A stretch of 64,000 nt of DNA. It comes from Strigamia acuminata. Its lineage: Eukaryota > Arthropoda > Chilopoda > Geophilomorpha > Linotaeniidae. The stretch covers positions 12,648,001-12,712,000 of the forward strand of contig OX442319.1 of assembly GCA_949358305.1 (NCBI GenBank), given 5' to 3'. A program made the translations under genes and the position numbers. The notes beneath the pieces are model-generated. The model was not told the DNA's origin. It did not search any database and worked only from the letters and a program-made list of their open reading frames with translations. This document shows, one piece after another, positions 1-64,000 of the stretch (positions are counted from its first letter, which is position 1; each line of letters starts with the position of its first letter).

Positions 1-362
1 AATTAAAACAAGATTTGTGTGTCTTTAAATGTTGTTGACACTTGACACATCATAGATGTGTTTTGCTGTTAGTTCCAGAAGAGAAAAGAAGAGATTTTCA
101 ATTCTTTTGCTACACCCAATGTCTGAAGTAGCAATTATTGTTGTAGTTTTGCGAATTTGTAAATAAAATCACAAATAATTTTAATGCAATTTTGTTGGGT
201 CTTTCAGTTTATTACTTCTTCATGAAAACTCACCGAAACAATTTTTCCAATAACTATGAAAAAATGCTTGATGACACCACAACGCGTCGCCATAAACAAT
301 GAGTAATATCTACATAACAATGTGTGTGAAACTTTGTGTACCACTTTTGTTTTTCTTCAAAA
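1..362. other. AT-rich sequence without a recognisable gene
   Basis: No open frame or repeat stands out. An AATAAA-type signal near 165 could end a gene lying to the left, but nothing else supports that. The stretch directly precedes the start codon of the secreted-protein gene and may hold its promoter; I see no clear TATA box. Confidence 0.3.
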
Positions 363-1731
363 ATGGCTTCTACTTACAAGTTCATGTTTACTCTTATAAC
401 CATACTACATTTTTACCATGGTGATCAAACCATATTCATTCTAATTTTAATCAAAAAAATTAAAAATATATTTTTTTAAATTAATTTCTTTTCAGAATCC
501 TCATGTGCTGCTGTTGAATGTAAGGAAAAAATGGCCATAGGTGCGAAAGACGTGACCAGTTGCGTATTGGACAAGGAAGCGGAAAACATTCCTCCAGACG
601 TGGCCCGTAAAGCGTACGATGCTGAAAACGAGAGCGCAATCATGGGTGTTGGACTCTTTTTCGTCTGCGAGTTTGTCCATAAGAATTAACAAAATTAATA
701 AAACTATCCAGAAATACAGAATAGATATTTATTTATTTATTTATTTTTTCGTTCTAGTTACATGAAACTCCGCCACGACTGTGTGGAACAGACAATCAAC
801 AACATGGACGTGTGTTTCACCGACTGTGAAAAATCGCAATACAAGTGCCAAGTTAATGGTTTGCGGGCAATAGAGAAATTTTTCTGTCACGATGACCAGA
901 AGATGTTAAGAGAAAGTAAATTTAAAAGATATATTTTTATTTTAGCGTAAAGATCAATTAAACTAGCGTTTACATTTTAGCGAAACGTATTTACGCTCGT
1001 AGTTCACGAACCGTTACAGATAGAAACGTGTACTTTTTTTTAAAAGAAAACTTGTCTCATTCTCCATCTTTTCATGTATTTTTAAACACATTTAAAATAT
1101 TTTTTAACTGCCAAAAACAGCCTTAAAAACTTAGATCGGCAGCGGCGTCCATCTTGTTTGAAAGTCGCGTGATCACCGATTGGTCCGATTGTACCCGCGT
1201 GACCCAAATCTGTTTCATTCAATTTTAATAACAATTACAAATTTTCTTCTATCTGAACAGTGTTCAAGACTCAAGATTTCAAAAAGTGTCGAAACGATCA
1301 AAAACAGAGTTTCGATTTTTGCGACAGCCAGTACAATCTAGTTTACTCGCCTTTTAGCATAAAAAAAGAGGAAAAAAATACCTTTGAACCGCCGAGGACG
1401 TTTGTTGGGTTCTTCCCAGTGGAAGCGTGGTCTAGACAGGATTGCAAGTGGGTTGATTTGACTGGTATTTTGGTGTTTAGTGATTTGTTTTGTTTGCAGT
1501 AAACGTTTGCTATGGGGGAAGTGCCAAGCGGATGTGTACAAGAGATGCGCGAAGCGTTTGGGAGATTATTTCAGCGAGTACATCTCTTCGGTTCTCCATA
1601 ATTACCCGAGTTGTTTGAAAGTATTGAAGGAAAAGCTGCCGCCGTTGCCTGCTTTTATGAACGACGCCAATAAGATTTTATTTTCGTGTTTTTTTTATCT
1701 GCAATCTATCATTCTTTTTTCTTTTTTATAG
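363..1731 (+). CDS. Cysteine-rich secreted protein, five exons, family not recognised
   Basis: Exons 363-420, 496-670, 758-915, 1261-1447 and 1500-1731 join in one open frame of 269 residues. All introns are GT-AG, and junction phases agree (1,2,1,2). Exon 1 encodes a signal-peptide-like start (MASTYKFMFTLITILHFYH). The mature part is charged and has more than a dozen cysteines, including the CFTDCE and CVEQ segments in exon 3, which suggests an extracellular disulphide-bonded protein. The 3' end is the weakest part: exon 5 runs into a hydrophobic, T-rich tail before TAG, and further short exons after about 1680 are possible (a GTGAGT donor at 1772 and an acceptor at about 1804). I do not recognise the family; an insect hemolymph-type protein is only a guess. 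Confidence 0.6.
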
Positions 1732-1934
1732 TTTGTTAAAATAAAAATGTTAAGAATTGTAAAAATAAAATGGTGAGTTAAATATGATCAAATTAAAATT
1801 CTAGGCGACGTACACCAACAAATTCAAATCGTGCTCATCTCTGCAGAGGAAATTCTCTTCTATCGGCCATTCTACTTGCTGTTTAATCATTTTTTAGATA
1901 GCACAAACATATTCTTTAACATGCACATCAAAAA
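1732..1934. other. 3' flank of the secreted-protein gene
   Basis: AT-rich DNA with AATAAA-like hexamers just after the stop at 1731. A possible small intron (about 1772-1804) would imply an extra 3' exon. Nothing else is evident. Confidence 0.3.
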
Positions 1935-2070
1935 GGGATTTTTTGTGTACAAAAAAGGCATTTTTGTGTACAAAAAGGGCATTTTTGTGTACAAAAAAGG
2001 CATTTTTGTGTACAAAAAAGGCATTTTTGTGTACAAAAAGGGCATTTTTGTGTAAAAAAGGGCTTTTTTG
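1935..2070. repeat. Tandem repeat of an 18-19 bp near-palindromic unit
   Basis: About seven head-to-tail copies of GGCATTTTTGTGTACAAAA, differing by one A in the A-tract. Each unit is a near-perfect inverted repeat (TTTTTGT...ACAAAAA). The repeat happens to be open in both orientations (KKGIFVY-type translation), but that is a property of the repeat and not evidence of a gene. Confidence 0.85.
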
Positions 2071-2235
2071 AATATATAAGGTGCATTTGTGTATTAAAAT
2101 AAATTGAAAACAAGGAAAGGAAGTGAAAAATCAATATAATTACAACACATTTTTGTTTTAGTGTTTACAAGGAAATCACACAAGAATAAATTGCTATAAT
2201 AGTTTATTATTAGACGATATAATTTTCTATACAGT

Positions 2236-2934
2236 CTAGCCGGTCGACAATTCAGTTTGCAAGTTGACAATTTGACTTAACAGTGTCTTTAAAGTCGACG
2301 TGAACCCTTCCATTGGAAATCTCAAAAACATATCCCCAGCGTCGATTAAATCCGCAATCAGCTTGAAACCCTTCTTAATGGCATCTCGTAAATCCGATTT
2401 CAAACAACACGCCTGAGACCATTAACAAATATTAATTACCATTATTAAAAACAACAATATTAATTGATTGATCTTATATTTTCTCACCTCGGCCAGGAAT
2501 TGTTTATCCGAGTTCATGTCCGCGCCTCTTAGCAGCCCGAACATATCCGCGACCGATTTGTCGAAATCTTTGAGAGATGATTCGACTTCCGTCGTTAACT
2601 CGGCAGGAATGTCCGAAAAAAGTTTATTGAATTCACTAAACGCATTTCCGACTGATTTCTCCAACTGCTTCAGTCCGTCCGTGTCCGAGTCCGAGACCGA
2701 ATTCCCGCCGGAATTGGAGTTACCGTTGGAACTTGAATTCCCGGCGAAATTGGAATTCCCGCTGGAACTTGAATTCCCGCCGAAATTGAAGTTACTGCTG
2801 GAACTTGTGCTCAAACCATTCCTGGTGAAATTGAAACTCGAGTGGAAAATCGAGCCGAAATTGAACATGAACGAAAACGAGTTGATCACACCGACAAAAG
2901 ACAACCAAAAAATGAAGATACAACGACCGGTCAT
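2236..2934 (-). CDS. Secreted Ser/Asn/Gly-rich protein with helical C-terminal part
   Basis: Two coding exons on the minus strand (2934-2488 and 2412-2236) join in phase 0 at GTGAGA...CAG and give 207 residues. A hydrophobic signal peptide (MTGRCIFIFWLSFVGVINSFS region) is followed by a low-complexity linker of repeated G/S/N/F blocks (about residues 45-85) and then an amphipathic, charged helical region with a CC pair at the start of exon 2. The start codon lies directly after a splice acceptor (TTTTTAG at 2935-2941). A strong GTAAGT donor at 3013 marks an upstream non-coding exon at about 3014-3057. No homology recognised; the nucleotide-level repetition in the linker (GGAATTCCCGCCG-like units) suggests expansion by slippage. 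Confidence 0.65.
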
Positions 2935-3057
2935 CTAAAAAATGAAAAATTATTGCCCAAACGACCAAAACCAAAAGATTTATACGAAATTTGTAATTTG
3001 GTGTGGTACTTACCGTGTTATAAGTCTTCACCTAGTTCACCTGTTACTACAAAGTGA

Positions 3058-3599
3058 CATTTCCGTAATTTTGTGTATTTCTAAATGATGTATCAATGCG
3101 TGACGTGTGAAATAGACGTTGATGGTGCTTCAGAAACGAGGATGTTGCTTAATTATTGCAATCTATTCCGTGAAAAATTAGATTTCCTCTATCAATATAA
3201 AGTGACATTCGTTTGAAAAAAAGAGGAGTTTGTATGTGGCAATAATAGGTAAATAGAAATTATGAGTCCCGACTCGTTGAGGTAAAATATCAGATTTATT
3301 AATGTATATCTGTATCCTGTTTACACACAATACATGACTAAAGTGGAGAATATTTTCCTCTGACAATTCACATACATGCAAATATGTGTTAAATGTGTTA
3401 AAAACTTTTTGGTTATGAAGTTATCTTGAATTGTTTTTATTATCTCAAGAAATTAGACTTGGTGGCGATGAAAGGATGAATCAGGGACGGACCACGTGTC
3501 GGTGGACGTAAAACACACAATAATTCATTGATTGCTACCGCCCTCTGTTGTTGGTTTTGAAATCTACCAGGTTATGCAACGTTTCCTGGTGTGGTGGAA
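3058..3599. other. Intergenic region between divergent genes
   Basis: Separates the minus-strand secreted-protein gene from the plus-strand JHEH cluster. It presumably holds both promoters. No coding signal or repeat is seen. Confidence 0.3.
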
Positions 3600-3904
3600 A
3601 CAGAGATATAAAATTTACGTCCTTGAGCGGCTGAGCGCAGACAATTAGACATTAGATATCATATATCAGCAGACACGTGCAATGCACATGGTGGTAAGGT
3701 CCTTTTATTAATTTTCTTTAGAAAACTTTTGTATCATCAGACCACTTCCCACACGTATTTGACCTTGTGAACATTCTAGAAACGCCCTTCGAGAAAAACA
3801 CTCGTTGTGGGGCAGACGTGAGAATCAGACGAGTGTCTTTTTCCTTTCTGAAACAAGTTTGTTGACATTAAAATACGGAGGAGGAGAAGGCACATTATGT
3901 AGGT
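3600..3904 (+). promoter_or_regulatory. Candidate promoter and non-coding first exon of JHEH gene 1
   Basis: A TATA-like ATATAAAAT lies at about 3607. Downstream, a block homologous to 7690-7930 and 25937-26177 contains two candidate splice donors: GTAAGG at 3694 and GTAGGT at 3899, the latter conserved in all copies. The coding start at 4210 is preceded by a pyrimidine tract and CAG, which implies that the 5'UTR is spliced. The exact transcription start and the donor used cannot be decided from sequence. Confidence 0.4.
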
Positions 3905-4209
3905 TTTACTATTTCATTTTAAAAATTTATAAACTTGGTGAAATGGTTTGTTAAATCCGGATATTTTGGTATTATACAGTATCTTATAAATAAAAAGAAA
4001 TAGAAAATCATTTTATTTGCTGATTTCAAAGTACAAATAATTTATTTCTGCATCGTCATTCGTTATCGATAAACCAATAATTTTTTTTTCTAATTTTTAT
4101 TTTTTGTTTTAATTGTCTAATTAAATTAAATTAATTTTAATTCAATTTAATTTCATTAAATTTAATTGTTTCATTGTTTTAATACGTGTAATTTTTTTTT
4201 TCAGCTACA

Positions 4210-6379
4210 ATGGCACTTCTGAAAATATTATTTTTTTCGCAACTATTGTTAGCAATTCTTTCAGGAATTTGGTGGAAGTATGGACACAAAATGTGTTCTG
4301 AATCCGAATTGCCAGCATTGAAGAATAACTGGTGGGCCAAAGAGCCAAAAGACAAGTTTCTTGCGGATAACAAAATTCATCCTTTTAAAATTGCAGTATC
4401 AGATGAGGTAAATAAAAATAAAAATAACAATACATAACAATAGAATGACAACAATATATCATTTCTGTTGATTCTGAAGGTGTTGGTTGATCTGAAGTCA
4501 AGATTGCAAAAGGCCAGATTTAGTGAACCATTGGCAGATGCAACATTTGAATATGGATTTAACACAAACTATCTAAAGGAGATTGTCGATTATTGGATAA
4601 CAAAGTACAACTGGAAAGAAAACGAAAAAATACTGAATCAATTCGACGGTTACAAAACTCAAATAGATGGAATTGATGTCCACTTCCTCCATGTAAAACC
4701 CAAAAACATTCCAGCTGACAAAAAGGCAAGTAAAGTGAAAACTCCAAAAATACCGTATTACCCCGCTTTAAGCCGCATGCCGTTAGACATGGGTTTTTGG
4801 AATTTCAATCAGTTTATACTGTATACCAACATGCCGGTATAGAGCCTGGATGAATAATTATGTTGGAATTTGGGCTTCAAATTTGAGTTTTCTTAATTTT
4901 CTGAAGATTATTACTAAAATCTGGGTATATTTATAGAAATTTAGGCCAATTTCATACATTTTAGACGTACAAAAATGCTTTTTTGCCATAACCCAACTTA
5001 AAGTCAATCACTAACCACACAGTTCTATCCTCTTATAACTAATTTCTACTGTTGGTGGCTTGATCTTAGATCACAATGAATTCAAACATCATTCAGGGAC
5101 AAAGATCCAAACTGATTTGAAAAGCGACCGCAGATTTACACCGCTACTTTATTTTTTATGACATTTATCATTTATAACAGGTTTATTATATTTTTTCAGG
5201 TCTTGCCATTATTACTCATCCACGGCTGGCCAGGATCTGTGTATGAATTCTACAAAATCTTGCCTATCTTAACATCTCCTAGAGAAAACAGTAGTTTTGT
5301 ATTTGCAGTGATTTGTCCACACATTCCTGGATATGGATTCTCTGAAGCACCACACAGAGCAGGCATGTTTGCATATGGACCGGAGTAATATTGTAAGGCT
5401 TACTTTTTGTTTGTGTAGGTTTTGGACCTTTAGAAGCAGCTCAGACATTTGACACACTCATGAGCAGACTTGGGTTCCACAAGTACTACGTGCAAGGAGG
5501 AGACTGGGGCAGTTTCATAGCAACTCACATGGCATTGTATTTTCCAAAGCGGTTTGTGTTTAAATAGCCTTTTTGGAATTTACAGGTTAAAAAAAACTGT
5601 ACAAGTTTCTTGCAGAGTCAATGGATTGCACATCAACATGGCGCCGATTGCTACAACAGGTCAATTTGTTAAACTTCTTATTGGATCTTTATGGCCATCA
5701 CTTTTAGTCGAGGATAAAGACTACAATCTAGTCTATCCTATGACCAATAAAACTATGTTTCAATTGGCGGAAAGTGGTTATCTTCACATCCAGGCAACTA
5801 AGCCTGATACTGTTGGTTTGTAGAATCATTTAGAGAGTCAATTCTTGTAAAACATTTATTTTTTTTCCAGGAGTTGGTCTCAATGATTCTCCAGTAGGAT
5901 TAGCAGCGTACATATTGGAAAAGTTTAGTACTTGGGTAAATCCATCTTATAGGACACTGGCAGATGGAGGATTGACCAAGAAGTTCAGTTTAGATGAATT
6001 ATTGACTAATGTCATGGTGTATTGGACAACTGGTAGTATTACGTCTTCTGTTCGTTTTTACAAAGAGTTCTTCCAGCAGTATCACCTGAAGATCATTCCA
6101 GAGTAACTTATTTATTTGTTTGATTTCATATTTTACTCTGATTTTGGAAATTTGTATTTATTTTTTTCCAGACACTTTGTCAATGTTCCATCTGCAATTG
6201 CAGTTTTTCCTTACGAGATATCCTGTGTACCAAAGTCGTTGACTCATCACCAGTTTAATAATTTAATGCAGTACACGAACATGCCTCGCGGTGGGCATTT
6301 TGCTGCATTTGAAGAGCCAAATTTGCTGGCTGATGATGTTTACTCTTTTGTGCAAAAAGTTGAAGCTGCCAAAAATTAA
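4210..6379 (+). CDS. Juvenile hormone epoxide hydrolase, gene 1
   Basis: Seven coding exons (4210-4407, 4480-4725, 5200-5362, 5419-5551, 5616-5815, 5871-6102, 6172-6379) join in frame to 459 residues, the usual JHEH length. The enzyme is a microsomal alpha/beta-hydrolase-fold epoxide hydrolase; in insects it opens the epoxide of juvenile hormone. Visible hallmarks are an N-terminal membrane anchor, the HGWPGS oxyanion motif (about 156-161), the nucleophile in GGDWGS (Asp231), the acidic residue in FPYE, and the catalytic His in GGHFAAFEEP (about 433). The introns after exons 2 and 3 use GC donors (AAG|GCAAGT and CAG|GCATGT); GT alternatives break the frame. Intron 2 carries an extra 19 nt before its acceptor compared with genes 2 and 3. 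Confidence 0.88.
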
Positions 6380-6571
6380 AATCTGAAATAAATAACTGGA
6401 ATAAATACCTTCAATCATAAGAAATGTGTCAGAATAAAGGCCAGGATGACTTTGAGTCATTTCTTTATCGGATGTAAACTTCCACTGCTGTTCTCCTCTA
6501 ACCACTCCCAACTGGGGTAAATTCAAACAACATTCGGCGACAAAGGTTTGTCAAGGACTAATTGTCTAAGT
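6380..6571. other. 3'UTR and flank of JHEH gene 1
   Basis: AATAAA signals occur about 10 and 25 nt after the stop. No other feature is seen. Confidence 0.5.
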
Positions 6572-7097
6572 TGTTGTGACGGTCTGGAGACAAGATACTT
6601 TGGGGTGAGATGCATGTCACAAAAATAAAGATTATGGACTTGAGATTGTCGGATTTGTGGCGTTTAATCGAAGGAATGAAATGAACAATGAAATGAAATG
6701 AAATGAACAAAAGAAAATGCGCACAATGGCTTGTTACGCACGAAAATGGCGAGAACGTCGTTTGCTTCCAAAAACACACTCATTCGGCTGACGATTGCTG
6801 ACTCCGGAGACTCTCACGGTGGTCCTCGATGGCGGTGGCGAGTGAGAGCACTGCTCGTTAGCAGAGATCACTGAATGACAGTAGAAATGCATGTATCAAT
6901 TGTGGTTGATACACGAAAGTGCTGGCTTTGTGGATGAAGCAAAGATAGCAGGAAATGTCCCAAATTACAAGAAACGTAACACGGTCAGTACTCGTAGTTT
7001 TGGCAGAGCAATGACAAATGTTGACGAATGTTGTATGTTTGGTTGCGAATTCAAGAGTGTGCCAAAACTATATAAAAATTAACTTGAGATCACCACA
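6572..7097 (-). mobile_element. Probable old solo LTR related to the large element
   Basis: Read on the minus strand it begins TGTGGTGATCTCAA, like the intact LTR, and ends ...CCGTCACAACA, comparable to ...CCGGATCGCAGCA. Internally it shares the segment GCTGGCTTTG...CAAAGATAGCAGG with the LTR but with a different loop. A matching 4-bp TSD is not visible, so the exact ends are uncertain. An (ATGAA)n run lies at about 6677-6703. An identical copy sits at 24819-25344. Confidence 0.55.
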
Positions 7098-7689
7098 ATC
7101 TATGGCCCATGCGGCTACTCATGGAGGCTGTGGTGCATCCAACATTACCCGATTGAAAATCGCAGTGGTAATGTGATGATCTGGTACTCTCTGTGGGTTC
7201 GTGTTGGTTAATGAAAACCAATTCAAAATAATTTGAAGTTTCTTGGGCACATAATGTTTTCAGAACTGTACAATCATAATGTTTTGATTAAAAAGGTAAC
7301 TATACACTTGATGCACACGCATCATAATACAGTATAACATGACTAAAAATAAACGCTCTTCAAATGACAGAATCCAACACTTAAGATAAAATGACAAACT
7401 AATATTATATAAAATATTATAAATGATAAAATGCAAATCTCAGTGAATAGGGAATAGGGTGGAGCAGTGCAGAGCATGACCACCTTCTCTGGTTACCAGA
7501 ACACAAGTCTTGCGACTCGGCTCCACACACCACTCGGCGCCCTCCTTCCGCAGCTCCAACTGGTGACAGGCAGCTGGAAATGGCCGCGTGCTATTTGGCC
7601 AATAACAACTGGCAAGGCTGGATTGGATTAACCAATAAACAAAGTAATTACGAGATTTCATATATGGATTCTCTGAATTGCCACACAAT
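7098..7689. other. Spacer of the JHEH tandem unit, first copy
   Basis: No gene recognised. Open frames of about 80 codons (7440-7688 minus, 7580-7822 plus) overlap on opposite strands and lack conserved features. Confidence 0.3.
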
Positions 7690-7931
7690 ATATGACCTTG
7701 AATGCAGGAAAACAGACATCATATATCTGCAGACAGATGGAAAGCACATGGTTGATAAGGTCTGTTTGTTACTTCTCTTTATAAAACTCCTTCCCGCTCC
7801 GTTTGACCTTGTAAATATTTAAGAAACATTTGTGGTGAGCAAACAGAGTCAGTCGTGGGTCTGTTTACACCCTAAAACAACAAGTTTTTCGACATTAAAA
7901 TCCGGAAGAGGAGACAACACATTAAGTAGGT
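7690..7931 (+). promoter_or_regulatory. Candidate 5' non-coding exon region of JHEH gene 2
   Basis: Homologous to 3640-3904 upstream of gene 1 and nearly identical to 25937-26178 upstream of gene 3. It has a TATA-like TTTATAAAAC at about 7784, a TCAGTC initiator-like motif near 7847, and candidate donors GTCTGT at 7760 and GTAGGT at 7926. The LTR element starts about 80 bp further on, so it would sit inside the 5'UTR intron of gene 2. Confidence 0.4.
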
Positions 7932-8004
7932 TTTATTCTTTTATTTTGCTGTACTTACAAACTTGGGGAAATAGTTTAAGAAATTCAGACATGCAATCAT
8001 GCAT

Positions 8005-8008
8005 TGCC
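8005..8008. repeat. Target-site duplication TGCC, left
   Basis: TGCC flanks the element at both ends (here and 22493-22496). The uninterrupted site is visible at about 26249-26256 (GCATTGCCTTTAAA), in the second copy of the tandem unit. Confidence 0.95.
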
Positions 8009-8970
8009 TGCTGCGATCCGGGTTTTTATCCACTTAATTTCTAATAAATTAAGCAGAAACCGCAGGTGAATGCTTTACAAGACTTATATCGCGGCCGAAA
8101 CTTGTCTAGGGTTAAGTTTACGGAAATAGGAATAAAAAGACAGTTTATTATGGTAATAAAAATCACACAAATGTTTTATTCGATAAATTACAATATATAC
8201 TAATTATGATTATGAATATCACAGAATAAAATGAGCGGGAAACAATGAAACAAAGGAAGGGCTTGCAACGACTGTTGCAAGCTACAAAGCGTCAGAAATG
8301 GCGCTTAAACAACTTGAAGTTGTTAGGCGAAGGCAAATTGTCTTCGTTCTACGAACTCACGAACGATGGTCGAAGACGATGGTTCTCGTGGGCTCCTTCT
8401 ACGGCTCGTGCGACGGCTCGGCGGCGGTGGTTGACGGCTGTAGGCGTCCGACTCTCGTACGATGGCGGTGGCTGGCGTTCGCGCGGCAGCGACGGCGATG
8501 GTTCACGATCGTCGGGAAACTTCTTCTTCTCGATTGCTGGAATTAGCTACGGCTAATTCAAGCAGAATTGCTGGCTTTGTGCTTTGGGTGGCACAAAGAT
8601 AGCAGGTGAAACTGAGTTACAACGGTCCTCTATCAATACGTATTGTCGGAGCAGATATCGCAGTGATGTTGAGGTTGTTGTTGTATTTTTCAGAGTCCCG
8701 ATTTGAGCCAAGACGCGAGCCCAGCACGCTTCAATATTGCGCAGAAAACCTGCGCACTTAGCTCAAATGGGTGCAACTAGTGGTTATTACACCATATTGC
8801 ACCATAACGGCTAATAACCGTTTTCACCCCGGACAACCTGGGGTGATATGTGCCTAGAGAGGATTTCTCCCCTCGGTCACATGATCTGACTTGGCGTGTG
8901 CCACAGTCAAATTAATTAGAAGATAATTAATTTAATCTTCTAAGTTGGTGAATATTTTGAGATCACCACA
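8009..8970 (-). repeat. 3' LTR (962 bp)
   Basis: Minus-strand termini TGTGGTGATC...CGGATCGCAGCA (TG...CA). It matches 21531-22492 in length and in all stretches compared. It contains an AATAAA-type signal near 8181 (minus, GAATAAAAC) and a chain of perfect hairpins, for example 8261-8282, 8540-8559, 8575-8598, 8739-8755, 8825-8845 and 8916-8943. A 103-codon frame at 8245-8556 follows from hairpin-rich sequence and is not considered a gene. Confidence 0.93.
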
Positions 8971-8983
8971 CATCCCCCCATTT
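8971..8983 (-). other. Polypurine tract for plus-strand priming
   Basis: On the minus strand AAATGGGGGGATG directly abuts the TG of the 3' LTR, the expected position and composition of the plus-strand primer. The same tract precedes the nested LTR at 16213-16225. Confidence 0.85.
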
Positions 8984-9022
8984 AAGACGAATCTTACATG
9001 GAGAGAAAATGAACGAACCAAT

Positions 9023-11817
9023 TTATGATTCGTCCATGGTCTGAGTTCGCTCAGGCGTCAACGGGCGCATCATATCCGTGGTGTCGTCCCTCGGGTTGGA
9101 CCGCTCGTTAACCGTACACAGGTCGCGACCTGCGTTTGGTCCGGAGACCATTCCAGGGTTGACATGAAGCCAAACCTGGATGATTCTTGCCGAGTTCGCT
9201 CGGTTGAAGAATCCTAGCGCCGCGAACTCGATTGGATCCTCTGGCGCTAATCGTGCTCTCAGGAGTCGATCATGGAGCACCGATGGTGGGCTTAACACCC
9301 GGATGTGGTCCTCGAGCCACATAAACACCTGCCTCGACAACTTGTGGTTGTTGCTAAGCAGTGTTCGCGTATCCGGCGTCAAATAGAAGTGCGGATACAG
9401 GCGCATTAGGGTCTTGAAAGCCGACTCTTTTTTCAGCGGCTTGACCTTCGTCTCCGGCTTGGCTGGCGGCGGCGGCGGACGTGAGTCTTCCGTCGTGGCA
9501 TCGTCAAACTGGCACTGCGGGCCCAAGAAAACCAACGCGGGTGCGGAGGTTGACGAGGGTGTGACGCCTCGTCCCGGTGCTCGACCCACACCGGGGAGCT
9601 GACGGGTTTCGACTACCCGTTGAACTCCGGCTGGAGTTTGAGAACTTCCGGCGTTCTCTGGCCAAAATGAACATCCAGCGCCCTCTTGGGCCGACTGGAA
9701 AACAGCCAGTGACGCAGCTGCTGTGGCGCTTGTAACTGGAAGCGGTGGTCTTCCGGTCATTCGCGCCGTGGCCTTCGCAAAGGACCACTCGGTTCGCAAC
9801 CGAACGGCGGCCTCTTCTTCGGTCTCACCGTTTGCTACGACTTGCTTTATTAGCTCGGCTAAGATCGTAGGCGGGTCGAGCCTGAGGTGGTACCACAGCT
9901 CGACTTTCTTCTCCGACAGGCCCATCGGCGCGGTCCAAAGGTACGTTATGGCCGCTAACGCCTGTCCTGGCGAAGGAAGAACACCAGGGTACAACACCCT
10001 AGTCATCCCCGGAATTAGCTGACGCTGAAAATCCATCAGACGGGGATCATCAATGGTATTGATGTCGGAGACTTCTAGCCTTTCAGCTAGTCTCTGCCAG
10101 TCCTTCTGCGACTCGGCGATCTGGGCGCTTTGGTATGCGTCCAGCTTCTGGAGCACTTCCTGCTGTGCTCTAATGGGTTGCTGCTCGTAGCAGGTCCATT
10201 GTGGGCCGAATGACTCACTAAAAAATGGCCGGAGTTGCAGGTTGCTAACTCCAGCCGGCAAGCGGGAAACATATCCTTGTTCGGGCAAGCGGCTAGCATG
10301 TCCAGGTACTGGCACGCTACAGTCGGGAGAAATATCACCGACAACACGTCTCATGGCGTATGGAGTAGCCGAGTTGTCCACTTTGAACGTGGAGGCGGTT
10401 CGGCTACTTCGGGCGGACTTAATTGTGGAGTCCGATTCAAAACTCAGCGAAGACGACGAGCCAAACGACTCTGGTGTCCGTCCTCGTCGCGACTGCGGGC
10501 GTGATGGCTGCGCGTCAGTCGAATATGGGCGTGATCGCTTCTGACGTTCCTCTCGATCGCGGCTTGATTCGCGGAACATCGGTCGGACTGGAACCGGCGG
10601 AGGGAGTTGCCCCACCCTCAAATCCTCGTCTTGCGGCGGAGGATTGATGGCCGCTGGGGCCGGAATTTCATCTTCTTGATAAAAAGGGAGAGCGCAACGC
10701 GCTTGCTCCTCTGCCTCGTGTTCTCGAGCCAGTTGTCGATTTTCGTCGACGCGAAGCTGCACCGCGGCAGCTCTGAGTGCTTTGGACGGGAAAAATCCCG
10801 GAAAATCGTTAAAACACCCGGCGAGCGCCAACTGGTGGAGCTCGGTTTGTGTGACGGGAAGTTGTGGGTTCCCGTCACGAACGGATTTGCGATACCGTTT
10901 AACGACTTCGCGTTGTGTCGTCTTGAGGTTCTTCCTCAATTGGGTTAGAGCACCGTAATTAATTCCGGTACTCTTTAGCGCTCTTCTGCGCTCGTGACGC
11001 TCTCGTGGCGTCACTGGCCACTGGTTGTGCAGCAACTCTGCTGCAAGCGGTCCTGGGGGGCTCTCGTCGAGCGTCCACTCGATTTCGTCGACACCGTCCA
11101 CGTGAAGGCGCTCGATGAATCTTCCTTTTGCACCAAATCCTTGCAGCGCTGATCTGCTGAAGTCGTGGCGCAACTTCCACCAGGTATTGTTTGCCGTCTT
11201 CAGTCTTCTGATTTTTTCGGGCAATGCCGCTCGAAAAATCAGCGGGTGCTGGGTCGGCACATGATCGGGGAGCGCAAACGGCGTCTCTCGATCCCTCTCG
11301 ATCTATATTTGAAAAAATAAATAAATAAATTAGTTTATTTAAAAATAAACAAATAATTTCTTATTTGAAATATTTTTTTAAGCTTAGCGCTTGTGGCCGT
11401 GAGCCACTAAGGGATGTTGGTTGTCATGGCAACTCCCTTCGCACATGCTTGAAGCACGTGACTTTTATAGCCGCCATTTTTATTTTTTAGCGGCTTGTGT
11501 TTGAAGTCAGGAAAAGTGAAATTACTCAATTTTTCTGACTGAAACACCAAGTGAAAATTATTTTAATAATTTACCCTCTGTTGTAACGATAATTGGACAT
11601 CGTTACCGGCTCCTTCCATCGGCGTTTCTTCGTCCGCATGGAGGTTGACTTCGTCGTCTGCCATTCGTTTTCTTTTTCGCGTCGAAAAAGAAATTCTTTC
11701 GGCTAGAAAGAAGTAATAAACTATATTAAATATATTTATCGAATTTTTCTTTCAGAAAAATAACTTACAGTTTGCTGAATCAATAAAAACTGTCGTGTGG
11801 TATCGGAGTCGATGCAT
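9023..11817 (-). CDS. ORF3: spliced extra ORF in the env position, function unknown
   Basis: Downstream of pol on the element's sense strand. A 745-codon frame (11260-9023) has no ATG at its start, but it extends in frame to an acceptor at 11302. Upstream exons fit in matching phases: 11702-11575 (128 nt, with a basic TRKRKR patch followed by an acidic MADDEVNLH segment) and 11817-11769 (starting at the first ATG after a stop), with introns of 66 bp (11703-11768) and 272 bp (11303-11574). The predicted product is about 818 residues, Arg/Pro/Gln-rich in the middle, with helical segments near the C-terminus. No signal peptide, fusion peptide or membrane anchor is visible, so it does not look like an envelope protein. 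A nuclear or nucleic-acid-binding role is only suggested by the basic patch. Confidence 0.6.
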
Positions 11818-11886
11818 CCACTTTGAAACTTATCGGAAAAGTGGCTAAGTTCGTTGATTGGAGAAACGAACTTGTTTCGGTGACAC

Positions 11887-11955
11887 CGAATGACGTCACA
11901 AATTATAACGCATTGTGAACGTTGTCATTTGAGTGTGAACTACGAATGACGTCAC
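11887..11955. promoter_or_regulatory. Paired CRE-like TGACGTCA sites upstream of ORF3
   Basis: The sequence CGAATGACGTCAC occurs twice in the same orientation (11887-11899 and 11943-11955), between the pol stop and the first ORF3 exon. TGACGTCA is the palindromic CRE/ATF site. The pair could act as an internal promoter for ORF3; this is inference. Confidence 0.4.
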
Positions 11956-12006
11956 GGGATTGCTCTCTCGGATCTTTTGGGTAAACCCAAAAGGTGAAAG
12001 ACAACA

Positions 12007-15000
12007 CTATGTCTTGGCTCGCGGAACGCGAGATCTCAAGTTGTACTTTGACTTTCGCGAAGTACAATCCAACTTGTTTAGATTGTCATCAGCATCGTCT
12101 CCAATGTCAGATGAGTTATATACTTCATTGTTTGAAATTTTCTCTTTTTCTAAAAACATTTCCTTTTCTAGATTTTCATCAAGAGAAACATTTTCAAGTC
12201 GCTGGTTTATTTCATCGACTTCGTTATTTTTGAGTTTCGATTTTTTACTCGATTCCGTGTTTTCGACAGGAATTTTGGATAATTTAGCATCATCCAAGGT
12301 ATTAACAATATTTTTTGTTTTTTGACCCACTTCCTCCCCTTCCAGCCAAATTTCTTGGTTGAAAACGGGAAAGTACGGCATTAATTCAGTGCCGTGAACA
12401 GCTGGATAAATTTTATTATCACTCAGCCGTCGAAGTTGAAAGGCGCCTCCTTGTAACCTTTTGATAATTACATAAGGCCCATTCCTTTTCGGTGAAATGC
12501 CTGCTGCTATTCCTTTAGCGGCATTTGAGAGAATATGAGACTCTCGCCAGACTAAATCATTTTGTCTGAAGTTGTCGAATTTCTTATCTGATTTTTCAGC
12601 TTCGACACGGCGTCTCAAATCTAAGACGTGAGACATCATATGCTGATACGTCTCTGCAATTATTGTTTCTAATTTCTGAACATATAAATGCGGATTTTTT
12701 GGATCAATGACTAAAATTCCTTCCGGAATTCTTGGATCCCAAGGAATTCTTAATTCTCGGAAAAAATTTAAGAAAGCAGGAGAATAATCTCTGCCTCTTG
12801 TTACAGTTGTTCTCAAACTGAATGCAAATTCGCGTAGATACTCATCCCATTGGTCATGAATATCTAAATAAATCGAAACTAAATATTTAATATCTCGATT
12901 GGTTCTCTCCACAGGATTGCTTTGTGGATGATAAATCGATGTCGGTGTTCGCGACATGTCGAATTTTTTGCAAAATTCTTTATAGACCTGTGATCGAAAT
13001 TGTGGTCCATTATCACTTATGATTTGTCTCGGAAATCCGAAAGTCATTGATAAGTGATAAATTGTGTTGGCAACTTTTATTGCCGTTGGATTACACATTG
13101 GAAATAATTCGGGCCAATGTGTAGCGACATCTACGATGACGCAAATGTGGGTATTGTTTTTTCTGGTTCTTGGTTTGGGACCAGACAAATCCACACTGAG
13201 GCAGTCAAATGGTCCAAATGGTCCAATTTGAGCGCCTTCAATTTCGGTCTTTGATCTCGGCTTACATGCCTGACATCCTTGACAATGTTGAATAAAACGT
13301 GTAATATCACGTTTCATACCTTTCCAGGTATAAACTCTTCGAGTTCGGTACATTGTCCTCGCAATGCCTGGGTGGCCGGACAGTGGATGTCCGTGCATCA
13401 ACCAAATGATTTTATAAATCAATTTTCTTGGCACAACAACTTTAAGTGCCCTACCATCCTCTCCCAATTCATCGGTGGAGGTAGGATGATAATGGAGTAG
13501 CATATCTTCTTCAATGAGATAAGTACTCGCGTGTCTTTCAAAGTTTCTTCTTTGAAGACGAGTTACTATGTAACTTGGATATTGCTTGTTTAGCAAGTAA
13601 TTGCGAATATGTTGGCAAAATTCGTCTGCTTTTTGCGCTGCAATAATGTCATCTCTCGTTGGAGGATCACATTCTAATTGCTTCGCAATTTTAGCTGCAA
13701 ATGCTTTAATTAAAACATTTGTTGTTGGCAGCTCGAATTTTTTAGCCATCATAGCTCTTAATTCGACGTCAGGGGTTCCTGACGGATCATGCATGTTAAT
13801 ACAAAAATTAATTAATGCTTGATCGTCGTCATTAACTATTATTGACTTGGGTAATTCGTTCAATTTTCCCATTTGCCAACTTCGGCAAGGAGATGGACAA
13901 TATGATAATAAATCATCATTATCGCCATCGTCTTCTGGTTCGTCAGGTGCGCTGACAGGTGCACGTGACAATGCGTCTGCTATTACATTTAGCGGACCTT
14001 TGACGTATTGTATTTCGAACGAATACGCCATCAGCTCCATTTGCCAACGAGCTAATCTGCCCGACGGGTCAGATAACGACATCAACCACTTAAGTGCTTG
14101 GTGATCCGTTTGTACAGTGAATGTAGTGTACTCTAAGTATGGGCGAAATTTGCGTAATCCCCATACTACTGCGAGACATTCTAATTCTGTCACAGTATAA
14201 TTCTTTTCAGCGGGTTGCAAGCTTCTGCTTGCATACACGCATGGCATTTCGACTTCTTGGCCATCCACATTTTTCTTTTGTGTAAGGGCTGCACCCAACC
14301 CTTGTTTACTGGCGTCAGTATGAACAATAAATGGCATGTACAAGTCAGGCATCTTCATTGTTTCAGCATTCGTAAGCAGGTCTTTTATTGCGTCGAATGC
14401 TGCTTGATGATGCAGTTCCCAATCGAACTCCGCATCTTTCTTCAAGAGTGGCCTTAGTGGTTCTGCCACTGTGGCCAAATTCTTGATTAGGCGGTGAAAG
14501 AAATTCACCATGCCTAGAAATCTTTGTAATTCCTTAAGATTGGTAGGAGCAGGAAATTGCGTAATTGCAGCGACTTTTTTAGGGTCTACTGCAAGTCCTT
14601 CTACTCCTACTTTGTAGCCTAGAAAAATTAATTCCTTTCTACAGAGATGCGTCTTGCCAGGGTGCGCATGTAAATTAGCTTCTGCCAATTTTTTAAACAC
14701 TATATCTAAATGTTTAATGTGTTCTTCGAACGATTTGGATACAACAATTATGTCATCCAAATATGCCCATGCAAATTTTCTGTAAACGTCACCCAAAACC
14801 TTTTCCATCAATTCTTGGAAAGTAGTTGGTGCGTTTACTAATCCGAAAGGCATGACTAAAAACATTAGTCTTCCCATTGGGCTCCAGAAGGCAGTTTTTT
14901 CTCTGTCTTCAGGTCGCAATTCTATCTGCCAATATCCCTTGGTCAGATCTATAGTACTGACCCATTCGAATTCTCCGATTTCTCGCAGAATTTCCTCAAT

Positions 15001-15100
15001 TGTTGGCATTTGAGGTGGGTTGTACTTAGTATGTGTATTGATGGGGCGAAAATCAATGCACAAGCGTGGGTCGTTTCCTGGTCGCATGACTAGGACTGGC
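12007..15100 (-). CDS. pol: Pol: reverse transcriptase, RNase H and integrase (upstream part separated)
   Basis: Open frame 15087-12007 (1026 codons). RT core motifs are present with the YLDD catalytic box at about residues 109-112. The tether/RNase H domain starts at the VHTDAS motif (about 258). The integrase has a zinc-binding HHCC region (HPLSGHP ... CQGCQAC), the first catalytic Asp region (VDLSG), ISDNGPQF and the Glu in NPVERTNRD. A charged tail follows and lacks a recognisable chromodomain. The frame does not start with a natural initiator: its N-terminal RT residues lie in 17240-18372, across a nested insertion. It copies element RNA and integrates the cDNA. Confidence 0.93.
15082..15100. 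repeat. 19-bp duplication flanking the nested fragment, left
   Basis: TCGCATGACTAGGACTGGC occurs here and at 17221-17239. Its last 9 bp (AGGACTGGC) also occur in the inserted element's own sequence (about 10101-10109 on the minus strand), so the left junction lies in microhomology. Confidence 0.92.
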
Positions 15101-16173
15101 AGAGACTAGCTGAAAGGCTAGAAGTCTCCGACATCAATACCATTGATGATCCCCGTCTGATGGATTTTCAGCGTCAGCTAATTCCGGGGATGACTAGGGT
15201 GTTGTACCCTGGTGTTCTTCCTTCGCCAGGACAGGCGTTAGCGGCCATAACGTACCTTTGGACCGCGCCGATGGGCCTGTCGGAGAAGAAAGTCGAGCTG
15301 TGGTACCACCTCAGGCTCGACCCGCCTACGATCTTAGCCGAGCTAATAAAGCAAGTCGTAGCAAACGGTGAGACCGAAGAAGAGGCCGCCGTTCGGTTGC
15401 GAACCGAGTGGTCCTTTGCGAAGGCCACGGCGCGAATGACCGGAAGACCACCGCTTCCAGTTACAAGCGCCACAGCAGCTGCGTCACTGGCTGTTTTCCA
15501 GTCGGCCCAAGAGGGCGCTGGATGTTCATTTTGGCCAGAGAACGCCGGAAGTTCTCAAACTCCAGCCGGAGTTCAACGGGTAGTCGAAACCCGTCAGCTC
15601 CCCGGTGTGGGTCGAGCACCGGGACGAGGCGTCACACCCTCGTCAACCTCCGCACCCGCGTTGGTTTTCTTGGGCCCGCAGTGCCAGTTTGACGATGCCA
15701 CGACGGAAGACTCACGTCCGCCGCCGCCGCCAGCCAAGCCGGAGACGAAGGTCAAGCCGCTGAAAAAAGAGTCGGCTTTCAAGACCCTAATGCGCCTGTA
15801 TCCGCACTTCTATTTGACGCCGGATACGCGAACACTGCTTAGCAACAACCACAAGTTGTCGAGGCAGGTGTTTATGTGGCTCGAGGACCACATCCGGGTG
15901 TTAAGCCCACCATCGGTGCTCCATGATCGACTCCTGAGAGCACGATTAGCGCCAGAGGATCCAATCGAGTTCGCGGCGCTAGGATTCTTCAACCGAGCGA
16001 ACTCGGCAAGAATCATCCAGGTTTGGCTTCATGTCAACCCTGGAATGGTCTCCGGACCAAACGCAGGTCGCGACCTGTGTACGGTTAACGAGCGGTCCAA
16101 CCCGAGGGACGACACCACGGATATGATGCGCCCGTTGACGCCTGAGCGAACTCAGACCATGGACGAATCATAA
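15101..16173 (+). pseudogene. Truncated ORF3 copy within the nested fragment
   Basis: The C-terminal part of ORF3 (337 codons from the first in-frame Met at 15160) is identical in translation to the end of the host element's ORF3, and nearly identical in DNA. It lacks the upstream exons and starts at the junction. With 9023-10110 it forms a long inverted repeat. Confidence 0.9.
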
Positions 16174-16225
16174 ATTGGTTCGTTCATTTTCTCTCCATGT
16201 AAGATTCGTCTTAAATGGGGGGATG

Positions 16226-17184
16226 TGTGGTGATCTCAAAATATTCACCAACTTAGAAGATTAAATTAATTATCTTCTAATTAATTTGACTGTGGCACAC
16301 GCCAAGTCAGATCATGTGACCGAGGGGAGAAATCCTCTCTAGGCACATATCACCCCAGGTTGTCCGGGGTGAAAACGGTTATTAGCCGTTATGGTGCAAT
16401 ATGGTGTAATAACCACTAGTTGCACCCATTTGAGCTAAGTGCGCAGGTTTTCTGCGCAATATTGAAGCGTGCTGGGCTCGCGTCTTGGCTCAAATCGGGA
16501 CTCTGAAAAATACAACAACAACCTCAACATCACTGCTTTTGCTCCTGAAAGAAAAGTATTGATAGAGGACCGTTGTAACTCAGTTTCACCTGCTATCTTT
16601 GTGTATCAAACGCACAAAGCCAGCAATCCTGCTTGAATTAGCCGTCGCTAATTCCAGCAATCGAGAAGAGAAGATTCCCGACGATCGTGAACCATCGCCG
16701 TCGCTGTTGCGCGAACGACAGCCACCGCCATCGTACGAAAGCCGGACGCCTACAGCCGTCAACCACCGCCGCCGAGCCGTCGCACGAGCCGTAGAAGGAG
16801 CCCACGAGAACCATCGTCTTCGACCATCGTTCGTGAGTTCGTAGAACGAAGACAATTTGCCTTCGCCTAACAACTTCAAGTTGTTTAAGCGCCATTTCTG
16901 ACGCTTTGTAGCTTGCAACAGTCGTTGCAAGCCCTTCCTTTGTTTCATTGTTTCCCGCTCATTTTATTCTGTGATATTCATAATCATAATTAGTATATAT
17001 TGTAATTTATCGAATAAAACATTTGTGTGATTTTTATTACCATAATAAACTGTCTTTTTATTCCTATTTCCGTAAACTTAACCCTAGACAAGTTTCGGCC
17101 GCGATATAAGTCTTGTAAAGCATTCACCTGCGGTTTCTGCTTAATTTATTAGAAATTAAGTGGATAAAAACCCGGATCGCAGCA
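16226..17184 (+). repeat. LTR of the nested fragment (959 bp)
   Basis: TG...CA termini, directly preceded by a polypurine tract and followed by CG and the primer-site sequence. Compared with the 962-bp LTRs of the host element, the visible changes fall mainly in hairpin loops, for example within 16597-16619 and 16635-16654. Confidence 0.92.
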
Positions 17185-17186
17185 CG

Positions 17187-17225
17187 TGGGGGCCCGTCCG
17201 GGATTTGAACCCGGGACCTCTCGCA
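17187..17225 (+). other. Primer-binding site extended into 39 nt of tRNA-Pro complement
   Basis: The first 18 nt (TGGGGGCCCGTCCGGGAT) equal the element's primer site. The next 21 nt continue as the complement of a tRNA-Pro T-arm, variable loop and 3' anticodon stem (GGTTCAAATCC on the opposite strand). Counting from CCA, the match covers tRNA positions 76 to 38. The last five bases (TCGCA) are also present in the target. No complete tRNA gene is present. Confidence 0.88.
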
Positions 17226-17239
17226 TGACTAGGACTGGC
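17221..17239. repeat. 19-bp duplication flanking the nested fragment, right
   Basis: Second copy of the sequence at 15082-15100. Pol sequence resumes beyond it. Confidence 0.92.
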
Positions 17240-18372
17240 CGCATTCCGTAATCGCCTTCAGCTTTGACGACTACGCCTTTGTCAATCATGTCTTGACAAA
17301 GTTGTCTGATTATTTCCCTTTTTTGAGGGTTTATGCTCTTAAAGGGGACACGGATGGGTTTCTCCGTGTCAAGCTCAATTTTGTGCTTAACCAGGTGTGT
17401 TTTACCTGGATCTTTAGAAATAATCCTTTTATGTTTGGATAACATCTTTTCTAATAATTTGGATTGCTCCAAATTTAAGTTAGCTTCTTCGACTAACTTT
17501 TGGATGAAATTCTCTTCATCAATTTTGCCTTGAGTTACACTTGCAGCGTAAGCTTTTGCAAAGGTCATAAATGAGGAATCGGGTTCCTCTATTTTCTCCA
17601 AATAACGATCCAGCAACGCTTGTGGAATGTAGGGTAAATCTGCATCCATAGGTTGCGTGAAATTCCAAGACATCGTCTGTGGATTAGGTTGGATTTTTAA
17701 TTTATTCATAAAATCGCAACCCAATAGTACCATTGGATACTTATTTGGTATTACGATGAACGGATGACGTAACGTGCCATGTGTCCATCGAAATGAAAGA
17801 TGGATGGTTCCATCTGGAGTGACTTCTTCACTTGCCGTCGTAACTCTGACACCAGGTCCGATAGGTCGTAGATATTTTTCTAGACCTAGTTGATTAATAA
17901 CTGAAGTGGCTAGGAAGCTTTTATTTGCTCCTGAGTCCAACATTCCGGTTATTACACCTTTTAACGTTTCTAACTTTAACGTCGGAAGGTCTTGGCTGTT
18001 TGGTATTCCAGCCACTTTGCACTCAAACTTGCGCAATTTATGAGGAACTGTAATTGGAGGCTCCAAAGGCAATTCATCTAATAACTCATTGGTATCAAGA
18101 GTTGTAGCTGCAAATAACTTAATGCACTCCTCAATTCCAGGTGTCTCTGGAACTGAGCTTGGTCTATCGTCTTTAACTTCGACTTTATCTTGAATATTGG
18201 AAGTGTCTTCTTCAGTCGGGGTTTCGCCGACAATCTCCTTTTTTACATCAAGAGATCCTTTTTCTTTTAGTTCTGTTTGACGAATTAATTCATCAATAAC
18301 TTCTCCAACATCTTCCATTATCTTCAGATTTTCATTCTCTGATTCCGATTTCGGAGGTGACGCAGCGTCCAC
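17240..18372 (-). CDS. pol: Protease and N-terminal reverse transcriptase part of Pol, truncated by insertion
   Basis: Acidic N-terminal region, then an aspartic protease with the DSGA active site (about residue 145 from the Met at 18372; flanking GMLDSGANKSF) and the start of RT. The natural pol frame begins by -1 frameshifting at the end of gag rather than at this Met. The frame runs on into the nested fragment and stops at 17149, with tail residues derived from tRNA and LTR sequence. The protease would cleave Gag and Pol. This copy cannot make full-length Pol. Confidence 0.85.
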
Positions 18373-18405
18373 TAGACCTGATGGATCTGCGTCTACAAGT
18401 TTTTT
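18359..18405 (-). promoter_or_regulatory. -1 programmed ribosomal frameshift signal at the gag-pro junction
   Basis: The heptamer A_AAA_AAC (18405-18399) lies in the gag frame two codons before the gag stop TAG (18395-18393). The pro frame is exactly -1. A 5-nt spacer is followed by a perfect 7-bp stem GACGCAG/CTGCGTC (18393-18387 with 18365-18359, 21-nt loop). This is the classic slippery-site plus stem-loop arrangement. Confidence 0.88.
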
Positions 18406-21400
18406 CGAAACATGTCAGTTATGATCTTGACTGCTTTTTCAAACTCAGCTGTTGACACTGGTTTGTCCTTTTTAGAGGATGGGCAGTCTTTTTGCCAATG
18501 CCCTAATTTTTTGCATAAATTGCATGGATCAGTGGCAGGCGATTTCTTTTTCGTTGCTGCTGGCGAGGCAGAACGAGAACGAGCGTCAGACCGGCGCTCT
18601 GGCGACACCGCAGGTGACTTTGAATTCCTTTCGGTATTCACCTTTGATGCGTCAAATGAAACATTTTTTGGTTTCATTTTTGGCTTCCATTTGCCTGCAA
18701 CGGGGTTATTTTTTGCTAACAACGCCGCTGCTTTGGCCAATAAAGCCAACGTCTCATCTCCCGCTTCCTCCTCCTCTTCAGCTTCTTCAGCTTCAGATGG
18801 CGGAGTTTCAGCTCCAGTTATATTGGCGTGTAACTTAGGGACTGAATGAGGATTTTTGACGTCCTTTTTGGAAGATTCTTTTTTCGAACTCTTCCCTTCC
18901 ACCTCGTCTAGAAAGTCTTCGTAACTAGGTGGCTGCAACAATTTCAAACCATTGAAGGTTTCATTGTTTTGCTCAGCGAGTCTTTTCTCTCGCTTTAAGT
19001 ACGCTGACCTTTCGCTATCTGTAAGGTAAGCTTTGTACTTTTCGTCAATGCGCAATTGATTGACCTCCATGAACTCGTTTAACTCGGAGAATTTCCCCGG
19101 GTCGGGAGCGTCCGACATCATCAGAATATTTTTACTATATTCTGTGAGGCCAGCTCTAAACTGATCATCTGCTGTTGCATCAGTAACAGCGTGTGGCATT
19201 CTGCCAAGCAGATTCTCTGCTCTTAGCATGTACGAATGTAAGCTTTCGCCTTTTCGTTGCTTAAGACATCTCCAGAGCGTTTTGATGTCTTCGCTCGATT
19301 CACCAAATTTAAACATGAATTGTTTAACGAAGTCATCCCACTTCGTGAAGTCTTTCCTGCGAAACCACTCCTTGACACCGCCAACTAGTATTCTTGGTAC
19401 TAGATGGGCCAATGCACCTTCACAGCTAAAACTGTGAACTTTGCCTAGTTCGAATATTTCCAGCAAGAGGTTTGACCCTGCTTGCCAATTTCCATTATAG
19501 GCATGTGGGATAACTCGATCCCATCTAATGAACTTTTCATCTGTTGTTTGATGAGTCCATTTATCAGAAGTAAATTCACTTATTTTTTGCAAAATAATTT
19601 TATCCCTTCTGCTTTTTCGCTGTTGTTGAGCATTTTGCCTCAACAACTGGTCAATCTCATCTTTCGTGTAGAAATCGGGTCTTTGAGTTCTACTACGTGT
19701 TCTGTGACGAGATCGCCCTCTCACACTGGGACGTGAGGAATCTGTATCTGACGCAGATTCATGATTCGGATTTGGCGGCGGATCAGGGTCCGGAGGATCG
19801 TCGCCATCTGGCGGACGACGGTCTCCATTTGGTGGTCCCCTTCCATTTCGATTGCCATTCGAATTGTGGTCACGTGAGTGGCCACCTCCATGTCCATCTG
19901 AACTATCTCCACCTGGTGGGTCACCACCTGGCGGATTTCCACGGTATCTCGGCCCATCACGGATGTCGTTATGACAATCTCGTTTTGGTGAGCCTTCTCG
20001 CGGATTATCGTGTGACCGTCCACGATCGTGTGGTTTCTCACGTTCTTTATTCTTTTTCTCTAGCATTCCGATTAATCGGTCGCTATTGCTAAAGAATCGA
20101 TCCGAATCTTGCGTAACTTTTGGGGAATGATATTCGGTCGGGTCTGGTTGTCGCTTTCGCTTTTTGCGACTGTGATGACTGTTACGGCTTCCACGACTAC
20201 TGCGTGAGTCATCACTGTCAGTCCAACTTGATTGTCGACTGACTTTTGGTTTAGCTGATGTTAAATCAATCAACTCAGGTGATTTGGAAGCACCTTTTTG
20301 CAAAACTGGGGCTGGCTTTGCAAAATTATCTTCGCCACAAACGTCTTGTACTTTTTGTACTACTACTGCAAAGTTCTCTTGTACCGTCAATAGATCTGCG
20401 CGAAGAATTTCGTTTTCACGAGCTTGCGCAGCTAAGTCGGCACGTAATAACTGCTCTGCAGTACTTTGACTTTTGGCGGCTAGACCAGCATCAATTACGG
20501 ACTGCTGTCGAGCGAGAAATACTTCGTTTTCTCGTTGTGCTAATCTCTTAGCTCTTGCTGCTTGCTCTGCAGCATGATTCTCGTAATTTCGAGAAGTGGA
20601 GGGAATTACTTCCCTCGCTCGAACTGGGGCGGTTAGTTCGGCAGTCATTAAATTTGTGTTGGCTTCTCGCAAATTTGCGTTGGCCAATCTCAAATTTTCA
20701 TTAGCAATTTCTAAATCTTTTTGGGCTTGATTTAGTTGCTCGAGCCTTTGTTGTTGCTCTTCGTCAGTAATTAGCCAGGAAGCTTTTTCCTGTTCTAATT
20801 GTAACAACTTAACATGGTCATTCGCACGTTGTTGTTTTAGTTCGGCATTTTGCTGATGCATTTCTGCATGCATTCGCTCGAACTCTGCTTGCAAGCTTGT
20901 TCTGACGATTTCAACGTCCTTTTGGCTTTGTTTGCGAACCATAGCTTTGTGGATTTGTTCCACAGTCATTTCGCTAGTGACTTTTACTCCCTCGAGCCTA
21001 GCTTGCTCACGGAGTGCGTCCATCATGGTAACACGCACGGGAGAATGAGAAACTTCCATATTGGAGTTCTCAGAATTTTGCTGTGCTGCACCTTGAACCG
21101 GTGATGAATTCAGCGAGTGCTCTGCACTTGATGATTGAATTCGTAAATTCAAATCATCGTTTTGCGACTTGGAACGGCCACTTCCAGTTGGATTGTTTAA
21201 GTCCAACTGGCCGCTGGGCGGGGATGGCTGTTGTCGCTCCAACGCTTGCGTGAATTCATTCACGATTAACTGTGCCGAGTTACAGTTAGCTGTTTGATCC
21301 ATAGTTTCAAACAGTTCTTGTGACTCAGTCACTTCTTGATCCACGGCTGGTAGATCGATCGCCACTCGTCTCTTCGCTGGTCTGCCTCTCGGTCTCTTTT

Positions 21401-21416
21401 CGCCTGGAGTCGCCAT
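18393..21416 (-). CDS. gag: Gag polyprotein of the LTR element
   Basis: 1007 residues from ATG at 21416, 94 bp after the primer site. It is long for Ty3/gypsy. The N-terminal third is Gln/Glu/Ala-rich and predicted coiled coil (about 150-350). An Arg/Ser/Pro/Gly-rich disordered segment (about 400-590, including SRHRTRSRTQ) follows, then a capsid-like domain (about 610-800, WDRVIP...KEWF...YMLRAENLLGR). A CX2CX4HX4C zinc knuckle (C965 to C978) lies near the C-terminus. It would form the virus-like particle and bind element RNA. The reading frame is intact. Confidence 0.9.
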   Translation of the reverse strand: MATPGEKRPRGRPAKRRVAIDLPAVDQEVTESQELFETMDQTANCNSAQLIVNEFTQALERQQPSPPSGQLDLNNPTGSGRSKSQNDDLNLRIQSSSAEHSLNSSPVQGAAQQNSENSNMEVSHSPVRVTMMDALREQARLEGVKVTSEMTVEQIHKAMVRKQSQKDVEIVRTSLQAEFERMHAEMHQQNAELKQQRANDHVKLLQLEQEKASWLITDEEQQQRLEQLNQAQKDLEIANENLRLANANLREANTNLMTAELTAPVRAREVIPSTSRNYENHAAEQAARAKRLAQRENEVFLARQQSVIDAGLAAKSQSTAEQLLRADLAAQARENEILRADLLTVQENFAVVVQKVQDVCGEDNFAKPAPVLQKGASKSPELIDLTSAKPKVSRQSSWTDSDDSRSSRGSRNSHHSRKKRKRQPDPTEYHSPKVTQDSDRFFSNSDRLIGMLEKKNKEREKPHDRGRSHDNPREGSPKRDCHNDIRDGPRYRGNPPGGDPPGGDSSDGHGGGHSRDHNSNGNRNGRGPPNGDRRPPDGDDPPDPDPPPNPNHESASDTDSSRPSVRGRSRHRTRSRTQRPDFYTKDEIDQLLRQNAQQQRKSRRDKIILQKISEFTSDKWTHQTTDEKFIRWDRVIPHAYNGNWQAGSNLLLEIFELGKVHSFSCEGALAHLVPRILVGGVKEWFRRKDFTKWDDFVKQFMFKFGESSEDIKTLWRCLKQRKGESLHSYMLRAENLLGRMPHAVTDATADDQFRAGLTEYSKNILMMSDAPDPGKFSELNEFMEVNQLRIDEKYKAYLTDSERSAYLKREKRLAEQNNETFNGLKLLQPPSYEDFLDEVEGKSSKKESSKKDVKNPHSVPKLHANITGAETPPSEAEEAEEEEEAGDETLALLAKAAALLAKNNPVAGKWKPKMKPKNVSFDASKVNTERNSKSPAVSPERRSDARSRSASPAATKKKSPATDPCNLCKKLGHWQKDCPSSKKDKPVSTAEFEKAVKIITDMFRKNL

Positions 21417-21510
21417 TTTTCAAATGAAGAAAAAGAAAGGATAGAGAAGAAAGATAAGCAAGATAAAAATGGCGGGTAAATTTTAAACTATCAAAATTTA
21501 TACAATGACT

Positions 21511-21528
21511 ATCCCGGACGGGCCCCCA
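21511..21528 (-). other. Primer-binding site, tRNA-Pro
   Basis: Minus strand TGGGGGCCCGTCCGGGAT, separated from the LTR end (CA at 21531) by CG. It is complementary to the 18 3'-terminal nucleotides of tRNA-Pro, stopping one base before A58. Confidence 0.9.
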
Positions 21529-21530
21529 CG

Positions 21531-22492
21531 TGCTGCGATCCGGGTTTTTATCCACTTAATTTCTAATAAATTAAGCAGAAACCGCAGGTGAATGCTTTAC
21601 AAGACTTATATCGCGGCCGAAACTTGTCTAGGGTTAAGTTTACGGAAATAGGAATAAAAAGACAGTTTATTATGGTAATAAAAATCACACAAATGTTTTA
21701 TTCGATAAATTACAATATATACTAATTATGATTATGAATATCACAGAATAAAATGAGCGGGAAACAATGAAACAAAGGAAGGGCTTGCAACGACTGTTGC
21801 AAGCTACAAAGCGTCAGAAATGGCGCTTAAACAACTTGAAGTTGTTAGGCGAAGGCAAATTGTCTTCGTTCTACGAACTCACGAACGATGGTCGAAGACG
21901 ATGGTTCTCGTGGGCTCCTTCTACGGCTCGTGCGACGGCTCGGCGGCGGTGGTTGACGGCTGTAGGCGTCCGACTCTCGTACGATGGCGGTGGCTGGCGT
22001 TCGCGCGGCAGCGACGGCGATGGTTCACGATCGTCGGGAAACTTCTTCTTCTCGATTGCTGGAATTAGCTACGGCTAATTCAAGCAGAATTGCTGGCTTT
22101 GTGCTTTGGGTGGCACAAAGATAGCAGGTGAAACTGAGTTACAACGGTCCTCTATCAATACGTATTGTCGGAGCAGATATCGCAGTGATGTTGAGGTTGT
22201 TGTTGTATTTTTCAGAGTCCCGATTTGAGCCAAGACGCGAGCCCAGCACGCTTCAATATTGCGCAGAAAACCTGCGCACTTAGCTCAAATGGGTGCAACT
22301 AGTGGTTATTACACCATATTGCACCATAACGGCTAATAACCGTTTTCACCCCGGACAACCTGGGGTGATATGTGCCTAGAGAGGATTTCTCCCCTCGGTC
22401 ACATGATCTGACTTGGCGTGTGCCACAGTCAAATTAATTAGAAGATAATTAATTTAATCTTCTAAGTTGGTGAATATTTTGAGATCACCACA
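21531..22492 (-). repeat. 5' LTR (962 bp)
   Basis: Same length and ends as 8009-8970. On the minus strand it starts TGTGGTGATCTC at 22492 and ends CGCAGCA at 21531. It should carry the element promoter; no obvious TATA box was found. Confidence 0.93.
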
Positions 22493-22496
22493 TGCC
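22493..22496. repeat. Target-site duplication TGCC, right
   Basis: Pairs with 8005-8008; the sequence then continues TTTAAATAAA as in the empty site. Confidence 0.95.
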
Positions 22497-22695
22497 TTTA
22501 AATAAAATAAAAAAAGAAAATAAATTCATTTTATTTGCTGGTTTCAAAGTACAAAAACCGATTTTTTTTCTCGGTATCGTTATCGATAAACCTAGATTTT
22601 TTTTCTATTACTGTATTTATTTTAAAGACGTCTTATACTTTTAATTTGTAAAATGTTTTTAATGAGTTGATTTTATCTTTTATTTCCCAGCTACA

Positions 22696-24626
22696 ATGGC
22701 ACTTCTGAAAATATTATTTTATTCACAACTATTGTTAGCAATCATTTCAGGAGTTTGGTGGAAGTATGGCCACAAATTGTGTTCTGAATCCGAACTGCCA
22801 GCGTTGAAAAATAACTGGTGGGCCAAAGAACCAAAAGACAAGTTTCTTGCAGATAACAAAATTCGTCCTTTTAAAATTGCAGTATCAGATGAGGTAAATA
22901 AAAATAACAATAACAATACATAACAATAGAATGACAACAATATATCATTTCTGTTGATTCTGAAGGTGTTGGTTGATTTGAAGTCAAGATTGCAAAACAC
23001 CAGATTAAGTGAACCATTGGAAGATGCAACCTTTGAATATGGATTTAACTTAAACTATCTAAAGGAGATTGTCGAGTATTGGAAAACAAAATACAACTGG
23101 CGAGAACATGAAAAAATATTAAATCAATTTGATGGTTACAAAACACAAATAGATGGAATCGATGTCCACTTCCTGCACGTAAAACCCAAAAACATTCCCG
23201 CAAACAAAAAGGCAAGTAAAATGAAAACTCCAGATATAAGTGGCGGACGGACACCACGTGGTCAGGGAAAAACCGCAAGATAAGAAAAAGACTTCTAGAC
23301 GCTCCAAGATTTAGGTTAAATGACCTTTATTCTATTTGTCTCGGGGCCAGTGTCTCTAAAGTGCATTATTGGTGTCTTGATCTTAGACCACAGTGAATTT
23401 AATTTTCATTGCTTCTTTATTTTATGCCATTTATCATTTATGACAGGTCTTGCCATTATTACTCATTCACGGCTGGCCAGGATCTGTGTATGAATTCTAC
23501 AAAATCTTGCCTATCTTAACATCTCCTAGAGAAAACAGTAGTTTTGTATTTGCAGTGATTTGTCCACACATTCCTGGATATGGATTCTCTGAAGCACCAC
23601 ACAGAGCAGGCATGTTTGCATATGGACCGGAGTAATATTGTAAGGCTTACTTTTTGTTTGTGTAGGTTTTGGACCTTTAGAAGCAGCTCAGACATTTGAC
23701 ACACTCATGAGCAGACTTGGGTTCCACAAGTACTACGTGCAAGGAGGAGACTGGGGCAGTTTCATAGCAACTCACATGGCATTGTATTTTCCAAAGCGGT
23801 TTGTGTTTAAATAGCCTTTTTGGAATTTACAGGTTAAAAAAAACTGTACAAGTTTCTTGCAGAGTCAATGGATTGCACATCAACATGGCGCCGATTGCTA
23901 CAACAGGTCAATTTGTTAAACTTCTTATTGGATCTTTATGGCCATCACTTTTAGTCGAGGATAAAGACTACAATCTAGTCTATCCTATGACCAATAAAAC
24001 TATGTTTCAATTGGCGGAAAGTGGTTATCTTCACATCCAGGCAACTAAGCCTGATACTGTTGGTTTGTAGAATCATTTAGAGAGTCAATTCTTGTAAAAC
24101 ATTTATTTTTTTTCCAGGAGTTGGTCTCAATGATTCTCCAGTAGGATTAGCAGCGTACATATTGGAAAAGTTTAGTACTTGGGTAAATCCATCTTATAGG
24201 ACACTGGCAGATGGAGGATTGACCAAGAAGTTCAGTTTAGATGAATTATTGACTAATGTCATGGTGTATTGGACAACTGGTAGTATTACGTCTTCTGTTC
24301 GTTTTTACAAAGAGTTCTTCCAGCAGTATCACCTGAAGATCATTCCAGAGTAACTTATTTATTTGTTTGATTTCATATTTTACTCTGATTTTGGAAATTT
24401 GTATTTATTTTTTTCCAGACACTTTGTCAATGTTCCATCTGCAATTGCAGTTTTTCCTTACGAGATATCCTGTGTACCAAAGTCGTTGACTCATCACCAG
24501 TTTAATAATTTAATGCAGTACACGAACATGCCTCGCGGTGGGCATTTTGCTGCATTTGAAGAGCCAAATTTGCTGGCTGATGATGTTTACTCTTTTGTGC
24601 AAAAAGTTGAAGCTGCCAAAAATTAA
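22696..24626 (+). CDS. Juvenile hormone epoxide hydrolase, gene 2 (chimeric)
   Basis: Seven exons (22696-22893, 22966-23211, 23447-23609, 23666-23798, 23863-24062, 24118-24349, 24419-24626) give an intact 459-residue JHEH. It has HGWPGS, GGDWGS (Asp231) and GGHFAAFEEP and the same two GC-AG introns. Exons 1-2 are identical to gene 3 (for example FYSQLLLAIISGVWWKYGH), whereas exon 3 after the HGWPGS motif through exon 7 is identical to gene 1 (for example TSPRENSSFVFAV). It is a product of unequal crossing-over. Its coding start follows a splice acceptor (TTTCCCAG), so the 5'UTR is probably split by the 14.5-kb element upstream. Membrane-bound hormone catabolism is expected from the family. 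Confidence 0.9.
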
Positions 24627-24818
24627 AATCTGAAATAAATAACTGGAATAAATACCTTCAATCATAAGAAATGTGTCAGAATAAAGGCCAGGATGACTTT
24701 GAGTCATTTCTTTATCGGATGTAAACTTCCACTGCTGTTCTCCTCTAACCACTCCCAACTGGGGTAAATTCAAACAACATTCGGCGACAAAGGTTTGTCA
24801 AGGACTAATTGTCTAAGT

Positions 24819-25344
24819 TGTTGTGACGGTCTGGAGACAAGATACTTTGGGGTGAGATGCATGTCACAAAAATAAAGATTATGGACTTGAGATTGTCGGA
24901 TTTGTGGCGTTTAATCGAAGGAATGAAATGAACAATGAAATGAAATGAAATGAACAAAAGAAAATGCGCACAATGGCTTGTTACGCACGAAAATGGCGAG
25001 AACGTCGTTTGCTTCCAAAAACACACTCATTCGGCTGACGATTGCTGACTCCGGAGACTCTCACGGTGGTCCTCGATGGCGGTGGCGAGTGAGAGCACTG
25101 CTCGTTAGCAGAGATCACTGAATGACAGTAGAAATGCATGTATCAATTGTGGTTGATACACGAAAGTGCTGGCTTTGTGGATGAAGCAAAGATAGCAGGA
25201 AATGTCCCAAATTACAAGAAACGTAACACGGTCAGTACTCGTAGTTTTGGCAGAGCAATGACAAATGTTGACGAATGTTGTATGTTTGGTTGCGAATTCA
25301 AGAGTGTGCCAAAACTATATAAAAATTAACTTGAGATCACCACA
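24819..25344 (-). mobile_element. Second copy of the old solo LTR
   Basis: Duplicated with the tandem unit; equivalent to 6572-7097 at offset 18247. Confidence 0.55.
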
Positions 25345-25936
25345 ATCTATGGCCCATGCGGCTACTCATGGAGGCTGTGGTGCATCCAACATTACCCGAT
25401 TGAAAATCGCAGTGGTAATGTGATGATCTGGTACTCTCTGTGGGTTCGTGTTGGTTAATGAAAACCAATTCAAAATAATTTGAAGTTTCTTGGGCACATA
25501 ATGTTTTCAGAACTGTACAATCATAATGTTTTGATTAAAAAGGTAACTATACACTTGATGCACACGCATCATAATACAGTATAACATGACTAAAAATAAA
25601 CGCTCTTCAAATGACAGAATCCAACACTTAAGATAAAATGACAAACTAATATTATATAAAATATTATAAATGATAAAATGCAAATCTCAGTGAATAGGGA
25701 ATAGGGTGGAGCAGTGCAGAGCATGACCACCTTCTCTGGTTACCAGAACACAAGTCTTGCGACTCGGCTCCACACACCACTCGGCGCCCTCCTTCCGCAG
25801 CTCCAACTGGTGACAGGCAGCTGGAAATGGCCGCGTGCTATTTGGCCAATAACAACTGGCAAGGCTGGATTGGATTAACCAATAAACAAAGTAATTACGA
25901 GATTTCATATATGGATTCTCTGAATTGCCACACAAT

Positions 25937-26178
25937 ATATGACCTTGAATGCAGAAAAACAGACATCATATATCTGCAGACAGATGGAAAGCACATGGTT
26001 GATAAGGTCTGTTTGTTACTTCTCTTTATAAAACTCCTTCCCGCTCCGTTTGACCTTGTAAATATTTAAGAAACATTTGTGGTGAGCAAACAGAGTCAGT
26101 CGTGGGTCTGTTTACACCCTAAAACAACAAGTTTTTCGACATTAAAATCCGGAAGAGGAGACAACACATTAAGTAGGT
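25937..26178 (+). promoter_or_regulatory. Candidate 5' non-coding exon region of JHEH gene 3
   Basis: Equivalent to 7690-7931, with one visible substitution (A at 25955). The distance to the coding start at 26455 is about 280 bp here, against about 14.8 kb for gene 2. Confidence 0.4.
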
Positions 26179-26454
26179 TTTATTCTTTTATTTTGCTGTA
26201 CTTACAAACTTGGGGAAATAGTTTAAGAAATTCAGACATGCAATCATGCATTGCCTTTAAATAAAATAAAAAAAGAAAATAAATTCATTTTATTTGCTGG
26301 TTTCAAAGTACAAAAACCGATTTTTTTTCTCGGTATCGTTATCGATAAACCTAGATTTTTTTTCTATTACTGTATTTATTTTAAAGACGTCTTATACTTT
26401 TAATTTGTAAAATGTTTTTAATGAGTTGATTTTATCTTTTATTTCCCAGCTACA

Positions 26455-28385
26455 ATGGCACTTCTGAAAATATTATTTTATTCACAACTATTGTTAGCAA
26501 TCATTTCAGGAGTTTGGTGGAAGTATGGCCACAAATTGTGTTCTGAATCCGAACTGCCAGCGTTGAAAAATAACTGGTGGGCCAAAGAACCAAAAGACAA
26601 GTTTCTTGCAGATAACAAAATTCGTCCTTTTAAAATTGCAGTATCAGATGAGGTAAATAAAAATAACAATAACAATACATAACAATAGAATGACAACAAT
26701 ATATCATTTCTGTTGATTCTGAAGGTGTTGGTTGATTTGAAGTCAAGATTGCAAAACACCAGATTAAGTGAACCATTGGAAGATGCAACCTTTGAATATG
26801 GATTTAACTTAAACTATCTAAAGGAGATTGTCGAGTATTGGAAAACAAAATACAACTGGCGAGAACATGAAAAAATATTAAATCAATTTGATGGTTACAA
26901 AACACAAATAGATGGAATCGATGTCCACTTCCTGCACGTAAAACCCAAAAACATTCCCGCAAACAAAAAGGCAAGTAAAATGAAAACTCCAGATATAAGT
27001 GGCGGACGGACACCACGTGGTCAGGGAAAAACCGCAAGATAAGAAAAAGACTTCTAGACGCTCCAAGATTTAGGTTAAATGACCTTTATTCTATTTGTCT
27101 CGGGGCCAGTGTCTCTAAAGTGCATTATTGGTGTCTTGATCTTAGACCACAGTGAATTTAATTTTCATTGCTTCTTTATTTTATGCCATTTATCATTTAT
27201 GACAGGTCTTGCCATTATTACTCATTCACGGCTGGCCAGGATCTGTGTATGAGTTCTACAAAATCTTGCCTATCTTAACAACTCCCAGAGAAAACAGCAG
27301 TTTTGTATTTGAAGTGATTTGTCCAAGCATTCCTGGATATGGATTCTCTGAAGCTCCACACAGAGCAGGCATGTTTGCATATGGACCGGAGTAATATTGT
27401 AAGGCTTACTTTATGTTGGTATAGGTTTTGGACCTTTAGAAGCAGCTCAGACATTTGACACACTCATGAGCAGACTTGGGTTCCACAAGTACTACGTGCA
27501 AGGAGGAGACTGGGGCAGTTTGATAGCAACCCACATGGCATTGTATTTTCCGAAGCGGTTTGTGTTTCAATATATTTTATTTGTATCTACAGATTAAAAA
27601 ATTGTACAAGTTTCTTGTAGAGTCGAAGGAATGCATATCAACATGGCGTCAATTTCTACAACAGGTCAATTTGTTAAACTCCTAATTGGATCTTTATGGC
27701 CATCACTTATAGTCGACGATAAAGACTACAATAAAGTCTATCCTATTAATAATATTACTATGTTTCTATTGGCGGAAAGTGGTTATTTTCACATCCAGGG
27801 AACTAAGCCTGATACTATTGGTTTGTAGAATCATTGAGAGAGTCAATTCTTTTAAAACATTTATTTTTCTTTCCAGGAGTTGGTCTTAATGATTCTCCAG
27901 TAGGATTAGCAGCATACATATTGGAAAAGTTTAGTACTCATGTAAATCCATCTTATAGGACACTGGCAGATGGAGGATTGACAAAGAAGTTCAGTTTAGA
28001 TGAACTATTGACTAATGTCATGGTGTATTGGACAACTGGAAGTATTAAGTCTTCTGTTCGGTTCTACAAAGAGTTCATCCAGCAGTATCATCTCAAGATT
28101 GTTCAAGGGTGATAGATGTGTTTGTTTGATTCTATATTTTATTCTGATTTTGGAAATTTGTATTTATTTTTTTGCAGACATTTTGTCAATGTTCCATCTG
28201 CAATTGCAGTTTTTCCGTACGAGATTTCTTGCCTACCAGGGTCATTGGCTCATCACCAGTTTAGTAATTTAATGCAGTACACAAACATGCCTCGTGGTGG
28301 CCATTTTGCTGCATTCGAGGAGCCAAATTTGTTGGCTGACGATGTTTACTTTTTTGTGCAAAAAGTTGAAGCTGCAAAAAATTAA
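26455..28385 (+). CDS. Juvenile hormone epoxide hydrolase, gene 3
   Basis: Seven exons (26455-26652, 26725-26970, 27206-27368, 27425-27557, 27621-27820, 27877-28108, 28178-28385) code for 459 residues with all catalytic motifs (HGWPGS, GGDWGS, GGHFAAFEEP). The GC donors after exons 2 and 3 are conserved. Its 3' half has diverged from genes 1 and 2 by scattered substitutions (for example TTPRENSSFVFEV, KIVQG and LPGSLAHHQF), so it is the original downstream paralogue. AATAAA follows the stop within 15 nt. Confidence 0.9.
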
Positions 28386-29011
28386 AGTCCGAAATAAATG
28401 GCTGGAATAAATACTTCGCCAAGAAGGACTTCATTTCACAATAGTGGAAAAAGTGTATGTAATAAGTTTTTTTTAGTGGAAAAGCCAGTTCGGTTAAAAT
28501 AAATCATTTTAGTGGGAAAATTAGTTAATTTGGGTTTAGTTAAAATAGTGGGACAAAAAAATTAATTTAGTGTGAAAGTCAGTAAGTGGGAGATTTAGTT
28601 TTTATTTAGTGGAAATCCAAGGAAAATTAGTGGGGTTTTAATTTATCCCAATAAAATAATATCGCTGAATTTCCCATTATATTCTGCATCAATACAATTG
28701 AAAACGGCAACCTTTTGAGACGGAAGAGCCAAAAGTTACAATTTAGGATTAAGATTAGGATTAGGTACCGGGTGGCCCACATAAAAGAGGCCCGACAATG
28801 CGACACATTCCACCCGCACCGGGAAGCCATGGATAAACCATCAAAAGTCGATCTCTTTACTCCGAGAACATCCTTGGTGTCAAATTAAACAAAATGGATA
28901 CTACAGGTCACATGCAGATTATGTTTGTAAGGATAAAAGTGTTCAAACCTCGCAAGTATAAAGTGAGTAGAAATAAGTCATAATCTTTTTATTTATTTCG
29001 GCTTACAAAAC
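28386..29011. other. Junction between the JHEH and lectin clusters
   Basis: 28440-28640 is built of degenerate TTTAGTGGRAAA-like motifs, an imperfect local repeat. From about 28826 (AAGCCATGGATAAACC) the sequence is the 3' flank shared by most lectin units. No gene is seen. Confidence 0.4.
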
Positions 29012-29695
29012 TCATCCCGTGTGTTCACATAGATATCGCATCGGTTTCATTGCACCATACCAATCTACTTCCTTTGTGTCACAATTAAGGTCGTCCCAAC
29101 AAACTGCTCCATTCGTTTTAAGAATGTGAATGCAGTCTTCATTGGCATTTTCATGATTGCTTGGTTCGCCTTCACACCAATTTGTAAAATCTAAAGCGTT
29201 ACCAGTGGCGGACCAAACAAAATTTCTATTTTTTTCCGTATCAGTACCACCGGTCCAATAATTTTCAGGCGCTGAAAATAGTTCCAAAAACATATTTTTT
29301 TATTATTACTTACTAGCACAGAATTTATATAGAAATCTGCACAAGAATATTTAAAAAAAAAATAAGTTAACTAAGGAGTATAAATTTTTGTTAGCATATT
29401 TTGTGCAGAATTCTACACAATTTTCCGGCTCTGTCTCCTTACGATCGTCGCTTTGTTGGTTAATATGATCATTGATAGCATTTGATTTGTCCTGTGAGTC
29501 GATGCTTACAAGCTTCGAATTTCGACTATTACAATAATCAGTTCCCTCCTGAAAAGTACCACTGTCTGTAGAAAAATGATAACAACCACCGCCAAGCTCA
29601 ATGAAATCAGTTTCGCAGTCGGCAGAGCTCGAAGCAATCAAACAGCAAGTGATAACTACTGAAATGTTCAATTGAAAAAAATCAAAGATTGACAT
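29012..29695 (-). CDS. C-type lectin 1
   Basis: Exons 29695-29443 and 29271-29012 join in phase 1 (C|GTAAGG...TTTTCAG|CG) to 170 residues: signal peptide, then one C-type lectin-like domain. Visible are YHF and LVSI in the N-terminal half, then WTGGTD, NWCEGEPS, CWDDLNC and YLCEH. It is likely a secreted carbohydrate-binding protein, possibly immune. EPS stands where mannose-binding lectins have EPN. The usual upstream block is deleted: right after the ATG the DNA passes directly into a truncated hAT-like MITE, so promoter function is doubtful. An AATAAA follows the stop. Confidence 0.8.
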
Positions 29696-29707
29696 AACAC
29701 TACAACA

Positions 29708-30229
29708 GGCGGACCGCGGAAGGTCGAAACTTGGACCGCCAAATATTTTATAATATATATTATTTTGGTGTTTTTTGGGTTTTTTTGGTGTTTTTTGGTG
29801 TTTTTGTGTTCTTTTTGTTTTATTTTGTGTTCTTTTTGTTTTATTTTGGACATATTTGTTTTACTGTATTTTGGTCATATTTGTTTTATTTTGGTGTTTA
29901 TATTATACAGGGTGGTGCAGAAAGTCTGGTTCACAGTAAATAATTTCCAAACGGTTTTAGATGTTGACTTATCAAAATGATGGATGACCTTGAAGATGAC
30001 CTCTGAGGTTTAGTTGGATGTCATAATTGGAATTCCCCCAGAATACTACCCTTACAATCATTTGGCGAAATCAACATCTAAAACGGTTTGGAAATTATAT
30101 AATTACTTAAATAATTCAAAATAAAAATTTAAAACTAGTAAGTATTATGAGATTTTTTTTTTCTGGATCTCCATAAAAATTTTCAATAGTAACCAGACCC
30201 CACTTAAAATTACTTGCCGACCCCTGCAC
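29708..30229. mobile_element. Truncated hAT-like MITE with nested partial Tc1-like MITE
   Basis: Corresponds to the elements at 34970-35334 and 40032-40361 but lacks the left terminus. At about 29905-30100 it is split by a second element starting TACAGGGTGGTGCAG and containing an inverted repeat (ATTTCCAAACGG ... CCGTTTGGAAAT type) with a missing right end. The T-rich part (TTTTTTGGTG)n explains the Phe-rich frames here. Confidence 0.6.
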
Positions 30230-31298
30230 TAGAAGATCCTGGTTCGAACAATAGCTCGTTAAGGAAAAATCTGCCTGGTTTAGGTTGCAGACGATTCCTA
30301 GTGTTCGATTACGCACAAATTTATGTTGGCCAGGATTTCCTAGAGCTTTAAAACTAATAAAGACAGAAAAAGATATCTCCAATATAGAATTGAGGTTGCG
30401 TATCAATTAAGATGGTTGACAACAACAAAACCCAAAGGAAATGAAAATATGCCAAGTCGGGTTGGGAATTCAAACGATGAAGCCACCAGACCGGGCAACT
30501 TGCTGTATTCACTCGCTCAACGACAAGAAAGAAAAGCAAACTGTAATCAATGGAAATAAGGGGATAACAAAGGAATAAAACGCAAAAAACTGGTGAAAAT
30601 GGTTTTCTCTGGGCCGTCTGTGGTTCCAAACGAACCGTGACAATAGGTGCAGTGATCCGTATGTCAAAAGAAAATTTCTGTTTCATTCTGAAATATTTAC
30701 CTGAAAACTGCAAGACCAAGAAAAATCTAGCATCTTTTTGGAGTAACATCTTCACTTGTTTAGTTGACTGTAGAGTGTGAGGTACCAATGTGAAATTGTA
30801 AGTTTATATAGTGAACAAAGTATGTGTACTGGCAGTTCACGTAGTAATCCGGCAATATAATAGTGTTGGAACGCTAATTAAAGTGTTAGATCGTGAAAAG
30901 CAAAGCTTAATGGGTGTTTAGGGAATGAAATACCAAGTTATAAATTGGAAATATCACAGTTAGGGTTTTATTACAATGAAATAAAAATGAAATAATGATG
31001 AAATGAATTATAGGATATTAATATGCTAAACTAAGCAAAGGACTATACTCCGTTCCGGTATAATATTGTCCTATTTCCGAGCCGAATTACGCCTAACTTT
31101 CGACTGTGCTCGACTAAGCGGAAAAGTAGTTCCGTGTCAAAGCGTCACCTTTGTGTTGGTAATCGTCTAATCGATGTCTGAAGTTCGATTACAATTCTGG
31201 TGTTTTGAACTACTTTTTTTGTGCCACTACACCAGTGATAAGGCTGGAAAACAACCAAGAACACTGGATGATGATGATAGCGCAACAACGGTTAGGCT
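30230..31298. other. Lectin-unit spacer, unit 1
   Basis: Spacer sequence recurring in most units. It includes CTGGTTCGAACAAT (a B-box-like TGGTTCGAA), AATTGAGGTTGCGTATCAATTAA, and the TTATAAATTGG segment. Long minus-strand frames (for example 30354-30788) recur but decay between units, so no gene is called. Confidence 0.4.
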
Positions 31299-32115
31299 TG
31301 AAACAAATCCTGACTCAGGCAAAGTCAGGAGATGTTTGGAGGACTGGTCTGCCCTCGCTGACCTATGATGGACTGCCCATGATGGAAGAGTAAAGCTGCC
31401 AATGAAGAATCTGTGATGGAATGTGATGTCATCACATGGAGGCAGGAGCAGGAGAGTTGGATGCCATTGGAGTGGAGGTTTGAAGAGAGCTACTCACTGG
31501 TGGTAGCCATGTTTGATTGAAGAGGCAAGGAGAGTAAAGAAAAACACTTCTTTACTCATTAAAATCTTTTACACTACAAATACCTTGATAAACTGCACAA
31601 TATCAGACATTAACTGGATAAACTTAAGGCTTAAATATTAGGAAAAGAGTACAATAGAAAAGAATTGACCAATAGGAGAACAGCATTACATTATCTGCAG
31701 TATTACACTAGCAAATGATTTATAGATAATTACACATCAAACATACTATTTAAGAGACACATCAAAACTTCTAAACCTATTATTAAAGCATACATGGATA
31801 TCTAAACACTCCAAAAACCCTCACAATTCTCCTAACCAAACAGGAACAATACAGGGGAAACTCAAAATGGCTTCCAAGATGAAGAATTGAGAACGGTGCA
31901 CTCTGGTGTTAGAAAACCAAACAAACAGCTGGAACCTGCATAATACTTAATGCTTAACAAACAAAAAGGAAGAGGAAATGTCCAAATAGTGAATCTAACT
32001 CGTTTTTTGGTCACAAAACTCTGTTGTAATTTCAGACAGTTGATTACTTCAATTTAGCAACTTTCAACCAAAACTTGACTTGGAGCAAACTTCCTCCATC
32101 TGTTGATTTGCAACA
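31299..32115. mobile_element. Probable solo LTR, 817 bp
   Basis: Inserted relative to unit 2 (GGTTAGGCTGGAAAATGG at 37441-37458). The ends are TGAAACAAATC...GATTTGCAACA, which also form an imperfect 12-bp inverted repeat. Flanks GGCT and AGCT suggest a 4-bp TSD with one mutation. It has no coding capacity. Confidence 0.5.
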
Positions 32116-32305
32116 AGCTGGAAAATGCCGAGAAACTGCATACATGAGCTAGTTTTGTGAACGCCCAGGCCAAGAGCATTGAAACGGAATAAAGCAAATG
32201 CTGCGATATGTTCAGAAAACGAAAAATCTGAAGTTGGTGCGATCCGGCACTTGTGGATGGTAGATGCGATTAAGGACAGAATTCCTGTCACTCTCCCATT
32301 GGTTA

Positions 32306-32325
32306 AGGTTAGGTTAGGTTAGGGC
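32306..32325 (+). repeat. Interstitial TTAGG repeats
   Basis: GGTTAGGTTAGGTTAGGG-type short run, equal to the arthropod telomere motif. A sister copy is at 37908-37927. Confidence 0.7.
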
Positions 32326-33001
32326 ACAGTATACTATGGGTTAGGGTAAAAAGAAAATGTAATAATGTAATAATTGTGTCTGGGCCAACACAGCCACCAG
32401 AGTGTGCCGACAACAATCGGATATTTCAGCCAATGGTAGAGCAACAGGAATGCTGTCCTTAGTCGCCTGTTATGTACAGGAAGAAGTGACGAAACTGATA
32501 GAAAATCATACGTCGGCTAGAAGCAATCGATGGTAGTCCGATAATCCGTTAAAGCTGAAAATATGGCGGTGATATACAGTCGTCGATGGAATCTGAATGG
32601 CTAAAATCATTTTTAACAGAAAATCGATGCACGGGAGTTCATTTGAACTGTTCACCTGGAAAAATAAAGTCAAAGAGCGACAGGAAAAAATACATTGATC
32701 TCAAATATCTTTATTTGCGAGATGAGGAACGAGGCAGAAAAATCCGTTTCGAATACATTGCGTCCTGCTGGTATTTCATCACATTACACATGAGGGTTAA
32801 CTGAAACCAACAATCTTAACTTGGAATGGATCGGTTTGGGCCCTAATGGCACTTTTTGTTGTATTTACTAGTGGTTAATAAATTGACTGTCAAATTAACT
32901 GTTTGACAATTTGATCTGGATCTTTCGAGTATCATTATTAACAGGAAGCAGGAAGCCATGGATAAACCATCTGAAGTCGATCTCTTTACTCCGAGAACAT
33001 C

Positions 33002-33620
33002 TGTGGTGATTCCACATCACCTGAGATGTAATTAATGGTAATTATTACGTTGTTTAATCTTCTCACTAGAGTGTGCTGGAAACATCGACTAGACTGACTA
33101 GTCTCGTGTTTCTGCGAGCCTGCATAATCACGATGATTTGCATATGACGTCACTTCCGGTCAGTATATAAGACCGAGGCTTGACCGGAAACGACACTACA
33201 GTTTACCACATTTCAGCAAGAGCACCATTTACCTCACCTTTCAGGCCGTTTTACGGATTGATCGAGGACCGGTGCCCGCTGATAATTCAACTGTATAACA
33301 AGCCACATTTGTTTAACGTAGCCAATCTACGTTAGAACGAATATTTAAACGATCTATCGTTTAATTCGCACGAAGCGAATTCCCACGTGCTTAACGAAGC
33401 ACGCGTTACCCTAGACAACGAGAAAACAGACCACGCATAGGCCTAAATCGATTTAGGCATAATCGTTTTAGCAGCGAATCGTGTTCGCATAGGAACCCGA
33501 AGACCACTAGTACTATAATTGTATTGTATCGTAAGTGTTAACAAATAAAGGAATTATTTCCATCTTAAACTTGTGTCCCGAATCTATTGTATTATTCTAC
33601 CGCAAAGTCGAATCACGACA
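33002..33620 (+). mobile_element. Solo LTR, 619 bp, with hairpin chain
   Basis: Starts TGTGGTGATTCC and ends ATCACGACA. Flanked by CATC (32998-33001) and TATC (33621-33624), against CATCC in sister units: a 4-bp TSD with one change. TATATAA at 33164-33170 and AATAAA at about 33544 mark promoter and polyadenylation sites. TGACGTCAC (CRE-like) is at 33145. It contains at least eight perfect hairpins. Confidence 0.88.
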
Positions 33621-33781
33621 TATCCTTGACGTTAAATTATTAAATTAAACAAAATGGAAACTAGAGGACGCATGCACATCGTGTTAGTGAGGATAAAAGT
33701 GTAGTTACAGCTTCAAACATCTCCAGTAGAAAGTACGTAGAAATAAGTAATAAACTTTTGATTTATTTTGACTTACAAAAC

Positions 33782-34454
33782 TCATCCTGTGTATTCACAT
33801 AGAAATCGAATCGGTCTAAACCCATTCCAATATACGTCTTTTACGTCACAAAAAACGTCGTTCCAGCAAACTGTTCCAACCAATTTAAGAATGTGAATGC
33901 AATATTCACCGTCACTATAGGATGGTTCGCCCGGACACCAATTTGTCACGCTGAAAGGTTTTCCAATGGAGGACCAATAAAAATGTTTTTTTTTGTCTAT
34001 ATCAATACCACTGGTCCAATAATTTTGAGGCGCTGAAAATAGTTTTAAAAACATATTTCTTTATTATTACTTACAAGCACAGAATTTGTATAGAAATCTG
34101 CACGAGAATATTTTAAGAAAAAGAGTTAACTAAGGAGTATAAATTTTTGTTAGCATATTTCGTGCAGAATTCTACACAATTTTCCGGCTGCGTTTCCTTA
34201 CGATTGTCGTCTTGTTGGTTAATATAAGCATTGATATAGTCTGATTTGTGCTGTGAGTCGATGCTTACAAGCTTCGAATTTAGATTCTTACAATATTCAG
34301 TTCCCTCCAGAAAAGTACCAGTTGCTGTAGAAAAATGATAACATTTATAGCCAAGCTCAACGAAATCAGTAACGCAGTCGGCAGAGCTCGAAGCAATCAA
34401 ACAGCAAATGATAACTACTGAAATGTTCAATAGAAAATAATCAAAGATTAACAT
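33782..34454 (-). CDS. C-type lectin 2
   Basis: Exons 34454-34202 and 34032-33782; 167 residues. Signal peptide (MLIFDYFLLNISVVIICC), then a single C-type lectin-like domain with WTSGID, NWCPGEPS, CWNDVFC and FLCEY. Donor GTAAGG and acceptor TTTTCAG are intact, the start codon and conserved upstream block are present, and AATAAA follows the stop, so this is one of the fully intact copies. The Ca-site triplet is EPS plus WND. Confidence 0.87.
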
Positions 34455-34969
34455 TACACTAATTAACAATCTCTTTTTAGTCTTAAATTACGGTAGTAGA
34501 AATACTCCCTTGTTCCAGAAAACCTTGCAATTCTAGAGTAAACATGTGAGTAGCAGACTGACATCACACGCTATGAGGAATACCATCATGGTGATGCTGG
34601 GCGCATCTCACTTGAAAGAAACAACAACTTGAAACTTTTTTATGTTGGTTTTGGCCTTTATTCATATTGTTGTGTAAGGGTAAGTTCCCAAAAGTGTTCC
34701 TACGCATGCGCTCGTTCAAGTGACGATGCCAGACCCTACGTTCCATTCGTTGAAGGGACTGGCAGCGCCAACTAACAAGAGTGGGCGCTCCCCAGGATAA
34801 CAACTATTGGTAAGAATAATGGCCAATGGTCACAGTCATAATAAAGTACCATTATCTTTCGTGGACCAAATTTACATACGCACGTAAAAAAGTTATCACT
34901 TTAAAAAAAATTTTTTTTTAGATGGAAAATAAACGCATTTGAAGGACGTCTGTTAACGATACACTAGAA

Positions 34970-35334
34970 CTGCGGTCAGCAACAGGTAGACCGTGGAAGG
35001 TCGAAACTTGGACCGCCAAATATTTTATAATATATATTATTTTGACATTTTTGGTATTTTTTGGGTTTTTTTTTTGGTGTTTTTTGGTGTTCTTTTTTGG
35101 TGTTTTTTTGTGTTTTTTTTTTGGTTTTTTTTTGTGTTCTTTTTTGGTGTTTTTTTCTGTTTTTTTTTTTTGTTTTATTTTGGTCATTTTTCTTTTATTT
35201 TGGTGTTTATATTACTTAAATGAGTCAAAATATAAATTTAAAACTAGTAAGTATTATAAGATTTTTTTTTCTTGACCTCCATAAAAATTTTCAATAGTAA
35301 CCAGACCCCACTTAAAATTACTTGCCGACCCCTG
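34970..35334. mobile_element. hAT-like MITE, 365 bp
   Basis: Termini CTGCGGTCAGCAA and TTGCCGACCCCTG are imperfect inverted repeats. Flanked by an 8-bp duplication CACTAGAA (34962-34969, 35335-35342). Units at 44390 and 47754 show the empty site ACACTAGAAGATCCTGG. The interior has a T/G-rich run. Confidence 0.88.
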
Positions 35335-36178
35335 CACTAGAAGATCCTGGTTCGAACAATAGCTCGTTAAGGAAAAATCTGCCTGGTTTAGGTTGCAGGC
35401 GATCCCTAGTGTTCGATTACGCACAAATTGATTTTGGCCAGGATTTCCTAGAGCTTTAAATCTAATAAAGACAGAAAAAGAAACCTCCAATGTAGAATTG
35501 AGGTTGCGTATCAATTAAGACGGTTGACAATAACAAAACCCAAAGGAAGTGAAAATATGCCAAATCGGGTTGGGAATTCAAACGATGAAGCGACCAGACC
35601 GGGCAACTTGCTATATTCACTCGCTCAACAACAAGAAAGAAAAGCAAACTGTAATCAATGGAAATAAGGGGATAACAAAAGAATAAAACGCAGAAGGCTC
35701 GTGAAAATGGCTTTCTCTGGGCCGTCTTTGGTTCCAAACGAACCGTGAGAATAGGTGCAGTGATTCGTATGTCAAAAGAAAATTTCTCAGTTTCATTCTG
35801 AAATATTTACCTGAAAACTGCAAGACCAAGAAAAACCTAGCACGACTCGCTTTTTGGAGAAACATCTTCACTTGTTTAGTTGACTGTAGGGTGTGAGGTA
35901 CCAATGTGAAATTGTAAGCTTATATACAGTATATATGTGTACAGGCAGTTCACGTAGTAATCCGGCAATATAATAGTGTTGGAATACTAATTAAAGTGTT
36001 AGATCGTGAAAAGTAAAGATTAATGGGTGTTTAGGGAATGAAATACCAAGTTATAAATTGGAAATATCACAGTTAGGGTTTTATTACAATGAAATAAAAA
36101 TAAAATAATGATGAAAAGAATTATACGATATTAATATGCTAAACTAAACAAAGGACTATACTCCGTTCCGGTATAACG

Positions 36179-37211
36179 TGTAACGATCCAGAATCTCGGT
36201 CTCGAAATTGTTGTTGCCTCGTCGGGTCTTATCAAAATAATCTATTACTAAACTAAACTTAATCTTAACTGACTTTCAAGCTAAGATGGTGGAGAAATAA
36301 TGGCAAACTTATTTCTGAAATAAATTACTATTTATTCACACTTAGAATAAATGACTCTTAATAAATACAAAGTTAAATGAATATTAAATGTTATACAATG
36401 ACTATTAATAAAGATTGTAGAAATAATAAATCAAATACTTAAAGAGAAGGAAAATGAGAAAGGAAAATGGGAAATAATAAAATACTCGGTCAATACGTCG
36501 ACTCCACGTCTCGGAAGCGACGGCTACGTTGACAACTTGTACTCGACGCTCGGCTCGGCGACGATGAACTCGCACAATGGACTCAATTCCGCACAAACAA
36601 CTTCTCGGACTCAATTCCGATTCTTCTAACTTTCCCTTCGGCTCCGTCTCTGCGAATTCGCAACTTGGTCGCTGCGGCGACGTTGATGTGGCCAATTCCG
36701 CTCGGTGTCTCTCTCCAACGTTGCGTTGAAGCAAGACGAAAATCTCACTCGGGCGGTCGCGCCGGAGCAAGAACGAAACTCTAGCTGGAATTCTTCACAG
36801 CAAGAACAAATACCCCGTGTCACTGTTGTGGTGGCACAAAATGAAATCTCACCGGAATTAATCACAGCAAGAACTCCCGTATCAACAATGGTTAATACAA
36901 GAACTGAGCTCAAAATTATCAAGCAAATAGTCACAGTCTACACAAGGAATTTTAGATGATTTCAATGGTAGATTTTCATGACTGTACTCTGCAAAGACTT
37001 GGTTCAAAACTGAGGAGAAAAACCTCCCCACAGGACGCATTTCCTGTTTGAAACAGCTGATGGGCTGGTTGCCCTGGCAACCACCCGCATGTTTCTCCAA
37101 GTTCTGTCTGACTTCCTTAACCAAACAGAAAAAATATAAAACATAAAAATAAACTAAATAATACTTCAGACTCATTTCTGATTTCTTCTAGTGACCACTA
37201 GGGTCACTACA
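36179..37211 (-). mobile_element. Solo LTR, 1033 bp
   Basis: TG...CA ends; on the minus strand TGTAGTGACCCTAG...GGATCGTTACA, resembling the other LTRs. TSD AACG (36175-36178, 37212-37215). Unit 1 shows the uninterrupted site (CGGTATAATATTGTCC at about 31059). Contains hairpins such as ACAGGA/TCCTGT and GGTTGCC/GGCAACC. Confidence 0.85.
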
Positions 37212-37215
37212 AACG

Positions 37216-38475
37216 TTGTCCTATTTCCGAGCCGAATTACGCCTAACTTTCGACTGTGTTCGACTAAGCGGAAAAGTAGTTCCGTATCAAAGCATCACCT
37301 TTGTGTTGGTAATCGATCACAATGTCTGAAGTTCGAGTACAATTATGGTGTTTTGAACTACTTTTTTGTGCCACTACACCAGTGATAAGGCTGGAAAACA
37401 ACCAAAAACACTCGATGATGATGATGATGATAACGCAACAACGGTTAGGCTGGAAAATGGCGAGAAACTGCATACATGAGCCAGTTTTGTGAACGCCCAG
37501 GCCAAGAGCATTGAAACGAAATAAAGCAAATGCTGCGATATGTTCAGAAAACGAAAACTCTGAAGTTGGTTTTAAGAAGACAGGACAGAAAATGAAGGAA
37601 TGTGCGGAACAAGCGACTAAGGACAGCATATCTGTCGCTCTCCCATTGGCCCAGAAATTTGGCCAACCCATTCTAGTGGCGTGCTTTTGTGAATGTGCGC
37701 TCATACTATGTTCACATTCCACCGGTTTTGAGCGCCAAATCAATGTGGACATGCAAACCGATAATGATAAGTCATCACACGTTTTGGCGGATGATTTGGG
37801 TGGTTTTTCGGGGGCGTTTGTATGGTTTTTTGCGGGGAAAAGTGCGCCCCGGAACTTGTGGATGGGAGAAGCGACTAAGGACAGCTTTGCTGTCGCTCTC
37901 CCATTGGTTAAGGTTAGGTTAGGTTAGGGTAAAAAGAAAATGTAATAATGTAATAATTGTATCTGGGCCAACACAGCCACCAGAGTGTGCCGACAACAAT
38001 CGGATATTTCGGCCAATGGGAGAGCAACAGGAATGCTGTCCTTAGTCGCCTGTTATGTACAGGAAGAAGTGACAAAACTGATAGAAAATCATACATCGGC
38101 TAGAAGCAATCGATGGTAGTCCGATATTCCGTTAAAGCTGAATATATGGCGTGGATGGAATCTGAATGGCTAAAATCATTTTTAACACAAAATCGATGTA
38201 CAGGAGTTCATTTGAACTGTTCACCTCGAAAAAAAATAGTCAAAGAGCGACGGCGCTGTGCGAGAACAAAGTAGTGAGCGACAGGAAAAAATACATCGAT
38301 TTCAAATATTTTTATTTGCGAGATGAGGTACGAGGCAGAAAAATCCGTTTCGAATACATTGCCACCCACGCGTCCTGCTGTTATTTCATCACATTACACA
38401 TGAGAGTTAACTGAAACCAACAATCTTAACTTGGAACATATGGATTGGTTTGTGCTCTAATGGCACTTTTGGTTG
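37216..38475. other. Lectin-unit spacer, unit 2
   Basis: Continuation of the spacer shared with unit 1 (TGTCCTATTTCCGAGCCGAATTACGCC). It includes a TTAGG run at 37908-37927. Frames at 37264-37927 are not conserved as genes between units. Confidence 0.4.
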
Positions 38476-38620
38476 TAGTTTACTTCTGCCCCAATGTTTT
38501 GTGATTTCAATGTGTGGCGTGTTTCGTGTTTTCACTGTGTTGCGGCACCTAACTTGACCTAACCTAACCTGACCTAACCTAACCTAACAATGGCAAACAT
38601 TGGGGCAGAAGTAAACTATA
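38476..38620. mobile_element. Small MITE carrying CCTAA repeats
   Basis: A perfect 21-bp terminal inverted repeat (TAGTTTACTTCTGCCCC... at 38476, mirror ending at 38618) flanked by TA. The interior holds about seven CCTAA/CCTGA-type units (38549-38588). Related units lack it at this position. Confidence 0.8.
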
Positions 38621-38937
38621 GCCGCACTTTTTGTTGTATTTAATAGTGGTTAATTAATTGACTGTCAAATTCACTGTTTGACAAGTTCATCTGGATGTTT
38701 CGAGTACCATTGGTACTACCAGAAAGCAGGAAGCCATGGATAAAACATCTGAAGTTGATCTCTTTACTCCGAGAACATCCTTGATGTCAAATTATGAATT
38801 TATACAAAATGGAAACTACAAGACGCATGCACATCGTGTTTGTGAGGATAAAAGTGTAGTTAACAGCTTCAAACATCTCAAGTAGAAAGTACGTAGAAAT
38901 AAGTAATAAACTTTTGATTTATTTTGACTTACAAAAC

Positions 38938-39613
38938 TCATCCCGTGTATTCACATAGAAATCGCATCGGTTTCTTCCCTACCCATTCTATTTCTTTTGT
39001 GTCACAAACAACGTCGTTCCAACAAACTGTTCCAAACAATTTAATAATGTGAATGCAATATTCACCGGGAGAAGAGGATGGTTCGCCTGGACACCAATTT
39101 GTTACGCTGAAAGCTTTTCCAATGGCGGACCAATAAAAATTCTTTTTTCTGTCTAAATCAATACCACTGGTCCAATAATTTTGAGGCGCTGAAAATAGTT
39201 TCAAAAACATATTTCTTAATGATTACTTGCTAGCACAGAGTTTGTATAGAAATCTGCACGAGAATAATTTAAGAAAAAGAGTTAACTAAGGAGTATAAAT
39301 TTTTGTTAGCATATTTCGTGCAGAATTCTATACAACTTGCCGGCTGTGTCTCCTTACGATTGTCGCCTTGTTGGTTAATATAATCATTGATAGATTCTGA
39401 ATCGAACTGTGAGGTGATGCTTACAAGCCGTGAGTTTAGATTATTACAATATTCAGTTCCCTCCAGAAAAGTACCACTCGCTGTAGAAAAATGATAACAT
39501 TTATAGCCAAGTTCAACGAAATCAGTAACGCAGTTGTCGGCAGAGCTCGAAGCAATCAAACAGCAAATGATAACTACTGAAATGTTCAATAGAAAATAAT
39601 CAAAGATTAACAT
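38938..39613 (-). CDS. C-type lectin 3
   Basis: Exons 39613-39358 and 39188-38938; 168 residues. Signal peptide and lectin domain as in copy 2 with an extra Asn before the first Cys. Motifs WTSGID, NWCPGEPSSSPGEYC, CWNDVVC and FLCEY. Start codon, GTAAGG donor, acceptor and upstream block are intact. The downstream AATAAA is present. Confidence 0.87.
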
Positions 39614-40031
39614 TACACTAATTAACAATCTCTTTTTAGTCTTAAATTACGGTACTAGAAATACTCCCTTGTTCGAAAAGACCTTACAATTCTAGAGTAA
39701 GCATGTGAGTTGCAGACTGACATCACACGCTATGAGGAATACCATGGTGATGCTGGGCGCATCTCACTTGAAAGAAACAACAACTAGAAACTGTATTTAT
39801 ATTCGTAACAAGAGGGGGCGCTCCCCAGGATGACAACTATTGGTAAGAATAGTGACCAATGGTCACAGTCATAATAAAGTACCATTATCTTTTGTGGACC
39901 AAATTTAAATACGCACATAAAAAAGTTATCACTTAAAAAAAAATCTTTTTAGATAATATAGTGTCATGAACGGGTTTCTTATGATGGAAAATAAACGCGT
40001 TTGAAGGACGTCCGGTTACGATACACTAGAA

Positions 40032-40361
40032 CTGCGGTCGGCAACAGGTAGACCGTGGAAGGTCGAAACTTGGACCGCCAAATATTTTATAATATATATT
40101 ATTTTGGCACTTTTGGTGTTTTTTTGTGTTTTTTTGTGTTCTTTTTTGGTATTTTTTTGTTTTCTTTTTTGGTGTTTTTTTGTGTTCTTTTTGTTTTATT
40201 TTGGTCATTTTTGTTTTATTTTGGTGTTTATACTGTATTACTTAAATGAGTCAAAATATAAATTTAAAACTAGTAAGTATTATAAGATTTTTTTTTTCTG
40301 GACCTCCATAAAAATTTTCAATAGTAACCGGACCCCACTTAAAATTACTTGCCGACCCCTG
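40032..40361. mobile_element. hAT-like MITE, 330 bp
   Basis: Same family and same insertion site as 34970-35334, with TSD CACTAGAA at 40024-40031 and 40362-40369. The terminal repeat is CTGCGGTCGGCAA / TTGCCGACCCCTG. Shared position means insertion before these units duplicated. Confidence 0.88.
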
Positions 40362-41425
40362 CACTAGAAGATCCTGGTTCGAACAATAGCTCGTTAAGGA
40401 AAAATCTGCCTGGTTTAGGTTGCAGACGATCCCTAGTGTTCGATTACGCACAAATTTATTTTGGCCAGGATTTCCTAGAGCTTTAAAACTAATAAAAACA
40501 GAAAAAGATATCTCCAATATAGAATTGAGGTTGCGTATCAATTAAGATGGTTGACAATAACAAAATCCAAAGGAAGTGAAAATATGCCAAGTCGGGTTGG
40601 GAATTCAAACGATGAAGCAACCAGACCGTGCAACTTGCTCTATTCAATCGCTTAACGCCAAGAAAGAAAAGCAAACCGTAATCAATGGAAATAAGGGGAT
40701 AACAAAGGAATAAAACGCAAAAAACTCGTGAAAATGGCTTTCTCTGGGCCGTCTGTGGTTCCAAACGAACCGTGAAAATAGGTGCAGTGATTCATATGTC
40801 AAAAGAAAATTTCTCCGTTTCATTCTGAAATATTTACCTGAAAACTGCAAGACTAAGAAAAACCTAGCACCACTCGCTTTTTGGAGAAACATCTTCACTT
40901 GTTTAGTTGACTGTAAAGTGTGATGTAAAAATGTGAAATTGTAAGCTTATACAGTGAACAAAGTAATGCAAGTGTGTGTACTGGCAGTTCACGTAGTAAC
41001 CCGGCAATATAACAGTGCTGGAACGCTAATTAAAGTGTTAGATCGTGAAAAGTAAAAATTTATGGGTGTTTAGGGAATGAAATACCAAGTTATAAATTGG
41101 AAATATCACAGTTAGGGTTTTATTACAATGAAATAAAAATGAAATAATGATGAAATGATTTATACGATATTAATAAGCTAAACTAAACAAAGAACTAGAC
41201 GAAAACAATGGAAATAGCGCAACAACGGTTATGCTGGAAAATGGCGAGAAACACAAGCGACTAACTTGTAAGAACAGCATCCCTGACGCTCTCCCATTGG
41301 CCAGACATATCACTAGTCAATAAGTGCCCAATTCCCATCACATTAAAGAAACAATTAAGGTGAGGTTCAAGGGGGTTAAGAAATAAACCAAGAACACTCG
41401 ATGATGATGTGTGATGATAGCCATA

Positions 41426-42193
41426 CTCTGACCGACCTTAAGAAGGACCCTACCTCACAGCCTCATTACTCCTAACTGTAGAGTATGTCACACCACCAGG
41501 AAAAGTAGTTTCAGTCAGTTTTAAATTTTAATGGATTTTTGACGATTTTTAATCCTTTTTCTAACGATTTCTATCTATTTTTATCGATTTTTTCACGGTT
41601 TTTTAACGCTTTTTTACCAATTTTTGACGATTTTAATCGATTTTGATTGATTTTGATTGATTTTTATCGATTTTCATTGATTTTTATCGATTTTAAATAA
41701 GTTTTATCGATATTATTTAAAATTGTTAAAATCGATTAAAACCATTAAACATCGAAAAAAATCGATAAAAATCGATTAAAATTGCAAGAAATCGATTAAA
41801 ATCGTTAAAAATAGTCAAAAATCGATAAAAATCAATAAAAATCGATAAAAATCGATAAAAATTGATAAAAATCGATAAAAATCGATAAAAAATTGATAAA
41901 AATCGATAAAAAAATCGATAAACATCGATAAAAAATTGATAAAAATCGATAAAAAATCGATAAAAAATCGATAAAAAATCGATAAAAAATCGATAAAAAA
42001 TCGATAAAAAATCGATAAATATCGATTAAAAATCGATAAATATTGATTAAAAAATCAATAAAAAAAGATTAAAAATCGTAAAAAATCAATTAAAATTTAA
42101 TTCCGACTAAAACTACTTTTCCTGGTGGTGTGACACTCCATAGGAAGGAGTAATGAGGCTGTGAGTTAGGGTCCTTCTTAAGGTCAGTCAGAG
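41426..42193. mobile_element. Foldback element with TCGATAAAAA core, 768 bp
   Basis: Long terminal inverted repeats start CTCTGACCGACCTTAAGAAG and are flanked by TA on both sides. The left half is (ATCGATTTTT)n-like and the right half (AAAAATCGAT)n-like, so the whole element is a near-complete hairpin. No coding capacity. Same family as 56371-57169. Confidence 0.88.
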
Positions 42194-42476
42194 TATAGCA
42201 ATGTTTGGCGACAGGAATGCTGTCCTTAGTCGGCTGGCGAGAAGCTGCATACATGAGCCAGATTTGTGAACGACCAGAAAGCCATGGATAAACCATCTAA
42301 AGTCGATCTCTTTCCTCCGAGAACATCCTTGGTATCGAATTAAACAAAATGGATACCACAGGACGCATGCACATTGTGTTTGTGAGGATACAAGTGTAGT
42401 TACAGCTCCAAACGTCGCAAGTAGAAAGTACGTAGAAATAAGTAATAATCTTTTAATTTATTTCGGTTTACAAAAC

Positions 42477-43159
42477 TCATGTGGATTCACATAGATATCG
42501 AATCGGTTTCGTTGGACCATACAAATGTATTACTTTCATGTCACATTCGTAGTCGTTCCAACAAGCTTTTCCACCCGTTTTAATAATGTGAATGCAATGT
42601 TCATGGCCACCGAAATTGTTTGGTTCGTCCGGACACCAATTTGTATAGCCGATAGCTTTTCCAGTGGAGGACCAAAAAAAATCCGTATTTCTGTCAAAAT
42701 CAATACCACTGGTCCAAAATGTTGGATACGCTGAAAATAGTTTAAAATGCATATTTCTTTATTATTACTTACTAACACAGAATATGTATAGAAAATCTGC
42801 ACGAGAATATTTTTTAAAAAAAAGTTAACTTATAATGGAGTATAAATTTTTGTTAGAATATTTTGTGCAGAATTCTAGACAATTTTCCGGCTGTATCTCC
42901 TTACGATTGTCGCCTTGTGTGAAAATATAATTAGTGATAAGTTGAGATTCGACCTGTGTTTCGATGCTTACAAGATGCGACTTTAGATGAGTACAATATG
43001 CAACTCCCTCAAGAAACATTCCATACTCTGTAGAAAAATGATAACAACCATCGCCAAGCTGAATGAAAGCAGTAGGACAGTTGACGGCAGAGCTCGAACC
43101 AATCATACAGCAAATGATAAATACTGAAATGTTCAATAGAAAAAATCAAAGATTAACAC
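42477..43159 (-). pseudogene. C-type lectin 4, start lost
   Basis: Exon 2 (42730-42477) is open, with WTSGID, NWCPDEPNNFGG, CWNDYEC and YLCES; this is the only copy with the mannose-type EPN triplet. Exon 1 ends at 42905 with an intact donor. The usual ATG is removed by a small deletion (ATTAC missing), and a one-base deletion in the T-run shifts the signal-peptide frame. An internal ATG at 43106 would remove most of the signal peptide. It is a pseudogene or uses an unseen start. Confidence 0.7.
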
Positions 43160-43436
43160 TAATTAACAATCTGTGTTTAATCTTAAATTACTAGAAAAAC
43201 TCCAGTGATCCACTGGTGCACTTAGTGCACTTGTGTGGAGTTTCGGGACTGTGAATGTGTTGCAGTTCCATAAAGAACTGGTCATGCAAGTGACCCTGCT
43301 AGACCTTGCGTCCCATTGGTTGAAGGGTTTGGCAGCGTCACCTAACAAAAGGGGGCGCTGTCCAGGATGACAATCATTGGTAAGAATAGTGACAAGAAAA
43401 TTATCTGTAGCTGCATTCAAATATTAAAACATTTTG

Positions 43437-44290
43437 TGTGTTAGTTCAATTTTAAAACAAAAATGACATCATTTCCTGTCTATAAAACTAAAATTGGTAA
43501 AAATACAAACTAAAATACAATTTCAATAAACTCAATTTTACTTAAATTTTAAGTGAAGCTATGCATTGCATTTGTATAGAAAATTTTGTAAAAATAGAAG
43601 TAAAATTTAATTAAAATTCAAGCACTCAAAAATAAAAATTTTATCTGTATTTACTTGACATCACTTCAGAACTTATGACATCACTTCACAACATAAGACA
43701 TCACTTCATGTTTTATTTTAAATTTTTGTGCTGCACACACACGAAACTAAAATTCATAAATTTTGAGTTTTAATTTTTGAAGAATTTTAGTTAAAATAGA
43801 TAAGTCACATGTAAACATATTTTCAAGTTGTTTCTTTAATTTTTCACCATTCTTATTCAAACCATACAGTTTGGTATTTTTATAACTAAGATTAATAATA
43901 AATATTACCTACATGCTTTATTAATTAATTTCTTCTTTCTTTTTCCGTGTCATGTCCATGCTGTCAATGACCTCTGGTGCCAGTTGGTTATACTCTTTTA
44001 AAATTTATTCCTCCCTTCTACTAGCAAGGCATAAAAATTTTAAATCCCACTAAAAATAATAATATTCCATCAATGCATACTTCTGTCTCATCACTATGTG
44101 AGTATAACATGCTACATTTTGGAATTGATTACATATTAGATGATCAATGATGTCATGTAAAAGTTATCACATGTTGTCAATTGTATAAAATAGAGTTAAA
44201 ATTCTCACACTCAAAATTTAAACTTAAAATACACTTAAACTAAAATTGTTAAAACACAAATATTTTAATTTTTGAATGCAGCTAGTATCT
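43437..44290. other. AT-rich insertion in unit 4 spacer
   Basis: Not shared with neighbouring units. Its two ends are roughly complementary (GCTGCATTCAAATATTAAAAC near 43410 and TTTAATTTTTGAATGCAGC near 44283), so it is probably another foldback or MITE of about 0.85 kb. It includes three tandem ACATCACTTCA motifs near 43660-43705. No gene. Confidence 0.5.
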
Positions 44291-44939
44291 TTTGTGCACC
44301 AAATTTACACATGCACATAAAAACGTTATCATTTTTAATAATTTAGTGGTGATTGAAAATAAACGCGTTTGGAGGACGCTCGGTTACGATACACTAGAAG
44401 ATCCTGGTTCGAACAATGGCCCGTTTATGGAAAGTCTGCCTGGTTTAGGTTGCAGACGATCCCTACTGTTCGATTATGCACAAATTTATTTTTGCACGGA
44501 TTTTTGTTTAATTTTGAAATATTTACCTGAAAGCTGCAAGACCAAGAAAAACCAAGCGTGACTCGCTTTTTGGAGATACATCGTCACTCGTTTAGTCGAC
44601 TGTAGAGTGTGAGGTGTCAATGTGAAATTGTAAGCTTATACAGTGAACAAAGAAATCCAAATGTGTATTTGCTGTTCACTTAGTAATTAACAGCATTTTA
44701 ATTACAATAATCGACACATGCATTCTTAACAGAATGTAATTAAAACCTTTTCTATGTGAGAACAGATGTTGTTGTTCAGTTTTATTGCAGTGATCCGGGA
44801 ATATAATAGTGTTGGAATGTCTTTAATCCTAAAATTTAAGGATTAATGATAGTGCAGAGAATTAAATACAAAGTTATAAATTGGAAACATCACAAGGTTT
44901 TATTCCAATAAAATACAAATGAAATAATGATGAAATGAA

Positions 44940-45640
44940 TTATACCGAAGACTAGATGAAACCATTTCCGGCCAGATTTTGGAGTAATATTTGCGTAGAA
45001 AGTTGCAGGGGCTTGTTTCTGGCTGGAAAAACCATCCTATCCGATCAGAAATGAGCCCAGGAATCTAATTCCACAAACGGATTGTCCATAGCATGCACCG
45101 TTGTCAAGTTATGAAAGAAAAACCTCTTTTTTTCACAGACTAAATTTGTCTCAAAAGTCCGTAGGTCCGTAGCCATATCTCGCCAACGTTGCGTGTTATG
45201 GAAATTCTGCTGACGGAAATGGATTCCTCAGCTCGTTCCGGATCGGATAGGCTACGCTTCCCGGCCGGAAACAAGTGTCCGCAGATTTCCCGGCGTCAAA
45301 ACCAAAATCATAAAAAAGCCCAAAACAGAATATAGAATGGGATTTTCGAGATCGGCTGCCATTTGCTGCCATCTTCGTGGTTGGTACTCATTCGAAGCGG
45401 GAAAAAGAGTCAAGCCAGTCGTAAATGAGCCCAGGAATCCATTTCTGCAGCCGGAATTTGCTCAATTTGCACCGTTGTCCAAATATAAGCCGAAAAGTGG
45501 GTTTTTGACTATGTTTTCACTTATATCTGGGCAACGGTGCAAGCTGTCCGACTTTTGCTTGCAGAAATGGATTATTCAGCTCGTTTTCGATCGGTTGGGC
45601 TACTTTCCCGAGTCACTTTGAGTTTGTACCTAGGTGAATA
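44940..45640. other. Unclassified repeat-like insertion in unit 5 flank
   Basis: Moderately GC-rich sequence with internal direct repetition (AAATGAGCCCAGGAAT at about 45047 and 45424; GCACCGTTGTC twice). It replaces the usual 3' flank start. No coding potential is trusted. Confidence 0.4.
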
Positions 45641-45855
45641 AACACATCGTTCTTATTGAAACATGGGACTACCTTCAATGAACTAGCGTTGGATATCACA
45701 CATCCTTGGTGTCAAATTAAACAAAATGGATACTACAAGACGCATACACATTGTGTTTGTGAGGATAAAACTGTAGTTACAGCTCCAATCCTTGCAAGTA
45801 GAAAGTAAGTATAGAAATAAGTAATAATCTTTTAATTTATTTCGGCTTGCAAAAC

Positions 45856-46520
45856 TCATGTGGATTCACATAGAAATCGCATCGGTTTATGTCCATGCCA
45901 ATATGTTTCTTTTGAGTTACAATTAAGGTTGTTCCAACAAACTGTTCCAAACTGTTTAAGAATTTGAACGCAATTTTCATCGCTATTAGTAGATGGTTCG
46001 TTTGGACACCAATTTGTTACACTGAAAGCTTTTCCAATGGCGGACCAATAAAAATATCTATTTCTGTCAAAATCAATACCACTGGTCCAATAACTTTGAT
46101 ACGCTGAAAATAGTTCCAAAAACATATTTCTTTATTATTACTTACTAGAACAGAATTTGTATAGAAAATCTGCACGAGAATATTTATAAAAAAAAGAATA
46201 AATTTTTGTTAGTATATTTTGTGCAGAAATCTACACAATTTTCGGGCTGTGTTTCCTTACGATTGTCGCTTTGTCTGCTAATAAAATCATTGATAACTTT
46301 TGATTCCCGCTGTGAATCGATGCTTATAAGCCGTGACTTTAGATTATTACAATAAGTTGTTCCCTCAAGATAAGTACCAGTCGCTATGGAAAAATGATAA
46401 CAACCGTCGCCAAGCTTCATGAAACCATTAATACAATTGATGCTGGCAGAGGTCGAACCAATCGTACAGCAAATGATAACTACTGAAATGTTCAATAGAA
46501 AAAAAATCAACGATTAACAT
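45856..46520 (-). pseudogene. C-type lectin 5, frameshifted signal peptide
   Basis: Exons 46520-46261 and 46103-45856. Exon 2 is open: WTSGID, NWCPNEPS, CWNNLNC (Asn replaces the Asp of WND) and FLCES. The ATG is present, but one extra T in the signal-peptide T-run shifts the frame, so exon 1 has length 3n+2 instead of 3n+1. The downstream frame (LLNISVVIICC) remains otherwise open. Probably non-functional unless a non-AUG start is used. Confidence 0.7.
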
Positions 46521-46734
46521 TACACTAATTAACAATCTCTTTTTAATCTTAAATTACTAGAAATACTCCCTTGTTCCAAAAGACCTTACAATTCAAGAGT
46601 AAGCATGTGAGTGGCAGACTGATATCACACGCTATGAGGAATACCATGGTAATGCTAAGCGCATCTCACTTGAAAGAAACAACAACTAGAAACTATATTT
46701 ATATTGGTTTTGGCCTTTATTCATATTGCCTGGG

Positions 46735-47390
46735 CTACATTGCTGCAGCCCAACGCAAGATCAAGACACCACGAGGATAATAAGATCTGTCTTCTGCCAT
46801 GCCGCTGCACAGACTTGCTGACCACTTTACGTAGGTTGTGACTGCTTGGCCCTCCACCGTGACCTGCGTCACTGCCTTACGGCCCCAAGGTCGTCCCCCT
46901 TGCGGGTGGACCGACCCAGTACGGGGGAGGAGGGAGCTGAGTGGTGTGGTGAGGGAGAGATGCGAGAGAGAGGAGTGGCGACCACTGAAGAGACAAGACG
47001 TGTCCAAGGCCTGTGAGCAAGGGCAACCCTGCCCTGTGCGAACTCTGGTCTCCTCACCATTCACCACGGCGAAGCTCAGTAGTATGGCGTTCTCCATATT
47101 GCATCCTCCATGAGTGGCTGCCCGGGTCATAGGTAAGTACGACATGAATGTTATGTTGAACCAACCACGACACCCATGGGGCTCACGCCCTGTGTGCGAC
47201 GGATCGGTTGGCGATGCGGTGTGCCTTACTGACACCCCTGCAACGGGTGACGGGATTCTCCAACCCGTAGACAATGATATTAAAGGCCAACAACCAGCAA
47301 TATGGAGTCTCTTGTCATTTTACCTGAATATGCGTCCCACACCAGGATAACCAGTCTTCAGGTTACCTTGGCGAAGACCATACCAGTCAC
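46735..47390. mobile_element. GC-rich insertion of unknown type in unit 5
   Basis: Interrupts the 5' block shared with other units. It has clearly higher GC than its surroundings, with a 179-codon minus frame (47274-46735) and overlapping plus frames. No recognisable domain. It may be a 5' fragment of a non-LTR element. Confidence 0.35.
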
Positions 47391-48607
47391 AAGGTTTCGA
47401 CTTGGTGCACAATGCACATGTGTGCAGTTGTGGGATTGTGTATGTGTTGCGGCTCCATGAAGGACTGGTCATGTAACGTCTCGTTCAAGCGACCATGCTA
47501 GAACCTGCGTCACATTGGTTGAAGGGACTGGCAGCGCCACCAAACAAGAGTGGCGCTGCCCGGAATGACAACTATTGGTAAGAATAGTGAACAGTCACAG
47601 ATGTAAGAAATTACCATTATCTTTTGTGTATCAAATTTACACACGCACAGAAAAAAGTTATCACTTTTTAAAAAAATGTTTTAGATAATATAGTGTCATG
47701 AACCGGTTTTTTTATGATTGAAAATAAATGCGTTTGAAGGACGCCCTGTTACGATATACTAGAAGATCCTGGTTCGAACAATGGCCCGTTTATGGAAAGT
47801 CTGCCTGGTTTAGGTTGCAGACGATCTCTAGTGTTTGTTTATGCACAAATTTATTTTTGCACTGGCTTTCTAGATAAAGACAAAAAAAGAAACCTCCAAT
47901 ATAGAATTGAGATTGCGTATCAATTAAGACGGTTGACAACAACAAAACCCAAAGGACGTGAAAATGTGTGAAAGGTGAAGCGACCAGAAAGGCAACGTGC
48001 TGTATTCACTCGCTCAACGACAATAAAGAAAGAATTCTGCAGTTTTAGATCATTCACGTACCAGAAGCGTGACATATGCGTTATAAAATAGAAAAAAGGA
48101 CTGTAATCATTGGAAATAATGGAATAACAAAAGAATAAAACGCACAAGGTTCATGAAAATGGATTTCTATGGGCCGTCTATGGTTCCAAACAAACCGTGA
48201 CAATTGGTGCGGTGATTCATATGTCAAATGAAAATTTCTGTTTCATTCTGGAATATTTACCTAAAAACTGCAAGGCCACGAAAAACCTAGCATGACTCGC
48301 TTTTTGGAGTAACATCTTCACGTGTTCAGTTGACTGTAGAGTGTGAGGTACCAATGTGGAATTATAAGCTTATATAGTGAACAAAGAAATGCAAGTGTGT
48401 ATTGGCAGTTCACGTCGTAATCCGGCAATATAATAGTGTTGGAATGCTAATTAAAGCGATAGATTGTGAAAAGTAAAGATTAATGGGTGTTTAGGGAATG
48501 AAATACCAAGTTATAAATTGGAAATATCACAGTTAGGGTTTTATTACAACAAAATAAAAATGAAATAATGATGAAATGATCTATACAGTATTAATAAGCT
48601 AAATATA
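47391..48607. other. Lectin-unit spacer, unit 5
   Basis: Recurrent spacer with the empty hAT-MITE site (ACACTAGAAGATCC at about 47756). No gene. Confidence 0.4.
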
Positions 48608-49365
48608 CAGGGTGGAACAAAAGTCTGGATCCCTACTAAATATTTCTGAAAGTGGTAACAATGCATCTAATTTCAATGATGGCAAAGTATTAAAGTTGGG
48701 TGGGGCAATCTTTTGGTAACCCGAAATTTGACCTTGAGATGTTCCTTCAAGGTCATTTGAAAATTATCTCGGAAACCGTTAGAGATAGACAGAAATTTCC
48801 AATTGTAAACTTGTAGACCATCATTTGTTTAGTCTAAAAATGACTAATTCTCAAATCTGTTGTACTAAAAGATTTTAAGAAATCCACAATTGAAAAAGTA
48901 GTTTTGAAAAGAAAAAGTCATAAAAAAATTTAGTTTTCTACTCATATCTCTGCAACGGTGCCAGATATGCAAATTCCAACCAGGGGAATCGATTTTTTGG
49001 GTCATTTTACATCTAATCAGCACATTTTTGGCACTTTTCTAAATTTTGGCCATGTTATTCTTGGACTTGTGTCTACTTTTTCAATTGCGATTTTCTTAAA
49101 ATCTTTTAGTACAAAAGATTTGAGAATTAGTCATTTTTAGACTAAACAAATGATGGTCTACAAGTTTACAATTGGAAATTTTTGTCTATCTCTAACGGTT
49201 TCCGAGATAATTTTCAAATGACCTTGAAGGAACGTCCCAAGGTCAAATTTCGGGTCACCAAAAGATTGCCCCACCCAACTTTAATACTTTGCCATCATTG
49301 AATTAGATGCATTGTTACCACTTTCAGAAATATTTAGTAGGGATCCAGACTCTTGTTCCACCCTG
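48608..49365. mobile_element. Tc1/mariner-like foldback MITE, 758 bp
   Basis: Begins CAGGGTGGAACAAAAGTCTGG and ends with its near-perfect complement, with inverted arms of about 300 bp. Flanked by TATA on both sides. The site is uninterrupted in other units (GCTAAATATATGGCGATG at about 52801). No transposase. Confidence 0.88.
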
Positions 49366-49819
49366 TATATGGCGAAGATACACTCGTCGAAGAAATCTGA
49401 ATGACTAAAATCATATTTAACAGAAATCGATGCACAGGAGTTCATTTGGCGACTGTTCATCTGGAAAAAAATCCAACAATTTTAACTTGGAACATGTGGA
49501 TTGGTTTGTGACCTAATGGAACTTTTTTTTGTATTTACTAGTGACTGTCAAATTCACTGTTTGACAATCTCATCTGGATCTTTCGAGTACCTTTGGTACT
49601 AGCAGAAAGCAGGAAGCCATGGATAAACCATCTGAAGTCGATCTCTTTACTCCGAAAACATCCCTGGTGTCAAGTTATGAATTTAAACAAAATGGAAATT
49701 ACAGAACGCATGCACATCGTGTTTGTGAGGATTAAAGTGTAGTTACAGCTGAAAACATCTTAAGTAGAAAGTACGTAGAAATAAGTAATAAACTTTTGAT
49801 TTATTTTGATTTACAAAAC

Positions 49820-50493
49820 TCATCCTGTGTATTCACATAGAAATCGCATCGGTTTATACCCATACCAATCTACGTGTTTTGCTTCACAACTAACGTCGTT
49901 CCAACAAACTGTTGGCATTTTAAGAAGGTGAATGCAATATTCATTGGCATTACCGGTTGGTTGGTTTGGACACCAATTTGTTACGCTCAAATGTTTTCCA
50001 ATGGAGGACCAAATAAAAATACCATTTTTTTCGACATCAATACCACTAGTCCAATAATTTTGAGGCGCTGAAAATAGTTTCAAAAACATATTTCCTTATT
50101 ATTACATACTAGCACAGAATTTGTGTAGAAAATCAGCACGAGAATACTTTTAAAAAAAAAGTTAACTATGGAGTATAAATTTTTGTTATCATATTTTGTC
50201 CAGAATTCTACACAATTTTCCAGCGGTATCTCCTTACGATTGTCGCTTTGTTTGTTAATATAATCATTGAGAGCTTTTGATTCGTCCTGTGAGGCGATGC
50301 TTACAGGCCGCGACTTTAGATTAGCACAATATGCAATTCCATCCTGAAAACTACCACTCGCTGTAGAAAAATGATAACAGCTATAGCCAAGCTCAATGAA
50401 ACCACTAACACAGTTGCCGGCAGAGCTCGAACCAATCATACAGCAAATGATAACTACTGAAATGTTCAATAGAAAAAAATCAAAGATTAACAT
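49820..50493 (-). CDS. C-type lectin 6
   Basis: Exons 50493-50238 and 50067-49820; 167 residues. All control points are intact. An upstream in-frame ATG at 50523 (MTKKRLFISV) would add ten residues and is unique to this copy. Motifs: WTSGID, NWCPNQPTGNANEYC, CWNDVSC and FLCEY. QPT replaces EPS, moving toward the QPD-type triplet of galactose-binding lectins, so ligand specificity may differ. Confidence 0.86.
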
Positions 50494-51310
50494 TACACTA
50501 ATAAACAATCTCTTTTTAGTCATAAATTACTAGAAATACTGTACTCCCTTGTTCCAAGAGACCTTACAATTCTAGAGTATGTGTGTGAGTGGCAGACTGA
50601 CATCCCACGGTATGAGGAATACCATGGTGATGCTAAGCGCATCTCACTTGAAAGAAACAACAACTAGAAACTATATTTATATTGGTTTTGGCCTTTATTC
50701 TAGTAGAATATAGGATTGGGATTCTACGTTGAAGTTCGATGAGAGTTAGGCCCATTGGGCATCAATAGGCCTGCAGATTTGGGTATTCTTAACTACAGTT
50801 TGCGGTGGTTGGAGCGCATAAATGAAGCGAAGTTACTTGAGTGATTTTGGATACACTAGAAGATCCTGCTTCGCACAATGGCCTTTTTGTGGAAAGTCTG
50901 CCTGGTTTCGGTTGTAGACGATTATGCAGAAATTTATTTTTGCATGCGTTTCGTAAAGCTTTAAAACTAATAACGACAGAAAAAGAAACCGCCCGCCGAT
51001 ATATAATTGAGGTTGCGTATCAATTAAGATGGTTGACAACAACAAAACCCAAAGGACGTGAAAATATGCCAAGTCGGGTTGGGAAGTCAAATGGTGAAGC
51101 GATCAGAAAGGCAACGTGCTGTATTCACTTGCTTAACGACAAGAAATGAAGAAGTCTGCAGTTTTAGTTCAATCAGGTAACACAAGCGTGTCATATGCGT
51201 TATAAAATAAAAAAGGAAACTGTAATCATTGGAAATAAGGGGATAATAAAAGAATAAAACGCACAAGGCTCGTGAAAATAGCTTTTTCTGGGCCGTCTAT
51301 GGTTCCAAAC

Positions 51311-52395
51311 TGTGGTGACCCCAAATATTCCTATTTGAGTGGGCACCGTATTTCCGAGTTAACTGATAACTCAAGTTAATATTATTTTATGTTCCGTTTC
51401 AATGTAAGTTGAAGCGCAACATATAAAACCTGAATATAAAACAGAACGCAATATTACCCAAATAATATTGTGTTTTGCAGCAAGTTTTGGCCCAGCAACA
51501 GCGTCAACCAATCATGCAGCGGCATGCATCGCTTTGATGATGCTGCTAGGCATGTGCCTGGGCGGAGCATCCCCTCCTCTCGCGCGTGCCTGGCTCAATT
51601 GTTGCACACGACCCGAAGGTGGCCGTGTGTGATCTTTGCGCAACTCGTCATCTGCGCAGCTTTACTGAGCAGATTTCGGAGTGAGCCAAACGGTTTTGGC
51701 CCACTCTTCCCACACTCTTGATTCCATCTCCAAACTGTTCACAACCGTGTCAAACTTCTGCTCAACTCTGCAAAGTGTGATCTGTGATATTGGACGAATT
51801 GAGATTCATTGCTGGTCCGTGCATACTGTACGAAATAGCGCCTTTCTGCTTGAATTACTACGAGTAATTTAAGCCATTTTTCTGTGTGGAATTGACATTG
51901 AGCTTGCTCTGTCATTTTGTAGTTCTTTGTGTTGAGCCTGCTCCACAAAGAAGACTGTGTGTTGACAGATTATTACGTCGAGCTTGCTCCGTAATAATCA
52001 CTTCACTGTGTGTGAGAAGTATTCTTGTGTCGAGCGTGCTCCACGAGAATTTAGGTGTATTTCGAGGTAGGTTTTTGGCATCGAGTTTACTCTGCCAAAA
52101 TTCCGCGCTCACGCTACGCCATCGACGCCATCTTGACGCCGACCGTTAACAGTGAGTGTCCAAGTACGAGGAGAAGCCAGATCAACTCAGTCATTACATA
52201 TTCGTTTATTTCCCAGTTATCGTGTATTTTTAGGAACAATTAAAGCAATCTATTTATTCCTTTACTTTGTGTTAAAAATCATTCCCCTAGACAACTATTT
52301 GGCCACAGAGTAGAAGTCCTAACGGCATCTCAACGGTGATACTAGTAGCTTGTTGAGTTTAAATAATTTAGCAAGTGAAGACCCGGATCGCCGCA
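51311..52395 (+). mobile_element. Solo LTR, 1085 bp, with repeated GAGC/GCTC hairpins
   Basis: TGTGGTGACCCC...CGGATCGCCGCA. TSD AAAC (51307-51310, 52396-52399); sister units read uninterrupted (GGTTCCAAACGAACCGTG). It is a relative of the intact element's LTR by its ends. At 51893-52100 it carries five hairpins with a shared tip, plus others (51356-51372, 51849-51873). Confidence 0.92.
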
Positions 52396-53439
52396 AAACG
52401 AACCGTGAAAATAGGTGCAGTGATTCATACGTCAAATAAAAATTTCTCTGTTTTATTCTGATATATTTACCTGAAAACTGCATGACCAAGAAAAATCTAG
52501 CATGACTCGCTTTTTGGAGAAACATCTTCACGTGTTCAGTTGACCGTACGTAGAGTGTGAGGTACCAAAGTGAAATTGTAAGCTTATATAGTGAACAAAG
52601 AAATCCAAGTATGTGTACTGGCAATTCACGTAGTAATCCGGTGTTGGAATGCTAATTAAAATCTTAGATCCTGAAAAGTAAAGATTAATGGGTGTCTAGG
52701 GAATGAAATACCAAGTTATAAATTGGAAATATCACAGTTAGGGTTTTATTGCAACAAAATAAAAATGAAATAATGATGAAATGATTTATACAGTATTAAT
52801 AAGCTAAATATATGGCGATGATACACTCGTCGAAGAAATCTGAATGACTAAAATCATTTTTAACAGAAATCGATGCACAGGAGTTCATTTGGGGACTGTT
52901 CACCTGGAAAAAATAGTCCAAGAGCGACGGCGCAGTGCAAGAACAAAGTAGTGAGCGACAGGAAAACATACATCGACCTGAAATATTTTTATTTGTGAGA
53001 TGAAGTACGAGGCAGAAAAATCCGTTTCGAATACATTGCCACCCACGTGTCCTGCTGGTATTTCATCACATTGCACATGAGGGTGAACTGAAACCAACAA
53101 TCCTAACTTGGAACATGTGGATTGGTTTGTGACCTAATGAAACTTTTTATTTATTTACTAGTGACTGTCAAATTCACTGTTTGACAATCTCATCTGGATC
53201 TTTCGAGTACCATTGGTACTACCCGAAAGCAGGAAGCCACGGATAAACCATCTGAAGTCGATCTCTTTACTCCGAGAACATCCCTGGTGTCAAGTTATGA
53301 ATTTAAACAAAATGGAAACTACAGAACGCATGCACATCGTGTTTGTGAGGATTAAAGTGTAGTTACAGCTGAAAACATCTCCAGTAGAAAGTAGGTAGAA
53401 ATAAGTAATAAACTTTTGATTTATTTTGACTTACAAAAC

Positions 53440-54119
53440 TCATCCCACGTATTCACATAGAAATCGCATCGGTTTATACCCATACCAAGTTATTTCTTTT
53501 GTGTCACAATCAATGTCATTCCAACAAACTTTTCCAGACAATTTAAGAATGTGAAGGCAATATTCACCTTTATTGTAGGATGGTTCGCCTGGACACCAAT
53601 TTGTTAGAGTCAAAGGTTTTTTAATGGTGGACCACATAAAATTACGATTTTTTGCGGTATCAACACCACTGGTCCAATAATTTGGAGGCGCTGAAAATAA
53701 TTTCAAAAACATATTTCCTTATTATTACTTACTAGCACAGAATTTGTATAGAAAATCTGCACGAGAATATTTTTAAAAAAAAAGAATTAACTATGGAGTA
53801 TAAATTTTTGTTAGTATATTTCGTGCAGAATTCTACACAATTTTCTGGCTGCGTTTCCTTACGATTGTCGCTTTGTTGATCAATATAACCATTGATCCAA
53901 TCTGATTCGTACTGAGTGGTGATGCTTACAAGCCGCGACTTTAGTTTAGCACAATATGCAGTTCCATCCTGAAAAGTACCAGTCGCTGTAGAAAAATGAA
54001 AACACATAGAGCCGACATTAACGAAATCAGTTTCACAAAAGCCGGCAAAGCTCGAACCAATCATACAAGAAATGATAACTACTGAAATGTTCAATAGAAA
54101 AAAAATCAAAGATTAACAC
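53440..54119 (-). pseudogene. C-type lectin 7, start lost
   Basis: Exon 2 (53690-53440) open: WTSGVD, NWCPGEPSYNKGEYC, CWNDIDC and FLCEY. Exon 1 ends at 53863 with GTAAGG. The ATG is lost (ATTAC deletion giving GTG) and one extra T shifts the leader frame. An internal ATG at 54064 lies after the hydrophobic core. Probably a pseudogene. Confidence 0.7.
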
Positions 54120-54589
54120 TAATTAACAATCTGTATTTAATTTTAAATTACTAGAAGGACGCCCGGTTGTGATGGGGCTGTCTATGGTTCCAAACGAACC
54201 GTGACAATAGGTGCAGTGATTCATATGTCAAATGAAAATTTCTTTGTATCGTTCGGAAATATTTACCTGAAAGCTGCAAGATCAAAAAATTTGCTTTTTG
54301 GAGAAACATCTTCACTCGTTTAGTCAACTGTAGAGTGTGAGGTATCAATGTGAACAAGTAAATCCAAATGTGTACTTGCAGTTCACGTAGTAATCAACAA
54401 TAATCTACACATGCACTTGTAACAGGATGTAATTAAAGCCTTTTCTATGTGAGAACAGATGTTGTTATTCGGTTACATTGATCATTTTCTTGTAGTGATC
54501 CGGGAATATAATAGTGTTGGAATGCTAATTAAAATCTTAAATCCTAAAAATTAAAGATTATGGTAGGCTAGGGAATTAAATACAAATAT

Positions 54590-55500
54590 TGTCACATCGT
54601 ATTCGACTTTAAACAATGGTTTCGGAAAGTTTTGGGTTTCCAGGGATTGTATCAACCCGAAAATTGTGGATTCACAGACGCCGCAACTCTTAATACGTCA
54701 CATTGGGGGTAGCTTTGTAAACACAGCGTCTGTTCGTGAAATCTAAATTTTATGGGTGCAAGATATCAGTCTGGGCGCCCGCAATATGGCGAACAATGGC
54801 ATTCCTTTTGAAATCGTAATACCAGTCTTCACTAAGGGAAAATGTCGTCACTCGCTAGGCGCTCTTACGAAGAGAATATTTCTTCTTCTGAGTACGCGCA
54901 AACGTTGGGTGAATGCGCATACAAGTGCCGAACCGCGAATCGCAAATTCAAACCGTTGAAATTGAAATAAATACACCAGGTTGAAGTTTGCACCAAATTC
55001 ACATTCGCCCAAACTACAGATAGAACAAATCCCAATTTTTTTTACCACGGATTTCAATGGTTTTTACACGAAAAGATAGAGGACTTTCTCCTAAACAAAC
55101 CGTGAACAGCACAAGTCTCTACTCTTCTTAGTTTTCGAGCAGCAAGTATTTGAATATGGCACAAAAAAGACTTGTACTAAATTTTCCAATCTGGTGCCAC
55201 AACTTAAAACCGCAATATATCAACAACCTGACCACGGATTTTTTATTTCAAAAACCAAACGATATAGAGGACCTTCTCCTCTACAAACCCTAAAAGGCAG
55301 AACACTCTACCCCTCTTGGTTTTCGAGCGGCGACCGTTTGAATTTGCGCAACTGAAATTACAAAACCCAAATATTCCAAGTTTTTAGCATTTTTTATTTC
55401 AGCGTTTGTGATTTCAGGGTTTTTGTTTTTCGCATTTTTGTAATTCAGCGTTTTATGTTTTCAGCGTTGTTGCATTTCAGAGTTTTTGATTTTCGTGCAT
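54590..55500. other. Unclassified insertion in unit 7-8 spacer
   Basis: Not shared with sister units. It shows two degenerate copies of a motif around GATAGAGGACYTTCTCC (about 55075 and 55264) and a (TTTCAGCGTTT)-like run at 55395-55490. No gene recognised. Confidence 0.4.
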
Positions 55501-55529
55501 GCTACACGAAGGATCCCCGAAGACTTCCC

Positions 55530-55578
55530 GACAGGCTCCCTGGCGGGCTCCCCGGCAGGCTCCCCGGCAGGCTCCCCA
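55530..55578. repeat. GC-rich minisatellite, unit GGCTCCCCGGCA
   Basis: About four tandem copies of a 12-bp unit (GGCTCCCCGGCA and variants) in otherwise AT-rich DNA. It is open in several frames, but no gene is implied. Confidence 0.8.
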
Positions 55579-56073
55579 ATGTTTAAGTGTCCGCCGCCCG
55601 ATAAAATTAAATTTCTGTTTTTAATTTTATCAGGTTTTATAAAAACCATCATTTTTTGTTTTGCTATTTTCTTTGCATATTTCACGTGTTACTGATCAAT
55701 TTGATGGCAAAATGCAAGATACACATATTGTTTATGTATTTTGCACAATTTGTTGCCAAAATGACCGCTCTGGCCTTTCTAGTGTTAAATTCACTGTCAA
55801 ATTCACTGTTCGACAATTTCATCTGGATCTTTCGAGTACCATTGGTACTAGCAGAAAGCAGTAAGCCATGGATAAACCATCTGAAGTCGATCTCTTTGCT
55901 CGGGGAACATCCTTGATGTCAAATTATTAAATTAAACAAAATGGAAACAACAGGACGCATGCACATCGTGTTTGTGAGGATAAAAGTGTAGTTACAGCTT
56001 CAAATATCTCAAGTAGAAAGTATGTAGAAATAAGTAATAAACTTTTGATTTGATTTATTTCGACTTACAAAAC

Positions 56074-57558
56074 TCATCCCGTGTATTCACATAGAAATCG
56101 CATCGGTTTATTCCCATACCATTCTAAATCTTTTGCGTCACAATTAGCGTCGTTCCAACAAACTGTACCAAACACTTTAAGAATGTGAATGCAATATTCA
56201 CCGGGAGAATAGGATGGTTCGCTTGGACACCAATTTGTTACACTGAAAGGTTTTCCAATGGAGGACCAAATAAAATTGCCATTTTTCTCATAATCAATAC
56301 CACTGGTCCAAAAATTTTGAGGCGCTGAAAATAGTTTCAAAAACATATTTCCTTATTATTACTTACTATACTCTGACCGACCTTAAGAAGGACCCTAACT
56401 CACAGCCTCATTACTCCTTTCTGTGGAGTGTGTTACATCACCAGGAAAAGTAGTTTTAGTTGGTATTAAATTTTAATCGATTATTTACGATTTTTAATCG
56501 ATTTTTATCGATTTTTTATCGATTTTATCGATTTCATCAATTTTATCGATTTTATCGATTTTATCGATTTTATCGATTTGCATCAATTTGCATCGATTTT
56601 TATCGATTTTAATCGATTTTTTTATCAATTTTTGTATCGATTTTTATCGATTTTTATTAATTTTATCAATTTTTTTATCGATTTTTATCGATTTTTGACG
56701 ATTTTTTAACGATTTTAATTGATTTCTTGCAATTTTTAATTGATTTTTATCGATTTTTGACGATTTTTTAACGATTTTAATTGATTTCTTGCAATTTTTA
56801 ATCGATTTTGATTGATATTTATCAATGTTTAACGGTTTTAATCGATTTTAACGATTTTGAACAATATCGATAAAACTCATTAAAATTCGATAAAAATTAA
56901 TAAAAATCGATAAAAATTAATAAAAATCGATAAAAATTAATAAAAATCGATAAAAATCAATCAAAATCAATCAAAATCGATTAAAATCGTTAAAAAATTG
57001 TCAAAAATCGATAAAAAGAGATAATAATCGTTAAAAAATCGGTTAAAAGTCGTCAAAAATCCATTAAAATTTAAAACTGACTGAAACTACTTTTTCTGGT
57101 GGTGTGACATACTCCACAGTTAGGAGTAATGAGGCTGTGAGTTAAGGTCTTTCTTAAGGTCGGTCAGAGTACAGCACAGAATTTGTGTAGAAAATCAGCA
57201 CGAGAATATTTTTTTAAAAAAAGTTAACTTTGGAGTATAAATTTATGTTAGCATATTTTGTGCAGAATTCTACACAATTTTCCAGCTGTATCTCCTTACT
57301 ATTGTCGCCTTGTTTGTTAATATAATCATTGAGAACTTTTGATTCGTCCTGTGAGGCGATGCTTACAAGCCGCGACTTTAGATTATTACAATAAGTTGTT
57401 CCCTCAAGATAAGTACCAGTCGTTGTAGAAAAATGATAACAACTATTGCTAAGCTCAATGAAACCACTAACACAGTTGATGCTGGCAGAGGTCGAACCAA
57501 TCGTACAGCAAATGATAACTACTGAAATGTTCAATAGAAAAAAATCAAAGATTAACAC
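56074..57558 (-). pseudogene. C-type lectin 8, start codon changed and MITE in intron
   Basis: Exons 57558-57300 and 56324-56074, both open and in phase; the leader frame is intact but starts GTG instead of ATG after the ATTAC deletion. Motifs WTSGID, NWCPSEPSYSPGEYC, CWNDANC and FLCEY. The donor is A|GTAAGG. The intron is enlarged to about 975 bp by a 799-bp foldback element. It could be expressed only if a non-AUG start works and the hairpin intron is spliced. Confidence 0.7.
56371..57169. mobile_element. Foldback element with TCGATAAAAA core in lectin 8 intron, 799 bp
   Basis: Same family as 41426-42193: CTCTGACCGACCTTAAGAAG ends, TA at the borders, ATCGAT-rich inverted arms. It interrupts an intron that reads uninterrupted in the other nine copies. 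Confidence 0.88.
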
Positions 57559-58914
57559 TAATTGACAATCTGTATTTAATCTTAAATAACTAGAAATACT
57601 CCCTTGTTCCAAAAGATCTTACAATTCTAGAGTAAGCGTGTGAGTTGCAGACTGACATCACACGGTCTGAGGAATACCATGTTGATGCTGGGCGCATCTC
57701 ACTTGAAAGAAACAACAACTAGAAACTATATTTATATTAGTTTTGGCCTTTATTCTAGTAGAATATAGGATTGGGATTCTACTCTACTGTGAAGTGCGAT
57801 TAGAGAATAAAACGCACAAGGCTCATGAAAATTGCTTTCGATGGGCTGTCTATACTGATTCCAAACAAACCGTGACAATAGGTGCGGTGATTCATATGTC
57901 AAATGAAAATTTCTGTGTTTCATTCTGATATATTTACCTGAAAACTGCAAGACCAAGAAAAATCTAGCATGATTCGCTTTTTGGAGAAACATCTTCACGT
58001 GTTCAGTTGACTGTAGAGTGTGAGGTACCAATGTGAAATTGTAAGCTTGTATAGTGAACAAAGAAATCCAAGTATGTGTACTGGCAGTTCACGTAGTAAT
58101 CCGGCAATACAATAGTGTTGGAACGCTAATTAAAGTGTTAGATCGTGAAAAGTAAAGATTAATGGGTGTTTAGGAAATGAAATACCAAGTTATAAATTGG
58201 AAATATCACAGTTAGGGTTTTATTACAACAAAATAAAAATGAAATAATGATGAAATGATCTATACAGTATTAATTAGCTAAATATATGGCGATGATACAA
58301 TCGTCGAAGAAATCTGAATGACTAAAATCATTTTTAACAAAAATCGATGCACAGGAGTTCATTTGGCGACTGATCATCTGGAAAAAAATAGTCCAAGAGC
58401 GACGGCGCAGTGCAAGAACAAAGTAGTGAGCGACAGGAAAAAATACATCGATCTGAAATATTTTTATTTGCGAGATGAAGTACGAGGCAGAAAAATCCGT
58501 TTCGAATACATTGCCACCAACACGTCCTGCTGGTATTTCACCACATTGCACATGAGGGTGAACTGAAACCAACAATCCTAACTTGGAACATGTGGATTGG
58601 TTTGTGACCTAATGAAACTTTTTATTTATTTACTAGTGACTGTCAAATTCACTGTTTGACAATCTCATCTGGATCTTTCGAGTACCATTGGTACTACCCG
58701 AAAGCAGGAAGCCACGGATAAACCATCTGAAGTCGATCTCTTTACTCCGAGAACATCTCTGGTGTCAAATTATTAAATTAAACAAAATGGAAACTACAGG
58801 ACGCATGCACATCGTGTTTGTGAGGATTAAAGTGTAATTACAGCTTCAAACATCTCAAGTAGAAAGTACGTAGAAATAAGTAATAAACTTTTGATTTATT
58901 TTGACTTACAAAAC

Positions 58915-59582
58915 TCATCCCACGTATTCACATAGATATCGCATCGGTTTGGACCATGCCTCTTTTGCGTCACAATTAATGTCGTTCCAACAAACTGTTC
59001 CAAATATTTTAAGAATGTGAATGCAATATTCACCAGCATTATAGGATGGTTCGTTTGGACACCAATTTGTTACACTGAAATGTTTTCCAATGGACGACCA
59101 ATAAAAAATACCATTTTTTTCGTAATCAATACCACTGGTCCAATAATTTTGAGGCGCTGAAAATAGTTTCAGAAACATATTTCTTTATTATTACTTACTA
59201 GCACAGAATTTGTGTAGAAAATCAGCACGAGAATATTTTTTTAAAAAAAAGTTAACTATGGAGTATAAATTTTTGTTATCATATTTTGTGCAGAATTCTA
59301 CACAATTTTCCAGCACTCCTTACGATTGTCGTCTTGTTTGTTAATATAATCATTGAGAACTTTTGATTCGTCCTGTGAGGCGATGCTTACAAGCCGCGAC
59401 TTTCGATTAGCACAATATGCAACTCCCTCAAGATAAGTACCAGTCGCTGTAGAAAAATGATAACAGCTATAGCCAAGCTCAACGAAACCACTAACACACT
59501 GAGTGTAGGCAGAGCTCGAACCAATCATGCAGTAAATGATAACTACTGAAATGTTCAATAGAAAATAATCAAAGATTAACAT
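58915..59582 (-). CDS. C-type lectin 9
   Basis: Exons 59582-59324 and 59156-58915; 166 residues. Start codon, GTAAGG donor, acceptor and 5' block are intact. Motifs WTSGID, NWCPNEPSYNAGEYC, CWNDINC and YLCEY. Exon 2 is three codons shorter than in other copies, just before the last Cys. A 4-bp deletion right after the donor lies in the intron and supports the exon boundary chosen here. Confidence 0.86.
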
Positions 59583-61168
59583 TACACTAATTAACAATCT
59601 CTTTTTAGTCTTAAATTACTAGAAATACTCCCTTGTTCTAAGAGACCTTACAATTCTAGAGTATGCATGTGAGTGGCAGACTGACATCACACGGTATGAG
59701 GAATACCATGGTGATGCTGGACGCATCTCACTTGAAAGAAACAACAACTAGAAACTATATTTATATTGGCTTTGGCCTTTATTCTAGTACGGTAGAATAT
59801 AGGATTGGGATTCTACTGTGAAGTTCGATGAGAGTTGAGTCAATTGGGCATCAATAGAATTGAGGTTGCGTATCAATTGAGACGGTTGACAACAACAAAA
59901 CCCAAAGGTAGTGAAAATATGCCAAGTCGGTTGGGAATTCAAATGGTGAAGCGACCAGAAAGGCAACGTGCTGTATTCACTCGCTCAACGACGAGAAAGA
60001 AAGAATTCTGCAGTTTTAGTTCAATCACGTACTAGAAGCGTGTCATATGCGTTATAAAATAGAAAAGGAAACTGTAATCATTGAATGAAGGGATTACAAA
60101 AGAATAAAACGCACAAGGCTCGTGAAAATGGCTTTCTCTGGGCCGTCTAAGGTTCCAAACGAACCGTGAGAATAGGTGCAGTGATTCTTATGTCAAAAGA
60201 AAATTTCTGTGTCATTCGGAAATATTTACCTGAAAACTGCAAGACCAAGAAAAATCTAGCATCTTTTTGGAGAAACATCTTCACTTGTTTAGTTAACTGT
60301 AGAGTGTGAGGTACCAATGTGAAATTGTAAGCTTTTATATTGAACAAAGAAATGCAAGTGTGTCTTGGCAGTTCACGTAGTAATCCGGCAATATAATAGT
60401 GTTGGAATGCTAATTAAAGTCTTAGATCGTTAAAAGTAAAGATTAATGGGTGTCTAGGGAATGAAATAGCAAGTTATAAATTTGAAATATCACAGTTAGG
60501 GTTTTATTACAACAAAATAAAAATGAAATAATGATGAAATGATCTATACAGTATTAATAAGCTAAATATATGGCGATGATACACTCGTCGAAGAAATCTG
60601 AATGACTAAAATCATATTTAACAGAAATCGATGCACAGGAGTTCATTTGGCGACTGGAAAAAAAATAGTCAAAGAGCGACGGCGCAGTGCAAGAAGAAAG
60701 TAGTGAGCGACAGGAAAAAATACATCGATCTGAAATATTTTTATTTGCGAGATGAAGTACGAGGCAGAAAAATCCGTTTCGAATACATTGCCACCCACGC
60801 GTCCTGCTGGTACCGTATTTCATCACATTACACATGAGGGTTAACTGAAACCAACAATCTTAACTTGGAACATGTGGATTGGTTTGTGACCTAATGGAAC
60901 TTTTTGTTGTATTTACTATTGGTTAAATTGACTGTCAAATTCACCGTTTGACAATTTCGTCTGGATCTTTCGAGTACCATCTAAAGTCGATCTCTTTACT
61001 CCGAGAACATCCCTGATGTCAAGTTATGAAATTAAACAAAATGGAAACTACAGAACGCATGCATATCGTGTTTGTGAGGATTAAAGTGTAGTTACAGCTT
61101 CAAACATCTCCAGTAGAAAGTAAGTAGAAATAGGTAATAAACTTTTTATTTATTTTCACTTACAAAAC

Positions 61169-61847
61169 TCATCCTGAATATTCACATAGAAATCGCATCG
61201 GTTTCTTCTCAAGCCAATTTATTTCTTTTGTGTCACAATTTAGGTCGTTCCAACACATTTTTCCACCTAGGTTAACAATGTGAATGCAATATTCACCGGG
61301 ATAATGGGATGGTTCGCCTGGACACCAATTTGTTATAGTTAAAGGTTTTCCAGTGGCGGACCAATAAAATTGCCCATTTTTGTTGTAATCAACACCACTG
61401 GTCCAAAAATTTTGAGGCGCTGAAAATAGTTTCAAAATCATATTTCCTTATTATTACTTAACTAGCACAGAATTTGTATAGAAATCTGCACGAGAATATT
61501 TTAAGAAAAAGAGTTAACTATGGAGTATAAATTTTTGTTAGCATATTTTGTGCAGAATTCTACACAATTTTCCAGCTGTATCTCCTACGATTTTCGCCTT
61601 GTTTGATAATATAATCATTGATAGCGTCTGAATCGTGCTGAGTGCTGATGCTTACAAGCCGCGACTTTAGTTTAGCACAATATGCAATTCCATCCTCAAA
61701 ATTACCACTCGCTGTAGAGAAATGATAACAACCATAACCAAGCTCAACGAAAGCACTAACACAATTATTGCCGGCAGAGCTCGAACCAATCATGCAGCAA
61801 ATGATAACTACTGAAATGTTCAATAGAAAAAAATCAAAGATTAACAT
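61169..61847 (-). CDS. C-type lectin 10
   Basis: Exons 61847-61589 and 61419-61169; 169 residues. Signal peptide and lectin domain are open: WTSGVD, NWCPGEPSHYPGEYC, CWNDLNC and FLCEY. The donor is GTAGGA rather than GTAAGG because one A is lost, which may weaken splicing. The conserved upstream block ends 15 bp before the ATG and is replaced by a tandem repeat, so the promoter may be gone. Confidence 0.75.
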
Positions 61848-61869
61848 TACACTAATTAACATGATGGTT

Positions 61870-62160
61870 GGCTAAATCCCAAATAAATCTCAAACAAATT
61901 CCTAAATTTTGTACAAACCCCCCAATCTCGAATAAATCCCTAAATCCCGATTAAATCCCTAAATCCCGATTAAATCCCTAAATCTCGACTAAATCCCTAA
62001 ATCTCAAAATAAATCCATAAATCTCGAAATAAATCCATAAATCTTTAATAAATTAATAAATCTTTAATAAATCAATAAATCTTTAATAAATTAATAAATC
62101 CCAAATAAATCTTTAAATCCATAAATCTTTTTTAAATCCAGAGACTTATAAATCTCGTCA
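61870..62160. repeat. Degenerate tandem repeat, AAATCCCTAAATCCCGATT-like
   Basis: About 17-19 bp periodicity of TAAATC-based units, drifting from AAATCCCGATT to AAATCTTTAAT. Directly upstream of lectin 10, followed by a C-run (62180-62190). Confidence 0.8.
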
Positions 62161-62907
62161 ACGAAAATTGCTAATGTCGGCCCCCCCCCCCGCATTATAC
62201 ACGGTGAGACCAAATCGATCAACTCGATAAACAAATCAATTGCTGCATTTTGGGAACTATTTCTCGCAATGCATTTATACTGGTGTTATGAATCTCTCAA
62301 CCAATGGGAGTATTTCAAGTACTTTTCGGAATAGAGTTTAGTAGATGCAGTGATTCATTCATATGTCAAATAAAAATTTCTCTGTTTCATTCTAATATAT
62401 TTACCTGAAAACTGCAAGACCACGAAAAATCTAGCATGACTCGCTTTTTGGAGGAACATCTTCACTTGTTTAGGTGACTGTAGTGTGTGAGGTACTAACG
62501 TGAAATGGTTAGCTTATATAGTGTATTGGCAGTTCACGTAATAATCCGGCAATATAATAGTGCTGGAATGCTAATTAAAGTTTTGTATCCTGAAAAGTAA
62601 AGATTAATGGGTGTCTAGTTATAAATTGGAAATATTACAGTTAAAGTTGTATTACATTAAAATAAAAATAGAATAATGATGAAATGACTTATACAATATT
62701 AATAAGCTAAATAAAAAAAGGAATAGATGAAAACAATGGAAATAGCGGAATAACGGTTTCGCTGAGAAATGCGATATGTTCAGAAAACGCAAAATCTGAA
62801 GTTGGTTTTTAATAAAACAGGACAGAAAAGAAGGGATATATGAACGCAGACTGGAGAAGTGACGAAACTGATAGAAAATCATACAGCGGCTAGAAGCAAT
62901 CTATGGC

Positions 62908-64000
62908 TGGGGTGAAGCCGTAAATTAACCGTTTGGTGCAGCACGAGATCGCGTGCAGCGTTACCTGTACTTCTATGCCAATAAACGCATTCATGCAAAT
63001 ACCATGCCACGGACTGGTCACTTCGAGGTTCCTTCATTTTCTAAATCCAACTACATCCATACAATCCAAAGCTCAGAACACACCAGTAATCGCACCAGTA
63101 ATCCCTTTGTTGCACCAAAATTAGCCTTCTGGGCACATTTAGTGCGCACAATCAGAGAGTGCATAAAACCCCAAATTTTGGCGGTTTGGTCCACTCTCGA
63201 CATACATTTTCACCAACAACAACAACGCACTTGATCACTGCTTAGGACTTCACTGAATTCAAGTATTGACCGTGTTTAAGTTTTGGTGAGTTGAGATTCT
63301 GCTGTTTCCAGATATTTCGGTGGAACCAGCCCCATTTGCGCTTGTTACGAATCTCGGGTAATGCCCGAGAAAACCGCTCACCGCCGACCATCGTTGAGTC
63401 TCGCTGACTACGGTAGTCTGCAACTCACCATCGCCGACAGAGCAAACCGCTGCTCGTGAACCATCGTGAACGACTGTAATAGTGTAAACCACCGCGGAGA
63501 CTCCGGAGTTTACAGTCTACGCCATCGTACGAACAGAGGAATTTGTACCGCTCGCTGCCGAGTATTGTGTGTTCCGTGAGTTGTCCGGGCACGCCGTCAT
63601 CGTCGCAAGCAAACCTCTCGTCGTGAACCATCGCCAGTGTCTGCAGGCCACCGCGGAGTCCCTCCGGAGCTTGCAGTCCTTGCCATCGTACGAACGAGAG
63701 CAATTTTTTCAGGCGAGTCTGACTCGCCATTTTAAGTGCAACAAGCGCGCCAATTTTCTGGCTCAACAACGAGCTGTGGTTGTGCGCGCTTTTCTTTGTT
63801 CCGTGTGAACACAGAAGCACACATTTATTCTCTATTTCCTCGCTTATTAACCTCTAATTCCAGTTATTAATTCATTAATTAATTCTCCTTTTATATTTCA
63901 TATAATTACACCGTAAATTCACCGAATAAAGTTCATTTGTATTATTTTTATTCAACCAAACTTGAGTTCTTATTTCATAAAAATTTACAGGCAACTAAGT
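62908..64000 (+). mobile_element. Partial LTR, truncated by the window end
   Basis: Begins TGGGGTGAAGCC where sister units continue ATGGTAGTCCG. It contains sequences similar in style to the intact LTR (CCATCGTACGAAC, hairpins such as CTCGGG/CCCGAG at 63354-63370) and a GAATAAAG polyadenylation signal near 63923. Its right end lies outside the window, so solo LTR versus full element cannot be decided. Confidence 0.6.

Follow-up and report, generated by a model that had tools for sequence, protein, structure and literature searches.

The window analyzed here, a stretch of 64,000 nucleotides from Strigamia acuminata (contig OX442319.1, positions 12,648,001 to 12,712,000), was compared with the entire assembly (237.5 Mb in 157 contigs). 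It contains a Ty3-type LTR element whose pol gene is interrupted by a fragment of a sister copy, inserted antisense to pol. Host element and fragment comprise the following features (coordinates refer to the window; + and - denote the strand).

8005..8008, no strand: left copy of the 4-bp target duplication TGCC of the host, with the right copy at 22493-22496
8009..22492, -: host Ty3-type LTR element with type-B LTRs, its pol interrupted by the fragment
8009..8970, -: host 3' LTR, 962 bp, identical to 21531-22492
12007..15087, -: host pol downstream of the insertion, with reverse transcriptase (RT), RNase H and integrase (open reading frames and Pfam)
15082..15100, no strand: left copy of the 19-bp repeat, holding the left 9-bp microhomology AGGACTGGC at 15092-15100
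15092..17225, +: nested type-A sister-copy fragment, smallest extent 15101-17220 (sequence comparison)
15160..16173, +: ORF3 remnant in the fragment (open reading frames)
about 16213..16225, +: polypurine tract before the fragment LTR (by eye)
16226..17184, +: fragment LTR, type A, 959 bp, TG...CA
17081..17090, +: ACCCTAGACA in the fragment LTR, of which CCCTAGAC is complementary to the tRNA-Pro D arm; not significant alone in the window LTR
17149..18372, -: host pol upstream of the insertion, with an aspartic protease; the reading frame continues into the fragment
17187..17204, +: primer binding site (PBS), 18 nt, complementary to tRNA-Pro nt 76-59
17205..17225, +: tRNA-Pro complement past the PBS, nt 58-38, 21 nt
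17221..17239, no strand: right copy of the 19-bp repeat, holding the right 5-bp microhomology TCGCA at 17221-17225
21511..21528, -: host PBS, 18 nt, followed in the element by AGTCATTG
21531..22492, -: host 5' LTR, 962 bp, identical to 8009-8970

A nested sister-copy fragment in pol

Pfam searches placed RT, RNase H and integrase of the host in one frame and the aspartic protease in the preceding frame; a gag zinc knuckle stayed below the cut-off, and the third open reading frame (ORF3) of the host gave no match. The order protease, RT, RNase H, integrase applies to host and donor alike and is that of Ty3/gypsy-type elements, as are the TG...CA LTRs, the PBS after the 5' LTR and the polypurine tract before the 3' LTR. 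The host element is young. It lies within a tandem repeat of ~3.76 kb (5186-8009 versus 23431-26256 at 99.8%, and 22493-24659 versus 26252-28417 at 95%) that carries open reading frames with an epoxide hydrolase N-terminus match (22954-23283 and 26713-27042). Positions 29000-62000 of the window hold a cluster of repeated genes, and two of three open reading frames tested there weakly matched a C-type lectin domain, below the Pfam cut-off.

The insert runs from the ORF3 remnant through the polypurine tract and the LTR to a CG spacer, the 18-nt PBS and 21 further nucleotides of tRNA-Pro(AGG) complement. Its largest extent is 2,134 bp; subtraction of the two microhomologies leaves 2,120 bp, the length that a first-pass annotation, made from the letters of the window alone, had assigned to a nested fragment in pol. 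The fragment is not a plus-strand strong-stop DNA in the strict sense, as it starts ~1.1 kb upstream in ORF3 and not at the polypurine tract/U3, nor is it a canonical integrase insertion, given its left end in ORF3, the tRNA tail at its right end and a repeat of 19 bp. It does have the makeup of an over-extended plus-strand product, i.e. LTR and PBS with tRNA complement of more than 18 nt that ends before nt 37, and so do three loci elsewhere in the genome (L081, L082 and L091).

In the alignment of fragment and host LTR, 16 mismatches and 7 gap openings are all confined to 16536-16742. The fragment's version (type A) was matched over 281 bp without any difference by 40 of 40 sequences scored out of 428 candidates; the version of the host (type B) is common as well, with 99-100% identity among 40 scored of 412 candidates, the host's own two LTRs counted. 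Judged by LTR type, donor and host are different sister copies, and an origin of the fragment from the host itself was ruled out by the same distinction (A in the fragment, B in the host). Comparison with five 3' ends revealed no difference from the type-A copy L032 over 15096-17179 and 2 to 6 listed differences from the other four; outside the LTR difference, the fragment is at the sequence level indistinguishable from type-A copies.

The target duplication of 19 bp reported in the first-pass annotation was recovered as an exact repeat, TCGCATGACTAGGACTGGC, and proved composite: TCGCA is shared by target and tail end, TGACT belongs to the target alone, and AGGACTGGC is common to target and donor ORF3. 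The annotation had also pointed to microhomology at both junctions, which amounts to 9 bp at the left and 5 bp at the right joint. In simulations of random joints (400,000 trials for each side), the left type reached an overlap of 9 bp or more in 3.75e-5 and the right type an overlap of 5 bp or more in 1.4e-3 of the trials. Since such overlaps are rare in random joints, annealing probably guided both joints of the window. All 134 bases of the right junction were found in the window only among 40 scored of 593 candidates, the others ending at 78-79; with no second copy of the interrupted right junction among these 40, propagation of the interrupted copy was rejected. The uninterrupted pol site had 141 matches in the genome at up to 3 mismatches (100 of them listed). 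Reversed-pattern controls for four genome pattern searches, including those for this site, the tRNA tail and the tail survey, gave 0 matches.

The tRNA-Pro tail and its counterparts in the genome

The final 39 nt of the insert are the complement of tRNA-Pro(AGG) nt 76-38 with 39/39 identity (numbering by hand, from T arm and anticodon stem), and the first base after them is T, where G37 of the tRNA template would give C. The proposal of a 39-nt tRNA-Pro tail in pol that runs past A58 and ends at nt 38, adjoining G37, was confirmed, the stretch past the PBS covering nt 58 to 38. A chance match was ruled out by the full identity and the empty reversed control. An exact 35-nt sequence occurs at four places in the genome, namely the window, two intact tRNA-Pro(AGG) genes and a truncated tRNA-Pro-like copy in which ARAGORN called no gene. 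The latter (G000:C3:13907038-13907072; L043, L093) is without the normal 5' part and has an intact gene for tRNA-Pro(AGG) ~1.1 kb away. Because the tail end falls inside the 5-bp microhomology, the window alone is no proof of a stop at G37.

A long PBS native to the window's family was ruled out by the bases that follow the 18-nt PBS at related loci. The family itself has AGTC directly after the PBS. Behind a window-type LTR end, the PBS was followed by AGTCATTG in 31 readings (some of them the same place), by TGTCATTG in 2 readings from one place and by TAGTCATTG in 1; TTGAACCC appeared in 4 readings, every one the window itself, and TTAGAA in 26 that belong to another LTR family. In two 5' LTR copies of the window's family (L003 and L002), the position right after the PBS shows an extra T in one and T for A in the other; these may look as if tRNA A58 had been copied and kept, or may be plain mutations.

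The genome was surveyed for the PBS plus tRNA-Pro complement as far as nt 52 (a 25-nt pattern, at most 3 mismatches). The pattern sees tails reaching nt 52 and calls for T at nt 58, such that shorter tails and a misread A58 are partly selected against. Of the 15 places retrieved, 10 follow an LTR-like end and 5 are tRNA-Pro genes or tRNA-like sequences (L088, L089, L092, L093, L094), with an ARAGORN gene at the match in 4 of the 5. Over nt 58-38, the numbers of matches out of 21 were 21 for the window, 21 for L081, 20 for L082, 21 for L091, 15 for L084 and 17 for L085, compared with 11 for L080, 9 for L087, 9 for L086 and 8 for L090. Over nt 37-17, the first six fell to about chance (5, 8, 6, 5, 3 and 6 of 21, in the same order), and the tails in the window, L081, L082 and L091 drop to chance from G37 onward. 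These four clean loci represent at least three LTR groups: that of the window, the family of L081, and a group formed by L082 and L091 (79% over 263 bp). The sequences downstream of the tails differ between loci. The first-pass annotation had proposed to tabulate LTR ends followed by more than 18 nt of tRNA complement; with the same nt 38 end at three further clean loci, the observation is stronger than first claimed, because the tail end recurs.

The remaining LTR-associated places are less uniform. L084 and L085 have LTR ends in common with L087. The L084 tail is decayed and compatible with an end at nt 38; that of L085 is ambiguous, since most of its differences from the tRNA past nt 44 are transitions (by eye), so that it may extend beyond nt 38. 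L086, L087 and L090 show no continuation to nt 38. L080 was rejected as a dead-end tail, since it looks like a native leader and is followed by a 470-aa frame. All six tail candidates carry T at nt 58, the base that the search pattern called for, which would fit an A58 that was unmethylated or faithfully read. Identities to genome relatives of 69-84% (L081, LTR part), 70-96% (L082) and 72-83% (L091, LTR part) suggest that these three insertions are not recent. That the same end recurs at such decayed loci speaks for a genuine end before nt 37, which could reflect an m1G37 block or a cleaved tRNA.

Several tRNA-Pro-primed LTRs also carry a ACCCCTAGACAAC-like sequence with complementarity to the D arm of tRNA-Pro, reminiscent of the two-part PBS with D-arm pairing in Ty3 (PMC5371799). 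Such sites lie about 87-352 bases before the PBS in the window (17081-17090), L082, L085, L087, L090, L052, L056, L075, L081, L097 and L098, and L085 and L087 have 15 contiguous nucleotides complementary to the D arm. Against 200 block shuffles, the D-arm score was reached by 0/200 in 5 of 16 LTRs and by at most 12/200 in 10 of 16, the LTRs being partly related and not independent; Gln and Asn controls came to 12/200 at best. The score did not stand out in the window LTR (25/200), L006, L091, L080, L084 and L086.

Origin of the joint and of the tail end at nt 38

The other tails met different fates. L082 consists of a full LTR of 517 bp with a TG start, followed by AT, PBS and tail; it begins at U3, and its right end is the tail. 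Its flanks, CGAA on the left and TGAA on the right (one mismatch), correspond to a single CGAA in the related empty site L095. The unmutated tail terminus is CA, as in LTRs, and now reads TA in L082. The L082 flanks match what integrase leaves if one C-to-T change is allowed, suggesting that integrase can use such a tail end; the locus may have arisen by strong-stop insertion, or from a full element of which only a solo LTR was left later. L091 is without roughly the first 180 bp of its LTR, and for neither L091 nor L084 was a target duplication established. In L081 (1540-1741), a partial LTR plus tail is followed after 21 nt by an antisense 5' LTR of its own family, and a search for more own-family LTR to the left, sense or antisense, gave nothing above 20 shuffles each. 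L081 is a second case of a tail adjoining antisense sequence of its own kind, possibly through another strand switch onto its own sense strand.

For the window, the right end of the fragment is a copy of the tRNA-Pro primer that passes nt 58 and extends to nt 38, and each end is joined at a microhomology. Our preferred reading, in which we place middling confidence, is that a type-A copy gave rise to the fragment as a dead-end product of reverse transcription, which stopped before G37 and was joined before integration. The tRNA would still have been attached to the minus strand, A58 of the primer would have been unmethylated or faithfully bypassed, and plus-strand synthesis would have halted before G37, probably m1G37 if modifications in other organisms are a guide. 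The 21 extra bases would have been unable to pair with the minus-strand copy of the PBS, causing normal strand transfer to fail. With less certainty, the joint would have been made in a particle containing type-A and type-B RNA: the growing type-B minus strand ending AGGACTGGC may have switched in ORF3 onto type-A minus-strand DNA, been extended along it through polypurine tract, LTR and PBS and into the tRNA as far as nt 38, and returned with its TCGCA end to the type-B RNA, 19 nt behind the point of departure. The recombinant element would then have integrated normally, in line with the identical host LTRs and the TGCC repeat on both sides.

Break joining and template switching fit equally well at the level of bases. 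We lean to the strand switch because the target is a sister element of a family that makes up only ~0.7% of the genome (141 sites x about 12.3 kb, rough arithmetic), because the host copy is young, and because a step back of 19 nt is similar to the spacing of polymerase and RNase H sites in reverse transcriptases. This route is burdened by its need for two RNAs of different LTR type to have been together, as the fragment LTR is of type A and that of the host of type B, and by the fact that a repaired break in a resident copy yields the same sequence. Such a repair event, in which over-extended type-A cDNA patched a staggered double-strand break with 19-nt 3' overhangs in a resident type-B copy via microhomology, is quite conceivable even though we do not favor it: both joints have microhomology, and donor and host are different copies. 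Capture of Ty1 cDNA at double-strand breaks has also been a subject of earlier work in yeast, where Ty1 LTR cDNA is known from such sites. Insertions of the Ty1 3' LTR at yeast breaks contained cDNA-only nucleotides in 40/56 cases (PMC10802722). A random break would, however, strike the family in roughly 0.7% of cases, and two nicks 19 bp apart would be needed. The first-pass verdict of end-joining and not integrase stands insofar as the fragment is not a canonical two-ended integrase insertion, but not with end-joining as the sole reading: template switching gives the same junctions and better explains the sister-element target, and at L082 a tail of this kind goes with a full LTR between flanks that, but for one mismatch, form a 4-bp duplication such as integrase produces. 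Nor does it follow that plus-strand synthesis must have started internally, since the left end, within a 9-bp microhomology, may be a strand switch.

Integrase might also have acted at one end only, attaching the CA end of the tail to pol with a 5-bp TGACT stagger, followed by microhomology repair of the left end. The tail does end in CA, the repeat reduces to the 5 bp of TGACT if the insert is taken at its largest extent, and L082 combines a tail end with a 4-bp duplication; we nevertheless consider this improbable, as the family's own duplication is 4 bp (TGCC) and the TCGCA match at the right joint would have to be fortuitous (1.4e-3). An assembly artefact joining a type-A LTR to pol could be suspected from a junction found once in a family with about 140 uninterrupted sites (40 of 593 junction candidates scored), yet the same tail end is seen at other decayed loci with unrelated flanks, and an exact 19-bp repeat together with both microhomologies is, in our judgement, atypical of a misjoin, making this explanation hardly credible. 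A separate question, compatible with either joining route, is whether the stop reflects run-off on a primer that was the 3' half of tRNA-Pro, cut between nt 37 and 38. Plus-strand synthesis reaching the end of such a primer would yield the same uniform nt 38 end, and half-tRNA or anticodon-loop-cleaved primers are known from Drosophila copia and Ty5 (PMC5371799). Primers of the copia/Ty5 type, however, are extended from the internal cut, while in this family extension starts at the 3' CCA end (the PBS starts with TGG), and we regard run-off as rather unlikely.

Relation to known over-extended products

The proposed halt before nt 37 has a parallel in HIV-1. On native tRNA-Lys3, m1A58 is the main stop of plus-strand synthesis, and minor products end at nt 55, nt 54 and ms2t6A37; the ms2t6A37 product is absent from the usable ones listed in that account, and mutation of the m1A58 enzyme lets synthesis extend beyond A58 (PMC13191261). 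Like the over-extended plus-strand strong-stop DNA obtained there in vitro, the window tail passes A58 and ends just before nt 37, whose modification is putative here; unlike it, it involves tRNA-Pro with G37 and a Ty3-type element of an animal genome, and the products are fixed in genomic DNA. Methylation at position 37 is linked with tRNAs reading most C-starting codons, m1G37 with E. coli tRNA-Pro (PMC13191261), and modifications of G37 are typically m1G (PMC5939049). The primer over-extension sequence of lentiviruses and spumaviruses (PMC13191261) has a counterpart in some families of this genome, whose leaders carry tRNA complement beyond the 18-nt PBS, in L080 to nt 51 and in L087 to nt 54. 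These two are leader-type sequences, for L080 evident from its 470-aa frame, and not dead-end tails, and the window's family differs by its AGTC. Dead-end plus-strand strong-stop DNA is described for Ty1 and Ty3, in which the first plus strand likewise copies the tRNA and is not used further, although 12 nt of tRNA are copied there and 39 nt here (PMC5371799). Ty1 capture shares with our case that 3' LTR fragments with cDNA-only nucleotides land in chromosomes (PMC10802722), but the window fragment went into a sister element, carries a long copy of tRNA as its tail, and was joined at a merely putative break. The window fragment represents a variant of event types already known. A literature search, mostly among non-subscription papers, turned up no description of LTR tails in a genome that end at nt 38 of tRNA-Pro, which is weak evidence of absence.

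Tentatively, the G37 block may even provide over-extended cDNA with an integrase-ready end, CTCTCGCA, with CA as in an LTR; the element's integrase could then spread the tRNA 3' half with a 4-bp duplication, as may have happened at L082 (LTR plus tail between CGAA and TGAA), besides the microhomology route of the window. To our knowledge, the extent to which plus strands copy the primer tRNA is known mainly from in vitro and virus-infected-cell work. A genome that keeps failed products lets its DNA show where reverse transcriptase stopped on a natural tRNA. The recurrent end suggests nt 37 as a second barrier once A58 has been passed, and if cases like L082 are integrase events, the tRNA sequence itself would help to decide whether a failed cDNA integrates.
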